Source: Pseudomonas mohnii (lineage in GTDB: Bacteria > Pseudomonadota > Gammaproteobacteria > Pseudomonadales > Pseudomonadaceae). Taken from it: a DNA stretch of 64,000 nt. The notes under the pieces are model-generated. The model was not told the DNA's origin. It worked only from the letters and a program-made list of their open reading frames with translations, and did not search any database. Of this stretch, positions 1-64,000 are shown piece by piece. Each line of letters begins with the position of its first letter. Within the stretch, counting starts at the first letter, position 1. Where the stretch lies: NCBI RefSeq assembly GCF_900105115.1, contig NZ_FNRV01000001.1:2651501-2715500 (forward strand). Direction: 5' to 3'. Made by a program: the position numbers and the translations under genes.

Positions 1-713
1 GTGATGCTTCGCTGCACGTGGCTGCCGGTGAGTTCGTCGGCTTGATCGGCCCCAACGGCAGCGGCAAGACCAGCCTGTTGCGTTGCGCCTGGCGCTTCAG
101 CAAACCGCAGGGCGGCGAAGTCCGGCTCGAGCATCACAACGTCTGGAAGCAATCCTCACGCTGGTGCGCGCAACGCATCGCCGTGGTCCTGCAGGAATTC
201 CCCGATGCGTTCGGCCTGACCGTGAACGAAGTGGTCGCCATGGGTCGTACGCCCCACAAAGGCCTGTTCGATGGCGACTCCCTCGAAGACCGAAATCTCG
301 CGGCCCAGGCCCTGGAATCAGTCGGCCTCAAGGGCTTCGAGGACCATGCCTTCTCCACCCTCTCCGGCGGTGAAAAACAACGTGTGATCCTCGCCCGGGC
401 CCTGGCCCAGCAGCCGCAATTGCTGATCCTCGACGAGCCAACCAATCACCTCGACCCGCGCTATCAGCTTGAGCTGTTGAGGTTGGTCAAGCGCCTGCAG
501 ATCGGCACGTTGGCCAGCATCCACGACCTCAATCTGGCCGCCGCCTTTTGCGATCGACTGTACGTGATCAATCACGGCCGCATCGTCGCCAGCGGCACGC
601 CCAAAGAAGTCCTCAACGCCGCGCTGTTGCGTAACGTTTTCGGCGTCGAAGCACTGATCGATGAACACCCCTTGCACGGCTACCCACAAATGACCTGGAT
701 AACCCGACCATGA
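1..713 (+). CDS. Metal-chelate ABC transporter ATP-binding protein, 5' end cut by the window
   Basis: ATPase of a FecE/BtuD-type importer for iron-siderophore, haem or cobalamin. The reading frame is open to the window edge: codons before the GTG at 18 continue the usual pre-Walker strand, so the true start lies upstream. Visible motifs are Walker A (GPNGSGKTS), signature (LSGGEKQRV), Walker B (LLILDEPTNHLD) and a switch His (SIHDLNLA). Its stop overlaps the next start by 4 bp, and it is followed by a TroA-type binding protein and a BtuC/FecD-type permease, which together form a complete importer. The substrate cannot be read from the sequence. Confidence 0.93.
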   Translation, partial: DASLHVAAGEFVGLIGPNGSGKTSLLRCAWRFSKPQGGEVRLEHHNVWKQSSRWCAQRIAVVLQEFPDAFGLTVNEVVAMGRTPHKGLFDGDSLEDRNLAAQALESVGLKGFEDHAFSTLSGGEKQRVILARALAQQPQLLILDEPTNHLDPRYQLELLRLVKRLQIGTLASIHDLNLAAAFCDRLYVINHGRIVASGTPKEVLNAALLRNVFGVEALIDEHPLHGYPQMTWITRP

Positions 714-1669
714 TTTTGCGCTCCCTGCTGCGCCGCAGTTTCACCCTCGTTTTACTGCTGGGCAGCGCCCACGCCTTGGCCGAGGCCACGCACTACCCGT
801 TGACCATTCAGAGCTGCAACCGCGAGGTGACCTTCCAGCAGGCGCCAAAACACGCGGTCAGCCATGACATCAACATGACCCAGATGATGCTCGCCCTCGG
901 CCTCAAGCCACAGATGGCCGGGTACAGCGGTGTGTCCGGCTGGAAGGCGGTAACGCCTGACATGCAGACCCTTCTTGATGGCTTGCCGGAACTGGCGGCG
1001 AAGTACCCGTCGGTGGAAACCCTGCTCAATGCCAACGTCGATTTCTTCTTCGCCGGCTGGGACTACGGCATGCGCGTGGGCGGCGACCTCACGCCGCAAA
1101 CGCTGCAGCCATTGGGCATCAATGTCTATGAGCTGACCGAGTCCTGCGCCTTCGTGATGAAGCGCCCGCCGGCCACGCTGGAGGACACCTACAACGACCT
1201 GCGCAACCTCGGCAAAATCTTCGACGTGCAGGATCGCGCCAACGCCTTGATCGGCGCCATGCAGGCGCAAGTCGCCGAGATCCGCCAGGGTCTGCCCGCC
1301 GAAAAACCACGCGTGTTCCTCTACGACAGCGGTGAAGACCGGGCCATGACCTCGGGCCGCCTCGGTATGCCGCAAGCCCTGATCGACGCCGCTGGCGGGC
1401 GAAATGTGCTCGACGATGTCGAGGCAAGCTGGACACGGGTCAACTGGGAGAACGTGGTCGAACGCAATCCCCAGGTGATCGTGATCGTCGACTACAGCGA
1501 GATCACCGCCGATCAAAAGATCCGGTTTCTGCTCAACAACAAAGCCCTGCAATCGGTGGACGCGATCAAGCACCAGCGCTTCATCGTCATTCCTTACGTG
1601 CAGGCCACGCCGGGAATCGATAACGTGCTGGCCGTCGCCACCCTGGCCAAGGGTTTTCACGGCGAATGA
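710..1669 (+). CDS. Periplasmic metal-chelate-binding protein of ABC importer (TroA/FecB superfamily)
   Basis: A 319-aa substrate-binding protein with an N-terminal signal peptide (hydrophobic LVLLLGSAHALA, cleavage after about residue 25). The mature part has the two-lobed TroA layout. The N lobe has the AVSHDINMTQMMLALGL segment, and the C lobe the typical RLGMPQALIDAAGG and VVERNPQVIVI segments. It overlaps both neighbours by 4 bp (ATGA), so it is translationally coupled between the ATPase and the permease. Family knowledge supports Fe3+-siderophore, haem or corrinoid binding; which one is not resolved. No Fur box can be judged because the operon start is outside the window. Confidence 0.88.
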   Translation: MILRSLLRRSFTLVLLLGSAHALAEATHYPLTIQSCNREVTFQQAPKHAVSHDINMTQMMLALGLKPQMAGYSGVSGWKAVTPDMQTLLDGLPELAAKYPSVETLLNANVDFFFAGWDYGMRVGGDLTPQTLQPLGINVYELTESCAFVMKRPPATLEDTYNDLRNLGKIFDVQDRANALIGAMQAQVAEIRQGLPAEKPRVFLYDSGEDRAMTSGRLGMPQALIDAAGGRNVLDDVEASWTRVNWENVVERNPQVIVIVDYSEITADQKIRFLLNNKALQSVDAIKHQRFIVIPYVQATPGIDNVLAVATLAKGFHGE

Positions 1670-2676
1670 TTAACCGTCACTACCCTTGGTTGCTGATCGC
1701 GCTCGGCACGCTGTTGCTGGTGTCGGCTGTGGTGTCACTGGGTTTCGGCCCGGCGCGGGTGCCGCTGGACGTCGTCTGGCGGATTCTGCTGCACAAGCTC
1801 TGCGGCCTCGGCGTACCCGACTGGAGCACCGGGCAGGAACACATCGTCTGGCTGATTCGCGTGCCACGGATGTTGCTCGGTGCACTGGTCGGTGCCGGGC
1901 TGGCGTTGATCGGCGCGGTGCTGCAAGCGGTGACGCGCAATCCGCTGGCCGACCCCCACCTGCTCGGCGTGACCTCGGGCGCCACCCTGGGAGCGGTGAT
2001 CGTGGTGTTGCATGTGGGTGAAATCGTCGGCCTGCTGACGTTGCCCATCGCGGCGTTTATCGGCGCCTTGTCGAGCATGCTGCTGGTGCTGATGATCGCC
2101 AACCGCAACGGTCGGCTGGACAGCGATCGCCTGCTGCTGTGTGGCGTCGCGGTGTCATTCGTGATGATGGCGATGGCCAATCTGCTGCTGTTCATGGGCG
2201 ATCACCGCGCCAGTTCGGCGGTGATGTTCTGGATGCTCGGCGGGCTCGGCCTGGCGCGCTGGGAATTGCTCGCGGTGCCGGCTGCCAGCGTTCTGCTGGG
2301 GCTGCTGTTGCTGCTCGGCATGGCTCGCCCGTTGAACGCGTTGATGGCCGGTGAACAAACCGCCGTGACGCTGGGGCTGAATGCACGAACGATCCGGCTA
2401 CGGGTGTTCGTGATTGCCTCGCTGATGACCGGGGTGCTGGTGTCGATCAGTGGGTCCATCGGCTTTGTCGGGTTGATGGTGCCGCACATTGCGCGGCGTT
2501 TGGTCGGGGCGGAGCATCGGCGATTGCTGCCGGTGTGCGTGTTGCTTGGCAGCGTGTTTCTGGTCTGGGTCGATGTCGCCGCCCGTACCCTCATTGCCCC
2601 GGAAGACCTGCCCATTGGCGTCGCCACTGCGGCCATCGGCGGGCTGTTCTTCATCGGCCTCATGCGCCGCCGCTGA
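1666..2676 (+). CDS. FecCD/BtuC-family iron/cobalamin ABC transporter permease
   Basis: A 336-aa integral inner-membrane protein with about nine to ten hydrophobic helices, the usual FecCD length. Diagnostic segments are the N-terminal RVPRMLLGALVGAGLALIG stretch, the NPLADPHLLGV loop and the C-terminal GFVGLMVPHIARRLVG motif, which contacts the ATPase. It overlaps the binding-protein stop by 4 bp. The order ATPase, binding protein, permease is less common than binding protein first. It presumably forms a homodimeric channel with two copies of the ATPase encoded at the window start. Confidence 0.92.
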   Translation: MINRHYPWLLIALGTLLLVSAVVSLGFGPARVPLDVVWRILLHKLCGLGVPDWSTGQEHIVWLIRVPRMLLGALVGAGLALIGAVLQAVTRNPLADPHLLGVTSGATLGAVIVVLHVGEIVGLLTLPIAAFIGALSSMLLVLMIANRNGRLDSDRLLLCGVAVSFVMMAMANLLLFMGDHRASSAVMFWMLGGLGLARWELLAVPAASVLLGLLLLLGMARPLNALMAGEQTAVTLGLNARTIRLRVFVIASLMTGVLVSISGSIGFVGLMVPHIARRLVGAEHRRLLPVCVLLGSVFLVWVDVAARTLIAPEDLPIGVATAAIGGLFFIGLMRRR

Positions 2677-2749
2677 TCCCTGTAGGCTCATTCCACCAGG
2701 ACTCAACATTCCTTACACTGCGCATCTCACGACCCTCAGGATGAGCCTC

Positions 2750-3049
2750 ATGTTGAAATCTGTTTTCCTGTCGTTGCTGGTATTCGGCGCCAGCGCCGCA
2801 TGGGCCGATACCACCGTCGATGTCTCGAAGATCTACGGCAAGATCCAGTTCGTCGACAGCTTCCCGGACTACAAGGTGCAGGTGGTGGACTCCTTTCCCG
2901 ACCTGAAGGTGCAGCAGGTCGACTCGTTCCCGGACTCGCCAGGCAAGTGGAAAACCGTCGACAGCTTCCCGGATTACAAAATCCAGATCGTCGATTCCTT
3001 CCCCGATTTCAAGATCCAATACGTCGACTCATTTCCCGGCCCCAACTGA
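2750..3049 (+). CDS. Small secreted VDSFPD-repeat protein
   Basis: A 99-aa protein with a signal peptide (MLKSVFLSLLVFGASAAWA, cut about residue 20). The start at 2750 is preferred because AGGA lies 8 bp upstream; the in-frame ATG at 2741 abuts that AGGA. The mature part is almost entirely six VDSFPD/VDSFPG hexapeptides joined by short K-x-Q beta-like linkers, with a roughly 10-residue period and one wider spacer (SPGKWK) between repeats 3 and 4. Such alternating short strands fit a small all-beta fold. From memory the pattern resembles DUF6150/'septoil knot' proteins, but this is only a resemblance. It stands alone between an iron transporter and the urea operon. Function unknown. Confidence 0.85.
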   Translation: MLKSVFLSLLVFGASAAWADTTVDVSKIYGKIQFVDSFPDYKVQVVDSFPDLKVQQVDSFPDSPGKWKTVDSFPDYKIQIVDSFPDFKIQYVDSFPGPN

Positions 3050-3081
3050 AGCTTTCTGCATCACCGCTGCCGCCACGCGGC

Positions 3082-3098
3082 AGCACCACAATGACGCA
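3082..3098 (+). promoter_or_regulatory. Candidate NtrC site upstream of urtA
   Basis: The 17-mer AGCACCACAATGACGCA matches the enteric NtrC pattern TGCACCA-N3-TGGTGCA at 11 of 14 defined positions. It sits about 100 bp upstream of the -24 element, a normal enhancer distance. An 8-bp inverted repeat, CGCACCAC (3105-3112) and GTGGTGCG (3133-3140), gives two further half-sites closer to the promoter. Confidence 0.5.
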
Positions 3099-3193
3099 TC
3101 CCTTCGCACCACCGCCCCGCCCTCGTCCCTTCGTGGTGCGCCGCCACCGCACGCGAGCGCACTAAAACGACATTTCCCTGCCTTTTGCCGACC

Positions 3194-3210
3194 GGGCACA
3201 GCCCTTGCTA
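3194..3210 (+). promoter_or_regulatory. Sigma-54 (RpoN) promoter of the urt-ure operon
   Basis: GGGCAC-N5-TTGCTA matches the -24/-12 consensus TGGCAC-N5-TTGCW with one mismatch, at the first position. It lies about 65 bp upstream of the urtA start. No competing -35/-10 pair is obvious. Sigma-54 control fits a urea-scavenging operon used under nitrogen limitation. Confidence 0.75.
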
Positions 3211-3273
3211 AAGACCCTTCAGTAGTCCGCATCTGCCAACCAGAAAAATTCATAAGTTCATGGAGATCGCACA

Positions 3274-4539
3274 ATGAAGCGTCGTAGCTTGATCAAGGCT
3301 TTCACACTCTCGGCATCGATTGCCGCGATGGGCATGACCTGGACCGTCCAGGCCGCCGAGACCATCAAGGTGGGCATTTTGCATTCGTTGTCCGGGACCA
3401 TGGCGATCTCCGAAACATCGCTCAAAGACATGGCGCTGATGACCATCGACGAAATCAACGCCAAGGGTGGCGTGAACGGCAAGATGCTGGAGCCGGTAGT
3501 GGTCGACCCGGCATCGAACTGGCCACTGTTCGCCGAGAAAGGCCGCCAGTTGCTGACCCAGGACAAGGTCGCCGTGGTGTTCGGCTGCTGGACGTCGGTG
3601 TCGCGTAAATCGGTATTGCCGGTGTTCGAAGAACTCAACGGCCTGCTGTTCTACCCGGTGCAGTACGAGGGCGAAGAGATGTCGCCGAACGTGTTCTACA
3701 CCGGCGCAGCGCCAAACCAGCAAGCGATCCCCGCAGTCGAATACCTGATGAGTGAAGAAGGCGGCAGCGCCAAGCGTTACTTCCTGCTCGGCACCGACTA
3801 CGTCTACCCACGCACCACCAACAAAATCCTGCGCTCGTTCCTGCATTCCAAAGGCGTGGCAGACAAGGACATCGAAGAGGTCTACACCCCGTTCGGTCAC
3901 AGCGATTACCAGACCATCGTCGCCAACATCAAGAAATTCTCCGCCGGCGGCAAGACCGCCGTCATCTCCACCGTCAACGGCGACTCCAACGTGCCGTTCT
4001 ATAAAGAACTGGCCAACCAGGGCCTGAAAGCCACCGACGTACCGGTCGTGGCGTTCTCGGTGGGCGAAGAAGAACTGCGCGGCATCGACACCAAACCGTT
4101 GGTGGGCAACCTCGCGGCGTGGAACTACTTCGAATCGGTGGAGAACCCGGTGAACAAGAAGTTCGTCGCTGACTGGAAAGCCTACGCCAAGAAACACAAC
4201 CTGCCGGGCGCCGACAAAGCGGTGACCAACGACCCGATGGAAGCCACTTATGTCGGCATCCACATGTGGGCCCAGGCCGCAGAAAAAGCCAAGTCCACCG
4301 ACGTCGACAAAGTCCGCGAAGCCCTCGCCGGCCAGACTTTCGCTGCGCCGTCCGGCTACACCCTGACCATGGACAAGACCAACCACCACCTGCACAAGCC
4401 GGTCATGATCGGCGAGATCCAGGGTGATGGTCAGTTCAACGTGGTCTGGCAGACCGAAGGCCCGATCCGCGCCCAACCGTGGAGCCCGTTCATTCCGGGC
4501 AACGACAAGAAGCCGGACTATGCGGTGAAGAGCAACTAA
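3274..4539 (+). CDS. urtA: Urea ABC transporter, periplasmic urea-binding protein
   Basis: A 421-aa type 1 periplasmic binding protein (Peripla_BP_5/amide-binding). The N terminus MKRRSLIKAF followed by a hydrophobic stretch and AxA cleavage near residue 28 could be a Tat or Sec signal. The mature start TIKVGILHSLSGTMAISE and the segments NGKMLEPVVVDPASNWP and FGCWTSVSRKSVLPVFE are typical of UrtA/FmdD proteins. It begins the urtABCDE cluster directly before urease genes, so urea is the probable ligand. A REP doublet lies between it and urtB, which may allow more binding protein than membrane subunits to be made. Confidence 0.96.
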   Translation: MKRRSLIKAFTLSASIAAMGMTWTVQAAETIKVGILHSLSGTMAISETSLKDMALMTIDEINAKGGVNGKMLEPVVVDPASNWPLFAEKGRQLLTQDKVAVVFGCWTSVSRKSVLPVFEELNGLLFYPVQYEGEEMSPNVFYTGAAPNQQAIPAVEYLMSEEGGSAKRYFLLGTDYVYPRTTNKILRSFLHSKGVADKDIEEVYTPFGHSDYQTIVANIKKFSAGGKTAVISTVNGDSNVPFYKELANQGLKATDVPVVAFSVGEEELRGIDTKPLVGNLAAWNYFESVENPVNKKFVADWKAYAKKHNLPGADKAVTNDPMEATYVGIHMWAQAAEKAKSTDVDKVREALAGQTFAAPSGYTLTMDKTNHHLHKPVMIGEIQGDGQFNVVWQTEGPIRAQPWSPFIPGNDKKPDYAVKSN

Positions 4540-4590
4540 GCCACTGGAGGTCGGGCCCGGGCATGGCGTTCGGGCCCGACACAAATCCCT

Positions 4591-4678
4591 GTGGGAGCGA
4601 GCCTGCTCGCGATGACGGCAGCACATTCAAGATCTCTGTGACTGACCCATCGCTATCGCGAGCAGGTTCGCTCCCACA
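4591..4678. repeat. REP doublet (REPIN) between urtA and urtB
   Basis: Two inverted copies of the Pseudomonas REP palindrome (GTGGGAGCGAGCCTGCTCGC and its near reverse complement) are separated by about 50 bp. Each copy is itself a hairpin, and the pair can form a long stem. An ATG at 4679 right after it opens a longer reading frame for urtB but lacks a Shine-Dalgarno. Confidence 0.9.
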
Positions 4679-4702
4679 ATGTCCGCGTCAAGGCGACTCT
4701 CT

Positions 4703-6205
4703 ATGTCCACGGCCCTTTACCGCCTCATCCTCGCCATCGCACTCTTGCTGCCAATGGCTACCTACGCCGGCGACGCCGAAGACTTCGTCGCCGCCAATCC
4801 CGTGCAGCAGGCCAAACTGCTGGAAGCCTGGGCCGCGCAGCCCGATCCGGCGCGCATCGAACTGATCAACGCCCTGCAACAAGGTGAGTTGAGCATCGAC
4901 GGCCAGCCGAAAACCCTGCGCCTGAACAACCGCCTGCGGGGTCTGATCGACACCGCGCTGGCCAGCCATCAACTGCTCGCCGCCGACGCCAAAATCCGTC
5001 TCGGTGCCGCGCAGCAATTGCAGAAAAGTGCCAAACCCGCGCAACTGAAATTCCTCGACCAGCAACTGGCTGGCGAAAAGGACGAAACCGTTCACGCCGC
5101 CCTCAGCCTGGCCCTGGCCAATCTGCAATTGGTCGACAGCGACCCGGCCGTGCGCCTCGCCGCGGTGCGACTGCTGGGCGAAACCGGCGACCCGCTGGCC
5201 CGCACCCGCCTCGAAAGTCTGCTGGAACCGGGCGTCGAAACTGATGCCGGCGTGCGCACCGCCGCCGAAACCAGCCTGGCTCAAGTCAAACGCAAACTGC
5301 TGGTCGGCGAGTTGCTCGGCCAGGCCTTCAGCGGCATGTCACTGGGCTCGATCCTGTTGTTGGCGGCGCTTGGCCTGGCGATTACCTTCGGCCTGCTCGG
5401 CGTGATCAACATGGCCCACGGCGAAATGCTGATGCTCGGCGCCTACTCGACCTACGTGGTGCAGTTGATGTTCCAGCGCTTTGCCCCGCAGGCCATCGAG
5501 TTCTATCCGCTGATCGCCTTGCCGGTGGCGTTTTTCGTCACGGCGGCCATCGGCATGGCCCTGGAACGCACGGTGATTCGTCACCTCTATGGCCGCCCGC
5601 TGGAAACCCTGCTCGCCACCTGGGGCATCAGCCTGATGCTGATTCAGCTTGTTCGATTGGTGTTCGGCGCGCAGAACGTCGAAGTGGCCAACCCGGCCTG
5701 GCTGTCGGGCGGGATTCAAGTGCTGCCCAATCTGGTGCTGCCGTACAGCCGCATCGTCATCATCGCCTTCGCGCTGTTTGTGGTGGTGCTGACCTGGCTG
5801 CTGCTGAACAAGACCCGCCTGGGCCTGAACGTGCGCGCCGTCACCCAGAACCGCAACATGGCCGCCTGCTGCGGCGTGCCCACCGGGCGCGTGGACATGC
5901 TCGCCTTTGGCCTCGGCTCGGGCATCGCCGGCCTCGGTGGCGTGGCCCTGAGCCAGATCGGCAACGTCGGCCCGGACCTGGGCCAGAGCTACATCATCGA
6001 TTCGTTCCTGGTGGTGGTGCTCGGTGGCGTCGGGCAATTGGCCGGTAGCGTGCTGGCGGCCTTCGGCCTGGGCATTGCCAACAAGATTCTCGAACCGCAA
6101 ATCGGTGCCGTGCTCGGCAAGATCCTCATCCTCGCGCTGATCATTCTGTTCATCCAGAAACGTCCGCAAGGCCTCTTCGCACTGAAAGGACGGGTGATCG
6201 ACTGA
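4703..6205 (+). CDS. urtB: Urea ABC transporter permease UrtB
   Basis: A 500-aa LivH-type permease with the long extracytoplasmic N-terminal region found in UrtB. Residues 1-24 look like a signal or membrane anchor. About residues 25-200 are soluble and alpha-helical, with HEAT-like wording (DPAVRLAAVRLLGETGD). The remainder carries eight or so membrane helices, including the LLGVINMAHGEMLMLGAYSTY signature of LIV permeases. The start at 4703 is chosen because AAGG lies 9 bp upstream and it gives a good signal sequence. Its stop overlaps the urtC start (TGATG). Confidence 0.95.
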   Translation: MSTALYRLILAIALLLPMATYAGDAEDFVAANPVQQAKLLEAWAAQPDPARIELINALQQGELSIDGQPKTLRLNNRLRGLIDTALASHQLLAADAKIRLGAAQQLQKSAKPAQLKFLDQQLAGEKDETVHAALSLALANLQLVDSDPAVRLAAVRLLGETGDPLARTRLESLLEPGVETDAGVRTAAETSLAQVKRKLLVGELLGQAFSGMSLGSILLLAALGLAITFGLLGVINMAHGEMLMLGAYSTYVVQLMFQRFAPQAIEFYPLIALPVAFFVTAAIGMALERTVIRHLYGRPLETLLATWGISLMLIQLVRLVFGAQNVEVANPAWLSGGIQVLPNLVLPYSRIVIIAFALFVVVLTWLLLNKTRLGLNVRAVTQNRNMAACCGVPTGRVDMLAFGLGSGIAGLGGVALSQIGNVGPDLGQSYIIDSFLVVVLGGVGQLAGSVLAAFGLGIANKILEPQIGAVLGKILILALIILFIQKRPQGLFALKGRVID

Positions 6206-7284
6206 TGAACCAGCCCCTGCTCGTTACCGCAACACAAAAAGCCGGCCCCAAAGTCACGATTGCCGTGGGTGCAGTCATCCTGATCCTGCTGCTGGCGTTG
6301 CCGTTGCTGTCGCTGTTATCGGCGGACAGCGCCTTTCACGTTTCGGCCTACACGCTGACGCTGGTGGGTAAAATCCTGTGCTACGCCATCGTCGCCCTGG
6401 CGCTGGATCTGGTCTGGGGCTATGCCGGATTGCTGTCCCTCGGCCACGGTTTGTTCTTCGCCCTGGGCGGCTATGCGATGGGCATGTACCTGATGCGCCA
6501 GGCTTCGGGCGATGGCCTGCCGGCGTTCATGACCTTCCTGTCATGGACCGAACTGCCCTGGTTCTGGACCGGCACCAGCAGCTTTCTCTGGACCTTGTGC
6601 CTGGTGGTGCTGGCGCCAGGGTTGCTGGCGCTGGTGTTCGGTTTCTTCGCCTTCCGTTCGCGGATCAAGGGCGTGTATTTCTCGATCATGACCCAGGCCC
6701 TGACCTTCGCCGGCATGCTGTTGTTCTTTCGCAACGAAACCGGGTTTGGCGGCAACAACGGCTTTACCAACTTCCGCACGATCCTCGGCTTTGGCATCAC
6801 CGAACCGGGTACCCGCGCCGTGCTGTTTTTCGCCACGGTGCTGTTGCTGGTGGCGAGCCTGTTCATTGGCTGGCGCCTGGCGCAAAGCAAGTTCGGGCGG
6901 GTGCTGACCGCGCTGCGCGATGCGGAAAACCGCCTGATGTTCTGCGGCTACGACCCGCGCGGCTTCAAGCTGTTCGTGTGGGTGCTCAGCGCGGTGTTGT
7001 GTGGCCTCGCGGGTGCGCTGTACGTGCCACAGGTCGGCATCATCAACCCCAGTGAAATGTCGCCGACCAACTCCATCGAAGCGGCAGTCTGGGTGGCACT
7101 GGGCGGTCGCGGCACGCTGATCGGCCCGCTGCTCGGTGCCGGTGTGGTCAACGGCATGAAGAGCTGGTTCACCGTGGCGTTCCCTGAGTACTGGCTGTTC
7201 TTCCTCGGCGCGCTGTTCATCGTCGTGACCCTGTACCTGCCCAAGGGCGTGATCGGTTTGCTGAAGAAGAACGGCGAACAATGA
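6205..7284 (+). CDS. urtC: Urea ABC transporter permease UrtC
   Basis: A 359-aa LivM-type inner-membrane permease. The hallmark LDLVWGYAGLLSLGHGLFFALGG appears near residue 65, and the C-terminal SIEAAVWVALGGRGTLIGPLLGA coupling segment near residue 290. It is coupled to urtB by a TGATG overlap and followed by urtD after 10 bp. UrtB and UrtC form the heterodimeric channel for urea. Confidence 0.95.
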   Translation: MNQPLLVTATQKAGPKVTIAVGAVILILLLALPLLSLLSADSAFHVSAYTLTLVGKILCYAIVALALDLVWGYAGLLSLGHGLFFALGGYAMGMYLMRQASGDGLPAFMTFLSWTELPWFWTGTSSFLWTLCLVVLAPGLLALVFGFFAFRSRIKGVYFSIMTQALTFAGMLLFFRNETGFGGNNGFTNFRTILGFGITEPGTRAVLFFATVLLLVASLFIGWRLAQSKFGRVLTALRDAENRLMFCGYDPRGFKLFVWVLSAVLCGLAGALYVPQVGIINPSEMSPTNSIEAAVWVALGGRGTLIGPLLGAGVVNGMKSWFTVAFPEYWLFFLGALFIVVTLYLPKGVIGLLKKNGEQ

Positions 7285-7294
7285 GGATTGTAAA

Positions 7295-8164
7295 ATGAGA
7301 ACCACTGCGACGGCTGAATTCATGCTCGAACCGGCGTTTTTCCCCGTGGAGCCCAACAAGGACGCCGGCACCAGCCGCGATACGATCGGCCTCGGCCAGC
7401 GCGCCGGCAAAGGCCTGAACACTCGGCACGGCACCATCCTGACCCTGGAAGACATCAGCGTCAGCTTCGACGGCTTCCGCGCACTGAACAACCTGAACCT
7501 GTACATCGGCGTCGGCGAGTTGCGCTGCATCATCGGCCCCAACGGCGCGGGCAAGACCACGTTGATGGACGTGATCACCGGCAAGACCCGCCCCAGCCAC
7601 GGCAATGCCTGGTTCGGCGAAACCCTGGACCTGACGCAGATGAGTGAAGTGCAGATCGCCCAAGCCGGCATTGGTCGCAAGTTCCAGAAGCCCACGGTGT
7701 TCGAGGCGCTGAGCGTGTTCGAGAACCTGGAACTGGCGCAGAAAACCGACAAGTCGGTATGGGCCAGCCTGCGGGCACGGCTCAGCGGCGAGCAGAAGGA
7801 TCGCATCGCCGAAGTGCTCGACACCATCCGCCTGACCCCTTCGGTCAATCGCCCCGCCGGGTTGCTCTCTCACGGCCAGAAGCAGTTCCTGGAAATCGGC
7901 ATGTTGCTGATGCAGGACCCGCAACTGCTGTTGCTCGACGAACCGGTGGCCGGCATGACCGACGCCGAAACCGAATTCACCGCCGAGCTGTTCAAGCGCC
8001 TGGCCGGCAAGCATTCGCTGATGGTGGTGGAACACGACATGGGCTTCGTCGGCTCGATTGCCGACCACGTCACCGTGTTGCACCAGGGCAGCGTACTGGC
8101 CGAAGGGTCGCTGGAGCAGGTGCAGGCCGATGAGCGAGTTATTGAGGTTTATTTGGGTCGGTGA
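7295..8164 (+). CDS. urtD: Urea ABC transporter ATP-binding protein UrtD
   Basis: A 289-aa LivG-type ATPase. GAGGA 8 bp upstream supports the start at 7295. It has an N-terminal extension of about 45 residues before the ABC core, then Walker A (GPNGAGKTT), a variant signature (LSHGQKQFLEIG), Walker B (LLLLDEPVAGMT) and switch His (VVEHDMGFV). The LSHGQ signature in place of LSGGQ is usual for UrtD. A repeat with a terminator-like hairpin separates it from urtE. Confidence 0.94.
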   Translation: MRTTATAEFMLEPAFFPVEPNKDAGTSRDTIGLGQRAGKGLNTRHGTILTLEDISVSFDGFRALNNLNLYIGVGELRCIIGPNGAGKTTLMDVITGKTRPSHGNAWFGETLDLTQMSEVQIAQAGIGRKFQKPTVFEALSVFENLELAQKTDKSVWASLRARLSGEQKDRIAEVLDTIRLTPSVNRPAGLLSHGQKQFLEIGMLLMQDPQLLLLDEPVAGMTDAETEFTAELFKRLAGKHSLMVVEHDMGFVGSIADHVTVLHQGSVLAEGSLEQVQADERVIEVYLGR

Positions 8165-8170
8165 ATCGGC

Positions 8171-8253
8171 CAGCTACAAGCTTTCAGCTACAAGCGGCAA
8201 GTTACGAGCGAAAAGCCGTCCGGCTTTTTCTTGCAGCTTGTAGCTTGCCGCTG
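8171..8253. repeat. AGCTACAAGC palindromic repeat with terminator-like core
   Basis: The flanks hold CAGCTACAAGC copies on the left (8171, 8185) and the inverted GCTTGTAGCT on the right (8236-8245). The centre, 8211-8228, is AAAAGCCG-TC-CGGCTTTT followed by more T, which resembles an intrinsic terminator. It belongs to a different repeat family from the GAGCGAGC REPs. It lies inside the operon, between urtD and urtE, and may attenuate read-through. Confidence 0.75.
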
Positions 8254-8273
8254 ACAACTGCCCGGAGGGCCCT

Positions 8274-8972
8274 ATGCTGCAAGTCGACAAACTGCACCAG
8301 TACTACGGCGGAAGCCACATCCTGCGCGGCCTGACGTTTGACGTGAAGGTCGGCGAGGTCACCTGCCTGCTCGGGCGTAACGGCGTGGGCAAGACCACGC
8401 TGCTCAAATGCCTGATGGGCCTGCTGCCGGCCAAAGAGGGCGCGGTGAATTGGGAAGGCAAGCCGATCACCACGTTCAAACCGCATCAAAGGGTGCATGC
8501 CGGGATCGCTTACGTGCCCCAGGGCCGGGAAATTTTCGGGCGCCTGACCGTGGAAGAAAACCTGCTGATGGGCCTGTCGCGCTTTCCCGGCTCCGAAGCC
8601 AAAGCAGTCCCGGCGTTCATCTACGAGCTATTCCCGGTGCTGCTGCAAATGAAGCACCGACGCGGCGGCGACCTGTCCGGTGGCCAACAACAGCAGCTCG
8701 CCATCGGCCGCGCCCTGGCCAGCCGTCCACGCCTGTTGATTCTCGACGAGCCCACCGAAGGGATCCAGCCGTCGGTGATCAAGGAGATCGGCGCCGTGAT
8801 CAAGAAGCTCGCAGCCCGCGGTGACATGGCGATTTTGCTGGTGGAACAGTTCTACGATTTCGCCGCCGAACTGGCCGATCAATACCTGGTGATGTCACGG
8901 GGCGAGATCGTGCAACAGGGTCGCGGTGAAAATATGGAAGCCGAGGGTGTGCGCGGCCTGGTTACCATCTAA
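8274..8972 (+). CDS. urtE: Urea ABC transporter ATP-binding protein UrtE
   Basis: A 232-aa LivF-type ATPase, the normal family length. Motifs are Walker A (GRNGVGKTT), Q-loop region (IAYVPQGREIF), signature (LSGGQQQQLAIG), Walker B (LLILDEPTEGIQ) and switch segment (LVEQFYDFA; LivF-type proteins have Glu-Gln here where a His is common). GGAGGG lies just upstream of the start. With UrtD it powers urea uptake. ureD follows after 43 bp with no terminator, so urease genes are probably co-transcribed. Confidence 0.95.
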   Translation: MLQVDKLHQYYGGSHILRGLTFDVKVGEVTCLLGRNGVGKTTLLKCLMGLLPAKEGAVNWEGKPITTFKPHQRVHAGIAYVPQGREIFGRLTVEENLLMGLSRFPGSEAKAVPAFIYELFPVLLQMKHRRGGDLSGGQQQQLAIGRALASRPRLLILDEPTEGIQPSVIKEIGAVIKKLAARGDMAILLVEQFYDFAAELADQYLVMSRGEIVQQGRGENMEAEGVRGLVTI

Positions 8973-9015
8973 AGTTGCGATCTGATCCGTAGCATCCTAA
9001 CGATAATTAGACATC

Positions 9016-9852
9016 ATGAATCTACCCGCCTCGCCGTTGTTCACGCCCAGTTGGCATGCCGAACTCGAACTGGCTTACGCCCGTTTCGGTGACAGCACAC
9101 GTCCGGTGCAGCGCCGCCACCTGGGCCCGTTGCGGGTGCAGAAGCACCTGTACGCCGAAGGGCCGCAGGTCTGCCAGCACATCATCGTCCACCCGCCGGG
9201 CGGAATCGCCGGCGGTGATCGCCTGAACATCTCGGCCAGCGTCGGCCGCGATGCCTGGGCACAGATCACCAGCCCCGGCGCGGCCAAGTGGTATCGCGCC
9301 GCCGGCCCCGCTTATCAGCAATTGAAATTGCAGGTCGCGGCCGGTGCGACACTGGAGTGGTTGCCACAAGAGACGATCGTTTTCAGCGCGGCGCAGGCTG
9401 AACTCAGCACCGCCATCGACCTTGAAGGCGATGCGCGGTTGTTCTACTGGGATGTCGTCGCCCTGGGTCGCCCGGCCAGCGGCGAGCGTTTCGACCTCGG
9501 ACACTTTCAGGCGCAACTGGATATCCGCCGCGATGGCCAGTTGCTCTGGCACGAACGCCAGCGCATTGTCGGGGCTGATGGTTTGCTCGACTCACCGATT
9601 GGCCTGGACGGGCAACCGGTGTTCGCCACCCTGTTGGTGACCGGGGAAATCGATAGCGATTTGCTGGAGCGTTGTCGCTCGCTGCCCCATGCCGTACGCG
9701 GGGATCTGACGCAATTGCCGGGGCTGTTGGTCGCCCGGTGCCTGGCCAGCGAGGCACTGCTGGCCCGTGGCTGGCTGATTGATGTGTGGCGAATGCTCAG
9801 GCCTGTGTTGCTCGACCGTGAAGCGGTCCCACCCCGAATATGGAACACCTGA
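9016..9852 (+). CDS. ureD: Urease accessory protein UreD
   Basis: A 278-aa UreD/UreH-family scaffold that binds apo-urease and, with UreF and UreG, delivers nickel and CO2 to the active site. Recognisable segments are [17 protein letters not shown] near the N terminus, [14 protein letters not shown] near residue 60 and [10 protein letters not shown] near residue 90, all conserved in the family. It lies directly downstream of urtE and upstream of ureA, a common order in gammaproteobacteria. The Shine-Dalgarno is weak. Confidence 0.95.
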
Positions 9853-9858
9853 ACACCG

Positions 9859-9939
9859 ATCCCTATGGGAACTGGCTTGCCAGCGATGCTTTTGGCGGCC
9901 TTGAGGTCCCCATCGCTGGCAAGCCAACTCCCACAGGGG
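9859..9939. repeat. REP doublet between ureD and ureA
   Basis: Inverted pair with arms around CTGGCTTGCCAGCGATG and CATCGCTGGCAAGCCA. This is the CTGGCTTGCCAGC subtype of Pseudomonas REP rather than the GAGCGAGC subtype seen elsewhere in the window. Confidence 0.85.
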
Positions 9940-9991
9940 TCGTGTTTATGTACCCGAATACCTTTTTAATCTGCCCTGATGGATTGCACCA

Positions 9992-10294
9992 ATGGACCTG
10001 ACCCCACGCGAAAAAGACAAGCTGCTGATCTTCACCGCAGGCCTGGTGGCCGAGCGGCGTTTGGCGCGCGGCGTAAAACTCAATTACCCGGAGGCCATGG
10101 CCTACATCTCCGCGGCGCTGCTCGAAGGTGCCCGCGATGGCCAGACCGTGGCCGAGTTGATGCACTACGGCACCACCCTGCTCAGCCGCGAGCAAGTGAT
10201 GGAAGGTATCCCGGAAATGATCCCGGAGATCCAGGTCGAAGCGACTTTTCCCGACGGCACCAAACTGGTCACCGTCCATCAACCGATCGCCTGA
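9992..10294 (+). CDS. ureA: Urease gamma subunit
   Basis: The 100-aa smallest structural subunit of bacterial urease, full length for the family. It begins [23 protein letters not shown] and carries the conserved [21 protein letters not shown] segment. UreA, UreB and UreC form the (abc)3 cytoplasmic enzyme that hydrolyses urea to ammonia and carbamate. It is separated from ureB by two acetyltransferase genes, an arrangement also known in P. aeruginosa with one such gene. Confidence 0.97.
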
Positions 10295-10303
10295 GGCCAC
10301 GCC

Positions 10304-10837
10304 ATGACTTACCACATCCGCGATGCGGTACATGCCGACCTGCCGGCCATCCGCGACATCTACAACGACGCCGTGCTCAACACCACGGCCATCTGGAACG
10401 AACAGGCCGTGGACCTGGGCAATCGCCAGGCCTGGTTCAGCGCCCGGCAATCCCAGGCGTACCCGATCCTGGTAATCGTCAACGCCGAAAACCAGGTGCT
10501 GGGCTACGCTTCATTCGGCGACTGGCGGCCTTTTGATGGCTTTCGTCACACCGTCGAACATTCGGTTTACGTACGCAGCGACCAGCGCGGCAACGGCCTC
10601 GGTCCTCGGCTGATGGAGGTACTGATCGAGCGCGCCAAGGGATGCGACAAACACGTGATGGTGGCCGCCATCGAAAGCGGCAACGCCGCGTCCATTCGCC
10701 TGCATGAGCGCATCGGCTTCGTGACCACCGGGCAAATGCCTCAGGTGGGCACCAAGTTCGGTCGCTGGCTGGACCTGACCTTTATGCAATTGACCCTCAA
10801 TCCTGGCGCGCAACCACCGAGCGCCAACAAGGAGTGA
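10304..10837 (+). CDS. mddA: GNAT acetyltransferase, methionine sulfoximine/phosphinothricin type
   Basis: A 177-aa GNAT N-acetyltransferase. Its text (NTTAIWNEQAVDLGNRQAW, EHSVYVRSDQRGNGLGPRLM, KFGRWLDLTFMQL) closely resembles, from memory, P. aeruginosa PA4866, which acetylates L-methionine sulfoximine and sulfone and also lies between ureA and ureB. The acetyl-CoA pyrophosphate loop is QRGNGLG. It starts 9 bp after ureA. Protecting glutamine synthetase from such analogues would make sense in a nitrogen-assimilation operon; that link is inferred. Confidence 0.85.
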   Translation: MTYHIRDAVHADLPAIRDIYNDAVLNTTAIWNEQAVDLGNRQAWFSARQSQAYPILVIVNAENQVLGYASFGDWRPFDGFRHTVEHSVYVRSDQRGNGLGPRLMEVLIERAKGCDKHVMVAAIESGNAASIRLHERIGFVTTGQMPQVGTKFGRWLDLTFMQLTLNPGAQPPSANKE

Positions 10838-11682
<845 letters not shown>

Positions 11683-11707
11683 TTAAGGCAGTGTCTGTTC
11701 CGGCCCC

Positions 11708-11771
11708 TTCGCGAGCAGGCTCGCTCCCACAGGGAAATGCGATCAACTGTGAGAGCGAGCCTGCTCGCGAA
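11708..11771. repeat. REP doublet between ureB and ureC
   Basis: Two inverted REP units, TTCGCGAGCAGGCTCGCTCC and GAGCGAGCCTGCTCGCGAA, with about 25 bp between them. They lie in the 139-bp gap inside the urease operon. Confidence 0.9.
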
Positions 11772-11821
11772 AGTGAGCGCAGCGAACGATTTCAAATTCA
11801 ATTGAATCTCAAGGCAAACGA

Positions 11822-13522
11822 ATGAAAATTTCCCGTCAGGCCTACGCCGACATGTTCGGCCCCACCGTCGGTGACAAGGTGCGTCTGGCCGACACCGACC
11901 TGTGGATCGAAGTGGAAAAAGACTTCACCACCTACGGCGAAGAAGTGAAATTCGGCGGCGGCAAAGTGATCCGCGATGGCCAGGGCCAGAGTCAGTTGCT
12001 CGCCGCCGACGTGGTCGACACCCTGATCACCAACGCGCTGATCATCGACCACTGGGGCATCGTCAAGGCTGACGTCGGCCTCAAGGACGGGCGCATCGCC
12101 GCGATCGGCAAGGCCGGCAACCCGGATGTCCAGCCTGATGTCACCATCGCCATTGGGGCCGGCACCGAAGTCATCGCCGGTGAAGGCATGATCCTCACCG
12201 CCGGCGGTATCGACACGCACATCCACTTCATCTGCCCGCAGCAGATCGAAGAAGCGCTGATGAGCGGCGTCACCACCATGATCGGCGGCGGTACCGGGCC
12301 GGCCACCGGCACCAATGCCACCACTTGCACCTCCGGTCCTTGGCATTTGGCCCGGATGCTTCAAGCCGCCGATGCCTTCCCGATGAACATCGGCCTGACC
12401 GGCAAAGGCAACGCCAGCCTGCCGGGGCCGTTGATCGAGCAGGTCAAGGCCGGCGCCATTGGCCTGAAGCTGCACGAGGATTGGGGCACCACGCCCGCGA
12501 GCATCGACAACTGCCTGAGCGTCGCCGACCAGTACGACGTGCAGGTAGCGATCCACACCGACACCCTCAACGAATCCGGCTTCGTCGAAACCACCCTCGC
12601 CGCCTTCAAGGGTCGCACCATCCACACCTACCACACCGAAGGCGCGGGCGGTGGTCATGCCCCGGACATCATCAAGGCCTGCGGTTTCGCCAACGTACTG
12701 CCGAGTTCCACCAACCCGACCCGGCCGTTCACCCGCAATACCATCGACGAACACCTGGACATGCTGATGGTCTGCCATCACCTGGACCCGAGCATTGCCG
12801 AAGACGTGGCCTTCGCCGAAAGCCGCATCCGCCGCGAGACGATTGCCGCCGAAGACATCCTCCACGACCTCGGCGCGTTCTCGATGATCAGCTCCGACAG
12901 CCAGGCCATGGGCCGGGTCGGCGAAGTCATCACCCGCACCTGGCAAACCGCCGACAAGATGAAAAAGCAGCGCGGCCCGCTGCCCGGCGACGGTGAAGGC
13001 AACGACAACTTCCGCGCCAAACGCTACATCGCCAAATACACCATCAACCCGGCGATCACCCACGGCATCAGCCATGAAGTGGGCTCGGTGGAAGTCGGCA
13101 AATGGGCCGACCTGGTGCTCTGGCGCCCGGCGTTCTTCGGGGTCAAACCGACGCTGATCCTCAAGGGTGGCGCCATCGCCGCCAGCCTGATGGGCGACGC
13201 CAACGCTTCGATTCCGACGCCGCAACCGGTGCACTACCGCCCGATGTTCGCAAGCTTTGGCGGCTCGCTGCATGCCACCAGCATGACCTTCATCAGCCAG
13301 GCCGCACAGGAGGCCGGCCTGCCCGAAGCCTTGGGCCTGAAGAAGAAAATCGCCGTGGTCAAAGGCTGTCGCCAGGTGCAGAAAACCGACCTGATCCACA
13401 ACGACTACCTGCCGAACATCGACGTCGACCCGCAGACCTATCAGGTCAAGGCCGACGGCGTGTTGTTGTGGTGTGAGCCGGCGGATGTCTTGCCGATGGC
13501 GCAGCGGTATTTCCTGTTCTGA
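11822..13522 (+). CDS. ureC: Urease alpha (catalytic) subunit
   Basis: A 566-aa metallo-amidohydrolase carrying the dinuclear nickel centre. Active-site residues are intact: His133 and His135 (DTHIH), carbamylated Lys216 (GLKLHED), His245 (VAIHTD), His271 (HTEGAGGGH), Asp359 (SSDSQ), and the mobile flap with Cys318-His319 (VCHH). Numbering is one below that of Klebsiella urease. It should be functional once UreD, UreE, UreF and UreG load nickel; the last three are encoded about 25 kb downstream. A strong terminator follows. Confidence 0.98.
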
Positions 13523-13546
13523 GTGCAAGCCGCTCGTCCAAAGAAA

Positions 13547-13586
13547 AACCCGATGGCGGGTGACCGCCATCGGGTTTGCTTTTTCT
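13547..13586 (+). terminator. Rho-independent terminator after ureC
   Basis: A perfect 13-bp stem (AACCCGATGGCGG / CCGCCATCGGGTT, loop GTGA) at 13547-13576 is followed by TGCTTTTTCT. It closes the urt-ure operon. The rest of the 304-bp gap up to 13826 shows no gene; it is comparatively AT-rich and presumably carries the promoter of the next gene. Confidence 0.9.
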
Positions 13587-13826
13587 GCCGTACGCGTCAA
13601 CAGGCTTAACTGTAGGCAATGGTCAAAGATTTTGTAGCTCTGATGACATAACCCTGAAAGCGCTTAAACAAGCCCTGTCGAAATGCGTTTAGCGGACAAA
13701 GACGCAACGTTTAGAAACGATGAAAACCCTTGAAAAATCGAGGAAGCATCCGACGTATTTTTAGGGTTGGCCGTCGGAAGTCAGAGGGGTAGCGTGGCAT
13801 CTCCAGACCTTCCACGGAGACTCTCC

Positions 13827-14192
13827 ATGCCTAACGTCACCGACTCACCCGCTGGATCAGAAACTCAAAACACCGATGCGCACCTCTGCACGCCGTCAAA
13901 AAAGCTTCACCCTGCGGTTGATCGCGCACTGGACTATTACCTCAAACCCAATATGCCGACGACGGCCGCCACGCGCTCGCCCAGCACCATTTTTGTCGTT
14001 GCACCGGACGTCGACAACGAAACGCTATTGGCCCATGCCTGCGAGTCGTTGGCGTCGGCGAGCGTGATGGCGAGCGAGTTTGCCGGGATGCTGGACGGGG
14101 CCAGCCGCAACGCCATGCTGGCGCTTCAGCAGGTGATCATGCTCAGTGAGCTGGCGGTGAATCGGGTATTGGATAATCGTGCGCGAACCTGA
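13827..14192 (+). CDS. DUF6124-type small hypothetical protein
   Basis: A 121-aa protein; the start is set by GGAGA six bases upstream of the ATG at 13827. The arrangement KLHPAVDRALDYYLKP, then STIFVVAPDVDNETLLAHACESLASASVMASEFAG, then a helical tail ending VNRVLDN is, as I recall, that of the DUF6124 family, which is abundant and multi-copy in Pseudomonas. There is no signal peptide or membrane segment. It is monocistronic and followed by a REP. Function unknown. Confidence 0.85.
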   Translation: MPNVTDSPAGSETQNTDAHLCTPSKKLHPAVDRALDYYLKPNMPTTAATRSPSTIFVVAPDVDNETLLAHACESLASASVMASEFAGMLDGASRNAMLALQQVIMLSELAVNRVLDNRART

Positions 14193-14225
14193 AAAAGCGC
14201 TGTTCGGTTCAGGACCAACACCGTA

Positions 14226-14282
14226 CCTGTGGCGAGGGAGCTTGTCGGAGCGCCGCCCCGGAACAAGCTCGCTCGCCACAGG
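14226..14282. repeat. REP doublet between the DUF6124 gene and the NEL effector gene
   Basis: CCTGTGGCGAGGGAGCTTGT and its imperfect inverse (AACAAGCTCGCTCGCCACAGG, bases 14262-14282) face each other across about 16 bp. Both flanking genes end here, so the long hairpin could serve as a bidirectional terminator. Confidence 0.8.
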
Positions 14283-14308
14283 TTTATGACTGTTGTACGG
14301 GCTCGCGG

Positions 14309-17300
14309 TTATTGACCAGGCTCAAGCTCAAGGCGCGGTAACCGGGCTCGTTCGATCGCTTGTTGAGTGATCGATTTCAGCGTCTGCCGGATCTGCCGGT
14401 CGATGTCGGTCAACGCCTTGATGTAGTCCTCATCACTCATGACCTGCCCCTCGCTGAAGGCGTTTTCGTCGCGGTTCAACTCGCGACAGAGCGCCTTGAT
14501 CTCCGCCTCAAAAGCCACCTTCGCCGTCGGTTCCACGGCCTCGGAGCGACGCAGCAACGCATCTTGCAACTCCGTGGTCGCGTCGATCTGTCGCTTCAAA
14601 CTGTCCAGTTCTTTCGCGCTGGAAGACTCCAGCCAGGTGTTCCACAAGGGCTGTTCAAGGATTCGATCCGTGAGCAAGTCGCCTTCCTCCAGCGCCACGA
14701 TTCGCCGGAACGCCGCCTCGATCATTTCCTTGCTGACCCCGGCAATCTTGCGGAACTGCATGCCCCGGGCCTGCCACGGCAAATCAAGGCGCTGCGCCAG
14801 GTCAGTCATGTAAGCCAGGTGCACTTCCACTTCATCGATGGTCCCGGTGACATTGCCCTGCCCGTCGAGTCGCCGAAACCGCTCCCCCGCCGCCAACCGT
14901 GCCGCCACCCGTTGGCGGGCAATGGCGCCGAGTTCATCGAGCCGCGACTTGCCCTGGGCCAGCTCCAGCAACCGAGTTTCGATCAGGTCCGCGCTGCCCA
15001 GGGCATAGGCCTCGTGAATCAGCACCTGCAGGCCCATGGCGTTGAACAGTTGCGTGCCGCCATCCACGCACTCGGTGGGCGTGGCGGCCTCGTTGAACAA
15101 CTTGACCCGCAGTTCACTGTCCTTGGCCATGGCCTCGAGCATGCGCCAGACCTTGGCGGTCAGGTCTGTCTTGTAGGCGCCGCCCGCCGTGAAGTCGGCC
15201 GATTGAGTGAGCTTGCGGATTTCATTGAAGAATGGCACCGAGTCGAACTCATCCTCGACCTCGTTCCAGATTTCCTGTTTTTCCTGCCATTGCCGCTCGG
15301 TCATGCCCATCCACCAGTCAGAGCTGTCCAGCGTGCCGCGCGGTGGGTACGGTCGCTCCGGGTCCATGCCCACCGATTCAATGTAGGACTTGAGGGTGTC
15401 GAGGTTATCCGGCGAAATCCAGCGGGGTTCACGGCTGATCAAGGTGCGCGCCAGCAGTTCGGCGCGAAACGAACCCGGTGCGACCTCCGGGATCCGGGTG
15501 ATCGGGTTGTGTCGCAGATCGAGGTAAATACTGCGCGGCCGCGACTGGGAAAACAGTCCGACGGGCCAGCTGTCCAGGCCCGTTTCGTTGAGCAAAATGA
15601 CCTGCAATTGCGGCATGCGGCTGATGTTCGGCGCGAGCTTCAACGGGTTGCCCCGCAAGCCCAGCGACCGCAATTGAACCAGCTTTTTCAGGCGATCCAC
15701 CGCCAACGCGTCCAGTTCGATACGATTTTCATTGAAGGAAAGGTCCGTGAGATGACTCATCTCGTTGATCACCTCTGGAACGGCGGTCAGCAGGTTGTCC
15801 TGCAGGTTGAGATAACGCACCCGGCGAAACGAGCTGAGAAACCCCAGGTGCTCGTTGCGCAACTCGCCGCTGCGCACGCTCAGGCTGGTGACGTGATCGA
15901 AGTTGGCATCCAGTTTCGGCAGCGTCTCAAGCAGCCGACGGATCAGAGGAAAATCGTCGAGCTGCAGCCATTGCGGGTGCGCCGCACCTGCCACTTGCAC
16001 ACCCTCGGGCCCGCTGCGCTGCCAGCATTGCCGGATCGCCTTGTAGAAGCGCTCCCGGGCGCGCAATTCAGCAATCCCTGACGGCGTGAAACGGAAGGAC
16101 GCCGTCGGTGAAGTCATCCAGTTTTGCATCGTCCGGTTCAATTGATCGAACTCGGCCTCCAGCGCGGTCAGCCTTTCATGGGCCGATCCACCGTTCTGAG
16201 CGAACTCGGTCAACAGCGTTTCAACCTCTTGCGCAGTGAAACCCGGATACAGCGAACGAGCCCGGCGCCGCAATCCCATGCCGCGCGGGACCTGTGCATA
16301 ACCTGGCATGCCGCCGCGCAAGCGCATGACGCTCGGGTCGTAGGACGGCTTGAGAACCGGGTTGTCCCGCAGGACCGGTTCGAACACGGATCGATCCAGC
16401 GGCCGTGCCTTTATCGCTTGCTCAAGTCCCGCTGCATCATGGATTTCATAACCCAGGGCTACGCGCTGTTGGTCGGGCAATGCGTGCAGCACTGCAGCAT
16501 AAAGCGTGTCCGCGCCGTGCAGATGTTGATCGAGCGCATCCCGCGCTTCATATCGGCCATCCTCGCCCAGAATCAGCACCTTGCGGATCGGCGCGTCCTC
16601 CGGGCCAAGACTGTCGCGCAACGTGCCCGAAAATGAATATTCACGAATCTCCAGACGCAGGTCCGCAGGCCAGCCAGGCAGGGCTGCCAGGGAGTGCAGC
16701 TGCAGTCGCTCGGTGTCGGTGTTGTGCAATTCGCCGAGGTACAGGCCCTCATACGCTCGCGCCACCCTGAGCTGGTGCGCCGCTTCCCGGGCCTGTTGCG
16801 AAAGCCTCAAGGGCACGCGTTTTTTCTCGGCCAGATGCTGCAGGTCCGAAGGGTCTGCGTGATCCAGAAGCGCTTGCGCCACGCTGGTCGAGAGCGAGGA
16901 CTCGTCGCCCTTGAGCAAATTCAATCGGGCATCGTCCGTACCCTCCCGGCGCTCGTACAGCTTGTCGAACAAACGCCTTTTACTGCCTCGCGCCTGATCG
17001 GCCAGGCGATCGCGCAACGCCTTGACACGCGCCTTTGAATCCCCGGAAAACCACTGCCCCAGCATTTCGCGCAGGGCCTGTTCATCCAAGAACCCGACCA
17101 CACGCTCAGGCAAAGCACCGGCCAACAAATCCTGCCAGGTCATTTGCAAGGTGTTGGCCGGCAACGCGTCGGCATAGCCCTCCTTGATCGCCGCCCCCGA
17201 CAGGCCCGGCCCCTCGAACACTTCGATGGCCTTGCCCTCGGGCCAGCCTGGCAGTTCCGTCATGAAGCGCACGGCATAATCGCCCCAGTCCTGGCCGACT

Positions 17301-19558
17301 CGATTGGCCTGAATCTGTTCCGCACAGGCCTCGGCGTCGGCGTATGCCCTGAAGCGCTTGAGGGTATCGGTCAGCAGCGCGGGCGGGGTTTCGTGTTCCA
17401 CGTGCAGCCGGCGCAATGCATCTTCGTGAACGCCACTGACGGTCAGGATCTGCTCCAGGGTTTGATCCGTGAATCCGTCCACCGAGGCGCCCAAACGCTG
17501 GAGCAATTGACGCCGATCCCATTCCAGCGGTTGATCAAGCTCCGTCTTCCACAAGCCCGCGCCGTTGTGTTCCAGCAAGGGTTGATAGGCGTCTGCACGG
17601 GTTGGGTGTTGCAGGCGATGCTGGCCCGTGTCTGGGTCCTGTTTGACTTCATAGCATTTTTCGTCGATGCGCAGCAGGTCCCGATCCTGATGCCGGTACA
17701 AGCCTTTTTCACCGACGACGCCCTCCTTGGGCACGGTGACCGATTGCTCATAGGGCGTCAGATCCGGATTCCACAACCGCTGCTTGCCCGCGACCTCCAC
17801 AGGCTTGAGCCCTTCGACGAAGGGCGAGACCTTGATCGGTGTCAGCTGGCCGCTTGGCAATGCATGACCGGCGCTCATCAGCGCCAACTGTGCAAAGTTG
17901 ATCAGCACGCCATTGAAGTAGGCAGAGGCCTCTTCCTTGTCGCCTTTGCTCCAGTCTTCGATACCTTCGGCCACCTCGGCGAGCATCTGCGCAATCATGA
18001 TGCCGAGCATCGCTTCGCCCGCACCGGGCACCAACATCGCGGCGAAATTGAACAGGTTCCAGCCGATGTCCAGGTAACTGGTCAGGCGCTTGAAGCGGGC
18101 GTTGGCGTCCTCGTCGTCGGTCGGCACCGCGATGCGTCGGGCATCGGCGATGGCCTTGTCGCGGCGCTGCACGAACAGTGTCGCCCACAGATCGCCGGTG
18201 ATCTGATTGGTAATGGGTTCCGCATCGGGATTCTCCACCGCCGTTTCGCGCCACCACGGCCCCATGTCCAGCGGCTCGCGTTGCTGCCAGGTAAACGTCT
18301 TGAGGCGCTCGTTGACCCGGTGGAAAAACAGCCCTTTGTCCTTTTGCGCCACGAACCGGCTGAAAAAGGCCTGGTACTTCGCGTCGCGCAGCTGTCCGAT
18401 CAGGGTTTTCATGAACTCGGTCAGCGACGAGTATTCCTTGAGAGGATGCTCCGGATCATCCGGAACATAGGCGATCAAGTGGCCGGACAAACGACTCTGA
18501 TGGTAGACGTCGTCCCGGCGCAGAAGCTCATCGCTGAGACCCTGGGGCCCATTGGCAAAAAACGCCTGCAGCAGTTTGAACCGCTCGTACTCTGTTCCGG
18601 GCAATACCGGGATACGCTGCGACCATTCGCTCCAGAACTTCAACCCTTCAGGGGTCAAGGCATCGATCGCCTGCTTGATCTGCGACGGATCGCTCACGGC
18701 GCTGAACAGCACGATGCCCGTCAACCGAAAGCCCATCAGCGACAATCGGTGGCACTGCAACGGCCGATCGTACAGCGTGGTATTGGCCTGGCTCTCGCGT
18801 ATTTGCCTGAGCTTGCCGTAGGCATGGTCGCTGATATCGCCCTTCAATCGCGCGACCAGTGACGCCAGCTGAAACGTGGCTTTTTCACTGGCCACGGATT
18901 CGTCCTGCAAGGCGCTCCGGGCTTCGGCTGTTGCGGGCAGCAGGACGGATGTGATGTGCCGCTGGTACTGTCCGCCAAGGTCGAGGCTGCGGCACATCGA
19001 TGCAAACCCGGACAAGGAAATCGCGGGCTCAAGCGCAGGAGCGCCACGCTCATCCTTGCGATAGATGCCGGAGTTGCTGCGCCAGGCGTCCTCGGTGGTT
19101 TCAGATTCCTCGAAATTGTGCAGCGCCGCCTCCAGCAACGTGGACTGCCGAACGCGACTGGCCCCGGTATCAATGACAAGGCCAATTTTGCTGGGCACTT
19201 CAAGTTGTACGCTGAGCCCGTCGATGCCTTTGACGTTTTTGAAATTCGATTGCATTGCCGTACGCAGCAGTGGCTCGGCGAAGGCATTGATGTCGTGCTG
19301 CAAATCGCCCAGGGTCTTGTCCAGTACGTTTTGCAGACGCCCCTGTTCTTCAATCAATTCCTTCAGGTATTGGCGGTCTGTTTCCCGTGCACTGCTATAC
19401 CACTCAGGGGGCTCTGGCCTGAGCGTTTCAAGGCTTTCCAGTCTCGACATCGAGGCCTTTTTGATCGCCTCAGGTAGTACCGCGAGTATACGACGGTAAT
19501 AAACCCCATTATTTTGCGCGGGCGTTGCCCGCACGTTGCTTCCATGCAAATCAGACAC
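14309..19558 (-). CDS. DUF6543 / LRR / NEL-type E3 ubiquitin ligase-like effector
   Basis: A 1749-aa multidomain protein. Residues 1 to about 1085 form the large 'dermonecrotic toxin' DUF6543 scaffold, including a hydrophobic stretch near 495-530 (FNFAAMLVPGAGEAMLGIM) that could insert in membranes. Residues about 1237-1360 are leucine-rich repeats (YLNLQDNLLTAVPEVI and four or five further units). The C-terminal part from about 1395 looks like the NEL ubiquitin-ligase domain of IpaH/SspH. Cys1497 lies in ECVDGG, matching the CxD catalytic motif. There is no N-terminal signal peptide. It is monocistronic with no visible immunity gene. A role as a secreted effector is inferred; the secretion route is not shown by neighbours. 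Confidence 0.85.
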   Translation of the reverse strand: MSDLHGSNVRATPAQNNGVYYRRILAVLPEAIKKASMSRLESLETLRPEPPEWYSSARETDRQYLKELIEEQGRLQNVLDKTLGDLQHDINAFAEPLLRTAMQSNFKNVKGIDGLSVQLEVPSKIGLVIDTGASRVRQSTLLEAALHNFEESETTEDAWRSNSGIYRKDERGAPALEPAISLSGFASMCRSLDLGGQYQRHITSVLLPATAEARSALQDESVASEKATFQLASLVARLKGDISDHAYGKLRQIRESQANTTLYDRPLQCHRLSLMGFRLTGIVLFSAVSDPSQIKQAIDALTPEGLKFWSEWSQRIPVLPGTEYERFKLLQAFFANGPQGLSDELLRRDDVYHQSRLSGHLIAYVPDDPEHPLKEYSSLTEFMKTLIGQLRDAKYQAFFSRFVAQKDKGLFFHRVNERLKTFTWQQREPLDMGPWWRETAVENPDAEPITNQITGDLWATLFVQRRDKAIADARRIAVPTDDEDANARFKRLTSYLDIGWNLFNFAAMLVPGAGEAMLGIMIAQMLAEVAEGIEDWSKGDKEEASAYFNGVLINFAQLALMSAGHALPSGQLTPIKVSPFVEGLKPVEVAGKQRLWNPDLTPYEQSVTVPKEGVVGEKGLYRHQDRDLLRIDEKCYEVKQDPDTGQHRLQHPTRADAYQPLLEHNGAGLWKTELDQPLEWDRRQLLQRLGASVDGFTDQTLEQILTVSGVHEDALRRLHVEHETPPALLTDTLKRFRAYADAEACAEQIQANRVGQDWGDYAVRFMTELPGWPEGKAIEVFEGPGLSGAAIKEGYADALPANTLQMTWQDLLAGALPERVVGFLDEQALREMLGQWFSGDSKARVKALRDRLADQARGSKRRLFDKLYERREGTDDARLNLLKGDESSLSTSVAQALLDHADPSDLQHLAEKKRVPLRLSQQAREAAHQLRVARAYEGLYLGELHNTDTERLQLHSLAALPGWPADLRLEIREYSFSGTLRDSLGPEDAPIRKVLILGEDGRYEARDALDQHLHGADTLYAAVLHALPDQQRVALGYEIHDAAGLEQAIKARPLDRSVFEPVLRDNPVLKPSYDPSVMRLRGGMPGYAQVPRGMGLRRRARSLYPGFTAQEVETLLTEFAQNGGSAHERLTALEAEFDQLNRTMQNWMTSPTASFRFTPSGIAELRARERFYKAIRQCWQRSGPEGVQVAGAAHPQWLQLDDFPLIRRLLETLPKLDANFDHVTSLSVRSGELRNEHLGFLSSFRRVRYLNLQDNLLTAVPEVINEMSHLTDLSFNENRIELDALAVDRLKKLVQLRSLGLRGNPLKLAPNISRMPQLQVILLNETGLDSWPVGLFSQSRPRSIYLDLRHNPITRIPEVAPGSFRAELLARTLISREPRWISPDNLDTLKSYIESVGMDPERPYPPRGTLDSSDWWMGMTERQWQEKQEIWNEVEDEFDSVPFFNEIRKLTQSADFTAGGAYKTDLTAKVWRMLEAMAKDSELRVKLFNEAATPTECVDGGTQLFNAMGLQVLIHEAYALGSADLIETRLLELAQGKSRLDELGAIARQRVAARLAAGERFRRLDGQGNVTGTIDEVEVHLAYMTDLAQRLDLPWQARGMQFRKIAGVSKEMIEAAFRRIVALEEGDLLTDRILEQPLWNTWLESSSAKELDSLKRQIDATTELQDALLRRSEAVEPTAKVAFEAEIKALCRELNRDENAFSEGQVMSDEDYIKALTDIDRQIRQTLKSITQQAIERARLPRLELEPGQ

Positions 19559-19806
19559 TGTTCAATCACCTTGATGACAGGATAGGAAGCCACAGGTTCA
19601 TTCACCGGAGCGGGAAAAAAAAGAGCAAATTCCTGCTGGACCACTCCATAAAACAGGTGCAAACGGGTCGAAAATCAAAGAGCTATCGATAGGTATGTAC
19701 CGCCACAAATGCGCTGGGTCATGCCGTCGCATCAGCGGTCGTATTTTTCCCGCCAAAGAGACTAATATTCGAATCGCTGTCCCCGATTCATGCTCAGGTA
19801 ACCACC

Positions 19807-20934
19807 ATGCGTCTTTCCGAATTCATCGCCTTGAACGTTAATCGAATCGTCGATGAGTGGGAGCAATTCGCCAAAACCATCACCCCGGCCGCGCAATCGA
19901 TGGATAGCGTTTCGCTGCGCGACCATGCGAAGTCGATCCTGCTGGCCGCGGCCAGGGACATGACAAAGCCTCAGACCCCCAGCGAACAGGCGGCCAAAGC
20001 CCGCGGCGAAGGGCCGGAAAAAACCCCAAGCCTGGATGAGGCCGGCGCCAGTCATGGCGAATTGCGCCACAACGTGGGGTTTGATCTGGTGCAGATGACC
20101 AGCGAATTTCGCCATTTGCGCGCCACTGTGATTCGTTTGTGGGTCGACAGCCTGGACAGCCCCAACCTGGCTTACTTCCAGGACATGATTCGCTTCAATG
20201 AAGCCATCGACGAAGCCCTGGCCGAGTCCACGGCGGCCTATGCCGAACAAGTCAATCGTTCGCGGGACATCTTTCTGGCGATTCTCGGCCACGACCTGCG
20301 CGCGCCGCTGCAAGCGGTGAGCATGTCTACCGAACTGCTGATGCGCAAAACCACACTGGAGGGCGATGCCCTGGCCTGCGCGTCCCACATCCAGCGCGGG
20401 ACGCGCCATATGGCGGTGATGGTCAGCGATTTACTGGAACTGGTACGCAGCCGCCTGGGGCGGAGCCTGCCGATCGAACCGGCGCCCATGGACATGGCCG
20501 AAGCAGCACACGCGGCGATTGCCGAAGCCTGTGCGGGCAATCCGGAGTGCGATCCGACGCTGCAAGTGCTGGGCGACGCTCGTGGTAACTGGGATCCGGG
20601 GCGCATCGCCCAGATGTTGCAAAACCTGATCGGCAACGCCTTGCAGCATGGTTCGAACAAACGCGACGTAATCGTGACCCTCAAAGGCGAGCCGCTCTCC
20701 GTTCGTCTTACCGTGCACAACTACGGAATACCCATCCCCGAAGACGCCATCGCCACGATTTTCGATCCACTGGTGCGCAACGCCGGCGAAGAACTGGGCC
20801 AACCTTCAACCAGCCTGGGTTTGGGGTTGTTTATCGTCAAGGAGGTGGTGGATGCCCACAAGGGGACGATTGAGGTCAGTTCGAATGAAGAGGACGGCAC
20901 GCGGTTTACCGTGGTGCTTCCCAGAAAGGTTTGA
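19807..20934 (+). CDS. Orphan sensor histidine kinase with RsbRD-like N-terminal domain
   Basis: A 375-aa soluble kinase without membrane segments. Residues 1-150 resemble the RsbRD/RsbT-co-antagonist N-terminal helical domain (ALNVNRIVDEW, HNVGFDLVQMTSEFRHLRATVI, FNEAIDEALAES). Phospho-acceptor His162 lies in FLAILGHDLRAPLQA. The ATPase domain has the N-box (LQNLIGNALQHGS, about 271-283), a degenerate G1 (VHNYGIPIP) and G2 (LGLGLFIVKEVV). No response-regulator gene is adjacent, so the partner is unknown. The cytoplasmic N domain suggests an internal signal. Confidence 0.9.
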   Translation: MRLSEFIALNVNRIVDEWEQFAKTITPAAQSMDSVSLRDHAKSILLAAARDMTKPQTPSEQAAKARGEGPEKTPSLDEAGASHGELRHNVGFDLVQMTSEFRHLRATVIRLWVDSLDSPNLAYFQDMIRFNEAIDEALAESTAAYAEQVNRSRDIFLAILGHDLRAPLQAVSMSTELLMRKTTLEGDALACASHIQRGTRHMAVMVSDLLELVRSRLGRSLPIEPAPMDMAEAAHAAIAEACAGNPECDPTLQVLGDARGNWDPGRIAQMLQNLIGNALQHGSNKRDVIVTLKGEPLSVRLTVHNYGIPIPEDAIATIFDPLVRNAGEELGQPSTSLGLGLFIVKEVVDAHKGTIEVSSNEEDGTRFTVVLPRKV

Positions 20935-20965
20935 AGCCGTTGCGACCGGCGGGCTTTTGTGGCGA

Positions 20966-21013
20966 TTACTCCACCACCAACCGCCCCAACCGCTGCCGCA
21001 ACATCCGGTTCTC
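20966..21013. repeat. 48-bp direct repeat, left copy (duplicated 3' end of cbpM)
   Basis: Identical over 48 bp to 22103-22150, which encodes the last codons and stop of cbpM. The match starts exactly at the cbpM stop codon. After one substitution at 21014 a further GCCC matches, and GGCGA precedes both copies with a 1-nt indel. The two copies are in the same orientation and bracket the RHS gene, like the attL and attR of an integrated element. Confidence 0.95.
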
Positions 21014-21102
21014 TGCCCTGACTATCAGTTCTGATAGTTCCCGGTTTTTCGCCGTCCGAGTACAACTGGGCGTACGTATCCAACCTCTAAGGCAGACCTC
21101 CC

Positions 21103-22011
21103 ATGACCGGCTCGGCAAACAGTGACCAACCCTTGCGTCTGCTGCACACTCTTTTGTTGGCCACCGACAGCAAAAGCTCGGTGCTGGCCAATATCAGTGG
21201 CGGCAGAATCAATCGCATGGCGTATTCCGCCTTTGGTTTTCAATCCGCCGAACAGGAGGAGGTCCCGCGCTTGGGATTCAATGGCCAGTTTCGCGAGGCA
21301 TTGAACTGGTATTTCCTGGGCAATGGCTATCGCGTCTACAACTCGCGACTGATGCGTTTTCATAGCCCGGACAGTTGGAGTCCGTTTGGGGAGGGTGGTT
21401 TGAATGCGTATATGTATTGCGCGGGCGATCCGGTGAATTTTTCGGATCCGACGGGGCATATGGGGCTCCGGAATTTTTGGGGGTTACAGAGAGGCATTGC
21501 AAGAACATCCAGCGCCTCCAGCTTACGGCCGCTCGTCCCAACCGCTGCCGCAGCCCCAACCAACCCCACCGCATCACGGGCAGGGATGACCAATCCCGCC
21601 TTTGACAATACAGAGAACCAGCCCACCTACAAAACCTTACCGGCACTCACCAGAACGACCAATACGGTTGTAACCACTGACACAGTGGACATCGGACATG
21701 CGAATCGAATGCCTCCCCCCATTCCGCCCAAGAAGCAGACACCCCGCTTTAATGATACCGGTGGTCAGGTGGGCATCCTTAGCCCTAATCAGCGCCCAGG
21801 CCAGCCTGCCCGGTACCGGAAGATCTGGGAAAGTGAAGCCTTTCGATTTCCTCAGGCCCCTGCTCCTGAGCCAAGAAAGCTACAAAATGGCGCCACGCGT
21901 TACTACTCCGTGAGTTACGACCTTAATGGCAACCCCACACAGAGCAGCGTCGAAAAAATCTCCATGTCCGAGCTAGCAGAACGAACGAGACGCAAGGGAA
22001 GTCAACGCTGA
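21103..22011 (+). CDS. Small stand-alone RHS-core protein with variable C-terminal tail
   Basis: A 302-aa protein starting at the ATG after TAAGGCAGACCTCCC. Residues about 35-120 are the RHS-repeat-associated core: RLGFNGQFREALNWYFLGNGYRVYN, then MRFHSPDSWSPFGEGGLNAYMYCAGDPVN and SDPTGH. The upstream RHS barrel is absent. From about residue 125 the sequence is non-conserved, rich in Pro/Thr/Ala and lower in GC, with a basic tail. In full RHS proteins the region after the core is a swappable toxin tip. No immunity-like ORF follows; cbpM comes next on the other strand. It may be an orphan tip module or a relic. Toxic activity is not demonstrable here. Confidence 0.85.
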   Translation: MTGSANSDQPLRLLHTLLLATDSKSSVLANISGGRINRMAYSAFGFQSAEQEEVPRLGFNGQFREALNWYFLGNGYRVYNSRLMRFHSPDSWSPFGEGGLNAYMYCAGDPVNFSDPTGHMGLRNFWGLQRGIARTSSASSLRPLVPTAAAAPTNPTASRAGMTNPAFDNTENQPTYKTLPALTRTTNTVVTTDTVDIGHANRMPPPIPPKKQTPRFNDTGGQVGILSPNQRPGQPARYRKIWESEAFRFPQAPAPEPRKLQNGATRYYSVSYDLNGNPTQSSVEKISMSELAERTRRKGSQR

Positions 22012-22102
22012 ATGCGTTGACCATCAACAAGGGCAATCGACTGTTTGTAATCGCAAGTGAGTCGCATCCAACAGACCTTGGAACTGGCCTGTCGAGGGCG
22101 AC

Positions 22103-22150
22103 TTACTCCACCACCAACCGCCCCAACCGCTGCCGCAACATCCGGTTCTC
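22103..22150. repeat. 48-bp direct repeat, right copy (native 3' end of cbpM)
   Basis: The right-hand member of the perfect 48-bp direct repeat. It is part of the intact cbpM reading frame (complement encodes ENRMLRQRLGRLVVE and stop). Recombination between the two copies would delete 1,137 bp, including the whole RHS gene, and leave cbpM intact. Confidence 0.95.
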
Positions 22151-22408
22151 CGCCCGCAGTTGCTGCACCTCTTCGAGCAGGTTAAGCGCCAGGGCGACGC
22201 CTTCCCATTCCAGTTCCAGGTCGCGCCGCAGCTTGGCGGCGCGCTTGGCCAGGGTCAGTTCGTAATCGGTGAAGCGCCAATCCTTCGGCGTGCCCCCTTG
22301 GGGTTCGAGGATGCCGTGTTCGACGATTTCGATCACGTAGACGTCCGACAGGTCGGTCGCCTCACAGAATTCGGCCAGGTCCAGTTGAACGATCAGAGGG
22401 CTGCTCAT
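22103..22408 (-). CDS. cbpM: Chaperone modulator CbpM
   Basis: A 101-aa protein of the CbpM/MerR-like HTH family, the normal length. In E. coli it binds the J-domain of CbpA and blocks its co-chaperone activity. Visible are the DLAEFCEATDLSDVYVIEIVEHGILEP helix-turn-helix-like region and a C-terminal coiled-coil helix (EEVQQLRAENRMLRQRLGRL). It lies 23 bp downstream of cbpA in the same orientation. Its final 16 codons are duplicated upstream of the neighbouring RHS gene. Confidence 0.93.
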   Translation of the reverse strand: MSSPLIVQLDLAEFCEATDLSDVYVIEIVEHGILEPQGGTPKDWRFTDYELTLAKRAAKLRRDLELEWEGVALALNLLEEVQQLRAENRMLRQRLGRLVVE

Positions 22409-22431
22409 TACGGGCTACTCCGGGTCTTGGA

Positions 22432-23376
22432 TCAGAAATTTTCTCTCGGGTCGAACGCGGCTTTTTGCGCCAGTTCCTGCCACAGGGCCTTAATGTCATC
22501 GTCCGACTTTTTCGGCATGACGGCCTTCAGTTGCACGAACAGGTAACCCCGCTCGCCCGCCTTGCTCCGCAGGCCATGGCCCTTGGCGCGCATGCGCTGG
22601 CCGTTCTGGCTGCCGGCCGGCACCTTGAGGTTGATCTTGCCGGTCAGGGTCGGCACGGCCACTTCGGTGCCCAGGGCCAGTTCCCAGGGAGCCAGTGGCA
22701 GCGTGATGATCAGGTTTTCGCCTTCGACATCGAATTTCGGGTGCGGCGCGAAACGGATGGTCAGGTACAGATCGCCATTGGCGCCGCCACCGACACCCGG
22801 CGCGCCCTGGCCCTTGAGGCGAATGCGCTCGCCGTCGGTCACGCCGGCGGGGATCTTCACGTTCAGACTTTTAGTGGTATTGCTGACGTGCTGGCCGGCG
22901 GCGTTGTACTGCGGCACCTGGAAGGTGACCTTCTTCGACTCGCTCGAAAGGGTTTCTTCCAGAAAAATCGCCAGTTCCATTTCCACGTCCTGTCCTCGAC
23001 GCCCGCTGCTGCGACGCGACTCTGCCCCGCCAAAGCCGGGGCCACGGTTACCGAAGATCGAACTGAAGAAGTCCGAAAAATCGCCAGTGTCCTGACCGCC
23101 ACCACCGAAACCGCCACGGCTTTGCCAGCCTGGCGGCCCCTGGAACGGTTGACCATGCTGGCCATAGCGGCGCAAATCGTCGTATTCGGCGCGTTTGTCG
23201 GCGCTTTTCAACGCCTCGTAGGCCTCGGAGACATCCTTGAACTTGGCCTCGGCGTCCTTTTCCTTGCTGACGTCGGGGTGGTATTTGCGCGCCAGCTTGC
23301 GATAGGCGGCCTTGATCGCCTTGTCGTCTGCGGTCGGCTCCACACCGAGAATCTTGTAATAGTCTTTGAAGTCCAT
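22432..23376 (-). CDS. cbpA: Curved-DNA-binding J-domain co-chaperone CbpA
   Basis: A 314-aa DnaJ-type protein lacking the zinc-finger domain. The J-domain (residues 1-70) has HPD at 33-35. A Gly/Phe-rich linker follows ([25 protein letters not shown]), then two DnaJ C-terminal beta domains ending in a dimerisation tail. The start at 23376 ([11 protein letters not shown]) is chosen over an in-frame ATG five codons upstream because GGTGA sits 8 bp before it. It forms an operon with cbpM, divergent from a YegD-type Hsp70; this is a local chaperone cluster. Confidence 0.94.
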
Positions 23377-23673
23377 CGTGGGAATCACCATCCGTTATCG
23401 AAATCGCGCCACCTGACACAGCATGCGCCTTATTTGCCGCACAGAGTTTGACCGATCTCAAATTTGTGACCGGGCAGCGCTTCATAAGTTTATCGGCAGC
23501 CGGCGGGGCTTCTTGCGATTGCCCTGCGGCTGTCCGGTTGATGCAGGGTAGTTTGGGGGTGATCGCGCGTCTTTCAAGCGGTTGATCGGCAGATTTAGCG
23601 GATGGTCGGCCTTCGATTCTGTGCCGCACTGACATACACTGCGCGGCCGTTTTTTAACCGGAACTTGAAAGAC

Positions 23674-24939
23674 ATGAAAAACGCATCTCCAGCCCGTGCC
23701 TGTGGCATCGACTTTGGCACGTCCAACTCCACCGTCGGCTGGCTTCGCCCTGGCATGGAAACGCTGATCGCGCTGGAGGACGACAAGATCACCCTGCCTT
23801 CGGTGGTCTTCTTCAACATGGAAGAACGTCGCCCGGTGTACGGCCGGCTGGCGCTGCACGAGTACCTGGAAGGCTACGAGGGGCGCCTGATGCGCTCGCT
23901 CAAGAGCCTGCTGGGTTCCAAGCTGATCAAGCACGACACCAGCGTGCTGGGCACGGCGATGCCGTTCAAGGACCTGCTCGGACTGTTCATCGGGCAGCTG
24001 AAAAAGCGTGCCGAGGCTGCCGCTGGTCGGGAATTCGAAGAAGTCGTGCTGGGTCGCCCGGTGTTCTTTGTCGATGACGATGAAATGGCCGACCAGGAAG
24101 CGGAAAACACCCTGGTGGACGTCGCCCGCGCCATCGGCTTCAAAGACGTGTCCTTCCAGTACGAACCGATTGCCGCGGCATTCGACTACGAGTCGACCAT
24201 CGAAAAAGAAGAGTTGGTGCTGATTGTCGACATCGGCGGTGGTACTTCGGACTTCTCCCTGGTGCGCCTGTCCCCGGAACGTCGCAACCACGACAACCGT
24301 CACGACGACATCCTGGCCACCGGTGGCGTGCACATCGGCGGGACCGACTTCGACAAGCAACTGAGCCTGCAGGGCCTGATGCCTCTGTTCGGCTACGGCA
24401 GCCGGATGAAAAGTGGCGCCTACATGCCCACCAGCCACCACATGAACCTGGCGACCTGGCACACCATCAACTCGGTGTACTCGCAAAAGTCGACCCTGGC
24501 GCTGGGCAGCATGCGGTATGACATCGAAGACACCGGTGGCATCGATCGCCTGTTCAAGTTGATCGAACAGCGCGCCGGACACTGGCTGGCCATGGAAGTG
24601 GAAGAAACCAAGATCCAGCTGACCCATGCCCACAGCCGCCACGTCGCGCTGGACCGCATCGAACCCGGCCTGAGCGTGGAATTGAGCCGTGCACTGTTCG
24701 AGTCAGCCATCGAGAACCTGCTCGAGCGCGTGCGCGACAGCGTGACCCGGTTGCTGGCGGACGCCGATGTGCGGGTCGATCAGGTGGACACCGTGTTCTT
24801 CACCGGTGGTTCGAGCGGGATTCCGGCCCTGCGCAACAGCGTTTCGGCGATGCTGCCGAATGCGCGGCACGTGGAAGGGAATATCTTTGGCAGCATCGGC
24901 AGTGGTCTGGCCATCGAGGCCGCAAAACGCTATGGCTGA
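23674..24939 (+). CDS. yegD: Hsp70-family protein, YegD type
   Basis: A 421-aa actin/Hsp70 ATPase fold without the long substrate-binding domain of DnaK. Phosphate-1 motif is GIDFGTSNSTVGW at residues 10-22. Phosphate-2 is VDIGGGTSDFSL and the adenosine motif FFTGGSSGIPALRN. The start at 23674 fits the conserved N terminus; an earlier in-frame ATG at 23602 would add an unlikely 24 residues. It is transcribed away from cbpA-cbpM, which fits a J-protein/Hsp70 pairing, though no direct partnership is known to me. A tandem repeat element follows its stop. Confidence 0.92.
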   Translation: MKNASPARACGIDFGTSNSTVGWLRPGMETLIALEDDKITLPSVVFFNMEERRPVYGRLALHEYLEGYEGRLMRSLKSLLGSKLIKHDTSVLGTAMPFKDLLGLFIGQLKKRAEAAAGREFEEVVLGRPVFFVDDDEMADQEAENTLVDVARAIGFKDVSFQYEPIAAAFDYESTIEKEELVLIVDIGGGTSDFSLVRLSPERRNHDNRHDDILATGGVHIGGTDFDKQLSLQGLMPLFGYGSRMKSGAYMPTSHHMNLATWHTINSVYSQKSTLALGSMRYDIEDTGGIDRLFKLIEQRAGHWLAMEVEETKIQLTHAHSRHVALDRIEPGLSVELSRALFESAIENLLERVRDSVTRLLADADVRVDQVDTVFFTGGSSGIPALRNSVSAMLPNARHVEGNIFGSIGSGLAIEAAKRYG

Positions 24940-24943
24940 GGAG

Positions 24944-25091
24944 CAGCTTCAAGCTTCAAGCTTCAAGTAAAAGCAGGACGGTGTTCGCTCTGGGTTCTTA
25001 CTTGCAGCTTCAAGCTTCAAGCTTCAAGCTTCAAGTAAAAGTAGGACGGTGTTAGCTCTGGGCTCTTACTTGCAGCTTGAAGCTTGCAGCT
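24944..25091. repeat. Tandem 61/68-bp repeat built on AAGCTTC heptamers
   Basis: Unit 1 (24944-25004, 61 bp) and unit 2 (25005-25072, 68 bp) share the layout CAGCTTCAAGCTTCAAG, then GTAAAAG(C/T)AGGACGGTGTT, then GCTCTGGG(T/C)TCTTACTTG. Unit 2 has exactly one more 7-bp CTTCAAG copy. A partial third start, CAGCTTGAAGCTTGCAGCT, closes the array. The repeated AAGCTT cores and the inverted ends allow hairpins. It lies between two converging genes. Confidence 0.93.
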
Positions 25092-25102
25092 AATAGCTAC
25101 CG

Positions 25103-26116
25103 TCAAACCATCCCTACCTGCTTCAACTCGCTCTTCAGATACGCGTAATAAATCGGCCCTGCCACCACCCCAGGCAGGCCGAACGCGGCCTCGAACACCA
25201 GCATCGCCAGGAGCAACTCCCAGGATTTGGCACTGATCTGTCCGCCGACAATGCGCGCATTGAGAAAGTATTCGAGCTTGTGGATAAAGATCAGATAACC
25301 CAATGCCGCCACGGCCACCCAGATCGACAGCGACAGGCCGACGATGGTGATCAGGGTGTTTGACATCAGGTTGCCGATCACCGGCAACAGTCCCAACAGG
25401 AAGGTCAGCACGATCAGGGTTTTGGTCAGCGGCAGCTTGATGCCGAACAGCGGCAGGATCACCGCCAGAAAAATCCCGGTAAAGAATGTATTGAGCAGGG
25501 AAATCTTGATCTGCGCGAACACGATGTTGCGGAATGCCTGGACCAGCAGGTGCAGGCGATCAAACAGCGCCGCGGCCAATGGCTTGCGCTTGGTCAGATC
25601 CGGAACGCGCTGCAAGGCAATGATCGCACCCAGCACCATTCCGATCAGCAGTGTCACAAACATGTGCGCCGCGTCTTTGCCCACCAGTTGCAAGTCGCTG
25701 AGGTGCTTGCTCATCCACTCGCCAATCGCCACGCGAAACTCGGCGGCGCTGGCCGGCAGGTAAGCGTCGATGAACGGCGGCAGCTGTCCGCGAGCGCGGT
25801 CGACAACGTGCATGAATTTATCGAGGGAAGCGCCTGGGTTTTCCGCCTCGTGCAGCAGAAAACTGATGGCGCCGGCGAAGATCAGCGTCAGCACACTGAC
25901 CACTAATGTCCCCAGCAACGCCACGGCCAGCCAGCGCGCGCGCCGCCCTTCGATCAGCCGCTGCAGCTGCGGGGTGAGCATGTTGACCAGTTCAAACACC
26001 AGCAACCCGGCCAGCAGGCTGGGCAGCAACCGCAACGGAATCACCAGCAGCAGCCCGCCGAAAATGATGACCCAGCTGATGACCAGCAACACTTGACGCT
26101 GAGAAAACGTTGGCAT
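25103..26116 (-). CDS. AI-2E family transporter (PerM/YdiK-like)
   Basis: A 337-aa polytopic inner-membrane protein with about seven or eight hydrophobic segments, normal for the AI-2E/UPF0118 family. Two helices lie near the N terminus (VISWVIIFGGLLLVIPLRLLPSLLAG), then a soluble stretch of about residues 100-150, and helices to the end with GLLPVIGNLMSNTLI and AAFGLPGVVAGPIYYAYLKSEL. Family members are implicated in export (autoinducer-2, Na+/H+ antiport); the substrate here is unknown. The 191-bp gap upstream holds only a degenerate REP-like fragment. Confidence 0.88.
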   Translation of the reverse strand: MPTFSQRQVLLVISWVIIFGGLLLVIPLRLLPSLLAGLLVFELVNMLTPQLQRLIEGRRARWLAVALLGTLVVSVLTLIFAGAISFLLHEAENPGASLDKFMHVVDRARGQLPPFIDAYLPASAAEFRVAIGEWMSKHLSDLQLVGKDAAHMFVTLLIGMVLGAIIALQRVPDLTKRKPLAAALFDRLHLLVQAFRNIVFAQIKISLLNTFFTGIFLAVILPLFGIKLPLTKTLIVLTFLLGLLPVIGNLMSNTLITIVGLSLSIWVAVAALGYLIFIHKLEYFLNARIVGGQISAKSWELLLAMLVFEAAFGLPGVVAGPIYYAYLKSELKQVGMV

Positions 26117-26307
26117 ACAGCCTCAAAACGAACGGCGTAAAAGGATGGGCAGTCTGCCAGCGATCCGGTGGCAGCACTAGAGATTGTGTGGGACGACCTT
26201 GGTGGTGCGGCGTTCGGTTATTTTTCTGCGGCCGTACCGGCCCCATCGCAGGCAAGCCCGCCATGAGGCCCGAACAGTCACCGCAGGCCCGCGCCCCGGC
26301 CCATGAC

Positions 26308-26616
26308 TCATTTTTTCTTCAGGCAATCGCTCATGAACGCCTTGCGCGCGTCACCCTTGAGGGCTTTGGTGGTGGCGTCGGCGTTACAGGTTTTCATCTT
26401 CTCTTGCTGAGGGGTCAGGGCTTTGCCGGCATCGTTGGCCGCTGGAGCGGCTTTCAGACAATTGCTCATGAAGGCTTTGCGCTCATCGCCCTTGAGGCTT
26501 TTAGCGGTAGCGTCGGCATTGCAAGTGGTCATTTTGTTCTGTTGTTCAGTGGCCGCGAAACCCTGGGAACAGAGCAGCAAACCGATCATCAACAACGGGA
26601 CACGCACTATCTTCAT
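26308..26616 (-). CDS. psiF: PsiF-repeat periplasmic protein
   Basis: A 102-aa protein with a signal peptide (IVRVPLLMIGLLLCSQGFA). AAGGAG 7 bp before the ATG at 26616 fixes the start. The mature part carries two PsiF repeats, each of the form M-x-x-CNADAT-x-K-L-KGD-R-KAFMS-x-CLK, so four Cys in two likely disulfides. In E. coli psiF is induced by phosphate starvation; the molecular role is unknown. No clear Pho box was found upstream. Confidence 0.92.
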   Translation of the reverse strand: MKIVRVPLLMIGLLLCSQGFAATEQQNKMTTCNADATAKSLKGDERKAFMSNCLKAAPAANDAGKALTPQQEKMKTCNADATTKALKGDARKAFMSDCLKKK

Positions 26617-26706
26617 GGAGTTTTCTCCTTGTCGCCGCATCGAGCGATGCAGCCTCCCCGAGGAGTGTAGTCAAGCCTTGTTACACCTTCCTCCAGACAT
26701 AAACGA

Positions 26707-29700
26707 TCATTGCCCCGCAGATTCGATTGCGGCCTCTTCGGCCAAAAGATCCTTGAAGGCCAGGTTATAGCCTTCCCAGGCCGAGATGCGATTTTCGATC
26801 ACTGAGACAGGCACTCGCTCGAACGACACCCCAACCTCTCCCGGCAGACTGTACTGCGTGCCCAGCGCCTTTACAGACGTGAACTGGGTGAAAGCCCCCG
26901 ACTTATACAGTTTGTTGATTTTTATCTGCCGGAAGGTGTTGCTCTGCGAAACCTCCGGCAACGCAGCCCGGCCAGCCGGCACATCGTTGATAAAGGCAAA
27001 TTCCGCGCTTGCCGGACCTGGCTCAAGGGTTTCAATGGGCGGCAGTTCGAACTGGAAACAGCCGTTGTCCGCCGTATGCGCGGCCGGGAACTCCGGCCAC
27101 GAATCGGCAACGACCAGTTGCTTGAGATTGGTCAAGTCATCGCCGATCACCACGTACTGATGATCGAATGCGGTGGCTTTGACGAGGTGGATCCGGGAGG
27201 TTCTCGGTTGGCTGGCCAACAACGCAAAGGTCACCTTGGAATTTTCCGAGCAGTTACCCCCCTTGATTTCAATGGCTTTACGCGCATGTTCGGCAATGGT
27301 CAGGCGAGCGGTGAATTGCCCTTCGTGAAGATCCAGCCCTCGCAGCCCCTTGATTTTCGCGATCGCTGAACCGCCGTTTTCCCAGATGCTCACCAACTGG
27401 TTGCCCGACAGAGGCAGCAGTTCCTTGGATCGATAGATGGCGCGCTGTGCCAGTTGCAAGTCAGCCATGACCTGGGGCGTCACTTCAGTCGGCTGGGCTG
27501 CCGTCGTGACGTCTGATATCAAATCGTTTGCATAGCTTTCCAACGGGGCCCATCGCTCGCTGGACGTCGGCATGTTGTCCCTCACGGCACGTTGCAGCGC
27601 CTGATACTCATCCAGACGCCCGGTTTGCTCGAGATTGCGCGCGAGGGCACCCAGATTGCGCTCGGATTCCGTAAGCGCCACCAAGCCATCCTCGGGGAAC
27701 AATCGCTCGATCAATGCCAGATACTGTTCGGTCGACATCAGATTCTTGAGATCAGGCAACACTTCAATACTTTGTACGGTTCTCAGATTGGCCTCGGCGC
27801 TCTCGCCGTTCGCCTTGGCAAGTCCATCCCAGAGTAAGCCCTGGCAATCGAGGTACAAGGTGTCGACCATCAGCTTGAGGCCGCGCAGGAAGTTGTATCG
27901 TTCAATCGAGGGAACGCTCGGATGGAACGCTCCGCTGACGAATTCCGGAAATTCTTTCTCGACCGTTTGCAGCTGCGCGAGTTCGCCCGCCTGCGTGGGG
28001 GCTCCGCCACGCAGACGCATGATTGTCGGATCGAATGCCGCGCTTTTCAGCTCCGGCAAATCGGAAAGTACGCTTAACAGCCTGTAGGGTTTCAGGGCAT
28101 TGTCGCGCAATGCCGCCTTCAGGACCGGGCCCTGGCCGATCTGAATCTGCAACGCATTTCGCTCGGCATCGGGTAGCGCCTGCAGGATCGAGGTAAACAA
28201 ATCAGCGCCTGAATGCAGGACGTTACCCTGCTCGTCGCACGCCTGGAAAACGCCGCTGTCGCTCACGACCAGCGTACGTCTGATCCCAGCGTCATCAGGA
28301 CCGATGCTGTCCAGTTTTTGCCCGTCGAAGCGGTAATGACGCAGCTCGATCCTGACGTCGGCATTCCAGCCAGGCAGGTTTTCCAGGGAATGCAACGCCA
28401 GGGCGTCGAAGTCCGGATTGTCGACCGACTCCAGGTAAAATCCCTCGTACGCACGGCTGATCCGCACATCCCTGAGCGCCCAACGGGCCAAGCCTTCAAG
28501 CCGCTGGGGAAGCTTGCGCAGTTTGAGCGCCTGCAGCTCATCCGGACGCGCCAGCACCACCAGCTCCTGTGCGACGATACCGGGCAATCCGGCGACCTCG
28601 TCCTGGATGAACCTCGCCTCGGCACTGACAGCGCGCTCGACACTTCGGTAACGCCTGTCGAACAACGAAGCCTTACGCTGTTCCGCCCGTTTCGCGAACT
28701 CCCCCCGCAAACGCTCGGCATTGCGCATGCGGTCACCGACCGGTGCATCGGGTTCATCACCCAGCAGTTGACGGGTCTGGGCGTCATCGAGCAACAACAG
28801 CAGGACGTCGATCAGATCCGTGTCCGCCAGTTGATCCGTCGAGAAAGACACCGGTTCTTCACCGGCCCCGATGCTGTACAACACACGGCCGTCGGCGCCC
28901 TTGAGCTCGATCGCCCTGCCGGGCCACATGCCATCCAGCAGTTGAAACTGCCAGAGCGGATCGGCCTGCAGATAATCCTGAGCGCGGGCGCTGCCAATGT
29001 TGCGGATGAAGGTGTCGATGTCCCGGTCGATCCTGAACCGGGTCACCGTATCGCTCAGCAAAGGGATTGCGCGTTCGTTATCGGCGTACATGCGTACAAG
29101 CGCGCCGATGTCCGCACGGCTGACGGTGCGGATGTCACCGAGCCTGTCCGTCAACCCCTCGACCGACGGGCCGAGTCGCTTGATCAGCGTATCGGCATCC
29201 CAGGCATGGGGTTGCTCGCCCTCGATCACAAAAGCCCCCGTACCGTTAGTCTTTGCCACCGGCTGATAGGCCTCGGGGCGGGTCGGATGCTGGACGCGGT
29301 GCTTGCCGGTGCGCGAATCGACCTTGAGTTCGAAATGGCTATCATCCAGCGGCAAAATCTGCCGGCCCTGGTGCTGATGCAGGCCATGGAGGTCAGGTTT
29401 GGAGTCCGCCGCCAGGCGCAGATTCTGTTGCTGGTAGGGCTGCAGATTTTGCCCCCATAGCCGCTGTTCACCGTTTCTCAGCGTGACGGGGCGGGACCCT
29501 TCGAGAAATGACGACAACCTGGGCTTCAGCACTTGGGTGGCGATAACCCCTCCCGCGGCAAAGGTGCCCAACTGAATCAGGTTTTCAGCGACCCCAACCA
29601 GATGCTCCGCGGCTTCCACATACTCGCCCTCGGCAAGCTCCACGACGCCCTCCACGACCCCGTCGACCAGTTGATAGACGACGTACCCCAACATGAGCTC

Positions 29701-31128
29701 GCCCAGCACCGGCACAAACGGAGTGGCGACGAACAGGGCCACTTGCAGGATGTCGCTGAGCATTTTTTCCAGGTTTTCAATCCAGGCCCAGCGCGCGGTA
29801 CTGTCCGCATCGGCGCTGGACACGGCCAGCGCGCGCCCGTCGGAAAGGATCTTGTCCACCTGCCGCTGATAGAGATAAGGCCACAGGTCGCCGTTATAAC
29901 GGTTGGCGGTGTCGCTTTCGAACGACACGGTGGTCAATCGCAAGTCAGGGCGTTCAACCCGGGTTTCGCGCCAGGCAGGCAAATTGGAGCCAGGCTGCGC
30001 ACCGTGATAGGTGACTTCCCACAATTTCGCGTTGAGCGCGGCGAAGAAATGACCCCGCTGGGCATGGTCCACGAATCGACTGAAAAACGCCTGGTAACGT
30101 CGCCGGGATGAAGGGGGCGTCTGATCATCGCTCTGCAGCTGGCGGGTCAGCTCACGCACGAAATCGACCGACGAGGAATACTCCTTCAGTGGATGCTCTG
30201 GATCGTGCGGCACATAAGCGATAACGCGGCGGACATTGGCATTGGGCGTGTCGAGATCGGCGGCGATCAGCACAATCCCGGTCAGACGGGTGTCGAGCAT
30301 GTTCAAGTGATAGAAGCGTACCGGCGAGCCATCAAACACCAGCCCCCGCTTGCCCAGGGCCAGGTTCAATACCGTCAGGTACGCCTCGGTCCCGATGTCT
30401 TTTTTCATCAATGCCAAATGAGCTGCGGCTTTCATGGCGCTCTGTTGGCTGGCGACAATACGCTTTTGCAGCAACGCCCGGGCCATGGCCTCTTCGGGCA
30501 ACAGGTAACTTTGCAGATAGGTCTGATAGCGGGCGCCGATATCCAGCGTTCGGCAAAGAGCCTTGAACTGTTGGACCGTTATACCCAACTTCTTTATTTC
30601 AAAGCGACCGACTGCGTCAGGCTTTGTGATAAATGCAGAGTCGGTGGTAAACACTTCGCCTTCGGCAAAGTTGTGCAGCGACGCATCGAGTAAAGAAACC
30701 GTTCGACTACTGACACCACCTGTAATGTTAAAGGACCAGGCCGATGTTTTGGCCGGGTAATACAAGCGCAGAAAAGTTTCACGAACATCCAGTCGCAGAC
30801 CGTACTGGTCATTGAGGGCACGGGTCAGCAGCGGCTGGGTGAAGGACACCACATCTTGCAGCTTCCCCAGCATTCGATCGACTGTATTCTGCGCCTGCCA
30901 ACTGGCCTGCATGGCACCTTTCGCGGCCAGATGTTCCAGGTAGGTTGCCGCTTTGCTCCATTCGGGAAGCACTTTGGGAGTGGTGCGCAAATCAGCGATT
31001 CGCTGCAGCGAGGCATTGGTCATCCAGTCGGGAATCGCGCTTTTTATAAAAACCGAATGAATACTTTCCTGGTGTTCAATATCGGAAGTTTCCGGAGCTC
31101 GTCCAGAACCAATTATTAAGTCATTCAC
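26707..31128 (-). CDS. DUF6543 toxin-like protein with C-terminal Cys-His-Asp domain
   Basis: A 1473-aa protein sharing the DUF6543 scaffold of the 1749-aa effector encoded upstream. Common landmarks are HPLKEYSS, YQAFFSRFV, VQHPTRPEAYQP, a hydrophobic region (ALFVATPFVPVLGELMLG) and MRLRGG at residue 1037. Beyond about residue 1045 the two differ. This one has no LRRs and ends in a domain with Cys1293 (GGNCSEN), His1323 (FDHQYVVIG) and Asp1342 (VVADSWP), in the order and context of papain-like thiol proteases, deamidases and transglutaminases such as the Pasteurella toxin C3 domain. There is no signal peptide and no obvious immunity gene. A host-directed effector role is inferred. Confidence 0.83.
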   Translation of the reverse strand: MNDLIIGSGRAPETSDIEHQESIHSVFIKSAIPDWMTNASLQRIADLRTTPKVLPEWSKAATYLEHLAAKGAMQASWQAQNTVDRMLGKLQDVVSFTQPLLTRALNDQYGLRLDVRETFLRLYYPAKTSAWSFNITGGVSSRTVSLLDASLHNFAEGEVFTTDSAFITKPDAVGRFEIKKLGITVQQFKALCRTLDIGARYQTYLQSYLLPEEAMARALLQKRIVASQQSAMKAAAHLALMKKDIGTEAYLTVLNLALGKRGLVFDGSPVRFYHLNMLDTRLTGIVLIAADLDTPNANVRRVIAYVPHDPEHPLKEYSSSVDFVRELTRQLQSDDQTPPSSRRRYQAFFSRFVDHAQRGHFFAALNAKLWEVTYHGAQPGSNLPAWRETRVERPDLRLTTVSFESDTANRYNGDLWPYLYQRQVDKILSDGRALAVSSADADSTARWAWIENLEKMLSDILQVALFVATPFVPVLGELMLGYVVYQLVDGVVEGVVELAEGEYVEAAEHLVGVAENLIQLGTFAAGGVIATQVLKPRLSSFLEGSRPVTLRNGEQRLWGQNLQPYQQQNLRLAADSKPDLHGLHQHQGRQILPLDDSHFELKVDSRTGKHRVQHPTRPEAYQPVAKTNGTGAFVIEGEQPHAWDADTLIKRLGPSVEGLTDRLGDIRTVSRADIGALVRMYADNERAIPLLSDTVTRFRIDRDIDTFIRNIGSARAQDYLQADPLWQFQLLDGMWPGRAIELKGADGRVLYSIGAGEEPVSFSTDQLADTDLIDVLLLLLDDAQTRQLLGDEPDAPVGDRMRNAERLRGEFAKRAEQRKASLFDRRYRSVERAVSAEARFIQDEVAGLPGIVAQELVVLARPDELQALKLRKLPQRLEGLARWALRDVRISRAYEGFYLESVDNPDFDALALHSLENLPGWNADVRIELRHYRFDGQKLDSIGPDDAGIRRTLVVSDSGVFQACDEQGNVLHSGADLFTSILQALPDAERNALQIQIGQGPVLKAALRDNALKPYRLLSVLSDLPELKSAAFDPTIMRLRGGAPTQAGELAQLQTVEKEFPEFVSGAFHPSVPSIERYNFLRGLKLMVDTLYLDCQGLLWDGLAKANGESAEANLRTVQSIEVLPDLKNLMSTEQYLALIERLFPEDGLVALTESERNLGALARNLEQTGRLDEYQALQRAVRDNMPTSSERWAPLESYANDLISDVTTAAQPTEVTPQVMADLQLAQRAIYRSKELLPLSGNQLVSIWENGGSAIAKIKGLRGLDLHEGQFTARLTIAEHARKAIEIKGGNCSENSKVTFALLASQPRTSRIHLVKATAFDHQYVVIGDDLTNLKQLVVADSWPEFPAAHTADNGCFQFELPPIETLEPGPASAEFAFINDVPAGRAALPEVSQSNTFRQIKINKLYKSGAFTQFTSVKALGTQYSLPGEVGVSFERVPVSVIENRISAWEGYNLAFKDLLAEEAAIESAGQ

Positions 31129-31238
31129 AATAGTTACCCACCAACTTATATAAAGAGCGTCGAAGCCTACAACGCCTCAATCCTGCCCCCGTGAAGCTTG
31201 TTTCGGATAATGCTGTATGAAACATCTCAACAAGTTGG

Positions 31239-32021
31239 TTAAAACATCTTATTGCGCCGATAGTAATCCGGTGTACATCCAGCCTGGCGCTGGAACATCG
31301 CGATAAATGCCGAGCCGGTGCTATAGCCCAGGTCAAAGGCGATTTCCTGAATGCTGCGGTGGCTGTCCAGCGCCTCAATCGCCGTCAGAAAGCGCAAACG
31401 CTGGCGCCACTCGCCGAAACTCATGCCCAGTTCGCGGACAAACTGCCGCGCCAGGGTGCGTTCACTGACATGAATGCGCCCGGCCCAATCCGCCAGTGGC
31501 CGATTATCCCCGGGATCGGCTTGCAGCGCTTCGAGTATGCCCAGCAGCCCGGGCGTGCTGGCGTAGGGCAAGTAACACTCATGCACCGGCGCCTGTTGCA
31601 ACTGGTCCACCAGGATCTGGGCCAGACGTTTGTCGGCCTCCCGCTCGGGGATCTTCACGTCCCGGGCCGCGAAGTCCTTGAGGATCGCCTTGAGGATGTC
31701 GCTGATGGCCAGCGTGCAAGCCTGCTGTGGCAGATCGGCACAAACCGTCGGCGCCAGGCATACGGCACGGTAATTGATCGGCTGATGGCTGTAGAAACTG
31801 TGCTCGACTTGCGGCGGCACCCACACCGCATATTGCGGCGGCGACATGAAACGGTTGCCGTCGACCTCCATATGAAGCACCCCGTGGGCCGCATACTCCA
31901 GCGTGCCCCAGGGGTGGCGGTGCGGTGCGGCGAATTCATGGGTATCGAAGTCGGCGTAGCGGAAGTAGACCGCTGAAGGCAGTTCGCTGAAATCCAGCAG
32001 GTCGATGTGTTTTCGGTTCAT
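31239..32021 (-). CDS. AraC-family transcriptional regulator
   Basis: A 260-aa regulator with an N-terminal cupin (residues 20-100, PHRHPWGTLEYAAHGVLHMEVDG, VWVPPQVEHSFYS) and a C-terminal double HTH (about 160-258, IHVSERTLARQFVRELGMSFGEWRQRLR and IAFDLGYSTGSAFIAMFQRQAGCTPDYYR). The start at 32021 (MNRKHIDLL) is preferred; a GTG at 32090 would add 23 residues but abuts its AAGG. It is divergent from an EamA exporter across a 97-bp gap and probably controls it. Confidence 0.92.
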   Translation of the reverse strand: MNRKHIDLLDFSELPSAVYFRYADFDTHEFAAPHRHPWGTLEYAAHGVLHMEVDGNRFMSPPQYAVWVPPQVEHSFYSHQPINYRAVCLAPTVCADLPQQACTLAISDILKAILKDFAARDVKIPEREADKRLAQILVDQLQQAPVHECYLPYASTPGLLGILEALQADPGDNRPLADWAGRIHVSERTLARQFVRELGMSFGEWRQRLRFLTAIEALDSHRSIQEIAFDLGYSTGSAFIAMFQRQAGCTPDYYRRNKMF

Positions 32022-32118
32022 GCTGTCCGGAATCAGGGGCGGGTTGTCTGGATCGAAGTATAGGCTTGCATCCAGACAGGGGATAATCACCCTTCATTAA
32101 CGTTCTGGTTTTTCCCTG

Positions 32119-32994
32119 ATGCAATACGCGTATCCCCTGCTGGCCATCTTTATCTGGGCCGGCAACACCGTGATCACCAAAATGTCGGCCGGGGCGATCT
32201 TCCCCGCCGAGATCGGCTTCTACCGCTGGCTGCTGGCCGGACTGCTGTTCACCCCCTTCATGCTCAAACCGGTGATCGCCCATTGGCCGGCGATCCGCCC
32301 GAACCTGGGCAAGATCTTTGTCCTCGGCGTGCTCGGCATGGCGGTTTACCAAAGCCTGGCGTACTTCGCCGCAGGACTGACCTCGGCCACCAACATGGGC
32401 ATCATCCTGTCGTTGATGCCCTTGATGTCACTGGCCATGGCGATCATCAGCCTCGGCCAGCGCCTGACCATCGGCGCACTGGCCGGTGCGGTGCTGTCGT
32501 TTGCCGGGGTATTGGTGGTGATCTCGTCCGGCAGCCTGGGTGTACTGCTCGAGCATGGCGTGAACCTGGGCGATGCGATGATGCTGATCGCCACCCTGGC
32601 CTACGCGATCTACAGCACGTTGCTGAAAAAATGGCAGCTGCGCTTGCCGCCCTTGGTGTTGCTGTACTTGCAGGTACTGGTTGCGGTGGTGGTGCTGTTT
32701 CCACTGTTTCTCGCCTCACCGAAAGTCGGCCCGACTTTGCAGAATATTCCGCTGGTGCTGTACGCCTGCCTGCTGGCCTCGATGGTCGCCCCCCTGGCGT
32801 GGATGCAGGCCGTGGTGCGCCTGGGACCGAGCCGGACCACGTTGTTTTTCAACTTGCTGCCGTTGATCACCGCGCTGATTGCGGCGGTGGTATTGCATGA
32901 GCAGTTGGCGCTGTATCACTTGGTGGGCGGCTTGTTGACCTTGGGCGGGGTGATTCTGTCCGAGCGATGGACCACGGTGTTGGGCCGCGCGTAA
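32119..32994 (+). CDS. DMT-superfamily (EamA) transporter
   Basis: A 291-aa inner-membrane protein with ten predicted helices in two EamA repeats (about 1-135 and 150-288). The first begins YPLLAIFIWAGNTVITKMSAGAIFPAEI, and the second carries LLPLITALIAAVVLHEQLALYHLVGGLLTLGGV. Members export amino acids, nucleosides or drugs. The divergent AraC-family gene suggests inducible expression; the substrate is unknown. Confidence 0.92.
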   Translation: MQYAYPLLAIFIWAGNTVITKMSAGAIFPAEIGFYRWLLAGLLFTPFMLKPVIAHWPAIRPNLGKIFVLGVLGMAVYQSLAYFAAGLTSATNMGIILSLMPLMSLAMAIISLGQRLTIGALAGAVLSFAGVLVVISSGSLGVLLEHGVNLGDAMMLIATLAYAIYSTLLKKWQLRLPPLVLLYLQVLVAVVVLFPLFLASPKVGPTLQNIPLVLYACLLASMVAPLAWMQAVVRLGPSRTTLFFNLLPLITALIAAVVLHEQLALYHLVGGLLTLGGVILSERWTTVLGRA

Positions 32995-33014
32995 TCCCTC
33001 GCCACAGGGTCGGT

Positions 33015-33905
33015 CTAAAGGCCTGCCGCGTTCAACCGGGCCGCATGTTCGACAAACAACCGGATCGGCTCGGCCTCCTTGCCCACCCACCCCCAAGGCT
33101 GATTGACGATGTCGAAATGGTTCAGCGGAAACTCGTCGCCAATCACCTTTCCAAGGTGCGAGCTGTAGCGCCCGACCATACCGTCGCAATACCCGGATTC
33201 GCGCACGAAGGTTTTGGCGAACAATCGGCAACTGCGATGGGTGCCATCAAGCAGATCGCGCCTGCGATCGGTCTTGCCTGGCTGCAGGGTCCCGGACCAG
33301 GAGTAATAACGCACGCCGTTGACCTCTTCGGGTCCGTGCCCACCCCAGGATTCGGGCAGACCTTGTGGATAACGTTGATTGAACAACGCCACGCCTGCGC
33401 TGGTGAGTGAATGATGGGACGCATGGATATCCACCGGCAGCTTCGGCCCGCGATAGCCGGTTTCGAGCAGGCTCATCAGCGCCGCGATCCACCGTAGCAG
33501 GCTGCTCAGCATCCGCCCTCTGACGCTGTCATGGGGATAGTGTTCGTGCAGGTAGTCCGCCAGCTCCGAGCCGTGATTCGGCCCCGCCACCGAGGTCACT
33601 GACGCCACCCGGTCGGGGCGTTTGGCGGCGGCGTATCGGGCGGTCAGCGAGCCTTGGCTATGGCCGATCAGGTTGACCTTCTCCGCCCCCGTCTCGCGCA
33701 GAATCTCGTCGATCCGCGCCAAGAGTTGCTCACCGCGCACTTCGCTGGAATGCAGCGGCGAAACCTGTACCGCAATCACCACCGCCCCACCCTGACGCAG
33801 CGCGGAAATGATGCCGTGCCAATAGGGATAAAGCAGCAACCGGACAAACCCGAGCATTCCCGGGACCAGCACCAGCGGGTAACGCGGAGCGGAATCTTGC
33901 GACAT
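33015..33905 (-). CDS. Family I triacylglycerol lipase-like hydrolase without a signal peptide
   Basis: A 296-aa alpha/beta hydrolase resembling Pseudomonas LipA lipases. The nucleophile Ser83 lies in GHSQGS. Asp241 (CDGMVGRYSSHLG) and His263 (LNHFDIVNQ) complete the triad, and the Asp265 context fits the calcium site. The oxyanion region is LVLVPGMLGF. Unlike secreted LipA it starts MSQDSAPRYPLVLVPG and has no signal sequence, nor is a Lif foldase encoded nearby. A cytoplasmic esterase or lipase is therefore likely. The 211-bp gap upstream shows no gene. Confidence 0.88.
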   Translation of the reverse strand: MSQDSAPRYPLVLVPGMLGFVRLLLYPYWHGIISALRQGGAVVIAVQVSPLHSSEVRGEQLLARIDEILRETGAEKVNLIGHSQGSLTARYAAAKRPDRVASVTSVAGPNHGSELADYLHEHYPHDSVRGRMLSSLLRWIAALMSLLETGYRGPKLPVDIHASHHSLTSAGVALFNQRYPQGLPESWGGHGPEEVNGVRYYSWSGTLQPGKTDRRRDLLDGTHRSCRLFAKTFVRESGYCDGMVGRYSSHLGKVIGDEFPLNHFDIVNQPWGWVGKEAEPIRLFVEHAARLNAAGL

Positions 33906-34116
33906 GGGCGGACATCCTGATGATCGATGAGGCGATGCAAGGCGCGAAGCAAAGACTCGCCAAGCATCGCCAGCAAAGATGACAACTCATACACCAGTTT
34001 ATGACATCCACCCGGCTTCAGCCCCCCCGCGACGATCCCACCGACAGAGAGCAACTTGATCAGCGGTAGGCGAGGCTCAGCGGCCGGCTCGCGATGGGGC
34101 CCTGATGGACGCCCGA

Positions 34117-36192
34117 TTACCGGGTGGGCTTGACGGTCACCGGGGCCTTGCCCGACTTCATCTGCTCCAGCAGCGGCGCACACTGATTCGGCTCGCCCCC
34201 ACTCGGGGCCACCAGCGCCAGCAAGCCTGCCGCCGGCGCGGCGATCACGCCCAATGCGACCATGCCGGCGCCGCGCAACATCAACGGCACGGCTTTCACC
34301 CCGGCATCAGGCTTGATGAACTTGCCCCGCACGTACAGCGGCGAACGCAACGAAATCAAGCGCCAGCCCTTGGATTCCGGGGTGATGGTCAGGTCCAGTT
34401 GCTCGGTTGCCATGTTCGCCGTGCCATCGATGTAGATGATCGCGTTCTCGGTATCGAACACGAACAGCCGCGTGGTGGCCAAGCCGGTCTTGATGTCGAA
34501 GTCGGCGGCCGCGCAGTTGATCTTCACCTCCTTGTCGCCAAAGATCCGACCGACCACATAATTACCGACGTTCAACCCGGCCAGCTCCATCAATTCGCGA
34601 CTGATGGCACCGTCGTTGATCAGCATCTTCAGAGTGCCGTTGGCGCTGCCCAGCAATTTGGCCACCGAGTTGCCGCGACCGGTGATGTCGGCATCGCCAT
34701 TGAGCTCGCCGAAACTGGTTTTCATCGGTTCGAAGGTCGGGAACAACTGTTTGAGCTTGAACCCCCGGGCCGTGAGTTTGGCCTTGCCTTCCAGCGGCTC
34801 GGTCTGACCGTTCAGGCGAATCTGCGCATCCAGTTTGCCGCCCGCCACGCCGAATCGCAGCGGCTCGAGGCTGAGGACGCCATCGGTGAGCACCAGGTGC
34901 GTATAAAGATCGTTGAACGGCAGTTTTTCGCTGTGGACTATGCGCTTGCCGGTGAATTCGACATCCGCGTCCATATCGCGCCAACGCTCGGTCTTGAATG
35001 CTTCGACCGGCAACACTTTGTCCGCCGGTTGCTTGCTCTCACCACCCCGGGCCTTCTGTTTGGCATTGGAATCGGCACCGATCAACGGCGCCAGGTCGGC
35101 AAACAACAATTGATTGGAAAGCAGCGAGCCGCTGAGTTTCGGCCGAGGCTGGCTGGCGACGTAAGCCAGACTGCCGTGGATGTCGCTGGCGCCGATCTTG
35201 CCGTTGAAGTCCTCATAGCGGAACACCGCGCCAGTCGGCTCGTGCAGCTTGGCGATCAAGTGACCGTCGGTGGCGTAAGGCGGTGTGTCCGGCAGGGTCA
35301 CGCCGGTCAGCGGGTAGAGATTGCCCAGACTGGTGCCGGCCAGTTTCAGATGCAGATCCAGGGCGCCAAGATTCAGCGGATCGGTCAGGGTGCCGGCCAG
35401 TTCGACGCTGGTGTCGGCAATCGTTGCCTGTGCCTGGAGCGGAAACGGTCTGGCGGCATCCTGCAAGGCAAGCAAGCCGCCGATCTTGCCCTGACCCGCG
35501 AGTTTCTGCCCGTGGTATTGGCCTTTGACCTTCAAGGCGAAGGCGTAGTCCTGGGGGGCTGCGCCCTTTTCTTGCGCGGTTTTCGCGGCTTTGTCGCCAA
35601 CGATCTCGTTGAATGGAATCGGTTTGCCCAGCGGGTCGATCAGCAGGTCGAGTTGAGTCTTGAGGCTCTGGTCATCCAGCGTGACGTGCCCCTTGTCGAA
35701 GCCGATCGCGCCGATATCCACCACCCACGGAGACGGTTGGGCATTCGGGTCTTTGGGGTCGAACTTGAAGGTCCAGTTGGCGCGACCGTCGGCCAGACGT
35801 AGCAACTCGGCATTGGGCTCAGTGAGGTCAATGCGCGGGATCACCACGCGCTGCGCCAGCAGGGCCAGGGGCGAGATGCGCAGTTCGACACGCTTGAGAC
35901 TGGCCATCTGCGGCGCTTTCGACCAGTCCGGGTTGCCCAGACTCAGGTCCTCGGCCACCACATGCGGCCAGGGCACCCACGCCCGCCAGCCACCCTCATC
36001 GAGTTCACGCCGCCAGACCACCGCCAGGTTGCCGTTGATGGCGAACGGGCGGTGCAGTTCTTCAGAGACTTTGGCATTGAGGGCTGGTTTGATCCGGTTC
36101 CAATCGAAGAACACGATGATCAGAACCAGGGCCGCCAGCAGAACAACCAGGCTGACGATGCTCCAGGCGAGAATTTTACGAGTGCGCGTCAT
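34117..36192 (-). CDS. AsmA family protein
   Basis: A 691-aa protein anchored by one N-terminal helix (ILAWSIVSLVVLLAALVLIIVFFDW), with a large periplasmic AsmA beta-rich body. The N-terminal AsmA motif (NRIKPALNAKVSEELHRPFAINGNL) and the C-terminal AsmA_2 region (NGDADITGRGNSVAKLLGSANGTLKMLINDGAISRELMEL) are visible. AGGAG 9 bp before the ATG at 36192 fixes the start. AsmA-type proteins are thought to move or shape phospholipids between membranes. It is monocistronic and divergent from the repeat-protein gene. Confidence 0.9.
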   Translation of the reverse strand: MTRTRKILAWSIVSLVVLLAALVLIIVFFDWNRIKPALNAKVSEELHRPFAINGNLAVVWRRELDEGGWRAWVPWPHVVAEDLSLGNPDWSKAPQMASLKRVELRISPLALLAQRVVIPRIDLTEPNAELLRLADGRANWTFKFDPKDPNAQPSPWVVDIGAIGFDKGHVTLDDQSLKTQLDLLIDPLGKPIPFNEIVGDKAAKTAQEKGAAPQDYAFALKVKGQYHGQKLAGQGKIGGLLALQDAARPFPLQAQATIADTSVELAGTLTDPLNLGALDLHLKLAGTSLGNLYPLTGVTLPDTPPYATDGHLIAKLHEPTGAVFRYEDFNGKIGASDIHGSLAYVASQPRPKLSGSLLSNQLLFADLAPLIGADSNAKQKARGGESKQPADKVLPVEAFKTERWRDMDADVEFTGKRIVHSEKLPFNDLYTHLVLTDGVLSLEPLRFGVAGGKLDAQIRLNGQTEPLEGKAKLTARGFKLKQLFPTFEPMKTSFGELNGDADITGRGNSVAKLLGSANGTLKMLINDGAISRELMELAGLNVGNYVVGRIFGDKEVKINCAAADFDIKTGLATTRLFVFDTENAIIYIDGTANMATEQLDLTITPESKGWRLISLRSPLYVRGKFIKPDAGVKAVPLMLRGAGMVALGVIAAPAAGLLALVAPSGGEPNQCAPLLEQMKSGKAPVTVKPTR

Positions 36193-36568
36193 TGCACAGG
36201 GCTCCTGATACGACTGAGCGCCCCGACCGCGACGCATATAAGAAACGCGGAGCCAGAACCGGCCCGCTATGGAATCTACGACTGAAAAACCGCCCGCAGG
36301 TTTAATCGAAAAGCCGATTTTGCCGCCATCGCCCCACCGAACGCAGCGCTCTTGCGCCCCCAGCGTTACCTTCCCCGCACTTTTGCGTGGCGCCAGTGAG
36401 TCGAAAATACCCACCTCGGTGCACCGCAAAGGCCCGTTTTACAAGGGCTGCAGAGAACAATCAATTCCGTTGATTATTACCATTGCGTTTATGAACTTTT
36501 ATATCGACTTATCGAGAGTAGCATTGCCTTCGTACCCAATTTATCGCCCTCCTACGGAGCACCCGAAC
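36193..36568. other. 376-bp divergent intergenic region
   Basis: It separates the AsmA gene (minus) from the repeat-protein gene (plus). No gene or REP is seen. The right-hand 110 bp are clearly AT-rich (for example TTTATGAACTTTTATATCG near 36490), so promoters for the repeat protein are expected there, but no convincing -35/-10 pair can be named. Confidence 0.5.
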
Positions 36569-37024
36569 ATGAAACGCCAACTTCTGCTTAGCCTGACACT
36601 CTCTATGTTGGCCAGCACTGCATTTGCACTGCCGGCCGCCGAGCAAGCCACTCCACAAGTGAAAGACAGCCACTCGGCGTTCAGCCACACCCTCGCCGCT
36701 GACGGTTCCGACCGCACTCCTGGTCAAACCCTGGCCGAAGGTGGTAACGATCGCCTGAAAGAAAAAGGTCTGATCACTGAAGATGGCTACGACAAGACCC
36801 CTCAGGGCCAAACTGTGGCTGCCGACGGTTCCGACCGTACCCCAGGCCAAACCCTGGCTGCCGATGGTTCTGACCGCACCCCTGGCCAAACCCTGGCTGC
36901 CGACGGCTCCGACCGTACTCCAGGCCAAACCTTGGCTGCCGATGGTTCTGACCGCACCCCTGGTCAAACCCTGGCCGAAGGTGGTGGTGATCGTGTGATC
37001 GAACGCAACAGCGCTATGAGCTAA
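36569..37024 (+). CDS. Secreted 13-residue-repeat protein (DGSDRTPGQTLA)
   Basis: A 151-aa protein with a signal peptide (KRQLLLSLTLSMLASTAFA). GGAG 9 bp upstream of the ATG at 36569 sets the start. The mature chain contains AADGSDRTPGQTLA units. One separate copy is followed by a diverged stretch (AEGGNDRLKEKGLITEDGYDKTPQGQTV), then four near-identical units in tandem and an ending unit AEGGGDRVIERNS. Similar Pseudomonas proteins are sometimes labelled 'phage infection protein' in databases, from memory; that label says nothing firm about function. A strong terminator follows. Confidence 0.85.
   Translation: MKRQLLLSLTLSMLASTAFALPAAEQATPQVKDSHSAFSHTLAADGSDRTPGQTLAEGGNDRLKEKGLITEDGYDKTPQGQTVAADGSDRTPGQTLAADGSDRTPGQTLAADGSDRTPGQTLAADGSDRTPGQTLAEGGGDRVIERNSAMS
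36818..36973 (+). repeat. Four tandem 39-bp coding repeats
   Basis: Units start at 36818, 36857, 36896 and 36935, each 39 bp and in frame (13 codons). Sequences differ mostly at third positions (GACGGTTCC versus GATGGTTCT), with alternate units more alike, which suggests duplication of a two-unit block. Confidence 0.93.
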
Positions 37025-37040
37025 GCCCATGGCGGCCATG

Positions 37041-37075
37041 AAAAAAGCCCAATCACTCGATTGGGCTTTTGATTT
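37041..37075 (+). terminator. Rho-independent terminator after the repeat-protein gene
   Basis: AAAAAAGCCCAATC-ACTC-GATTGGGCTTTTGATTTT: a 10-bp stem with A and T tracts on both sides, so it could work in both directions. Confidence 0.88.
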
Positions 37076-37194
37076 TCTGGCGATTCACCTGATAGAAATC
37101 GCCTCTGTGCAATTGATCTCCTCTCGTCGTTCGACGCCAGCAAAGCCGATTTGCTAGAGTGCGCCGCTCTCCTTCTCCAGAAAACGCCCTTGCG

Positions 37195-37827
37195 ATGCTG
37201 CCCCGCGCCGAACAGAAGCAACAAACCCGCACTGCCCTCATGGACGCTGCTCGCCATTTGATGGAAGGCGGCCGAGGATTCGGCAGTTTGAGCCTGCGCG
37301 AAGTGGCGAAAACCGCCGGGATTGTCCCCACGGGTTTTTACCGGCACTTCGCCGACATGGACGAACTGGGTCTGGTGCTGGTCAGCGAAGTCGGTCAGAC
37401 CTTCCGTGAAACCATCCGCCTGGTGCGGCACAACGAGTTTGTCATGGGCGGCATCATAGACGCCTCGGTGCGGATCTTTCTCGATGTCGTCAGCGCCAAC
37501 CACTCGCAATTTCTGTTTCTCGCCCGCGAGCAGTACGGCGGCTCGCTGCCGGTGCGCCAGGCCATCGGCCGCCTGCGCGAGGACATCAGCTCGGACCTGG
37601 CCGCCGACCTGTCGTTGATGCCGAAGCTGCAACACCTGGACATCGCCGGCCTGAGCGTTATGGCGGACCTGATCGTCAAAAGCGTGTTCGCCACGTTGCC
37701 AGACATCATCGACCCGCCTCTAGAGGCGCTGCCTGCACACCTGACCCCTCAGGCCAAGATTACCCAGCAACTGCGGTTCATCTTTATTGGCTTGAAGCAC
37801 TGGCAAGGGCTCGGCAGCACTGAATAA
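37195..37827 (+). CDS. desT: TetR-family regulator, DesT/FabR type
   Basis: A 210-aa regulator with an N-terminal HTH at about residues 28-55 (LSLREVAKTAGIVPTGFYRHFADMDEL). The text QKQQTRTALMDAARHLMEGGRGFGSLSLREV resembles P. aeruginosa DesT and E. coli FabR, which sense the unsaturated-to-saturated acyl-CoA ratio and control desaturase or fab genes. Its position just before ureE matches PA4890-PA4891 from memory, but the desCB desaturase genes that flank desT in P. aeruginosa are absent here. The start at 37195 is preferred; an upstream in-frame ATG at 37159 is less conserved. Confidence 0.82.
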   Translation: MLPRAEQKQQTRTALMDAARHLMEGGRGFGSLSLREVAKTAGIVPTGFYRHFADMDELGLVLVSEVGQTFRETIRLVRHNEFVMGGIIDASVRIFLDVVSANHSQFLFLAREQYGGSLPVRQAIGRLREDISSDLAADLSLMPKLQHLDIAGLSVMADLIVKSVFATLPDIIDPPLEALPAHLTPQAKITQQLRFIFIGLKHWQGLGSTE

Positions 37828-37876
37828 CCCTGTCGAGCAGGTTCGCGCCCCCCAGCCAATCGTCGCGCATTAAATC

Positions 37877-37924
37877 GGTGCGCTCAAAAAAACAACGCAC
37901 CAAAATCACCCAAAACCTGCACCA
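37877..37924 (+). promoter_or_regulatory. GCACC/GGTGC half-sites upstream of ureE (possible NtrC region)
   Basis: GGTGCG (37877-37882) and CGCACC (37896-37901) form an inverted repeat, and TGCACCA (37918-37924) is a full NtrC half-site. They lie 55-100 bp upstream of a sigma-54 element. None alone is a full NtrC site. Confidence 0.4.
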
Positions 37925-37976
37925 AGACCGACCTCGCCTTACCTTTCCCACAGGCATTTCCTACAATTCCATCGAT

Positions 37977-37992
37977 TGGCAAGCCCCTTGCT
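37977..37992 (+). promoter_or_regulatory. Sigma-54 promoter of ureEFG-ureJ
   Basis: TGGCAA-N5-TTGCT matches TGGCAC-N5-TTGCW with one mismatch (the last base of the -24 box). It is 37 bp upstream of the ureE start. Confidence 0.68.
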
Positions 37993-38028
37993 CTAGCCTG
38001 AGCATTGTCCATTGCTGGAAGCTTTCCG

Positions 38029-38529
38029 ATGCTGGTGATTCACCGCAGAATCGACCCTCAACCCGTCTGGGCCGCCGAGTTGCACCTGACCTTCGAAGCC
38101 CGGAGCAAAAGCCGGCTGCGCTGTTTCAGTGCCGAGGGCGAAGACGTCGGTTTGTTTCTGGAACGTGGTCAGTCGCCTCTTTATGACGGCGAATGCCTGC
38201 AGGCCGAAGACGGGCGCATCGTCCGCGTTTGCGCCCGCCCCGAACAACTGCTGCACGTCACCTGCGCCAATGCCTTCGAACTGACCCGTGCCGCCTATCA
38301 CCTGGGCAACCGGCACGTCGCCTTGCAGGTCGGCGACGGCTGGTTACGCCTGCTCGATGACTACGTGCTCAAGGCCATGCTCGAACAACTCGGCGCCACC
38401 ACCGAGCACATCGAAGCGCCGTTCCAGCCGGAACACGGGGCTTACGGCGGAGGCCATCACCATTCGCGCCACGGCGATGAAGACTTCAACTACCCGCCCA
38501 AACTGCACCAGTTCGGCGTGCGCCCATGA
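38029..38529 (+). CDS. ureE: Urease accessory protein UreE (nickel metallochaperone)
   Basis: A 166-aa protein that carries Ni2+ to the UreDFG complex. The N-terminal peptide-binding domain is followed by the metal-binding domain, including a NRHVALQV segment whose His is the conserved dimer-interface ligand. The C-terminal tail is His-rich (HGAYGGGHHHSRHGDED). The start at 38029 (MLVIHRRI) gives the family N terminus. Its stop overlaps the ureF start by 4 bp. Confidence 0.95.
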   Translation: MLVIHRRIDPQPVWAAELHLTFEARSKSRLRCFSAEGEDVGLFLERGQSPLYDGECLQAEDGRIVRVCARPEQLLHVTCANAFELTRAAYHLGNRHVALQVGDGWLRLLDDYVLKAMLEQLGATTEHIEAPFQPEHGAYGGGHHHSRHGDEDFNYPPKLHQFGVRP

Positions 38530-39200
38530 ACCCGGCCTGGGCGCTGCTGCGTCTGGCCAGTCCGCAATTGCCGATTGGCGGCTACAGCTATTCCCAAGGC
38601 CTGGAAATGGCCGTGGAGAACGGTCGCGTTCATGACCCTGCCAGTGCTCGGCGCTGGATCAGCGATCAGTTGCTGTTGAACCTGGCCCGCTTCGAGGCCC
38701 CGCTGTTACTGGCCCATTGCATGGCGGCAGCCGAGGACAACTGGAGCGAACTGCTGCAGTGCTGCGAAGAACACCGCGCCAGTCGGGAAACCCGCGAGCT
38801 GCATCAGGAAAGCCGGCAAATGGGCTACTCCCTGCAACAACTGCTCAATGGCTTGCCCGAACTCGATGCACCGGCCCGCACCTTCCTCGAACAACGCGCC
38901 GAACCGCACCTGGCCCTGGGCTGGGCGCTGGCCGCTCGCGCCTGGCAGATCAGTCCGCAGGACGCGCTGGCCGCCTGGCTCTGGAGCTGGCTGGAAAACC
39001 AACTGGCGGTGCTGATGAAAACCCTGCCATTGGGCCAGCAAGCCGCGCAACGCCTGACCAGCGAGTTGCTGCCGCTGTTGCAGCAAGCCCAGCAGGACGC
39101 TACGCGAATCAACCCCGAACACTATGGCAGCGCCGCTTTCGGCCTGTCCCTGGCGTGCATGGCCCACGAGCGCCAGTACAGCCGTCTGTTCCGTTCCTAG
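38526..39200 (+). CDS. ureF: Urease accessory protein UreF
   Basis: A 224-aa all-helical protein that bridges UreD and UreG in the urease maturation complex. The N-terminal [22 protein letters not shown] is the family hallmark. The C-terminal [13 protein letters not shown] and [17 protein letters not shown] are also conserved. It is coupled to ureE (ATGA overlap), and ureG follows after 23 bp. Confidence 0.96.
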
Positions 39201-39223
39201 GACCTTTTATTCTGGAGAGTCAC

Positions 39224-39838
39224 ATGAACACACAACCTCTGCGCGTCGGCATCGGCGGCCCGGTCGGTTCCGGCAAAACCGCCTTGACCCTGGCCCTGTG
39301 CCTGGCCCTTCGCGACCGCTACAACCTGGCGGTGGTCACCAACGACATCTACACCCGCGAAGACGCCGACTTTCTGGTGCGCAATGAAGCGCTCGCGCCG
39401 GAACGCATCATTGGCGTGGAAACCGGCGGCTGCCCGCACACGGCGATTCGCGAAGATGCCTCGATCAACCTCGAAGCCGTGGATCAACTCAACCGGCGCT
39501 TTCCTGGCCTGGACCTGATTCTGGTGGAGTCCGGCGGCGACAACCTGTCGGCCACCTTCAGCCCGGAACTGTCGGACCTGACCATCTACGTGATCGACGT
39601 GTCGGCCGGCGACAAGCTGCCGCGCAAGGGCGGGCCGGGGATCTGCAAATCCGACCTGCTGGTGATCAACAAAATCGACCTCGCACCGCTGGTGGGGGCA
39701 TCGCTGACCTTGATGGACAGCGACACCACCCGCATGCGCAACGGCAAGCCTTTCGTATTCAGCAACCAGAAAACCGGCCAGGGCCTGGAGGAGATCATCG
39801 CCTTCATCGAGCGCCAGGGCCTGCTGACGGCAGCCTGA
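39224..39838 (+). CDS. ureG: Urease accessory GTPase UreG
   Basis: A 204-aa SIMIBI GTPase that binds nickel and drives its transfer. P-loop is [12 protein letters not shown] (residues about 9-20). The metal-binding Cys-Pro-His is in [15 protein letters not shown], and switch II in [17 protein letters not shown]; the guanine motif is NKID. GGAGAG 7 bp upstream of the ATG at 39224 sets the start. Confidence 0.97.
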
Positions 39839-39867
39839 TCATCACTTATCAACAAGGAAGCTTATCC

Positions 39868-40440
39868 ATGACACTCAAACGCATCCTCGGCACCCTGGCA
39901 CTGCTGCTGACCCCGACCCTCGCCTTCGCCCACCCTGGGCACGGCGACAACGGCTTGATCGCCGGCATCAGCCACCCGCTCGGCGGCCTCGATCACTTGC
40001 TGGCGATGCTGGCCGTCGGCCTCTGGGCGGCGCAGCAACAAGGCGCCGCGCGCTGGGTGCTGCCGTGCACCTTCGTCGGCACCCTGCTGATGGGCGGGCT
40101 GCTGGGCTTTGAAGGGCTGAACCTGCCGGCGCTGGAAAGCGGGATTGCCGCGTCCGTGCTGGCGCTGGGCCTGGCCGTGGCGCTGGCGGTGCGTCCGCCG
40201 TTGAGCGTGGCGGTGGCTGCAACAGCGCTGTTCGCGCTGTTCCATGGCGTGGCCCATGGCCTGGAACTGCCGGACATGTCGAGCCCCTGGACCTATGCCG
40301 CTGGTTTTGTAGTGGCGACAGCTGCATTGCATGCGGCGGGTTATGCCATGGTACGCGTGCTGCCCCGGGCAGCAGCGCCGTTGGTTCGACTGGCGGGTGC
40401 GGCTTCGGCGGCGACGGGAGTGTGGTTGTTGGCAGGTTGA
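39868..40440 (+). CDS. ureJ: HupE/UreJ-family membrane protein (putative nickel transporter)
   Basis: A 190-aa inner-membrane protein with a cleavable or first hydrophobic helix, then HPGHGD and SHPLGGLDHLLAMLAVGLWA, the HupE/UreJ signature, and about five more helices including FALFHGVAHGLELP. The conserved His residues suggest nickel binding. It lies 29 bp after ureG in the same operon and probably supplies nickel for urease. A REP doublet follows. Confidence 0.92.
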   Translation: MTLKRILGTLALLLTPTLAFAHPGHGDNGLIAGISHPLGGLDHLLAMLAVGLWAAQQQGAARWVLPCTFVGTLLMGGLLGFEGLNLPALESGIAASVLALGLAVALAVRPPLSVAVAATALFALFHGVAHGLELPDMSSPWTYAAGFVVATAALHAAGYAMVRVLPRAAAPLVRLAGAASAATGVWLLAG

Positions 40441-40460
40441 TTCTCTATAGCCTGTGATGG

Positions 40461-40533
40461 CCTCTTCGCGAGCAGGCTCGCTCCCACATTGAAATGCCTG
40501 CCCCTGTGGCAGCGAGCCGGCTCGCGAAAGCGG
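40461..40533. repeat. REP doublet after ureJ
   Basis: TTCGCGAGCAGGCTCGCTCC and GCAGCGAGCCGGCTCGCGAA face each other across about 25 bp. It may act as terminator for the ureEFGJ operon. Confidence 0.88.
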
Positions 40534-40605
40534 CCTGACAGACAACACACCGCTCAGGCCTGCTAACATGTCGCGCAATCGCCCCTGCCGTGACGACGCC
40601 AGCCA

Positions 40606-41739
40606 ATGCCGCATGTTTCCCGCTCCGCCTCCCAGCCTGAACTGACCGCCCTGTTCTCCTCGGTGCAACAGCACTTCCAGGACGTGATCGTGCCCCTCTG
40701 GCAAGGCCCCGGCTGGAATGCCGACATGGCGCTGCCCTATGAGGCGCTGGATGCCGAGCATCAGCCTCTGCCCCCTCAACGCTACCGGGCCATGGCCTGT
40801 GCGCGACAGCTGTACCTGTTTTCCAGCCTGATCGGCCAGGTGCCGGCCGCCGAAGAACGCGCGGCAGCCCTGTTCCGCTCTTTGCAGCGGCATTTTCACG
40901 ACGCCGAGCATGGCGGCTGGTTTTACAGCATCGACCCGCACGGCGCGCCGCTGGATCAGCGCAAAGACCTCTACACCCACGCCTTCATTCTGTTCGCCTG
41001 CGCCCATTACTGGGACAAAGTGCGCGAGCCGCTGGTGGAGTCGGTGCTCAACGCCGCCCTGGAAGTGATCGCCCGGCGATTCGCCACGGGTGACGGCCTC
41101 TACGAAGCCAGCCTCGACCGCAACTGGTGCTCCCTGGGCAGCGGGCCGCTGCAGAACCCGTTGATGCATCTGGCGGAAGCCTTTCTCGCCACGCTCTCGG
41201 TACGCGAAGACCGCGCCGTGCAACGGGCACTCCTCGAGTTATGCACAGCCATGCAGAAGCGCTTCATCGATCCGCGACACGGCGTGTTGATGGAAAAACC
41301 GCTGGGCGCTGTGGATAACTGGTTTGAACCGGGGCACCAGTTCGAATGGTATTTCCTGCTGGAGTCATCGCCGCTGCTACGCGACTCGACACTGCATGCG
41401 TCCCTGGAGCGCGCCTTTGCCTTCACCGAGCAACTGGGGGTCGATCAACAGACTGGTGCGGTGCGGGCCATGCTCGACTTCGGACCGGACGGCGGCTGTC
41501 GGGACGCCACACAGCGCATCTGGGCCCAGGCCGAATACCTGCGCGCGTTGACCCTGCGTCCGGACAGCGAGCCAGCGGTGTTGCGCCAGCTGCAGGCGCT
41601 GCAACAGCATTCGCTGCACTCGCGTGGCTGGTACGAGTGCCGTGACGAGCAGGGTCAAGTGAGCCGTCGGGACATGCCGTCGACCACGCCTTATCACTTG
41701 GCGACCTGTTATCGCGGGTTGGCCGAGTATCTCGCCTGA
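40606..41739 (+). CDS. AGE-family epimerase/isomerase
   Basis: A 377-aa (alpha/alpha)6-barrel protein of the N-acylglucosamine 2-epimerase family. Family marks are MACARQLYLFSSLIG, GGWFYSID near residue 105, RKDLYTHAFILFACAHYW, LMHLAEAFLA, EPGHQFEWYFLL and the QAEYLRAL stretch. In the family these supply the barrel His residues and the EPGHxFEW catalytic segment. Candidates are D-mannose isomerase or a glucosamine or cellobiose epimerase; the sequence alone does not decide. It stands alone between REPs. Confidence 0.88.
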   Translation: MPHVSRSASQPELTALFSSVQQHFQDVIVPLWQGPGWNADMALPYEALDAEHQPLPPQRYRAMACARQLYLFSSLIGQVPAAEERAAALFRSLQRHFHDAEHGGWFYSIDPHGAPLDQRKDLYTHAFILFACAHYWDKVREPLVESVLNAALEVIARRFATGDGLYEASLDRNWCSLGSGPLQNPLMHLAEAFLATLSVREDRAVQRALLELCTAMQKRFIDPRHGVLMEKPLGAVDNWFEPGHQFEWYFLLESSPLLRDSTLHASLERAFAFTEQLGVDQQTGAVRAMLDFGPDGGCRDATQRIWAQAEYLRALTLRPDSEPAVLRQLQALQQHSLHSRGWYECRDEQGQVSRRDMPSTTPYHLATCYRGLAEYLA

Positions 41740-41750
41740 TCGATAGATTG

Positions 41751-41843
41751 CTATCGCGGGCAAGCCCGCTCCCACAGTGGATTGTTGTGCGCAAAGATAG
41801 CTTGCACACCGCAATGCCCTGTGGGAGCTGGCTTGCCAGCGAA
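41751..41843. repeat. REP pair after the AGE epimerase gene
   Basis: One unit is ATCGCGGGCAAGCCCGCTCC, the other the CTGGCTTGCCAGCGAAT subtype, in inverted orientation. The doublet is therefore mixed. Confidence 0.85.
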
Positions 41844-41859
41844 TGGTCGTTACGCGGTC

Positions 41860-43433
<1,574 letters not shown>

Positions 43434-43464
43434 AAAAAAGCCCCGGCGATTGCGCGCCGGGGCT
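43434..43464 (-). terminator. Terminator of the livKHMGF operon
   Basis: Read on the minus strand, AAGCCCCGGCG-CGCAAT-CGCCGGGGCTTTTTT: a GC-rich stem with a T run, 20 bp after the livF stop. Confidence 0.92.
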
Positions 43465-43483
43465 TGGATTACATCAGGTGGAA

Positions 43484-44196
<713 letters not shown>

Positions 44197-44200
<4 letters not shown>

Positions 44201-45072
44201 AGCACCACTTCCTCTTCATCAGCGCCCAGGTAGGCCGCAATCACTTTCGGATCGTTACGGATCGCATCAGGTCCGCCCTCGGCAATGACAATGCCGTGGT
44301 CCAGCACCACGATGTGGTCGGAAATACTCATAACCATGCCCATGTCGTGTTCGATCAGCACCACGGTCAGATCGTGCTCGTCGCGCAGCAGCCGGATCAT
44401 CGCGCTCAGCGCTTCGGTTTCCTGAGGGTTGAGGCCGGCGGCCGGTTCGTCGAGGCAGATGATCTGCGGACGGGTGCACATGGCCCGGGCGATTTCCAGG
44501 CGACGTTGCTGGCCGTAGGACAGTTCACCGGCCAGACGGTTGGCGCAGTCCACCAGGTCCACCACTTCCAGCCAGTAGAACGCATGGTCCAACGCATCGC
44601 TTTCGGCCTTGCGATAGCCCTTGGTGTTGAGGATGCCGGCCAGCATGTTGCGGTTGACCCACATGTGCTGGGCCACCAGCAGGTTTTCCAGCACCGACAT
44701 TTCCTTGAACAGGCGAATGTTCTGGAAGGTCCGCGCCAGGCCGGCACGGTTCACCAGGTGGGTGCCGCCGAACGCCTTGTAGAACAGGCGACTGGCGAAG
44801 GATTTCGGCGAGACGAAATCGGTCGGTTTGAACGATTCGCCGAGCAACTTGATGACGTTGGTTTTCTCGCCGCGCACATTCAGTTCGATCTTGCCGCCCG
44901 AGGCCTTGTAGAACCCGGTCAGGCAGTTGAACACGGTGGTCTTGCCGGCACCGTTGGGGCCGATCAGGGCGAAGATCGAGTTGCGCTTGACCTGCAGGCT
45001 GACATCATTCAACGCCTTGATGCCGCCGAAGTGCATCATCAGCTTCTCTACGGAGAGTACGACTTCGCTCAT
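44197..45072 (-). CDS. livG: Branched-chain amino acid ABC transporter ATPase LivG
   Basis: A 291-aa ATPase; LivG types are typically about 255-295 aa. Walker A is GPNGAGKTT, with GLARTFQNIRLFKEMSVLENLLVA, signature ELSYGQQRRLEIA, Walker B IICLDEPAAGLN and switch LIEHDMGMV. An insert of about 30 residues after GFYKASGGKIEL (RGEKTNVIKLLGESFKPTDF) is longer than in E. coli LivG. It overlaps livM and livF by 4 bp each. Confidence 0.95.
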
Positions 45073-46352
45073 GGCGCTACTCCTTTACGCGGGGTCACAC
45101 CGGTGCGGCTGATCCGAATCAGGCCGCGCGGTCGCCAAATCATCATCAACACCATCAGGATGCCGAACAGCAGCACGCGGTACTCCGCAAAGCCGCGCAG
45201 CAGTTCCGGGGCCACGGTCAGCACGAAGGCTGCCATCACGACACCGATGGTCGAACCCATGCCGCCGAGCACCACGATGGCGAGGATCAGCGCCGATTCG
45301 AAGAAGGTGAACGAGGTCGGGTTCACAAAGCCCTGGTAGGTGGCAAAGAACACGCCGGCCAGACCGGCCGTCGAAGCGCCGATGGTAAACGCCGAGAGCT
45401 TGACCAGTACGTGGTTCAGCCCCATGGAGCGGCAGGCGATCTCATCTTCACGCAGGGCTTCCCAGGCACGCCCCACCGGCATCTTGACCAGACGATGCTT
45501 GATGTAGAGCACAGCCAGCACCACCAGGAACAACACCGCATAGATGAAGTAGTACTTCACGTCCGGGTTATAGGCGATACCGAAGAACTCGTGGAAAGGC
45601 ACCCCGCCATCCTTCGCCCGCTTGCCGAACTCGAGGCCGAAGAATGTCGGCAACGGTGCCGGCATGCCGTTCGGGCCACCCGTCAGGGACAGCCAGTTGT
45701 TGAGGATCAAGCGGATGATTTCACCGAAACCCAGGGTCACGATCGCCAGGTAGTCACCGTGCAGGCGCAGCACCGGGAACCCGAGGATGCAACCGGCCAG
45801 ACCGGCGGTGATCGCCGCCAGAGGCAGCACCGTCCAGAAACCCAGTCCCAGGTACTGATACCCGAGCGCCAGACCGTAGGCCCCGATGGCGTAGAACGCC
45901 ACATAACCCAGGTCGAGCAGGCCGGCCAGGCCGACCACGATGTTCAGCCCCAGTCCCAGCAACACATAGATAAGGCCGAGGATAACCACGCCCAGCAGGT
46001 AGGAGTTGGAGAAGAACGGAAACACCACCGCGATGACGATCACCAGCGGGATGATCCAGCGCAAGCGGGATTTGTAATCGGGTGGCAGTACATGCACCCC
46101 GGAGCCGGTAGTTTCAAAACCTTCGAGGATTTTCAGGCCCTTCGGGGTTTGCAGGAACAGGCTCAAGACAAAGCGACCGGCCATGACGATGGCGACAATC
46201 CATGCCACCCGGGTCGTTTCCAGGTTGAAGCCGTAGCCGTCGAGCACGACGCCGACGATCGGTCCGAACACAATCAGGGCGATGAGACCGGCAAGAATCG
46301 CGTCAACCAGACTTTTTTTGACATCAATGGATTTTTTAGTGGTTGAAGACAT
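45069..46352 (-). CDS. livM: Branched-chain amino acid ABC transporter permease LivM
   Basis: A 427-aa permease with an N-terminal extension of about 100 residues carrying extra helices, as in BraE/LivM of Pseudomonas. The core signature GLAGLLDLGYVAFYAIGAYGLALG is near residue 140, and the ILAIVVLGGMGSTIGVVMAA coupling loop near residue 370. It lies 3 bp downstream of livH and overlaps livG by 4 bp. Confidence 0.95.
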   Translation of the reverse strand: MSSTTKKSIDVKKSLVDAILAGLIALIVFGPIVGVVLDGYGFNLETTRVAWIVAIVMAGRFVLSLFLQTPKGLKILEGFETTGSGVHVLPPDYKSRLRWIIPLVIVIAVVFPFFSNSYLLGVVILGLIYVLLGLGLNIVVGLAGLLDLGYVAFYAIGAYGLALGYQYLGLGFWTVLPLAAITAGLAGCILGFPVLRLHGDYLAIVTLGFGEIIRLILNNWLSLTGGPNGMPAPLPTFFGLEFGKRAKDGGVPFHEFFGIAYNPDVKYYFIYAVLFLVVLAVLYIKHRLVKMPVGRAWEALREDEIACRSMGLNHVLVKLSAFTIGASTAGLAGVFFATYQGFVNPTSFTFFESALILAIVVLGGMGSTIGVVMAAFVLTVAPELLRGFAEYRVLLFGILMVLMMIWRPRGLIRISRTGVTPRKGVAP

Positions 46353-46355
46353 CGC

Positions 46356-47270
<915 letters not shown>

Positions 47271-47400
47271 AACGCAATCTCACGCATTTGAGAGACTGCA
47301 CAGAAGCCGGTTGCGACGGACCGGGGTTCAGCCGCCGGCGCAACACGGTTGTGTGCAGCTCTACGAGAAAAGACAGGTACTGCACGGACATGTTTCAGGA

Positions 47401-47427
47401 TTGCCCGACACCCAGGGCGTCGGGCAA
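47401..47427 (-). terminator. Intercistronic hairpin between livK and livH
   Basis: TTGCCCGAC and GTCGGGCAA form a perfect 9-bp stem around a 9-nt loop, just 15 bp after the livK stop, without a T run. It is more likely to protect livK mRNA or attenuate than to terminate fully, giving excess binding protein. Confidence 0.7.
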
Positions 47428-47441
47428 ATCAGCTGTTCATA

Positions 47442-48575
47442 TCACTTCTGTTTTTCCAGTTGATGGTATTTGCCGTCCTTGTCCCACTCGTAAACCACGT
47501 AGTCGGAGACTTTCAGGTCGCCCTTGCTATCCCAGGACTTCTCGCCCATGACGGTCTTGACCGGGTGTGCTTTCAGCCATTTGGCAGCGTCCTCACCCTT
47601 GTTGGATTTGGCGCCGTTGAACGCTGCTGCCAGGGTCTGGACCGAAGCGTAGGCATACAGGGTGTAGCCCTCTGGCTCGGTGCCATGTTTGCGGAACTCG
47701 TCAACCACGGTCTTGCTGTCTGGCAGCAGGCGTGGGTCGGCGCCGAAGGTCATCAGCACGCCGTTGACGAATTGCGGGCCGCCAGCGGTGGTCACCAGTT
47801 CGTCGGTCACGATGCCGTCGTCGGACATGAACTTGACGTCTTTGAGGCCTTGTTCACGCAGTTGACGAACCAGAGGACCGGCTTCCGGGTGCAGACCGCC
47901 AAAGTAGACGACATCGGCGCCAGCACCGCGGATTTTGGTCACGATGGTGCTGAAGTCTTTCTCACCACGGGTCAGGCCTTCGTACAGCACTGGCGTCACG
48001 CCGCGCTTGACCAGTTGAGCCTTGGTGGCATCTGCCAGACCCTGGCCGTAGGTGTCCTTGTCGTGCAGCACGACAACCTTCTTGCCCTTGAGCACGTCGA
48101 CGATGTAGTCGCCGGCCACGATGCCTTGCTGGTCGTCACGACCGCACATACGGAACATGGCGCTCAGGCCGCGTTCGGTAACCTGTGGGTTGGTCGAGCC
48201 TGGAGTGATGGCGATGATGCCCGCTTCGTCGTAGATCTCGGACGCCGGGATGGTCGACGAGGAGCAGAAATGACCGACCACGCCGGCGACTTTCTGGTTG
48301 GTCAGGTCCTTGGCGACCGTCACAGCCTGTTTCGGTTCGCAGGCGTCATCGCCCTTGACCAGTACGATTTTTTCCCCGTTTACGCCGCCCGCTGCGTTGA
48401 CCGCATCGGCAGCTGCCTGCGCACCCTTCATGTACTGCTCGCCAAATGCCGCGTTGGCGCCCGTCATTGGACCCGCTACGCCGATCTTGATGTCAGCCTG
48501 AGCAAACGCAGAAACACCCAACGCAGTTGCCACTGCGAGGGCCAGAAAGCCTTTCTTGTAAAACGTCTGGGACAT
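47442..48575 (-). CDS. livK: Branched-chain amino acid-binding periplasmic protein
   Basis: A 377-aa type 1 periplasmic binding protein with a signal peptide (YKKGFLALAVATALGVSAFAQA). GGAG 9 bp upstream of the ATG at 48575 fixes the start. Mature landmarks are IKIGVAGPMTGANAAFGEQ, DDACEPKQAVTVA, GHFCSSSTIPASEIY and YFGGLHPEAGPLVRQ. The two Cys positions match the disulfide of LivJ/LivK/BraC. It differs clearly from P. aeruginosa BraC as I recall it, so ligand preference could be wider than Leu/Ile/Val. Confidence 0.94.
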   Translation of the reverse strand: MSQTFYKKGFLALAVATALGVSAFAQADIKIGVAGPMTGANAAFGEQYMKGAQAAADAVNAAGGVNGEKIVLVKGDDACEPKQAVTVAKDLTNQKVAGVVGHFCSSSTIPASEIYDEAGIIAITPGSTNPQVTERGLSAMFRMCGRDDQQGIVAGDYIVDVLKGKKVVVLHDKDTYGQGLADATKAQLVKRGVTPVLYEGLTRGEKDFSTIVTKIRGAGADVVYFGGLHPEAGPLVRQLREQGLKDVKFMSDDGIVTDELVTTAGGPQFVNGVLMTFGADPRLLPDSKTVVDEFRKHGTEPEGYTLYAYASVQTLAAAFNGAKSNKGEDAAKWLKAHPVKTVMGEKSWDSKGDLKVSDYVVYEWDKDGKYHQLEKQK

Positions 48576-48630
48576 GAGGTGGTGCTCCAAGGTTTTTTTA
48601 GTTGGCACTGCGACTTCATTAATGCTCAGA

Positions 48631-48645
48631 GCAAGTGCCGTGCCA
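48631..48645 (-). promoter_or_regulatory. Near-consensus sigma-54 promoter of livKHMGF
   Basis: On the minus strand TGGCACG-N4-TTGCT agrees with the sigma-54 core TGGCACG-N4-TTGCW at every defined base. It lies about 56 bp upstream of the livK start. Confidence 0.85.
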
Positions 48646-48714
48646 TCGGTTTTTTATTCTGAAAAAAGTCGCTGCTTTATTGTTATTTTGACTGTTTCGA
48701 TCCCATTTTCATTG

Positions 48715-48875
48715 GGTGTGCAACCGTCTAAACCGGAGAAGGTGAAACCTTTTATTTATTGAGGCGCAACCCTCCCGTGCCATCATTGCAACCCCTACAC
48801 CAAACGGTGTGCAACCCGCCTGTAACAACGCACGTCACCGAACTGCACACTGCTGGTGCGGTACTGCTACAACCC
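48715..48875. promoter_or_regulatory. Upstream regulatory region of livK with repeated GCAACC motifs and an NtrC-like site
   Basis: This is the upstream half of the 360-bp gap between amaA and livK; no gene is seen. GCAACC occurs at 48720, 48766, 48788 and 48811 (spacings 46, 22, 23 bp), and ACAACCC at 48869. GGTGTGCAACC is repeated at 48715 and 48806. At 48844-48860, TGCAC-ACTGC-TGGTGCG fits the NtrC pattern at 11 of 14 positions (GCAC-N7-GTGC). It is about 200 bp upstream of the sigma-54 promoter, a usual enhancer distance. Confidence 0.5.
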
Positions 48876-48935
48876 GCACCATTACAGGCTAGTCGCTGCG
48901 CGAAAAAGCGCCGCTCTCCAGCACGATTTCAATCA

Positions 48936-50219
48936 TCAAATGACGATCCGCAGGCACTGGCCCGCGTGATACAGCGAAAAGCCCGCCTCATAAAGACAAC
49001 TGCGCAACCCGACCCCGGCCAATGGCTGCATGGGTGCAAAGGGAATCGGTAGCGCTTGAGGATTTCCGTTACACAAATAATCGGCAAAGGCTTTACCGAC
49101 GACTGTACCCGTGGTCACGCCCCGGCCGTTATAACCGGTGACTGCCACTAAACCGGGCGCCGGTTCGAACAGACGCATCAAATGATCGGGGGTGAACGCA
49201 ATGCGACCGGTCCAGGTGCACTCCCACTCCACCGGTTTGAGGTAAGGGAAGTAATGCTGCTGGACGCGATCGGCCCACGCCTTGAGGAACCAGGTCGGTT
49301 TCTGATTGCCGTTGCCCAGACTGCCGAGCAATAGACGGCCGTCTTTATCGCGGCGAATACTGCTGAGCACCTGGCGGGTATCCCAAGAACCCTGGCCACC
49401 CGGAAGAATGTGTTGCGCGGCCTCTTCCGTCAGCGGCACCGACGCCACCTGGTAGTAATAACCGGGGAAGAAATTGCGCCGCAATTCCGTCCAGTCGCCC
49501 TCGGTGTAAGCGTTGGAGGCAATCACCACTTGCTCGGCCAGTACCGAGCCCTGTGCGGTCTGCACCGACCAGCGCTGGCCCTGACGTTCGAGTCGGGTGA
49601 CCGGAGAATGATCGAACAATTGACCACCGAGGCCGATGGCCGCTTTGGCCAGCCCCGTGGTGTAGGCCATGGGATTGACCGTGCCGGCACGCCGGTCGAG
49701 CAAGGCGGCGGCAATCTTTTTGGTGCCCGTGGCTTGTTCGCAAGCCTGCCCGGTCAATAGCTCGACCGGCGCGCCACGGCGCTTCCACTGTTCTTCGCGA
49801 CTGCGCAGATCCGCTTCACCGCGGGCGTTGTGCGCCATGTGCAACGTGCCTTCACGGCGTAACTGGCAATCGATGTTGTATTTGTCGACCAGGCTGAACA
49901 CCAGGGCCGGTGCCGCACCGAGCATGCGGTTGAGCTGACTGCCGACCGCCTCGCCAAACCCGGCTTCAATGTCGTCCGGTGGAATCCACATGCCGGCATT
50001 GACCAGCCCGACGTTGCGCCCGGAACCGCCATGACCGGCGCGATGGGCTTCGAGCACGCAAACCGTTTTACCCTGCTCCAGCAAATGCACGGCCGCCGAC
50101 AGACCGGTAAAACCGGCGCCGATGACGCAGACATCGACCTTCACCTCTCCCTTGAGCGCCGCGTTGTCAGGCCTTTGCGGCGTCAGTTTTTCCCAAAGAC
50201 ACTCTTCGCGTAACGGCAT
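48936..50219 (-). CDS. amaA: FAD-dependent oxidase, probable L-pipecolate oxidase AmaA
   Basis: A 427-aa DAO-family flavoprotein. The FAD dinucleotide motif is VDVCVIGAGFTGLSAAVHLLE at about residues 26-46, with GGSGRNVGLVNAG following, and a C-terminal GYNGRGVTTGT FAD contact. GGAG 7 bp before the ATG at 50219 sets the start. Directly upstream is an ALDH of the AmaB type and a divergent LysR gene, the arrangement of P. putida PP_5257-PP_5259 for D-lysine/L-pipecolate breakdown. A gamma-glutamylputrescine oxidase role (PuuB-like) is the main alternative. Confidence 0.85.
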   Translation of the reverse strand: MPLREECLWEKLTPQRPDNAALKGEVKVDVCVIGAGFTGLSAAVHLLEQGKTVCVLEAHRAGHGGSGRNVGLVNAGMWIPPDDIEAGFGEAVGSQLNRMLGAAPALVFSLVDKYNIDCQLRREGTLHMAHNARGEADLRSREEQWKRRGAPVELLTGQACEQATGTKKIAAALLDRRAGTVNPMAYTTGLAKAAIGLGGQLFDHSPVTRLERQGQRWSVQTAQGSVLAEQVVIASNAYTEGDWTELRRNFFPGYYYQVASVPLTEEAAQHILPGGQGSWDTRQVLSSIRRDKDGRLLLGSLGNGNQKPTWFLKAWADRVQQHYFPYLKPVEWECTWTGRIAFTPDHLMRLFEPAPGLVAVTGYNGRGVTTGTVVGKAFADYLCNGNPQALPIPFAPMQPLAGVGLRSCLYEAGFSLYHAGQCLRIVI

Positions 50220-50260
50220 TGCCAGACTCCAACAGAAACCTAACCAACACAAAGTTCAAA

Positions 50261-50349
50261 TGTGGGAGCGAGCCTGCTCGCGATTGCTATCTGCCAGTCG
50301 ACCACTAAGTGACTGACGCACCGCCATCGCGAGCAGGCTCGCTCCCACA
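50261..50349. repeat. REP doublet between amaA and amaB
   Basis: TGTGGGAGCGAGCCTGCTCG and CGAGCAGGCTCGCTCCCACA are exact inverse copies about 50 bp apart. It lies inside the presumed amaBA operon. Confidence 0.92.
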
Positions 50350-50372
50350 GGGGATCACTGTACGACTGACGC

Positions 50373-51863
50373 TTAATCGAACGTGATGCCTTGAGCCAAT
50401 GGCAATTCCAGCGAGTAGTTCACGGTGTTGGTCTGACGGCGCATGTAGCCGCGCCATGCGTCGGAGCCGGACTCGCGACCACCGCCGGTTTCTTTCTCAC
50501 CACCAAACGCGCCGCCGATTTCCGCGCCGCTCGGGCCAATATTGACGTTGGCGATACCGCAATCGCTGCCCACCGCCGACATGAACTGTTCGGCTTCACG
50601 CACGTCGGTGGTGAAGATGCACGAAGACAGGCCTTGCGGTACAGCGTTGTTCAAACGCAGGGCTTCGTTGAAATCGCTGTAACCGACCACGTACAGGATC
50701 GGCGCGAAGGTTTCGTGGCAGACCACGTCGCTCTGCTCCGGCATTTCGACGATGGCCGGGGAAACGTAGTAAGCGTTCGGGAATTTGTCTTCAAGCTGAC
50801 GCTCGCCGCCGAATACCTTGCCGCCTTCGCTCAGGGCCTGCTCCAGCGCGTCCTGCATGTTTTCGAAGCTTTGCTTGTCGATCAGCGGGCCGACCAGGTT
50901 GCCTTCCAGTGGATGGCCGATACGCACTTTGGAGTAAGCGGCTTTGAGGCGGGTGACGATCTCTTCCTTGACCGATTCGTGGGCAATCAGACGACGCAAC
51001 GTGGTGCAACGCTGACCGGCAGTGCCGACGGCGCTGAACAGGATGGCGCGAACGGCCATGTCCAGGTCGGCGCTTGGGCCGAGGATCATGGCGTTGTTGC
51101 CGCCCAGTTCCAGAATGCTGCGGGCGAAGCGCGCGGCGATTTTCGGCGCCACTTCACGGCCCATGCGGGTGCTGCCGGTGGCGCTGACCAGCGCGACACG
51201 CGGGTCGTCGACCAGGGCTTCGCCGGCATCGCGGCCACCGATGATGACCTGGCTCAGGCCCGCAGGCGCATCGCTGAAGTTCTTCAGCACGCGGTCGAAC
51301 AGCGCCTGGCAGGCCAGTGCGGTCAACGGGGTTTTTTCCGATGGCTTCCAGATCACCGGGTTGCCACAGACCAGTGCCAGCGTGGCGTTCCAGGCCCAGA
51401 CCGCGACCGGGAAGTTGAAAGCACTGATCACGCCGACGACGCCCAGCGGATGCCAGGTTTCGCGCATGTGGTGGCCAGGACGCTCGGAAGCGATGGTCAG
51501 ACCGTACAACTGACGGGACAGGCCGACGGCGAAGTCGCAGATGTCGATCATTTCCTGAACTTCACCCAGGCCTTCCTGAGTGATCTTGCCGGCTTCCCAG
51601 GACACCAGCTCACCGAGATCGGCCTTGTATTCACGCAGGATGTCGCCCAGTTGACGCACCAGTTCGCCACGGCGTGGCGCCGGAACCTTGCGCCACAGCT
51701 CGAACGCATGATCTGCGCGACTGATGTGCTGCTCCACTTCGGCGGCACCTTCCCAGTTCACGGCGGCGATGCGGCTGCCATCGATAGGCGAATGCACCGG
51801 CACTTTGCCGTTCTGGTACAGGGCCGGGTTTACACCAAGACGATCAAGCAATGCGGCAACCAT
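50373..51863 (-). CDS. amaB: Aldehyde dehydrogenase, probable aminoadipate-semialdehyde dehydrogenase AmaB
   Basis: A 496-aa ALDH7-type (antiquitin-like) dehydrogenase that in P. putida converts piperideine-6-carboxylate/alpha-aminoadipate semialdehyde to aminoadipate. Catalytic Glu252 (LELGGNN) and Cys286 (GTAGQRCTTLRR) are present, with ISAFNFPVAVWAWN and the NAD segment IWKPSEKTPL. GAGGAG upstream of the ATG at 51863 sets the start, and the length equals that recalled for P. putida AmaB. It precedes amaA in transcription order. Confidence 0.9.
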   Translation of the reverse strand: MVAALLDRLGVNPALYQNGKVPVHSPIDGSRIAAVNWEGAAEVEQHISRADHAFELWRKVPAPRRGELVRQLGDILREYKADLGELVSWEAGKITQEGLGEVQEMIDICDFAVGLSRQLYGLTIASERPGHHMRETWHPLGVVGVISAFNFPVAVWAWNATLALVCGNPVIWKPSEKTPLTALACQALFDRVLKNFSDAPAGLSQVIIGGRDAGEALVDDPRVALVSATGSTRMGREVAPKIAARFARSILELGGNNAMILGPSADLDMAVRAILFSAVGTAGQRCTTLRRLIAHESVKEEIVTRLKAAYSKVRIGHPLEGNLVGPLIDKQSFENMQDALEQALSEGGKVFGGERQLEDKFPNAYYVSPAIVEMPEQSDVVCHETFAPILYVVGYSDFNEALRLNNAVPQGLSSCIFTTDVREAEQFMSAVGSDCGIANVNIGPSGAEIGGAFGGEKETGGGRESGSDAWRGYMRRQTNTVNYSLELPLAQGITFD

Positions 51864-52038
51864 GGGTGACTCCTCAAGCAAAAAACGGAACGGGTGCAGC
51901 CGGAAAATCACGGCTGATCAGGCCTGTAGTTTTAGCTCTCCGGAGGTTACTCAACAAACGACCTTTAAGAGAGATATCATTCCGTTTATTCATGCTGTGC
52001 ATTGCTGGCAATAAAGAGACAAGAACAAAGGACCGCCC

Positions 52039-52950
52039 ATGCTGAACAAACGCTATTTGCCATCGATCGCTGCACTGCAGTGTTTCGAAGCCGTGACCCG
52101 GCATCTGAGCTTCACCCGGGCCGCCGAAGAGTTGAATCTGACCCAGAGTGCGGTGAGTAAACAGGTCGCGCAACTCGAAGAGCTGTTGCAACACTTGCTG
52201 TTTCGCCGGGTGCGCCGACGCCTACAAATGACGCCAGCGGGCGACTTGTACCTGGTCGAGGTCAGAAAAATCCTCACGCAAGTCGAGATGTCGACCCATT
52301 ACCTGCGCTCCTATGGCGGTGAAACCGAAGTCCTGCGCGTCTCGACGCCACCGACGTTCGGCGCGCGCTGGCTGGTGCCACGCCTCAAAGGCTGGCGCCT
52401 GCGTCATCCATCGATTCACCTGGACCTGTGCAGCGAACAGGAGGCCGACGACCTGCTGCAAGGGCGCAGCGACCTGGCGTTCTACTTTGGCCAGGGCTCA
52501 CGGCCCGGCACCGAATGCCTGAAGCTGTTCGGTGAAGAATTGGTGCCCGTCTGCGCCCCCGGCAGCCTGCCGGCCGAGCCGTTCACCGATCCCACGCAAC
52601 TCACCGATCTGGTCCTGCTGCAAAACGCCTCGCGCCCCCAGGCCTGGCATGACTGGTTCGACAGTCAGGGCTACCACACCGAACACAGCTACCACGGCCC
52701 GCGTTTCGAAACCTTCTACATGTGCATCCGCGCCGCGCAGGTTGGCTGTGGCGTGGCACTGCTGCCACGGTTTCTGGTGGAAGAAGAGCTGGCGGACGGC
52801 AAACTGGTCATTCCCTGGAAGCATGCGATGCCCAGCACCGATGCGTATTACCTGGCGTACCCGGAGCATTCGGCGGAAGTGCCCAAGGTGCGGGATTTCG
52901 TGAAGTGGATGCTGGAGCAGGTTGATAGCCCGCAGCCGCCACCACTTTAG
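52039..52950 (+). CDS. LysR-family regulator of the ama genes
   Basis: A 303-aa LTTR with an N-terminal wHTH (residues 5-65, LPSIAALQCFEAVTRHLSFTRAAEELNLTQSAVSKQVAQLE) of the GcvA/AmpR-like subgroup and a C-terminal effector domain (about 92-295). It is divergent from amaB across 175 bp, where its operator should lie. In P. putida the equivalent gene is PP_5259. The probable ligand is pipecolate or a lysine-derived intermediate (inferred). Confidence 0.9.
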   Translation: MLNKRYLPSIAALQCFEAVTRHLSFTRAAEELNLTQSAVSKQVAQLEELLQHLLFRRVRRRLQMTPAGDLYLVEVRKILTQVEMSTHYLRSYGGETEVLRVSTPPTFGARWLVPRLKGWRLRHPSIHLDLCSEQEADDLLQGRSDLAFYFGQGSRPGTECLKLFGEELVPVCAPGSLPAEPFTDPTQLTDLVLLQNASRPQAWHDWFDSQGYHTEHSYHGPRFETFYMCIRAAQVGCGVALLPRFLVEEELADGKLVIPWKHAMPSTDAYYLAYPEHSAEVPKVRDFVKWMLEQVDSPQPPPL

Positions 52951-52959
52951 GCTTTAGCC

Positions 52960-52995
52960 ATCCCCTGTGGGAGCGAGCTTGCTCCCACAGGGGAT
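52960..52995. terminator. Perfect 15-bp REP-derived hairpin after the LysR gene
   Basis: ATCCCCTGTGGGAGC and GCTCCCACAGGGGAT flank a 6-nt loop (GAGCTT). It is a compact single hairpin made from REP outer arms, 10 bp after the LysR stop, and could terminate or stabilise that transcript. Confidence 0.75.
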
Positions 52996-53090
52996 CTGTT
53001 GTGATCCAAGAAATCGCTGGCAATCCAGCCCTCTGATATGCGCCACTAGCGCCACCGATCAATACCGCTGCAACGCTGGAGAATCCCGTT

Positions 53091-54314
53091 ATGAGCGAGA
53101 GTGTGTTTGCCGATCGCATCGTGCAGAACCTGCTCGACACCGACTTCTACAAACTGACGATGATGCAGGCGGTGCTGCACAACTACCCGAACGTGGAAGT
53201 CGAATGGGAGTTTCGTTGCCGCAACAGTGAGGATTTGCGCCCTTATCTGGCGGAAATCCGTTACCAGCTCGAGCGCCTGGCCGAGTTGAGCCTGAGCGCC
53301 GACCAGCTGAGTTTCCTGGAACGCATCAGCTTCATGAAGCCGGATTTCTTGCGCTTTCTCGGGTTGTTTCGCTTCAACCTGCGCTACGTCCATACCGGTA
53401 TCGAAAACGGCGAACTGTTCATCCGCCTGCGCGGCCCCTGGCTTCACGTGATTCTGTTCGAAGTGCCGATGCTGGCGATCGTCAGTGAAGTGCGCAACCG
53501 CTACCGCTATCGGGAAGTCGTTCTGGAACAGGCGCGCGAGCAGCTCTATCGCAAGTTCGACTGGCTGACCGCCAACGCCAGCAGCGACGAGCTGTCCGAA
53601 TTGCAGGTCGCCGATTTTGGCACCCGCCGCCGCTTCTCGTACCGTGTGCAGGAAGAAGTGGTGAACGTGCTCAAGCATGACTTCCCGGGACGTTTTGTCG
53701 GCACCAGCAACGTGCACCTGTCCCGGGAACTGGACATGAAACCGCTGGGGACCATGGCCCACGAATGGATCATGGCCCACCAGCAGCTCGGCCCGCGACT
53801 GGTCGACAGCCAGATCGCGGCGCTCGATTGCTGGGTCCGAGAATACCGTGGCCTGCTGGGCATCGCCCTGACCGACTGCATCACCATGGATGCCTTCCTC
53901 GGTGATTTCGACCTGTTTTTTGCCAAGCTTTTCGACGGTTTGCGCCATGACTCGGGCGATCCGGTGGTTTGGGCGGAAAAAGCCATCGCCCACTATCACA
54001 AGCTCGGCATCGACCCGATGAGCAAGACGCTGACGTTCTCCGACAGCCTGACACTGCCCAAGGCCCTGGAAATATTCCGTGCGTTGCGCGGGCGGATCAA
54101 CGTCAGCTTTGGCATTGGCACCAACCTGACGTGTGACATACCGGGTGTCGAACCGATGAGCATCGTGCTTAAAATGACCGCCTGCAACGGCCAACCGGTG
54201 GCAAAGATCTCCGACGAGCCCGGCAAGACTCACTGCAAAGACCCGAATTTCGTCGCCTATTTGCGACATGTTTTCCAAGTTCCTGCCCTTCCCAGCGTAT
54301 CTAGCAAGGAGTGA
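53091..54314 (+). CDS. pncB: Nicotinate phosphoribosyltransferase
   Basis: A 407-aa type II PRTase of the NAD salvage pathway (nicotinate + PRPP + ATP to NaMN). Landmarks are [20 protein letters not shown] at the N terminus, [34 protein letters not shown] with the auto-phosphorylated His in GTMAHEW, and [12 protein letters not shown] for phosphate binding. nadE starts 4 bp after its stop, so nicotinate is carried through to NAD by adjacent genes. Confidence 0.97.
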
Positions 54315-54318
54315 ATTC

Positions 54319-55146
54319 ATGCAAGCCGTACAGCGTGAGATTGCTGAACAGCTCAAGGTCCAACCGCCGTTTGCCGACGAGGCCGCCCTCAAGGCTGAAG
54401 TCGCCCGGCGGATTACCTTTATCCAAGACTGCCTGGTCAATTCCGGGCTCAAGACCCTGGTACTGGGCATCAGTGGCGGTGTCGATTCCCTGACCGCGGG
54501 CCTGCTGGCCCAGCGTGCCATGCGTGAACTGCGCCAGCGCACGGGAGACGACCAATACAAGTTCATCGCCGTGCGCCTGCCGTACGAAACCCAGTTCGAT
54601 GAACACGACGCCCAGGCCTCCGTGGATTTCATCGATCCGGACGAGCGCCACACCGTGAACATCGGTCCGGCGGTCAAGTCGCTGGCCAACGAAGTCGCGG
54701 CCTTTGAAGGCAAGCACGCGGTCTCGGTGGACTTCGTACTCGGCAACACCAAGGCGCGGATGCGCATGGTCGCCCAGTACACCATCGCCGGCGCTGCCCA
54801 CGGCCTGGTGATCGGTACCGATCACGCGGCAGAGGCAGTGATGGGCTTTTTCACCAAGTTCGGCGATGGCGCTTGTGATCTGGCACCGCTCAGTGGCCTG
54901 GTGAAAAACCAGGTCCGGGCGATCGCCCGCAGCTTCGGTGCGCCGGAGTCGCTGGTGGAGAAAGTACCGACCGCCGACCTCGAGGACCTGTCTCCTGGCA
55001 AACCGGACGAAGCGTCCCACGGCGTGACTTACGCCGAGATCGACGCCTTTCTGCATGGCGAACCGGTGCGCGAGGAAGCGTTCAAGATCATCGTTGGCAC
55101 TTACAACAAGACGCACCACAAGCGGGTGATGCCGTTTGCGCCTTGA
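54319..55146 (+). CDS. nadE: NH3-dependent NAD+ synthetase
   Basis: A 275-aa enzyme, the size of the ammonia-dependent form; there is no glutaminase domain. The PP-loop is [12 protein letters not shown] near residue 50. Conserved [42 protein letters not shown] and the C-terminal HKRVMPFAP are present. AAGGAG before the ATG at 54319 fixes the start. A strong terminator follows. Confidence 0.97.
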
Positions 55147-55161
55147 TTCGTAAATGAATGA

Positions 55162-55198
55162 AAAAGCCCGCTGAAGCGTTGATCTTCAGCGGGCTTTT
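55162..55198 (+). terminator. Terminator after nadE
   Basis: AAAAGCCCGCTGAAG and CTTCAGCGGGCTTTT form a 15-bp stem with a 7-nt loop, with A and T tracts at its ends. Confidence 0.93.
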
Positions 55199-55233
55199 CT
55201 TTGGCCGCAGGATGTGGCGATGCAACCGGCCTC

Positions 55234-55301
55234 TTCGCGGGCAAGCCCGCTCCCACATGAACCACAACCGTACCTGTGGGAGCGGGCTTGCCCGCGATGA
55301 A
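55234..55301. repeat. REP doublet between nadE and azurin
   Basis: TTCGCGGGCAAGCCCGCTCC and GGAGCGGGCTTGCCCGCGA face each other across about 30 bp. This is the GCGGGCAAGCCCGC subtype. Confidence 0.9.
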
Positions 55302-55321
55302 CGTTAACGCGGTGCTTCGGC

Positions 55322-55768
55322 TTACTTCAGCGTCACGGTGCCTTTCATCATCGAGATGTGGCCCGGGAACGAGCAAAAGAAACCATACTTTTCGTTGGCA
55401 TCGAGCTTCGACACGTCGAAGGTCACCGAGTCTTTTTCGTTGGCGCCGATGACCTTGGTGTGCGCGATGATGCGAGCATCACCTTCTTTCAAGTAGTTCT
55501 TTTCGATACCGGCGCCCAGGCCGTCGGTGGCGATCGGCTGCATGTCGGCTTCTTTGCTCAGCACCCAGTTATGGCCCATGACGGTTTTCGGCAAAGCGCC
55601 GGAGTGGGTCAGTTCCACGGTGAAGGTCTTGCAGCTCTTGTCGATTTCAATGGCCTTGGTGTTGAAGGACATCTGATCAGTGGAGTCGATAGTCGTTTTG
55701 CACTCTGCAGCCATCAGTTGGCTGCTGGCCAGTGTCAACAGAGATACCGCAACGAGTTTGGCAAACAT
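55322..55768 (-). CDS. azu: Azurin (blue copper protein)
   Basis: A 148-aa precursor with a 20-residue signal peptide ending MAA and a 128-residue mature chain starting [13 protein letters not shown]. Copper ligands in mature numbering are His46 (GHNW), Cys112, His117 and Met121 ([11 protein letters not shown]), with Gly45. The Cys3-Cys26 disulfide is kept. It is a periplasmic electron carrier between cytochromes and nitrite reductase or oxidative-stress partners. An ANR-like box lies upstream, and GGAG precedes the ATG at 55768. Confidence 0.98.
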
Positions 55769-55840
55769 GGTGAATCTCCAAGGCAGGGTTAACAGAAATG
55801 CGAGTGGACAGAAGACTGCCTGAAAACTTCGCAAGTTCCT

Positions 55841-55854
55841 ATGACCTGAATCAA
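55841..55854 (-). promoter_or_regulatory. ANR/FNR-type box upstream of azurin
   Basis: On the minus strand TTGAT-TCAG-GTCAT matches TTGAT-N4-(A/G)TCAA at nine of ten defined bases. It lies about 75-85 bp upstream of the azurin start. P. aeruginosa azu is known to be under ANR control. Confidence 0.6.
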
Positions 55855-55961
55855 AAATTGTATACAACTTTCGGGCTATGACACCCATCGAGACAATCTA
55901 CCAGCCATACCTCTGGGCCGGGCCTATGATCAGGCCATCACCCCCAACTGGAGCGTCTGCC

Positions 55962-56051
55962 ATGTCCCTCAATAGCTTGTTGTGCAGCTTGCTTGCCGCC
56001 TACGCCTGTGGCGCCAGCGGCACTTACGAAACACCCAAGCGCGAAGTCTAG
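55962..56051 (+). CDS. Possible 29-aa small hydrophobic peptide
   Basis: ATG at 55962 with TGGAG 8 bp upstream. The product has a hydrophobic N-terminal half (LNSLLCSLLAAYACGASG) and a polar end (TYETPKREV). The AYAC sequence is a poor lipobox. It is in the gap between divergently placed azurin and the LOG gene. It may be a real small protein or part of a leader; only the ribosome site and composition support it. Confidence 0.4.
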   Translation: MSLNSLLCSLLAAYACGASGTYETPKREV

Positions 56052-56111
56052 CCCTTGGAGCGTCGCGCGCCTGCCTTTACTCTGTGGCCCTGATCGACCA
56101 TGGAGTAAGGC

Positions 56112-56699
56112 ATGTCTTTAGTATCCGTTTGTGTATTTTGTGGTGCCAGCACCGGGACCCATCCCGCTTATCGGGAAGCGGCCGAGGCCCTCGGCCGGGC
56201 ACTGGCTGCGCGTAAGCTGACGCTGGTTTACGGCGGCGGCGCTGTCGGACTGATGGGCATCGTGGCCGATGCCGCGCTGGCGGCCGGTGGCGAAGTCGTG
56301 GGCATCATCCCGCAAAGCCTCATGGACAAGGAAATCGGCCACAAAGGGCTGACTCGCCTGGAAGTGGTGGACGGCATGCATGCGCGCAAGGCACGGATGG
56401 CCGAACTCAGCGATGCCTTCATCGCCCTGCCGGGCGGCCTGGGCACGCTGGAAGAGCTGTTCGAGGTCTGGACCTGGGGCCAACTCGGCTACCACGGCAA
56501 GCCGCTGGGCTTGCTGGAAGTGAACGGTTTCTACAGCAAACTCACCGGTTTTCTCGATCATATCGTCGGCGAAGGCTTCGTTCGCGCAGCGCACCGTGAC
56601 ATGCTGCAGGTGAGCGAATCGCCAAAATCTCTGCTCGACGCCCTCGATCAGTGGCAACCCACCGTACTGCCCAAGTGGGTCGAGCAAAAACCCGACTAA
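56112..56699 (+). CDS. LOG-family protein (cytokinin-type phosphoribohydrolase)
   Basis: A 195-aa Rossmann-fold protein of the TIGR00730/LOG family. [15 protein letters not shown] opens the fold, and [17 protein letters not shown] is the nucleotide loop. [34 protein letters not shown] carries the catalytic Arg and PGGxGTxxE motif. Members hydrolyse nucleoside 5'-monophosphates, releasing bases, in plants cytokinins. It sits next to azurin as in PA4922-PA4923. Confidence 0.93.
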
Positions 56700-56767
56700 C
56701 GACTTGGCACCGATACAGGGCAGAATACGCGCCGCTCAACCTCACCTTCGACCCCAGAGGATCGCCC

Positions 56768-56947
56768 ATGGCTAAACCCAACTACTCCTTCGCCAAACGT
56801 CAGCGTGACCTGGCCAAGGAACAGAAGAAAGAGGAAAAGCTTCAGCGCAAGAAAGCGATGGCTGAAGACACTGAACTGAACCCTGACGGTGAAGTCGCTG
56901 CAGAAGATGATGTTGATGCACCGAAAGATCAGGCGCCGGACGCCTGA
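56768..56947 (+). CDS. Small charged conserved hypothetical protein
   Basis: A 59-aa protein starting at the ATG preceded by GAGG (56757-56760). It is Lys/Arg-rich in the first half (FAKRQRDLAKEQKKEEKLQRKK) and acidic in the second (DTELNPDGEVAAEDDVDAPKDQ). It is probably largely helical or disordered, with no membrane segment. It lies 68 bp after the LOG gene in the same orientation. Function unknown. Confidence 0.8.
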   Translation: MAKPNYSFAKRQRDLAKEQKKEEKLQRKKAMAEDTELNPDGEVAAEDDVDAPKDQAPDA

Positions 56948-57064
56948 GTCCCTCCGGGCCGGATGATCCAGTCAGGCCCACCGGATCTGTGTCCAGGGCT
57001 GGCAGCGTTGCTGCCGGCCCTCACAGACCGATCTGAAACACCCTATCCAGAACAGACCACGCAC

Positions 57065-57156
57065 TAGCTTGCTCGCGATGATCGCCAACGGTGACGCGTT
57101 TTTATCTGGATTAACGTGGCACCCGTTGGCCCATCGCGAGCAGGCTCGCTCCTACA
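57065..57156. repeat. REP doublet before the transglutaminase operon end
   Basis: AGCTTGCTCGCGATGATCG and CCATCGCGAGCAGGCTCGCT are inverted about 55 bp apart. The left unit lacks the outer GGAGCG arm. It lies 12 bp beyond the last stop of the minus-strand operon. Confidence 0.85.
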
Positions 57157-57167
57157 GTTGATCTTCA

Positions 57168-58058
57168 TTATTCCAAAGGCATCACCGTGACACGCACTTC
57201 CGGGTCATGGTTTCCTCCGCCCAGAATCACCCCGCGCAATGGCGAGACATCGGAAAAATCCCGGCCCCAGGCCAGCGTGATGTGCTCCAGCGCCGGTTGC
57301 ACGTTGTTGGTCGGGTCAAAATCTACCCAACCCAGCACCGGGCAAAACACCGAAACCCAGGCATGGGAGGCATCGGCGCCGATCAGTCGTGGCTGGCCCG
57401 GTGGCGGTTGTGTCAGCAGGTAGCCACTGATGTACCGCGCGGCCAATCCACGGGAACGCACGCAAGCGAGCATCAGGTGGGCGAAGTCCTGACAGACACC
57501 CCGCCGACGTTCCAGCACTTCCACCAGGGGCGTCGCCACTTGCGTCGCTTCGGCGTCGAAGGTGAACTCACTGAAGATTTTCTCCATCAGGGCCTGAACC
57601 CCCAGCAGCAATGGCCGCCCCGGAGGAAAACAACTCTGTGAGAACTCGACGAAGTTGCGCTTGAGATGCACGTAGGGTGATTCGAACCGGTAGCGGCAGG
57701 CGTCCAGGATTTGTGGGGACAGTGGCTGGCTGCTGTAGGTCAGCGCATTGCGGGTGTCTTCCCAGGCCGGAGACTGATTGAAATCCAGCACCGGCCGGGG
57801 CAGCACTTCGATCATAAGGCTCGCATTGACCAGCAATTCATCATGGGGACGTTCGAACGCCAGCCGGGTCAACGGATTGCCGAACACATCCAGCTCATCA
57901 CGGCGCGAGGTCGGTTCCGGGCTGATCTGCAATTGCTGTGCGGTACAGCGCTGCCAGGCACAGGGGCGCGGCCACAGGTGCGCCAGTTGCTGGGCCAGGG
58001 ATACCGGGCTGTCGTAGTGATAATGGGTGTCGTGCAAGATCTGGTAATGGGCACTCAT
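57168..58058 (-). CDS. Transglutaminase-like protein (short), third gene of the ATP-grasp operon
   Basis: A 296-aa protein: N-terminal beta domain (Bact_transglu_N, residues about 1-85, HYQILHDTHYHYDSPVSLAQQ) and transglutaminase core. Catalytic Cys is in RRGVCQDFAHLMLACVRS, His in DASHAWVSVF, Asp in WVDFDPTNN. Its start overlaps the upstream stop by one base (TGATG), so translation is coupled. Members of this group are probably peptidases or amidases acting on a modified peptide rather than crosslinkers; this is inferred from family reports. Confidence 0.92.
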   Translation of the reverse strand: MSAHYQILHDTHYHYDSPVSLAQQLAHLWPRPCAWQRCTAQQLQISPEPTSRRDELDVFGNPLTRLAFERPHDELLVNASLMIEVLPRPVLDFNQSPAWEDTRNALTYSSQPLSPQILDACRYRFESPYVHLKRNFVEFSQSCFPPGRPLLLGVQALMEKIFSEFTFDAEATQVATPLVEVLERRRGVCQDFAHLMLACVRSRGLAARYISGYLLTQPPPGQPRLIGADASHAWVSVFCPVLGWVDFDPTNNVQPALEHITLAWGRDFSDVSPLRGVILGGGNHDPEVRVTVMPLE

Positions 58059-60544
58059 CAGACGGACACCGTGCGTTGGCTGACATCATCGACATGGGCG
58101 AAATGGCGCAAGGCCAGGCGATCCGACACTTGCCCGCTGGCATCGGCGATTTCTTGCAGCAGATCGGCCAGCCCCTCGACGGCCGCGCGCACGCTGGCGG
58201 CGCCAAACAACGGGTTTTCCAGGCAACCCAGATCGAAGCGCCCCAGGCGTTCCACCAACTGGGGCAGACCGGCTTCACGGGGCACGCCGAAATCGTCGTT
58301 CAGGCGTTTGAGCGTGCGGGTCACCAGTTTCAGCTGGAACAGCACGGCATGAGGGTTCTGTTCGTCGAGCAGCAACAGGTCGAGCACCGGAATCAATTGC
58401 GCCACCGCCAGGTAACGCGAACGGTAGGTAATGCTGCTGTTGCCCAGTTCCAGCAGCCATTCCAGCCCCGCCTGATCGAAGGCCCCGGCGCCACGCAGGA
58501 ACGCCGCCAGGCTGCCACTGAGAAATTGCAGGCGCTCGATCCGCCGGCCGATCATCAAAAAGCGCCAGCCTTCGTCGCGGGTCATGTCGTCCAGTGCAAA
58601 CCCTGACAATGCCGCCAGGGACATCACCAGTCGGTTGAGAAAATCCAGCAACTCACCGAAGTCCGGCTCTTCGGTTTCCAGCTCCATGGCTTCGCGCTGC
58701 AATTCCACCAGCGCCTGCCAGTTTTCCCGCGAGAGCTTGCCACGCACCTGCGAGGCCGCCCATTGCAAACGTTGCAGGTTGGAACGCAGGCTGAAGGGCC
58801 AGTCATCGCCCAGTATCGCGGCCAGCAAGCGCTCAGGCAGTTCGCCTTCTTCGGGCAGCAATATCAGGCGCTCCCCGAGATCGACCGCCGCGTCCAGCGC
58901 CTGCGGGTCATCGCCGTCGACATAGCGCGCCAGCATGATCCGCAACAACCGCGCACTGTCATCGCAGCGCTCGCAGTAGCGGCCGAACCAGAACAGGTTT
59001 TCCACCACCCGCGACGGCAGATACGGATCGCGGCGCACCAAATCATGTACGCTGATGTTGCGTTGGGCTTTCCATTGCTCGCCGCTCGGCGGCCGGTCGC
59101 CCAGGACCCAAGTGTCCTTGCTCGCCCCGCCGCGCTGCATCGACACCACTTCAGCGTCCGCCTCGGCGGCGACGCGGGTCAAACCACCGGGCAGGACTCG
59201 GTAACCATCGCGACTGGCCACGGCGTACACACGCATGCCAATGGCCCGGGGTTGCAGTTGACCGTCCTCGGCCTGCCAGATGGGCGCCTGGGAGAGTTGA
59301 GCCAGTTCTTGCGCAACATAAGCGTAAGGACGCGCCTGCATGCGCTCAGCGAGCGATTGCCGCTGTTTTTCGCTCAAATCACGGCCAAATACCGGTGCAA
59401 AGCTCTGGGACGGAAATGCCGGTTTGATCAGCAATTCCGGCAATTTTTCCAGGGCCTGTGCCAGCACGGGCGCTTCGCCGCACCACCAAGTGGCGATGGA
59501 CGGCAAAATCAGCTCTTCACCAAACAGGAACTGATTGATCTTCGGCAGGAACCCCAACAGTCCCGGCGATTCGAGTACGCCGCTGCCCAGGGCGTTGGCC
59601 ACCAACACCCGCCCCTGCCGCACGGCCTCAAGCAAGCCCGGCACACCCAGAGCCGAATCGGTACGCAGCTCCAGCGGATCGCAGAAGTCGTCGTCGAGCC
59701 GGCGCATGATCGCGTGGACCCGGCGCAGGCCACTGAGGGTTTTCAGGTAGACCGTGGCGTCGCGCACGGTCAGGTCGCCGCCCTCCACCAGCGGGTAACC
59801 GAGCTGACGCGCCAGGTACAGGTGTTCGAAATAGCTTTCGTTGAATCGCCCCGGCGTCAGCAGCACCACCAGCGGCACCTCTTCATCGCTCGGTGCCTGG
59901 CGCGCCAGGGTTTCCTGGAGCGTGCGGAAGAACCCGGCCAGGTGCTGCACCTTCAAATCGCGGTACAACTCGGGAAAGGCGCGGGACACGATGGTGCGGT
60001 TTTCCAGCGCGTAACCGGCCCCGGACGGTGCTTGCGTGCGGTCTGCCGTCACCCACCAGCGACCATCGGGGGTGCGCGCCAGATCCACGGCATACAAATG
60101 CAGAAAGGCCCCTTCAGGCGGATTGATACCCTGACAGGGCCAGAGGAAGTTGTTGTGGCCGAATACCAGCTCCGCCGGCAGCAAGCCTTCGGCGATCAGG
60201 CGTTGCGGGCCGTACAGGTCGGCCAGCACGGCATTGAGCAATCGGGCGCGCTGGGCGATGCCGGCCGACAGCTGTTCCCATTCATCGGCGGCAATCACAT
60301 GGGGCAGCAGGTCCAGCTCCCAGGGACGATCGGCGCCCTTGGGGTCGGCGTAAACGTTATAGGTGACACCGTTTTCATGAATCTGCCGGGCCAGCAGTGC
60401 CTGGCGCTGCACCAGTTGCGCAGGCGTGCTGCGCTGCAATTGGTCGAACAGCCGGCGCCAGTGCGCACGCACGGCGCCGCTGTCGTCGAGCAGTTCATGA
60501 TAAGTGCCCGCCGTCAGCGGGTAGCGGTCAAGCAGGTCAGGCAT
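58058..60544 (-). CDS. Circularly permuted ATP-grasp / alpha-E fusion protein
   Basis: An 828-aa two-domain protein. Residues about 1-480 are the circularly permuted type 2 ATP-grasp ligase (GVTYNVYADPKGADRPWELDLLPHVI, PLVEGGDLTVRDATVYLKTL, GSGVLESPGLLGFLPKINQFLFGEELILPS). Residues about 510-825 are the all-helical alpha-E domain (LPSRVVENLFWFGRYCERCDDSARLLRIML onward). In many bacteria these are two separate genes; here they are fused. Such ATP-grasp enzymes are predicted amidoligases that form peptide bonds. It is between two transglutaminase genes in one operon. Confidence 0.92.
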   Translation of the reverse strand: MPDLLDRYPLTAGTYHELLDDSGAVRAHWRRLFDQLQRSTPAQLVQRQALLARQIHENGVTYNVYADPKGADRPWELDLLPHVIAADEWEQLSAGIAQRARLLNAVLADLYGPQRLIAEGLLPAELVFGHNNFLWPCQGINPPEGAFLHLYAVDLARTPDGRWWVTADRTQAPSGAGYALENRTIVSRAFPELYRDLKVQHLAGFFRTLQETLARQAPSDEEVPLVVLLTPGRFNESYFEHLYLARQLGYPLVEGGDLTVRDATVYLKTLSGLRRVHAIMRRLDDDFCDPLELRTDSALGVPGLLEAVRQGRVLVANALGSGVLESPGLLGFLPKINQFLFGEELILPSIATWWCGEAPVLAQALEKLPELLIKPAFPSQSFAPVFGRDLSEKQRQSLAERMQARPYAYVAQELAQLSQAPIWQAEDGQLQPRAIGMRVYAVASRDGYRVLPGGLTRVAAEADAEVVSMQRGGASKDTWVLGDRPPSGEQWKAQRNISVHDLVRRDPYLPSRVVENLFWFGRYCERCDDSARLLRIMLARYVDGDDPQALDAAVDLGERLILLPEEGELPERLLAAILGDDWPFSLRSNLQRLQWAASQVRGKLSRENWQALVELQREAMELETEEPDFGELLDFLNRLVMSLAALSGFALDDMTRDEGWRFLMIGRRIERLQFLSGSLAAFLRGAGAFDQAGLEWLLELGNSSITYRSRYLAVAQLIPVLDLLLLDEQNPHAVLFQLKLVTRTLKRLNDDFGVPREAGLPQLVERLGRFDLGCLENPLFGAASVRAAVEGLADLLQEIADASGQVSDRLALRHFAHVDDVSQRTVSV

Positions 60545-60633
60545 TGGAAAGCTCGGCAGACAGCAGGGAAAGGTCAGACTAACGCAGGCTCATGACGCCC
60601 GGATAGACGAAACATCCGGGCGTCGCGTACGGT

Positions 60634-63600
60634 TTAGAAACGTCGTAAATCGAGCGTCATCGGCAGTTCGTCGTTAATTTCCAGAATCGGCACAGGAAGT
60701 TTCCCGGGGGTGTGTCCGATCCGGAAGAAGCGCGCCATCCGGCGGCTCTCGGCCTCGTTGGCATTGACCGGCAAGCTGTCGTAGTTGCGCCCGCCCGGAT
60801 GGGCCACGTGATACTGGCAACCGCCCAGCGAACGCCCCATCCAGGTGTCGAGCAGATCGAACACCAGCGGCGCATGCACGGGAATGGTCGGTTGCAGGCA
60901 GTTGGCCGGTTGCCATGCACGGAAACGCACCCCGGCGACAAACTCGCCGACGCGCCCGGTGGGCTGCAGCGGCACCGGGATACCGTTGCAGGTCAGTAAA
61001 TAGCGCTGCGGCGGCAACCCGTTGAGTTTGACCTGCAGACGCTCCAGGGACGAATCCACGTAGCGCACCGTGCCACCGACCGCGCCCTCCTCGCCCAGTA
61101 CATGCCACGGCTCAAGTGCCTGGCGCAGTTCCAGCGCAATGCCACTGACGGCGTAATCGCCGACCTTGGGAAAGCGGAACTCCAGATGCGCCGCAAACCA
61201 CTCGGCCCGCAGCGGATAACCGGCGGCGTTGAGGTCGACAATGACGTCGGCGAAATCCTGCTCGATAAAGTGCGGCAACAGGAACCGGTCGTGCAGCTCC
61301 GTGCCCCAGCGCGCCAGTTTCGGCGGTGCATAAGGCTCGCGCCAGAAACGTGCGACCAGCGCCCGCAGCAGCAGCTGTTGAGCCAGGCTCATGCGTGCGT
61401 GAGGCGGCATTTCAAAGGCACGCAACTCAAGCAATCCCAAGCGACCCGTTGCACCGTCCGGCGAGTAAAGCTTGTCGATGCAGAACTCGGCGCGGTGAGT
61501 GTTGCCCGTCACGTCGATCAACAGATTGCGCAGCAACCGGTCGACCAGCCACGGCGCGCATTCCTCGCCGGGTTGCGGCATCTGGGCAAAGGCGATTTCC
61601 AGCTCATACAGGGCATCGTTGCGCGCTTCATCGACCCGTGGCGCCTGCGATGTCGGGCCGATGAACAGCCCGGAAAACAGATAGGACAAGGACGGGTGGT
61701 TATGCCAGTAGCTGATCAGGCTGCGCAGAAGATCCGGACGCCGCAGGAACGGTGAGTCGGCCGGTGTCGCGCCACCCAGTACGAAGTGGTTACCGCCACC
61801 GGTGCCGGTGTGGCGGCCATCGATCATAAATTTCTCGGTGGTGAGCCGGGTTTGCCGCGCCTGCTCGTAAAGGAATTCAGTGCGTTCGACCAATTCATCC
61901 CAGGTGGCGGACGGCTGCACGTTGACCTCGATCACCCCCGGGTCCGGCGTGATGCGGAAGTTGCTCAAACGCGGATCGCTCGGCGGTTCATAGCCTTCCA
62001 GCAATACCGGGCAATGCAGCTCTTCAGCGGTGGCTTCAATCGCAGCGACCAGTTCGAGGTAGTCCTCAACCCGCTCCAGCGGCGGCATGAACAGGTACAA
62101 CCGACCTTCCCGCGCCTCGGCGCAGAAGGCGGTGCGGGTCAGCCAGTCGGCGGATTCGTCGATTTTCGGCGCACGATCGGCCACAACGGCAGGGCCCTGG
62201 CTTTGCAATTGAGCGGTGTCAGGCAATGCCGGGAAATCCTGGTTCGGGTCCTGCGGATGAATGAACGGGTATTCCGCGGCTTTCACCCAGGGCTGCGAGC
62301 CGAGGGGCAAGCGATAGCCCAGCGGTGAATCCCCTGGCACCAGGCGACAGTGCTCGTCGCGCAGGTACCAGCGTCCGCTCTGCCACTGATCGCCCTTGGC
62401 GGTCCGCGCCAGCGGCAAGACCTGGCCAATCACCTTATCCAGGCCCTGGCTGAAGACTTTACGCAGTCGCGCACGCTCCAGCGGTTCCTCGAGACGTGAA
62501 TCTTCGGCGCTGACGTTCTGCGGCAATGTGCCTTCGCGCCAGAGGTAATAGAAATTGTCTTCGTAGGCGGGGAACACAAAACGTGTCGGAATTTTCAGGC
62601 GTTCGGCGACACTTGCCAGGAATCGCCCGGCCAGTTCGCCATCGGCGCCATAGTCTTGCTGCTCGTCGGCGATCAGCGCGGGGTTGTGCCAGATCGGCAC
62701 CCCATCGCGGCGCCAGTAGCCATTGAGCGACCAGCGCGGCAATTGCTCGCCGGGGTACCACTTGCCCTGGCCGAAGTGCACCAGACCTTTGGGCGCGTAG
62801 TGCTGACGCATGCGCTGGAACAGTTCGGCAGACAGGCGACGTTTGTCCGGCCCCAGCGCCGCGGTGTTCCACTCGGCACCGTCCGGGTCATCGATGGAGA
62901 CGAACGTCGGCTCGCCGCCCATGGTCAGGCGGACATCGCCTTCCAGCAGGTCGGCATCGATCTGCCGGCCCAGGCTCTGAATCGCCAGCCACTGCTCTTC
63001 GGTGTAGGGCTTTGTGACCCGAGGCGCCTCCCAAATCCGCTCCACGGACATTTCGTGGCTGAATTGACACTCGCACGGTTCCACCAGGCCACTGATCGGT
63101 GCCGCGGAGGACGGATCGGGACTACAAGCCAACGGAATATGGCCTTCACCGGCAAACAGCCCCGAGGTCGCATCCAGGCCGATCCAGCCGGCGCCAGGCA
63201 GATACACCTCGCACCAGGCGTGCAGGTCTGTGAAATCCACATCCGTGCCCGAGGGACCGTCCAGGCTTTTGACGTCGGCCGTCAGCTGGATCAGGTAGCC
63301 GGAGACAAAACGCGCGGCCAGTCCGAGGTTACGCAGCAGTTGCACCAGCAACCACGCGGAATCGCGGCAAGACCCGGAGGCGTGTTCAAGGGTGTGCTCG
63401 GGCGTTTGCACGCCCGGTTCCATGCGGATCAGGTAGCCGATGTCTTCGCTCAGTCGCTGATTGAGCGCGACGAGGAAATCCACAGCGGGTAACGGTGTGC
63501 GGTCGATGCCCTCCAGGTACGCCTTGAACTTCGGCGTCAGCGGCAAGGTTTCCAGGTAGGGAGCCAGCTCCTTGCGCTCATCGGCGGCATAGGTGAACGG

Positions 63601-63906
63601 AATTTTTTCCGCGTAGGGCTCAAGGAAGAAATCGAACGGATTGAACACCGCCATTTCCGCCACCAGGTCGACTTCGATCCGCAGCTCATCGGTTTTTTCC
63701 GGAAACACCAACCGCGCCAGGTAATTGCCCTGGGGGTCCTGCTGCCAGTTGATGAAGTGTTGCTCGGGCGAAACCTTCAGCGCATAGGACAGAATCCGCG
63801 TGCGACTGTGGGCGGCCGGACGCAGGCGAACGATCTGCGGACCGAGCTCAACGGCACGGTCGTAGCGGTAATGCGTAATGTGATGCAATGCGACATGAAT
63901 CGACAC
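60634..63906 (-). CDS. Large transglutaminase-like protein with DUF2126 domain, first gene of operon
   Basis: A 1090-aa protein. It has Bact_transglu_N at residues 1-90 (VALHHITHYRYDRAVELGPQIVRLRPA). The transglutaminase core follows: Cys in HASGSCRDSAWLLVQLLRN, His in FTDLHAWCEVYLPG, Asp in GLDATSGL. A long DUF2126 part runs from about residue 300 to the end (LTMGGEPTFVSIDD, GTGGGNHFVLGGATPADSPFLRRPDLL). No signal peptide is seen. It is followed after 89 bp by the ATP-grasp/alpha-E gene. The 94 bp upstream to the window end show no gene. Confidence 0.93.
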   Translation of the reverse strand: MSIHVALHHITHYRYDRAVELGPQIVRLRPAAHSRTRILSYALKVSPEQHFINWQQDPQGNYLARLVFPEKTDELRIEVDLVAEMAVFNPFDFFLEPYAEKIPFTYAADERKELAPYLETLPLTPKFKAYLEGIDRTPLPAVDFLVALNQRLSEDIGYLIRMEPGVQTPEHTLEHASGSCRDSAWLLVQLLRNLGLAARFVSGYLIQLTADVKSLDGPSGTDVDFTDLHAWCEVYLPGAGWIGLDATSGLFAGEGHIPLACSPDPSSAAPISGLVEPCECQFSHEMSVERIWEAPRVTKPYTEEQWLAIQSLGRQIDADLLEGDVRLTMGGEPTFVSIDDPDGAEWNTAALGPDKRRLSAELFQRMRQHYAPKGLVHFGQGKWYPGEQLPRWSLNGYWRRDGVPIWHNPALIADEQQDYGADGELAGRFLASVAERLKIPTRFVFPAYEDNFYYLWREGTLPQNVSAEDSRLEEPLERARLRKVFSQGLDKVIGQVLPLARTAKGDQWQSGRWYLRDEHCRLVPGDSPLGYRLPLGSQPWVKAAEYPFIHPQDPNQDFPALPDTAQLQSQGPAVVADRAPKIDESADWLTRTAFCAEAREGRLYLFMPPLERVEDYLELVAAIEATAEELHCPVLLEGYEPPSDPRLSNFRITPDPGVIEVNVQPSATWDELVERTEFLYEQARQTRLTTEKFMIDGRHTGTGGGNHFVLGGATPADSPFLRRPDLLRSLISYWHNHPSLSYLFSGLFIGPTSQAPRVDEARNDALYELEIAFAQMPQPGEECAPWLVDRLLRNLLIDVTGNTHRAEFCIDKLYSPDGATGRLGLLELRAFEMPPHARMSLAQQLLLRALVARFWREPYAPPKLARWGTELHDRFLLPHFIEQDFADVIVDLNAAGYPLRAEWFAAHLEFRFPKVGDYAVSGIALELRQALEPWHVLGEEGAVGGTVRYVDSSLERLQVKLNGLPPQRYLLTCNGIPVPLQPTGRVGEFVAGVRFRAWQPANCLQPTIPVHAPLVFDLLDTWMGRSLGGCQYHVAHPGGRNYDSLPVNANEAESRRMARFFRIGHTPGKLPVPILEINDELPMTLDLRRF

Positions 63907-64000
63907 GGCGTGCCTCCTGCGAGCCCTAAGCGTATGTGAAAGCGCGCAAGACTTATGCCACCCAGCAGTGCTGGCGCTTTCTCCGGTTACTGGAGGCAGT

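What the first reader, a model, noticed from the sequence alone, without database searches (positions are those of the whole stretch)
20966..22150. RHS gene cassette bracketed by 48-bp perfect direct repeats derived from the 3' end of cbpM
Bases 20966-21013 and 22103-22150 are identical and in direct orientation. The match begins exactly at the cbpM stop codon, so the right copy is the native gene end and the left copy a duplicate. Between them lies one small RHS-core gene with a lower-GC tail. Insertion at a gene's 3' end that rebuilds the end and leaves a duplicate is how tyrosine-recombinase elements integrate. No recombinase is present, so this 1,137-bp unit would be a minimal passenger moved in trans, or a remnant. 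That RHS tip modules use such a site is, to my knowledge, not described.
Basis: partly seen in the sequence, partly recalled or inferred. Interest (0 to 1): 0.82.

Follow-up and report, generated by a model that had tools for sequence, protein, structure and literature searches.

The report
RHS gene insertion scar at cbpM
A small RHS (toxin-like) gene lies between two copies of the last 53 bases of its neighbour cbpM, and related Pseudomonas genomes have the same spot empty or filled with different RHS genes, so the repeat is likely the scar of a one-sided DNA insertion made by the cell's own recombination rather than by a dedicated integrase.

Summary
In detail: window 20966-21018 and 22103-22155 match at 52 of 53 bases, the first 48 exactly. 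The right copy is the native cbpM 3' end; no further copy was found in the genome. The histidine kinase (HK)-cbpM gap is an RHS slot. Of 95 relatives' cbpM loci, 50 are empty HK-cbpM sites, 10 hold RHS, 34 show neither HK nor RHS, 1 is another duplication. A named scan adds 15 filled genomes. Three of these 25 also carry a cbpM-end copy left of RHS (one fresh, two decayed), breaking about 92-99 bp into cbpM against 53 here; in the other 22 none was detected. Gene-end duplicates flank RHS genes at other loci too, once on the opposite side. RHS cores in the slot cluster by site, and no PF00589 recombinase lies within 360 kb. I read the repeat as the scar of one-sided homologous plus illegitimate recombination, not an att site. 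Most short RHS genes start at an operator-like palindrome before a sigma70-like promoter; why breaks fall so near it is unexplained.

The parts
19807..20934 (+). histidine kinase gene (HK), left border of the slot
   Evidence: HATPase_c and HisKA; next to cbpM without RHS in 50 of 95 relatives' loci
20966..21018 (-). left copy of the cbpM 3' end (relic), 53 bp
   Evidence: 52/53 to 22103-22155; starts at the stop codon, ends 3 nt before the palindrome
21022..21037 (.). palindrome CTATCAGTTCTGATAG, operator-like left edge of the RHS unit
   Evidence: 9 sites of CTANCAGNTCTGNTAG in the genome, each before a short RHS gene; the pattern is present in 57 of 78 named RHS loci
21038..21066 (+). promoter-like -35 (21038-21043) and -10 (21061-21066), 17-nt spacer
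   Evidence: conserved columns in 71 units chosen by the palindrome and an RHS motif downstream; prediction
21103..22011 (+). short RHS gene, 302 aa; RHS-associated core about 21223-21459, variable proline-rich C-terminal tail after it
   Evidence: TIGR03696 residues 41-119; no Pfam match; alignment of 10 slot proteins
22103..22155 (-). right copy, native 3' end of cbpM
22103..22408 (-). cbpM, chaperone modulator gene, open frame intact
   Evidence: MerR_2; CbpM model below its cut-off
22432..23391 (-). cbpA (DnaJ family), right flank
   Evidence: DnaJ and DnaJ_C

Best explanation
The direct repeat is likely the scar of a one-sided insertion: DNA carrying an RHS gene joined to a cbpM gene would have recombined with the resident cbpM by homology on the right and been joined on the left by illegitimate, microhomology-type recombination inside the resident cbpM's last 53 bases. 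Shown: the repeat, the empty and filled states of the slot, cbpM-end copies in three other genomes with a different breakpoint, and clustering of RHS cores by site. Inferred: that the DNA came from another cell of the same or a very close species, that GCCC at the junction served as microhomology, and that ordinary homologous recombination through HK and cbpM later swaps whole slot alleles. The RHS gene appears to be a stand-alone C-terminal tip (core plus variable tail) with its own predicted promoter and operator, so it should be expressed wherever it lands. The left copy is probably a functionless relic that decays. While fresh, it could let RecA excise the RHS gene and restore the empty site (untested).
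For: Observation. Of 95 relatives' cbpM loci, 50 empty with HK beside cbpM, 10 with RHS, 34 with neither, one tandem duplication; 22 of 78 loci of a named scan are RHS in this slot, 15 of them new genomes. A fresh left cbpM copy in Pseudomonas sp. Irchel s3f7 (L188), 89 of 90 bases with 87 in one exact run; decayed copies in G272 and G387; 0 of 200 shuffles in each. G228 falls with G272/G387 in a 3-row clade (SH-aLRT 98) on a cbpA tree, is empty, and its HK-gap-cbpM end aligns through the relic. HK-to-palindrome distances in the named filled slots with HK range from 24 to 208 bp, one 1920. Duplicated gene ends at other RHS loci: L200 (SsuC-like gene, 155 bp, 88%, 385 bp from the palindrome), L258 (74 bp exact, end of the upstream gene plus terminator, on the right side), decayed in L048 of this genome. 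Gene-end duplicates at 4 of 70 RHS units, the window being one of the 4; 13 of 600 control brackets gave a hit, by eye 3 RHS, 8 repeat-element-like, 2 unresolved. Slot and non-slot RHS cores need 6 changes on the tree against 18 in shuffles, 0 of 500 as low. Filled/empty needs 18 changes on the cbpA tree, at least 8 forced. Precedent: passages of PMC5361080 and PMC11751169 invoke homology-facilitated illegitimate recombination for T6SS effector genes, the first also for Rhs loci.
Against: The left junction is 3 nt from the palindrome in the window and close to it in s3f7, G272 and G387; in 9 of 17 pairs of similar RHS units (not independent: several share a unit) similarity also stops right at that edge. 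Random joining does not predict this. The s3f7 and G272/G387 copies end at nearly the same cbpM position. HFIR is described as deleting recipient DNA of about the insert's size (PMC3240628, introduction passage), whereas here DNA was duplicated. Both window copies share a variant not seen in the other loci compared (best 46/48), so the donor must be very close, or the duplication arose in place. The G272/G387 relic is far more diverged than their clade is deep, so that event is not dated by the clade. In one search one of 209 shuffled pairings of left and right flanks scored 54, above the window's 51; that null mixes loci of the same slot and so is not clean. The core tree is a quick one, and its starred branches alone force only 2 slot changes.
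Confidence: 0.6

Rival explanations
1. In-place tandem duplication and loss: an RHS gene already in the slot would have been duplicated together with 53 bp of cbpM, and the upstream RHS copy later deleted, leaving its cbpM piece beside HK.
For: G351 (L107) shows a tandem duplication in this very slot with both cargo copies kept and a cbpM 3' piece between them. Both window copies share a variant not seen in the other loci compared. The sequence before each copy is similar (GGCGA / GGCGAC), which could be a deletion microhomology.
Against: It needs a second event ending at the cbpM stop codon. In the G228/G272/G387 clade the relic aligns with the native HK-gap-cbpM arrangement without need of a deletion. 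No RHS remnant lies in the 31 bp beside HK.
Confidence: 0.2
2. Site-specific integration: the RHS unit would be a minimal cassette inserted in trans by a recombinase, with the repeats as att sites or the palindrome as the recombination site.
For: Sharp left edge at the palindrome; insertion at a gene 3' end with the gene restored; direct repeats.
Against: cbpM breakpoints differ; no cbpM copy detected in 22 of 25 other filled genomes; duplicates at other loci involve other genes, a relic 385 bp from the palindrome, or the other side; nearest PF00589 match about 367 kb away (serine recombinases and transposases were not searched); palindrome positions 4 and 13 do not covary, unlike a folded site; cores mostly keep to their slot.
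Confidence: 0.12
3. Chance or assembly artefact.
For: None found.
Against: 48 exact bases, 0 of 200 shuffles; a second genome with the same arrangement; the locus lies in a 6.48-Mb contig.
Confidence: 0.01

Closest known systems
Homology-facilitated illegitimate recombination of T6SS effector and Rhs loci (Vibrio cholerae PMC5361080; Pseudomonas aeruginosa PMC11751169; passages seen)
   Same: New toxin-gene modules enter a fixed locus anchored by homology on one side; older sequence remains on the other.
   Different: Here a stand-alone short RHS gene with its own predicted promoter sits at the 3' end of a chaperone-modulator gene, and the anchor gene itself is partly duplicated.
Rhs C-terminal displacement and orphan tips (PMC2935791 and PMC3967940; search listing and start of abstract only)
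   Same: RHS core ending in DPTGH followed by a variable tail; arrays of short units occur.
   Different: Most of these units have a conserved operator-like palindrome and promoter and sit in dispersed slots; no ORF for an immunity protein fits between the window's RHS gene and cbpM.
Tyrosine-recombinase elements at gene 3' ends (recalled)
   Same: Insertion at a gene 3' end, gene end present on the right, duplicate on the left.
   Different: No PF00589 gene near, no fixed crossover point, no repeat detected in most filled sites.
Integron gene cassettes (recalled)
   Same: Single-gene units with a palindromic element.
   Different: Palindrome lies upstream, before the promoter, and its variable pair does not covary; no integron integrase model was searched beyond PF00589.

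Membership tests
HFIR product | one junction inside long homology | tested here: inconclusive
   cbpM matched full length on the right in the filled loci printed; the crossover point cannot be seen because the two window copies are too alike
HFIR product | other junction illegitimate, often with microhomology | tested here: inconclusive
   GCC(C) at both cbpM breakpoints; HK-to-palindrome distances vary; the short GC-rich match was not tested against chance
HFIR product | recipient DNA deleted at the illegitimate side | tested here: not met
   the window has a duplication instead; not assessed in the other filled slots
Tyrosine-recombinase element | integrase on the element or nearby | tested here: not met
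   13 PF00589 matches in the genome, 12 over the cut-off, nearest about 367 kb away
Tyrosine-recombinase element | constant crossover point in the target | tested here: not met
   53 bp versus about 92-99 bp into cbpM; no copy detected in 22 of 25 other filled genomes
Tyrosine-recombinase element | gene 3' end rebuilt with a duplicate left | tested here: met
Tyrosine-recombinase element | circular excised form | not testable with these tools
   needs PCR
Integron cassette | attC-like folded site at the 3' end | tested here: not met
   palindrome is 5' of the promoter; its variable pair shows T/C 20, T/A 17, G/A 14, G/C 14, A/A 5, T/T 1
RHS polymorphic toxin tip | RHS-associated core, then a variable tail | tested here: met
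   TIGR03696; alignment of 10 slot proteins
RHS polymorphic toxin tip | cognate immunity gene downstream | tested here: not met
   only 91 bp between the RHS stop and cbpM
RHS polymorphic toxin tip | toxic activity of the tail | not testable with these tools
   no Pfam match

The most novel reading that the evidence does not exclude
Short Pseudomonas RHS genes are self-contained travelling units with a defined left end at an operator palindrome, and the copied piece of the neighbouring gene serves as a portable homology arm: it lets host RecA plug the unit into any empty cbpM site and pop it out again without harming cbpM, so a toxin-like repertoire spreads and swaps with no mobility gene of its own.
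Probability: 0.2. Interest if true: 0.75.

Novelty: new variant of a known kind. Interest (0 to 1): 0.48.

Why it matters
It turns an apparent att site into a readable scar of how RHS genes enter chromosomes, and identifies a recurrent slot (25 other genomes here) where arrival, relic decay and loss can be followed. It also points to a shared promoter and operator that would let a newly arrived RHS gene be expressed at once, and makes recombinase-free excision through a 53-bp repeat directly testable.

Tried and rejected
Fixed-site integration was rejected as the lead because breakpoints vary and no repeat was detected in 22 of 25 other filled genomes. A hairpin role of the palindrome was rejected because its variable pair does not covary. 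Phage carriage: one hit to a 19-nt pattern in viral contigs, in an AT-rich 8.3-kb stretch where no RHS motif was seen on the strand searched. Plasmid carriage: 16 records, all at 60-80% identity, none covering 80% of the query; the 10 listed cover 13-14% in the RHS-core part. Donor tracing by nearest relatives of HK, cbpM halves, cbpA and yegD gave no single donor. Rfam at gathering thresholds found one RNA in the window, not in the slot; ARAGORN found no tRNA. Papers: no paper in the held library contains the 16-nt palindrome or all of cbpM, Rhs and Pseudomonas; the listed titles and abstract starts showed no description of RHS genes at gene 3' ends with such relics. This speaks for those searches only.

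Rows dropped and limits: one search found a match in 234 of 398 genomes (own included) and listed part of its matches; the 95 loci examined are 15 and 80, mostly the best matches, so they lean to close relatives. RHS was sought by tblastn at E 1e-5 with two good and two faulty helper queries, so distant RHS genes could be missed. The left-copy test looked at most 300 bp left of the palindrome (260 bp in loci without HK); the best of the non-significant loci had 11 of 200 shuffles as good (L201). One search kept 108 of 111 rows; one search's strict pattern kept 57 RHS cores, 23 of them in the slot; one search used 74 units, searches used 71, one search used 70. Those units were chosen by the palindrome pattern, so its conservation within them is by construction; the independent figures are 9 of 10 short RHS genes in this genome and 57 of 78 named RHS loci. 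Only 3 of 57 relatives, own included, hold the pattern. The named scan was chosen by RHS similarity, so its filled fraction is not a frequency.

Full report
Observation. The 48-bp direct repeat is real and exact, and extends to 53 bp with one mismatch. The right copy is the 3' end of cbpM. The left copy lies 31 bp after the stop of a histidine kinase gene (HK) and ends 3 nt before a palindrome. Between them is one RHS gene of 302 aa. The genome search found no third copy of the repeat, and 0 of 200 shuffles reached its score.

The slot. Gene order yegD-cbpA-cbpM-HK is shared by many relatives. In 95 relatives' cbpM loci, 50 have HK and cbpM back to back with 8-206 bp between, 10 have an RHS gene beside cbpM (7 with HK, 3 without), 34 show neither HK nor RHS in the stretch looked at, and one (G351) has a tandem duplication of another small gene with a cbpM piece. 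These 95 are mostly the better-matching of the 234 genomes (own included) that matched. A scan of named genomes by RHS similarity gave 78 loci, of which 22 are this slot, 7 of them genomes already counted. So 25 other genomes hold an RHS gene here. Ten aligned slot proteins share the N-terminus and the RHS core but not the tails. A full-length relative 98% identical to the window's protein exists in public sequence, without context.

Relics. Three of those 25 carry a cbpM-end copy left of the RHS gene, as the window does. Pseudomonas sp. Irchel s3f7 has 89 of 90 bases (87 in one exact run), and G272 and G387 have decayed copies; each beats all 200 shuffles. The s3f7 and G272/G387 copies end about 92-99 bp into cbpM, the window's at 53. 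In the remaining 22 filled genomes no significant cbpM copy was found within the 260-300 bp examined; where HK is present, the palindrome lies 24-208 bp from HK in the named loci, once 1920 bp. G228, which groups with G272 and G387 (SH-aLRT 98) on a cbpA tree, is empty, and its HK-gap-cbpM end aligns along the relic with small gaps. This is the expected picture if the left copy is the resident cbpM end and the intact cbpM came in, or was kept, with the RHS gene. The relic's divergence is greater than that of the clade, so that insertion is older than the clade or arrived already decayed.

Other loci. Among 70 RHS units, seven had direct repeats across the gene above the threshold: two are RHS arrays, one looks like a repeat element, and four are gene-end duplicates (window; s3f7; L200, the 3' part of an SsuC-like permease gene; L258, the end and terminator of the upstream gene, copied to the right side). 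Six hundred control brackets from the same loci gave 13 hits: three RHS, eight repeat-element-like and two unresolved coding stretches of one locus; this sorting was by eye. An earlier null that paired flanks of different units reached 54 once in 209, above the window's 51, but it mixes loci of the same slot. A decayed piece of an efflux-lipoprotein-like gene lies left of an RHS pair elsewhere in this genome, and a 22-bp piece of the SsuC-like gene end lies left of an RHS array that seems split over two contigs. The names SsuC-like, efflux-lipoprotein-like and DUF3077-like are my reading of the translations, not a family search. Copies from different genes, of different length and on either side, fit one-sided recombination better than a fixed att site.

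The palindrome. CTANCAGNTCTGNTAG occurs at 9 sites in this genome without mismatch (one site reads on both strands), each before a short RHS gene; the backward control pattern has none. Twelve RHS cores were found, ten in short frames and two in long ones; one short RHS gene and the two long ones lack the palindrome. The pattern is present in 57 of 78 named RHS loci, and four of the slot loci without it have a one-mismatch form; in the 57 relatives' genomes, own included, only 3 hold it. In 71 units chosen by the palindrome, it is followed by a -35-like TTCYCA, 17 nt, and a -10-like TAAAAY, while little beyond position -1 is conserved upstream. The two variable palindrome positions do not covary, which points to a protein-binding dyad rather than a hairpin. 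That it is an operator is inferred. In 9 of 17 pairs of similar units, several sharing a member, similarity stops at this edge. I cannot explain why breaks fall so near it, other than that everything further upstream may be dispensable.

Site fidelity and turnover. On a quick tree of 57 RHS cores the slot label needs 6 changes against about 18 when shuffled (0 of 500 as low; well-supported branches alone force 2), so RHS genes mostly stay with the cbpM slot. On the cbpA tree of 108 loci, filled versus empty needs 18 changes, at least 8 forced. Together this suggests exchange of slot alleles by recombination through the flanks, plus losses. No PF00589 match lies within 360 kb.

Mechanism. I favour one-sided insertion: homology in cbpM on the right, illegitimate joining on the left at GCC(C) in the resident cbpM. 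Homology-facilitated illegitimate recombination is proposed for T6SS effector modules and Rhs loci in Vibrio (PMC5361080, passages) and for effector swapping in P. aeruginosa (PMC11751169, passages). It is described as deleting recipient DNA (PMC3240628, passage); here a duplication was made, so a sister-chromosome or merodiploid-type variant would be needed, or an in-place tandem duplication with loss of the first RHS copy, which I keep as a rival at 0.2. All steps of the mechanism are inferred from sequence.

Novelty. The process is a variant of a known one. What is new, as far as the listings show, is the cbpM slot, its relics, and the shared operator-promoter of the short RHS genes.

Noticed in passing
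window 14309-19558 (-) and 26707-31128 (-): Two very long genes flank the slot region. The first has ToxA_N, LRR and NEL (E3 ligase) domains; the second was not searched in Pfam but its N-terminus matches many of the same stretches in relatives. In several relatives urea genes follow HK instead, so this is a second variable site.
   Followed up: partly
window 21534-21552: A 19-nt piece of the repeat (18/19) lies inside the RHS gene at the core-tail linker; shuffles expect none. The window's cbpM shares CCGCA with it where most other cbpM ends printed differ, so a short conversion tract is possible.
   Followed up: partly
L107 5550-7120 (G351): Tandem duplication of a small ORF (my reading: DUF3077-like, not searched) plus about 140 bp of the cbpM end in the same slot, with both copies kept.
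   Followed up: partly
L258 about 3710-3783 and 5055-5128: 74-bp exact direct repeat across an RHS gene: end of the upstream gene plus its terminator, copied to the right just after the RHS stop, before a pdxB-like gene (my reading).
   Followed up: partly
L200 about 3338-3492 and 5085-5239: Relic of an SsuC-like gene 3' part left of an RHS gene, 385 bp from the palindrome, with unrelated sequence between.
   Followed up: partly
L048 5868-5940 and 8949-9021 (this genome, 3.13 Mb): Decayed copy of an efflux-lipoprotein-like gene stretch left of an RHS pair; the same left flank occurs in P. moorei (L230).
   Followed up: partly
window 11969-12254 (-): 5' ureB small RNA family match, E 2e-31.
   Followed up: no
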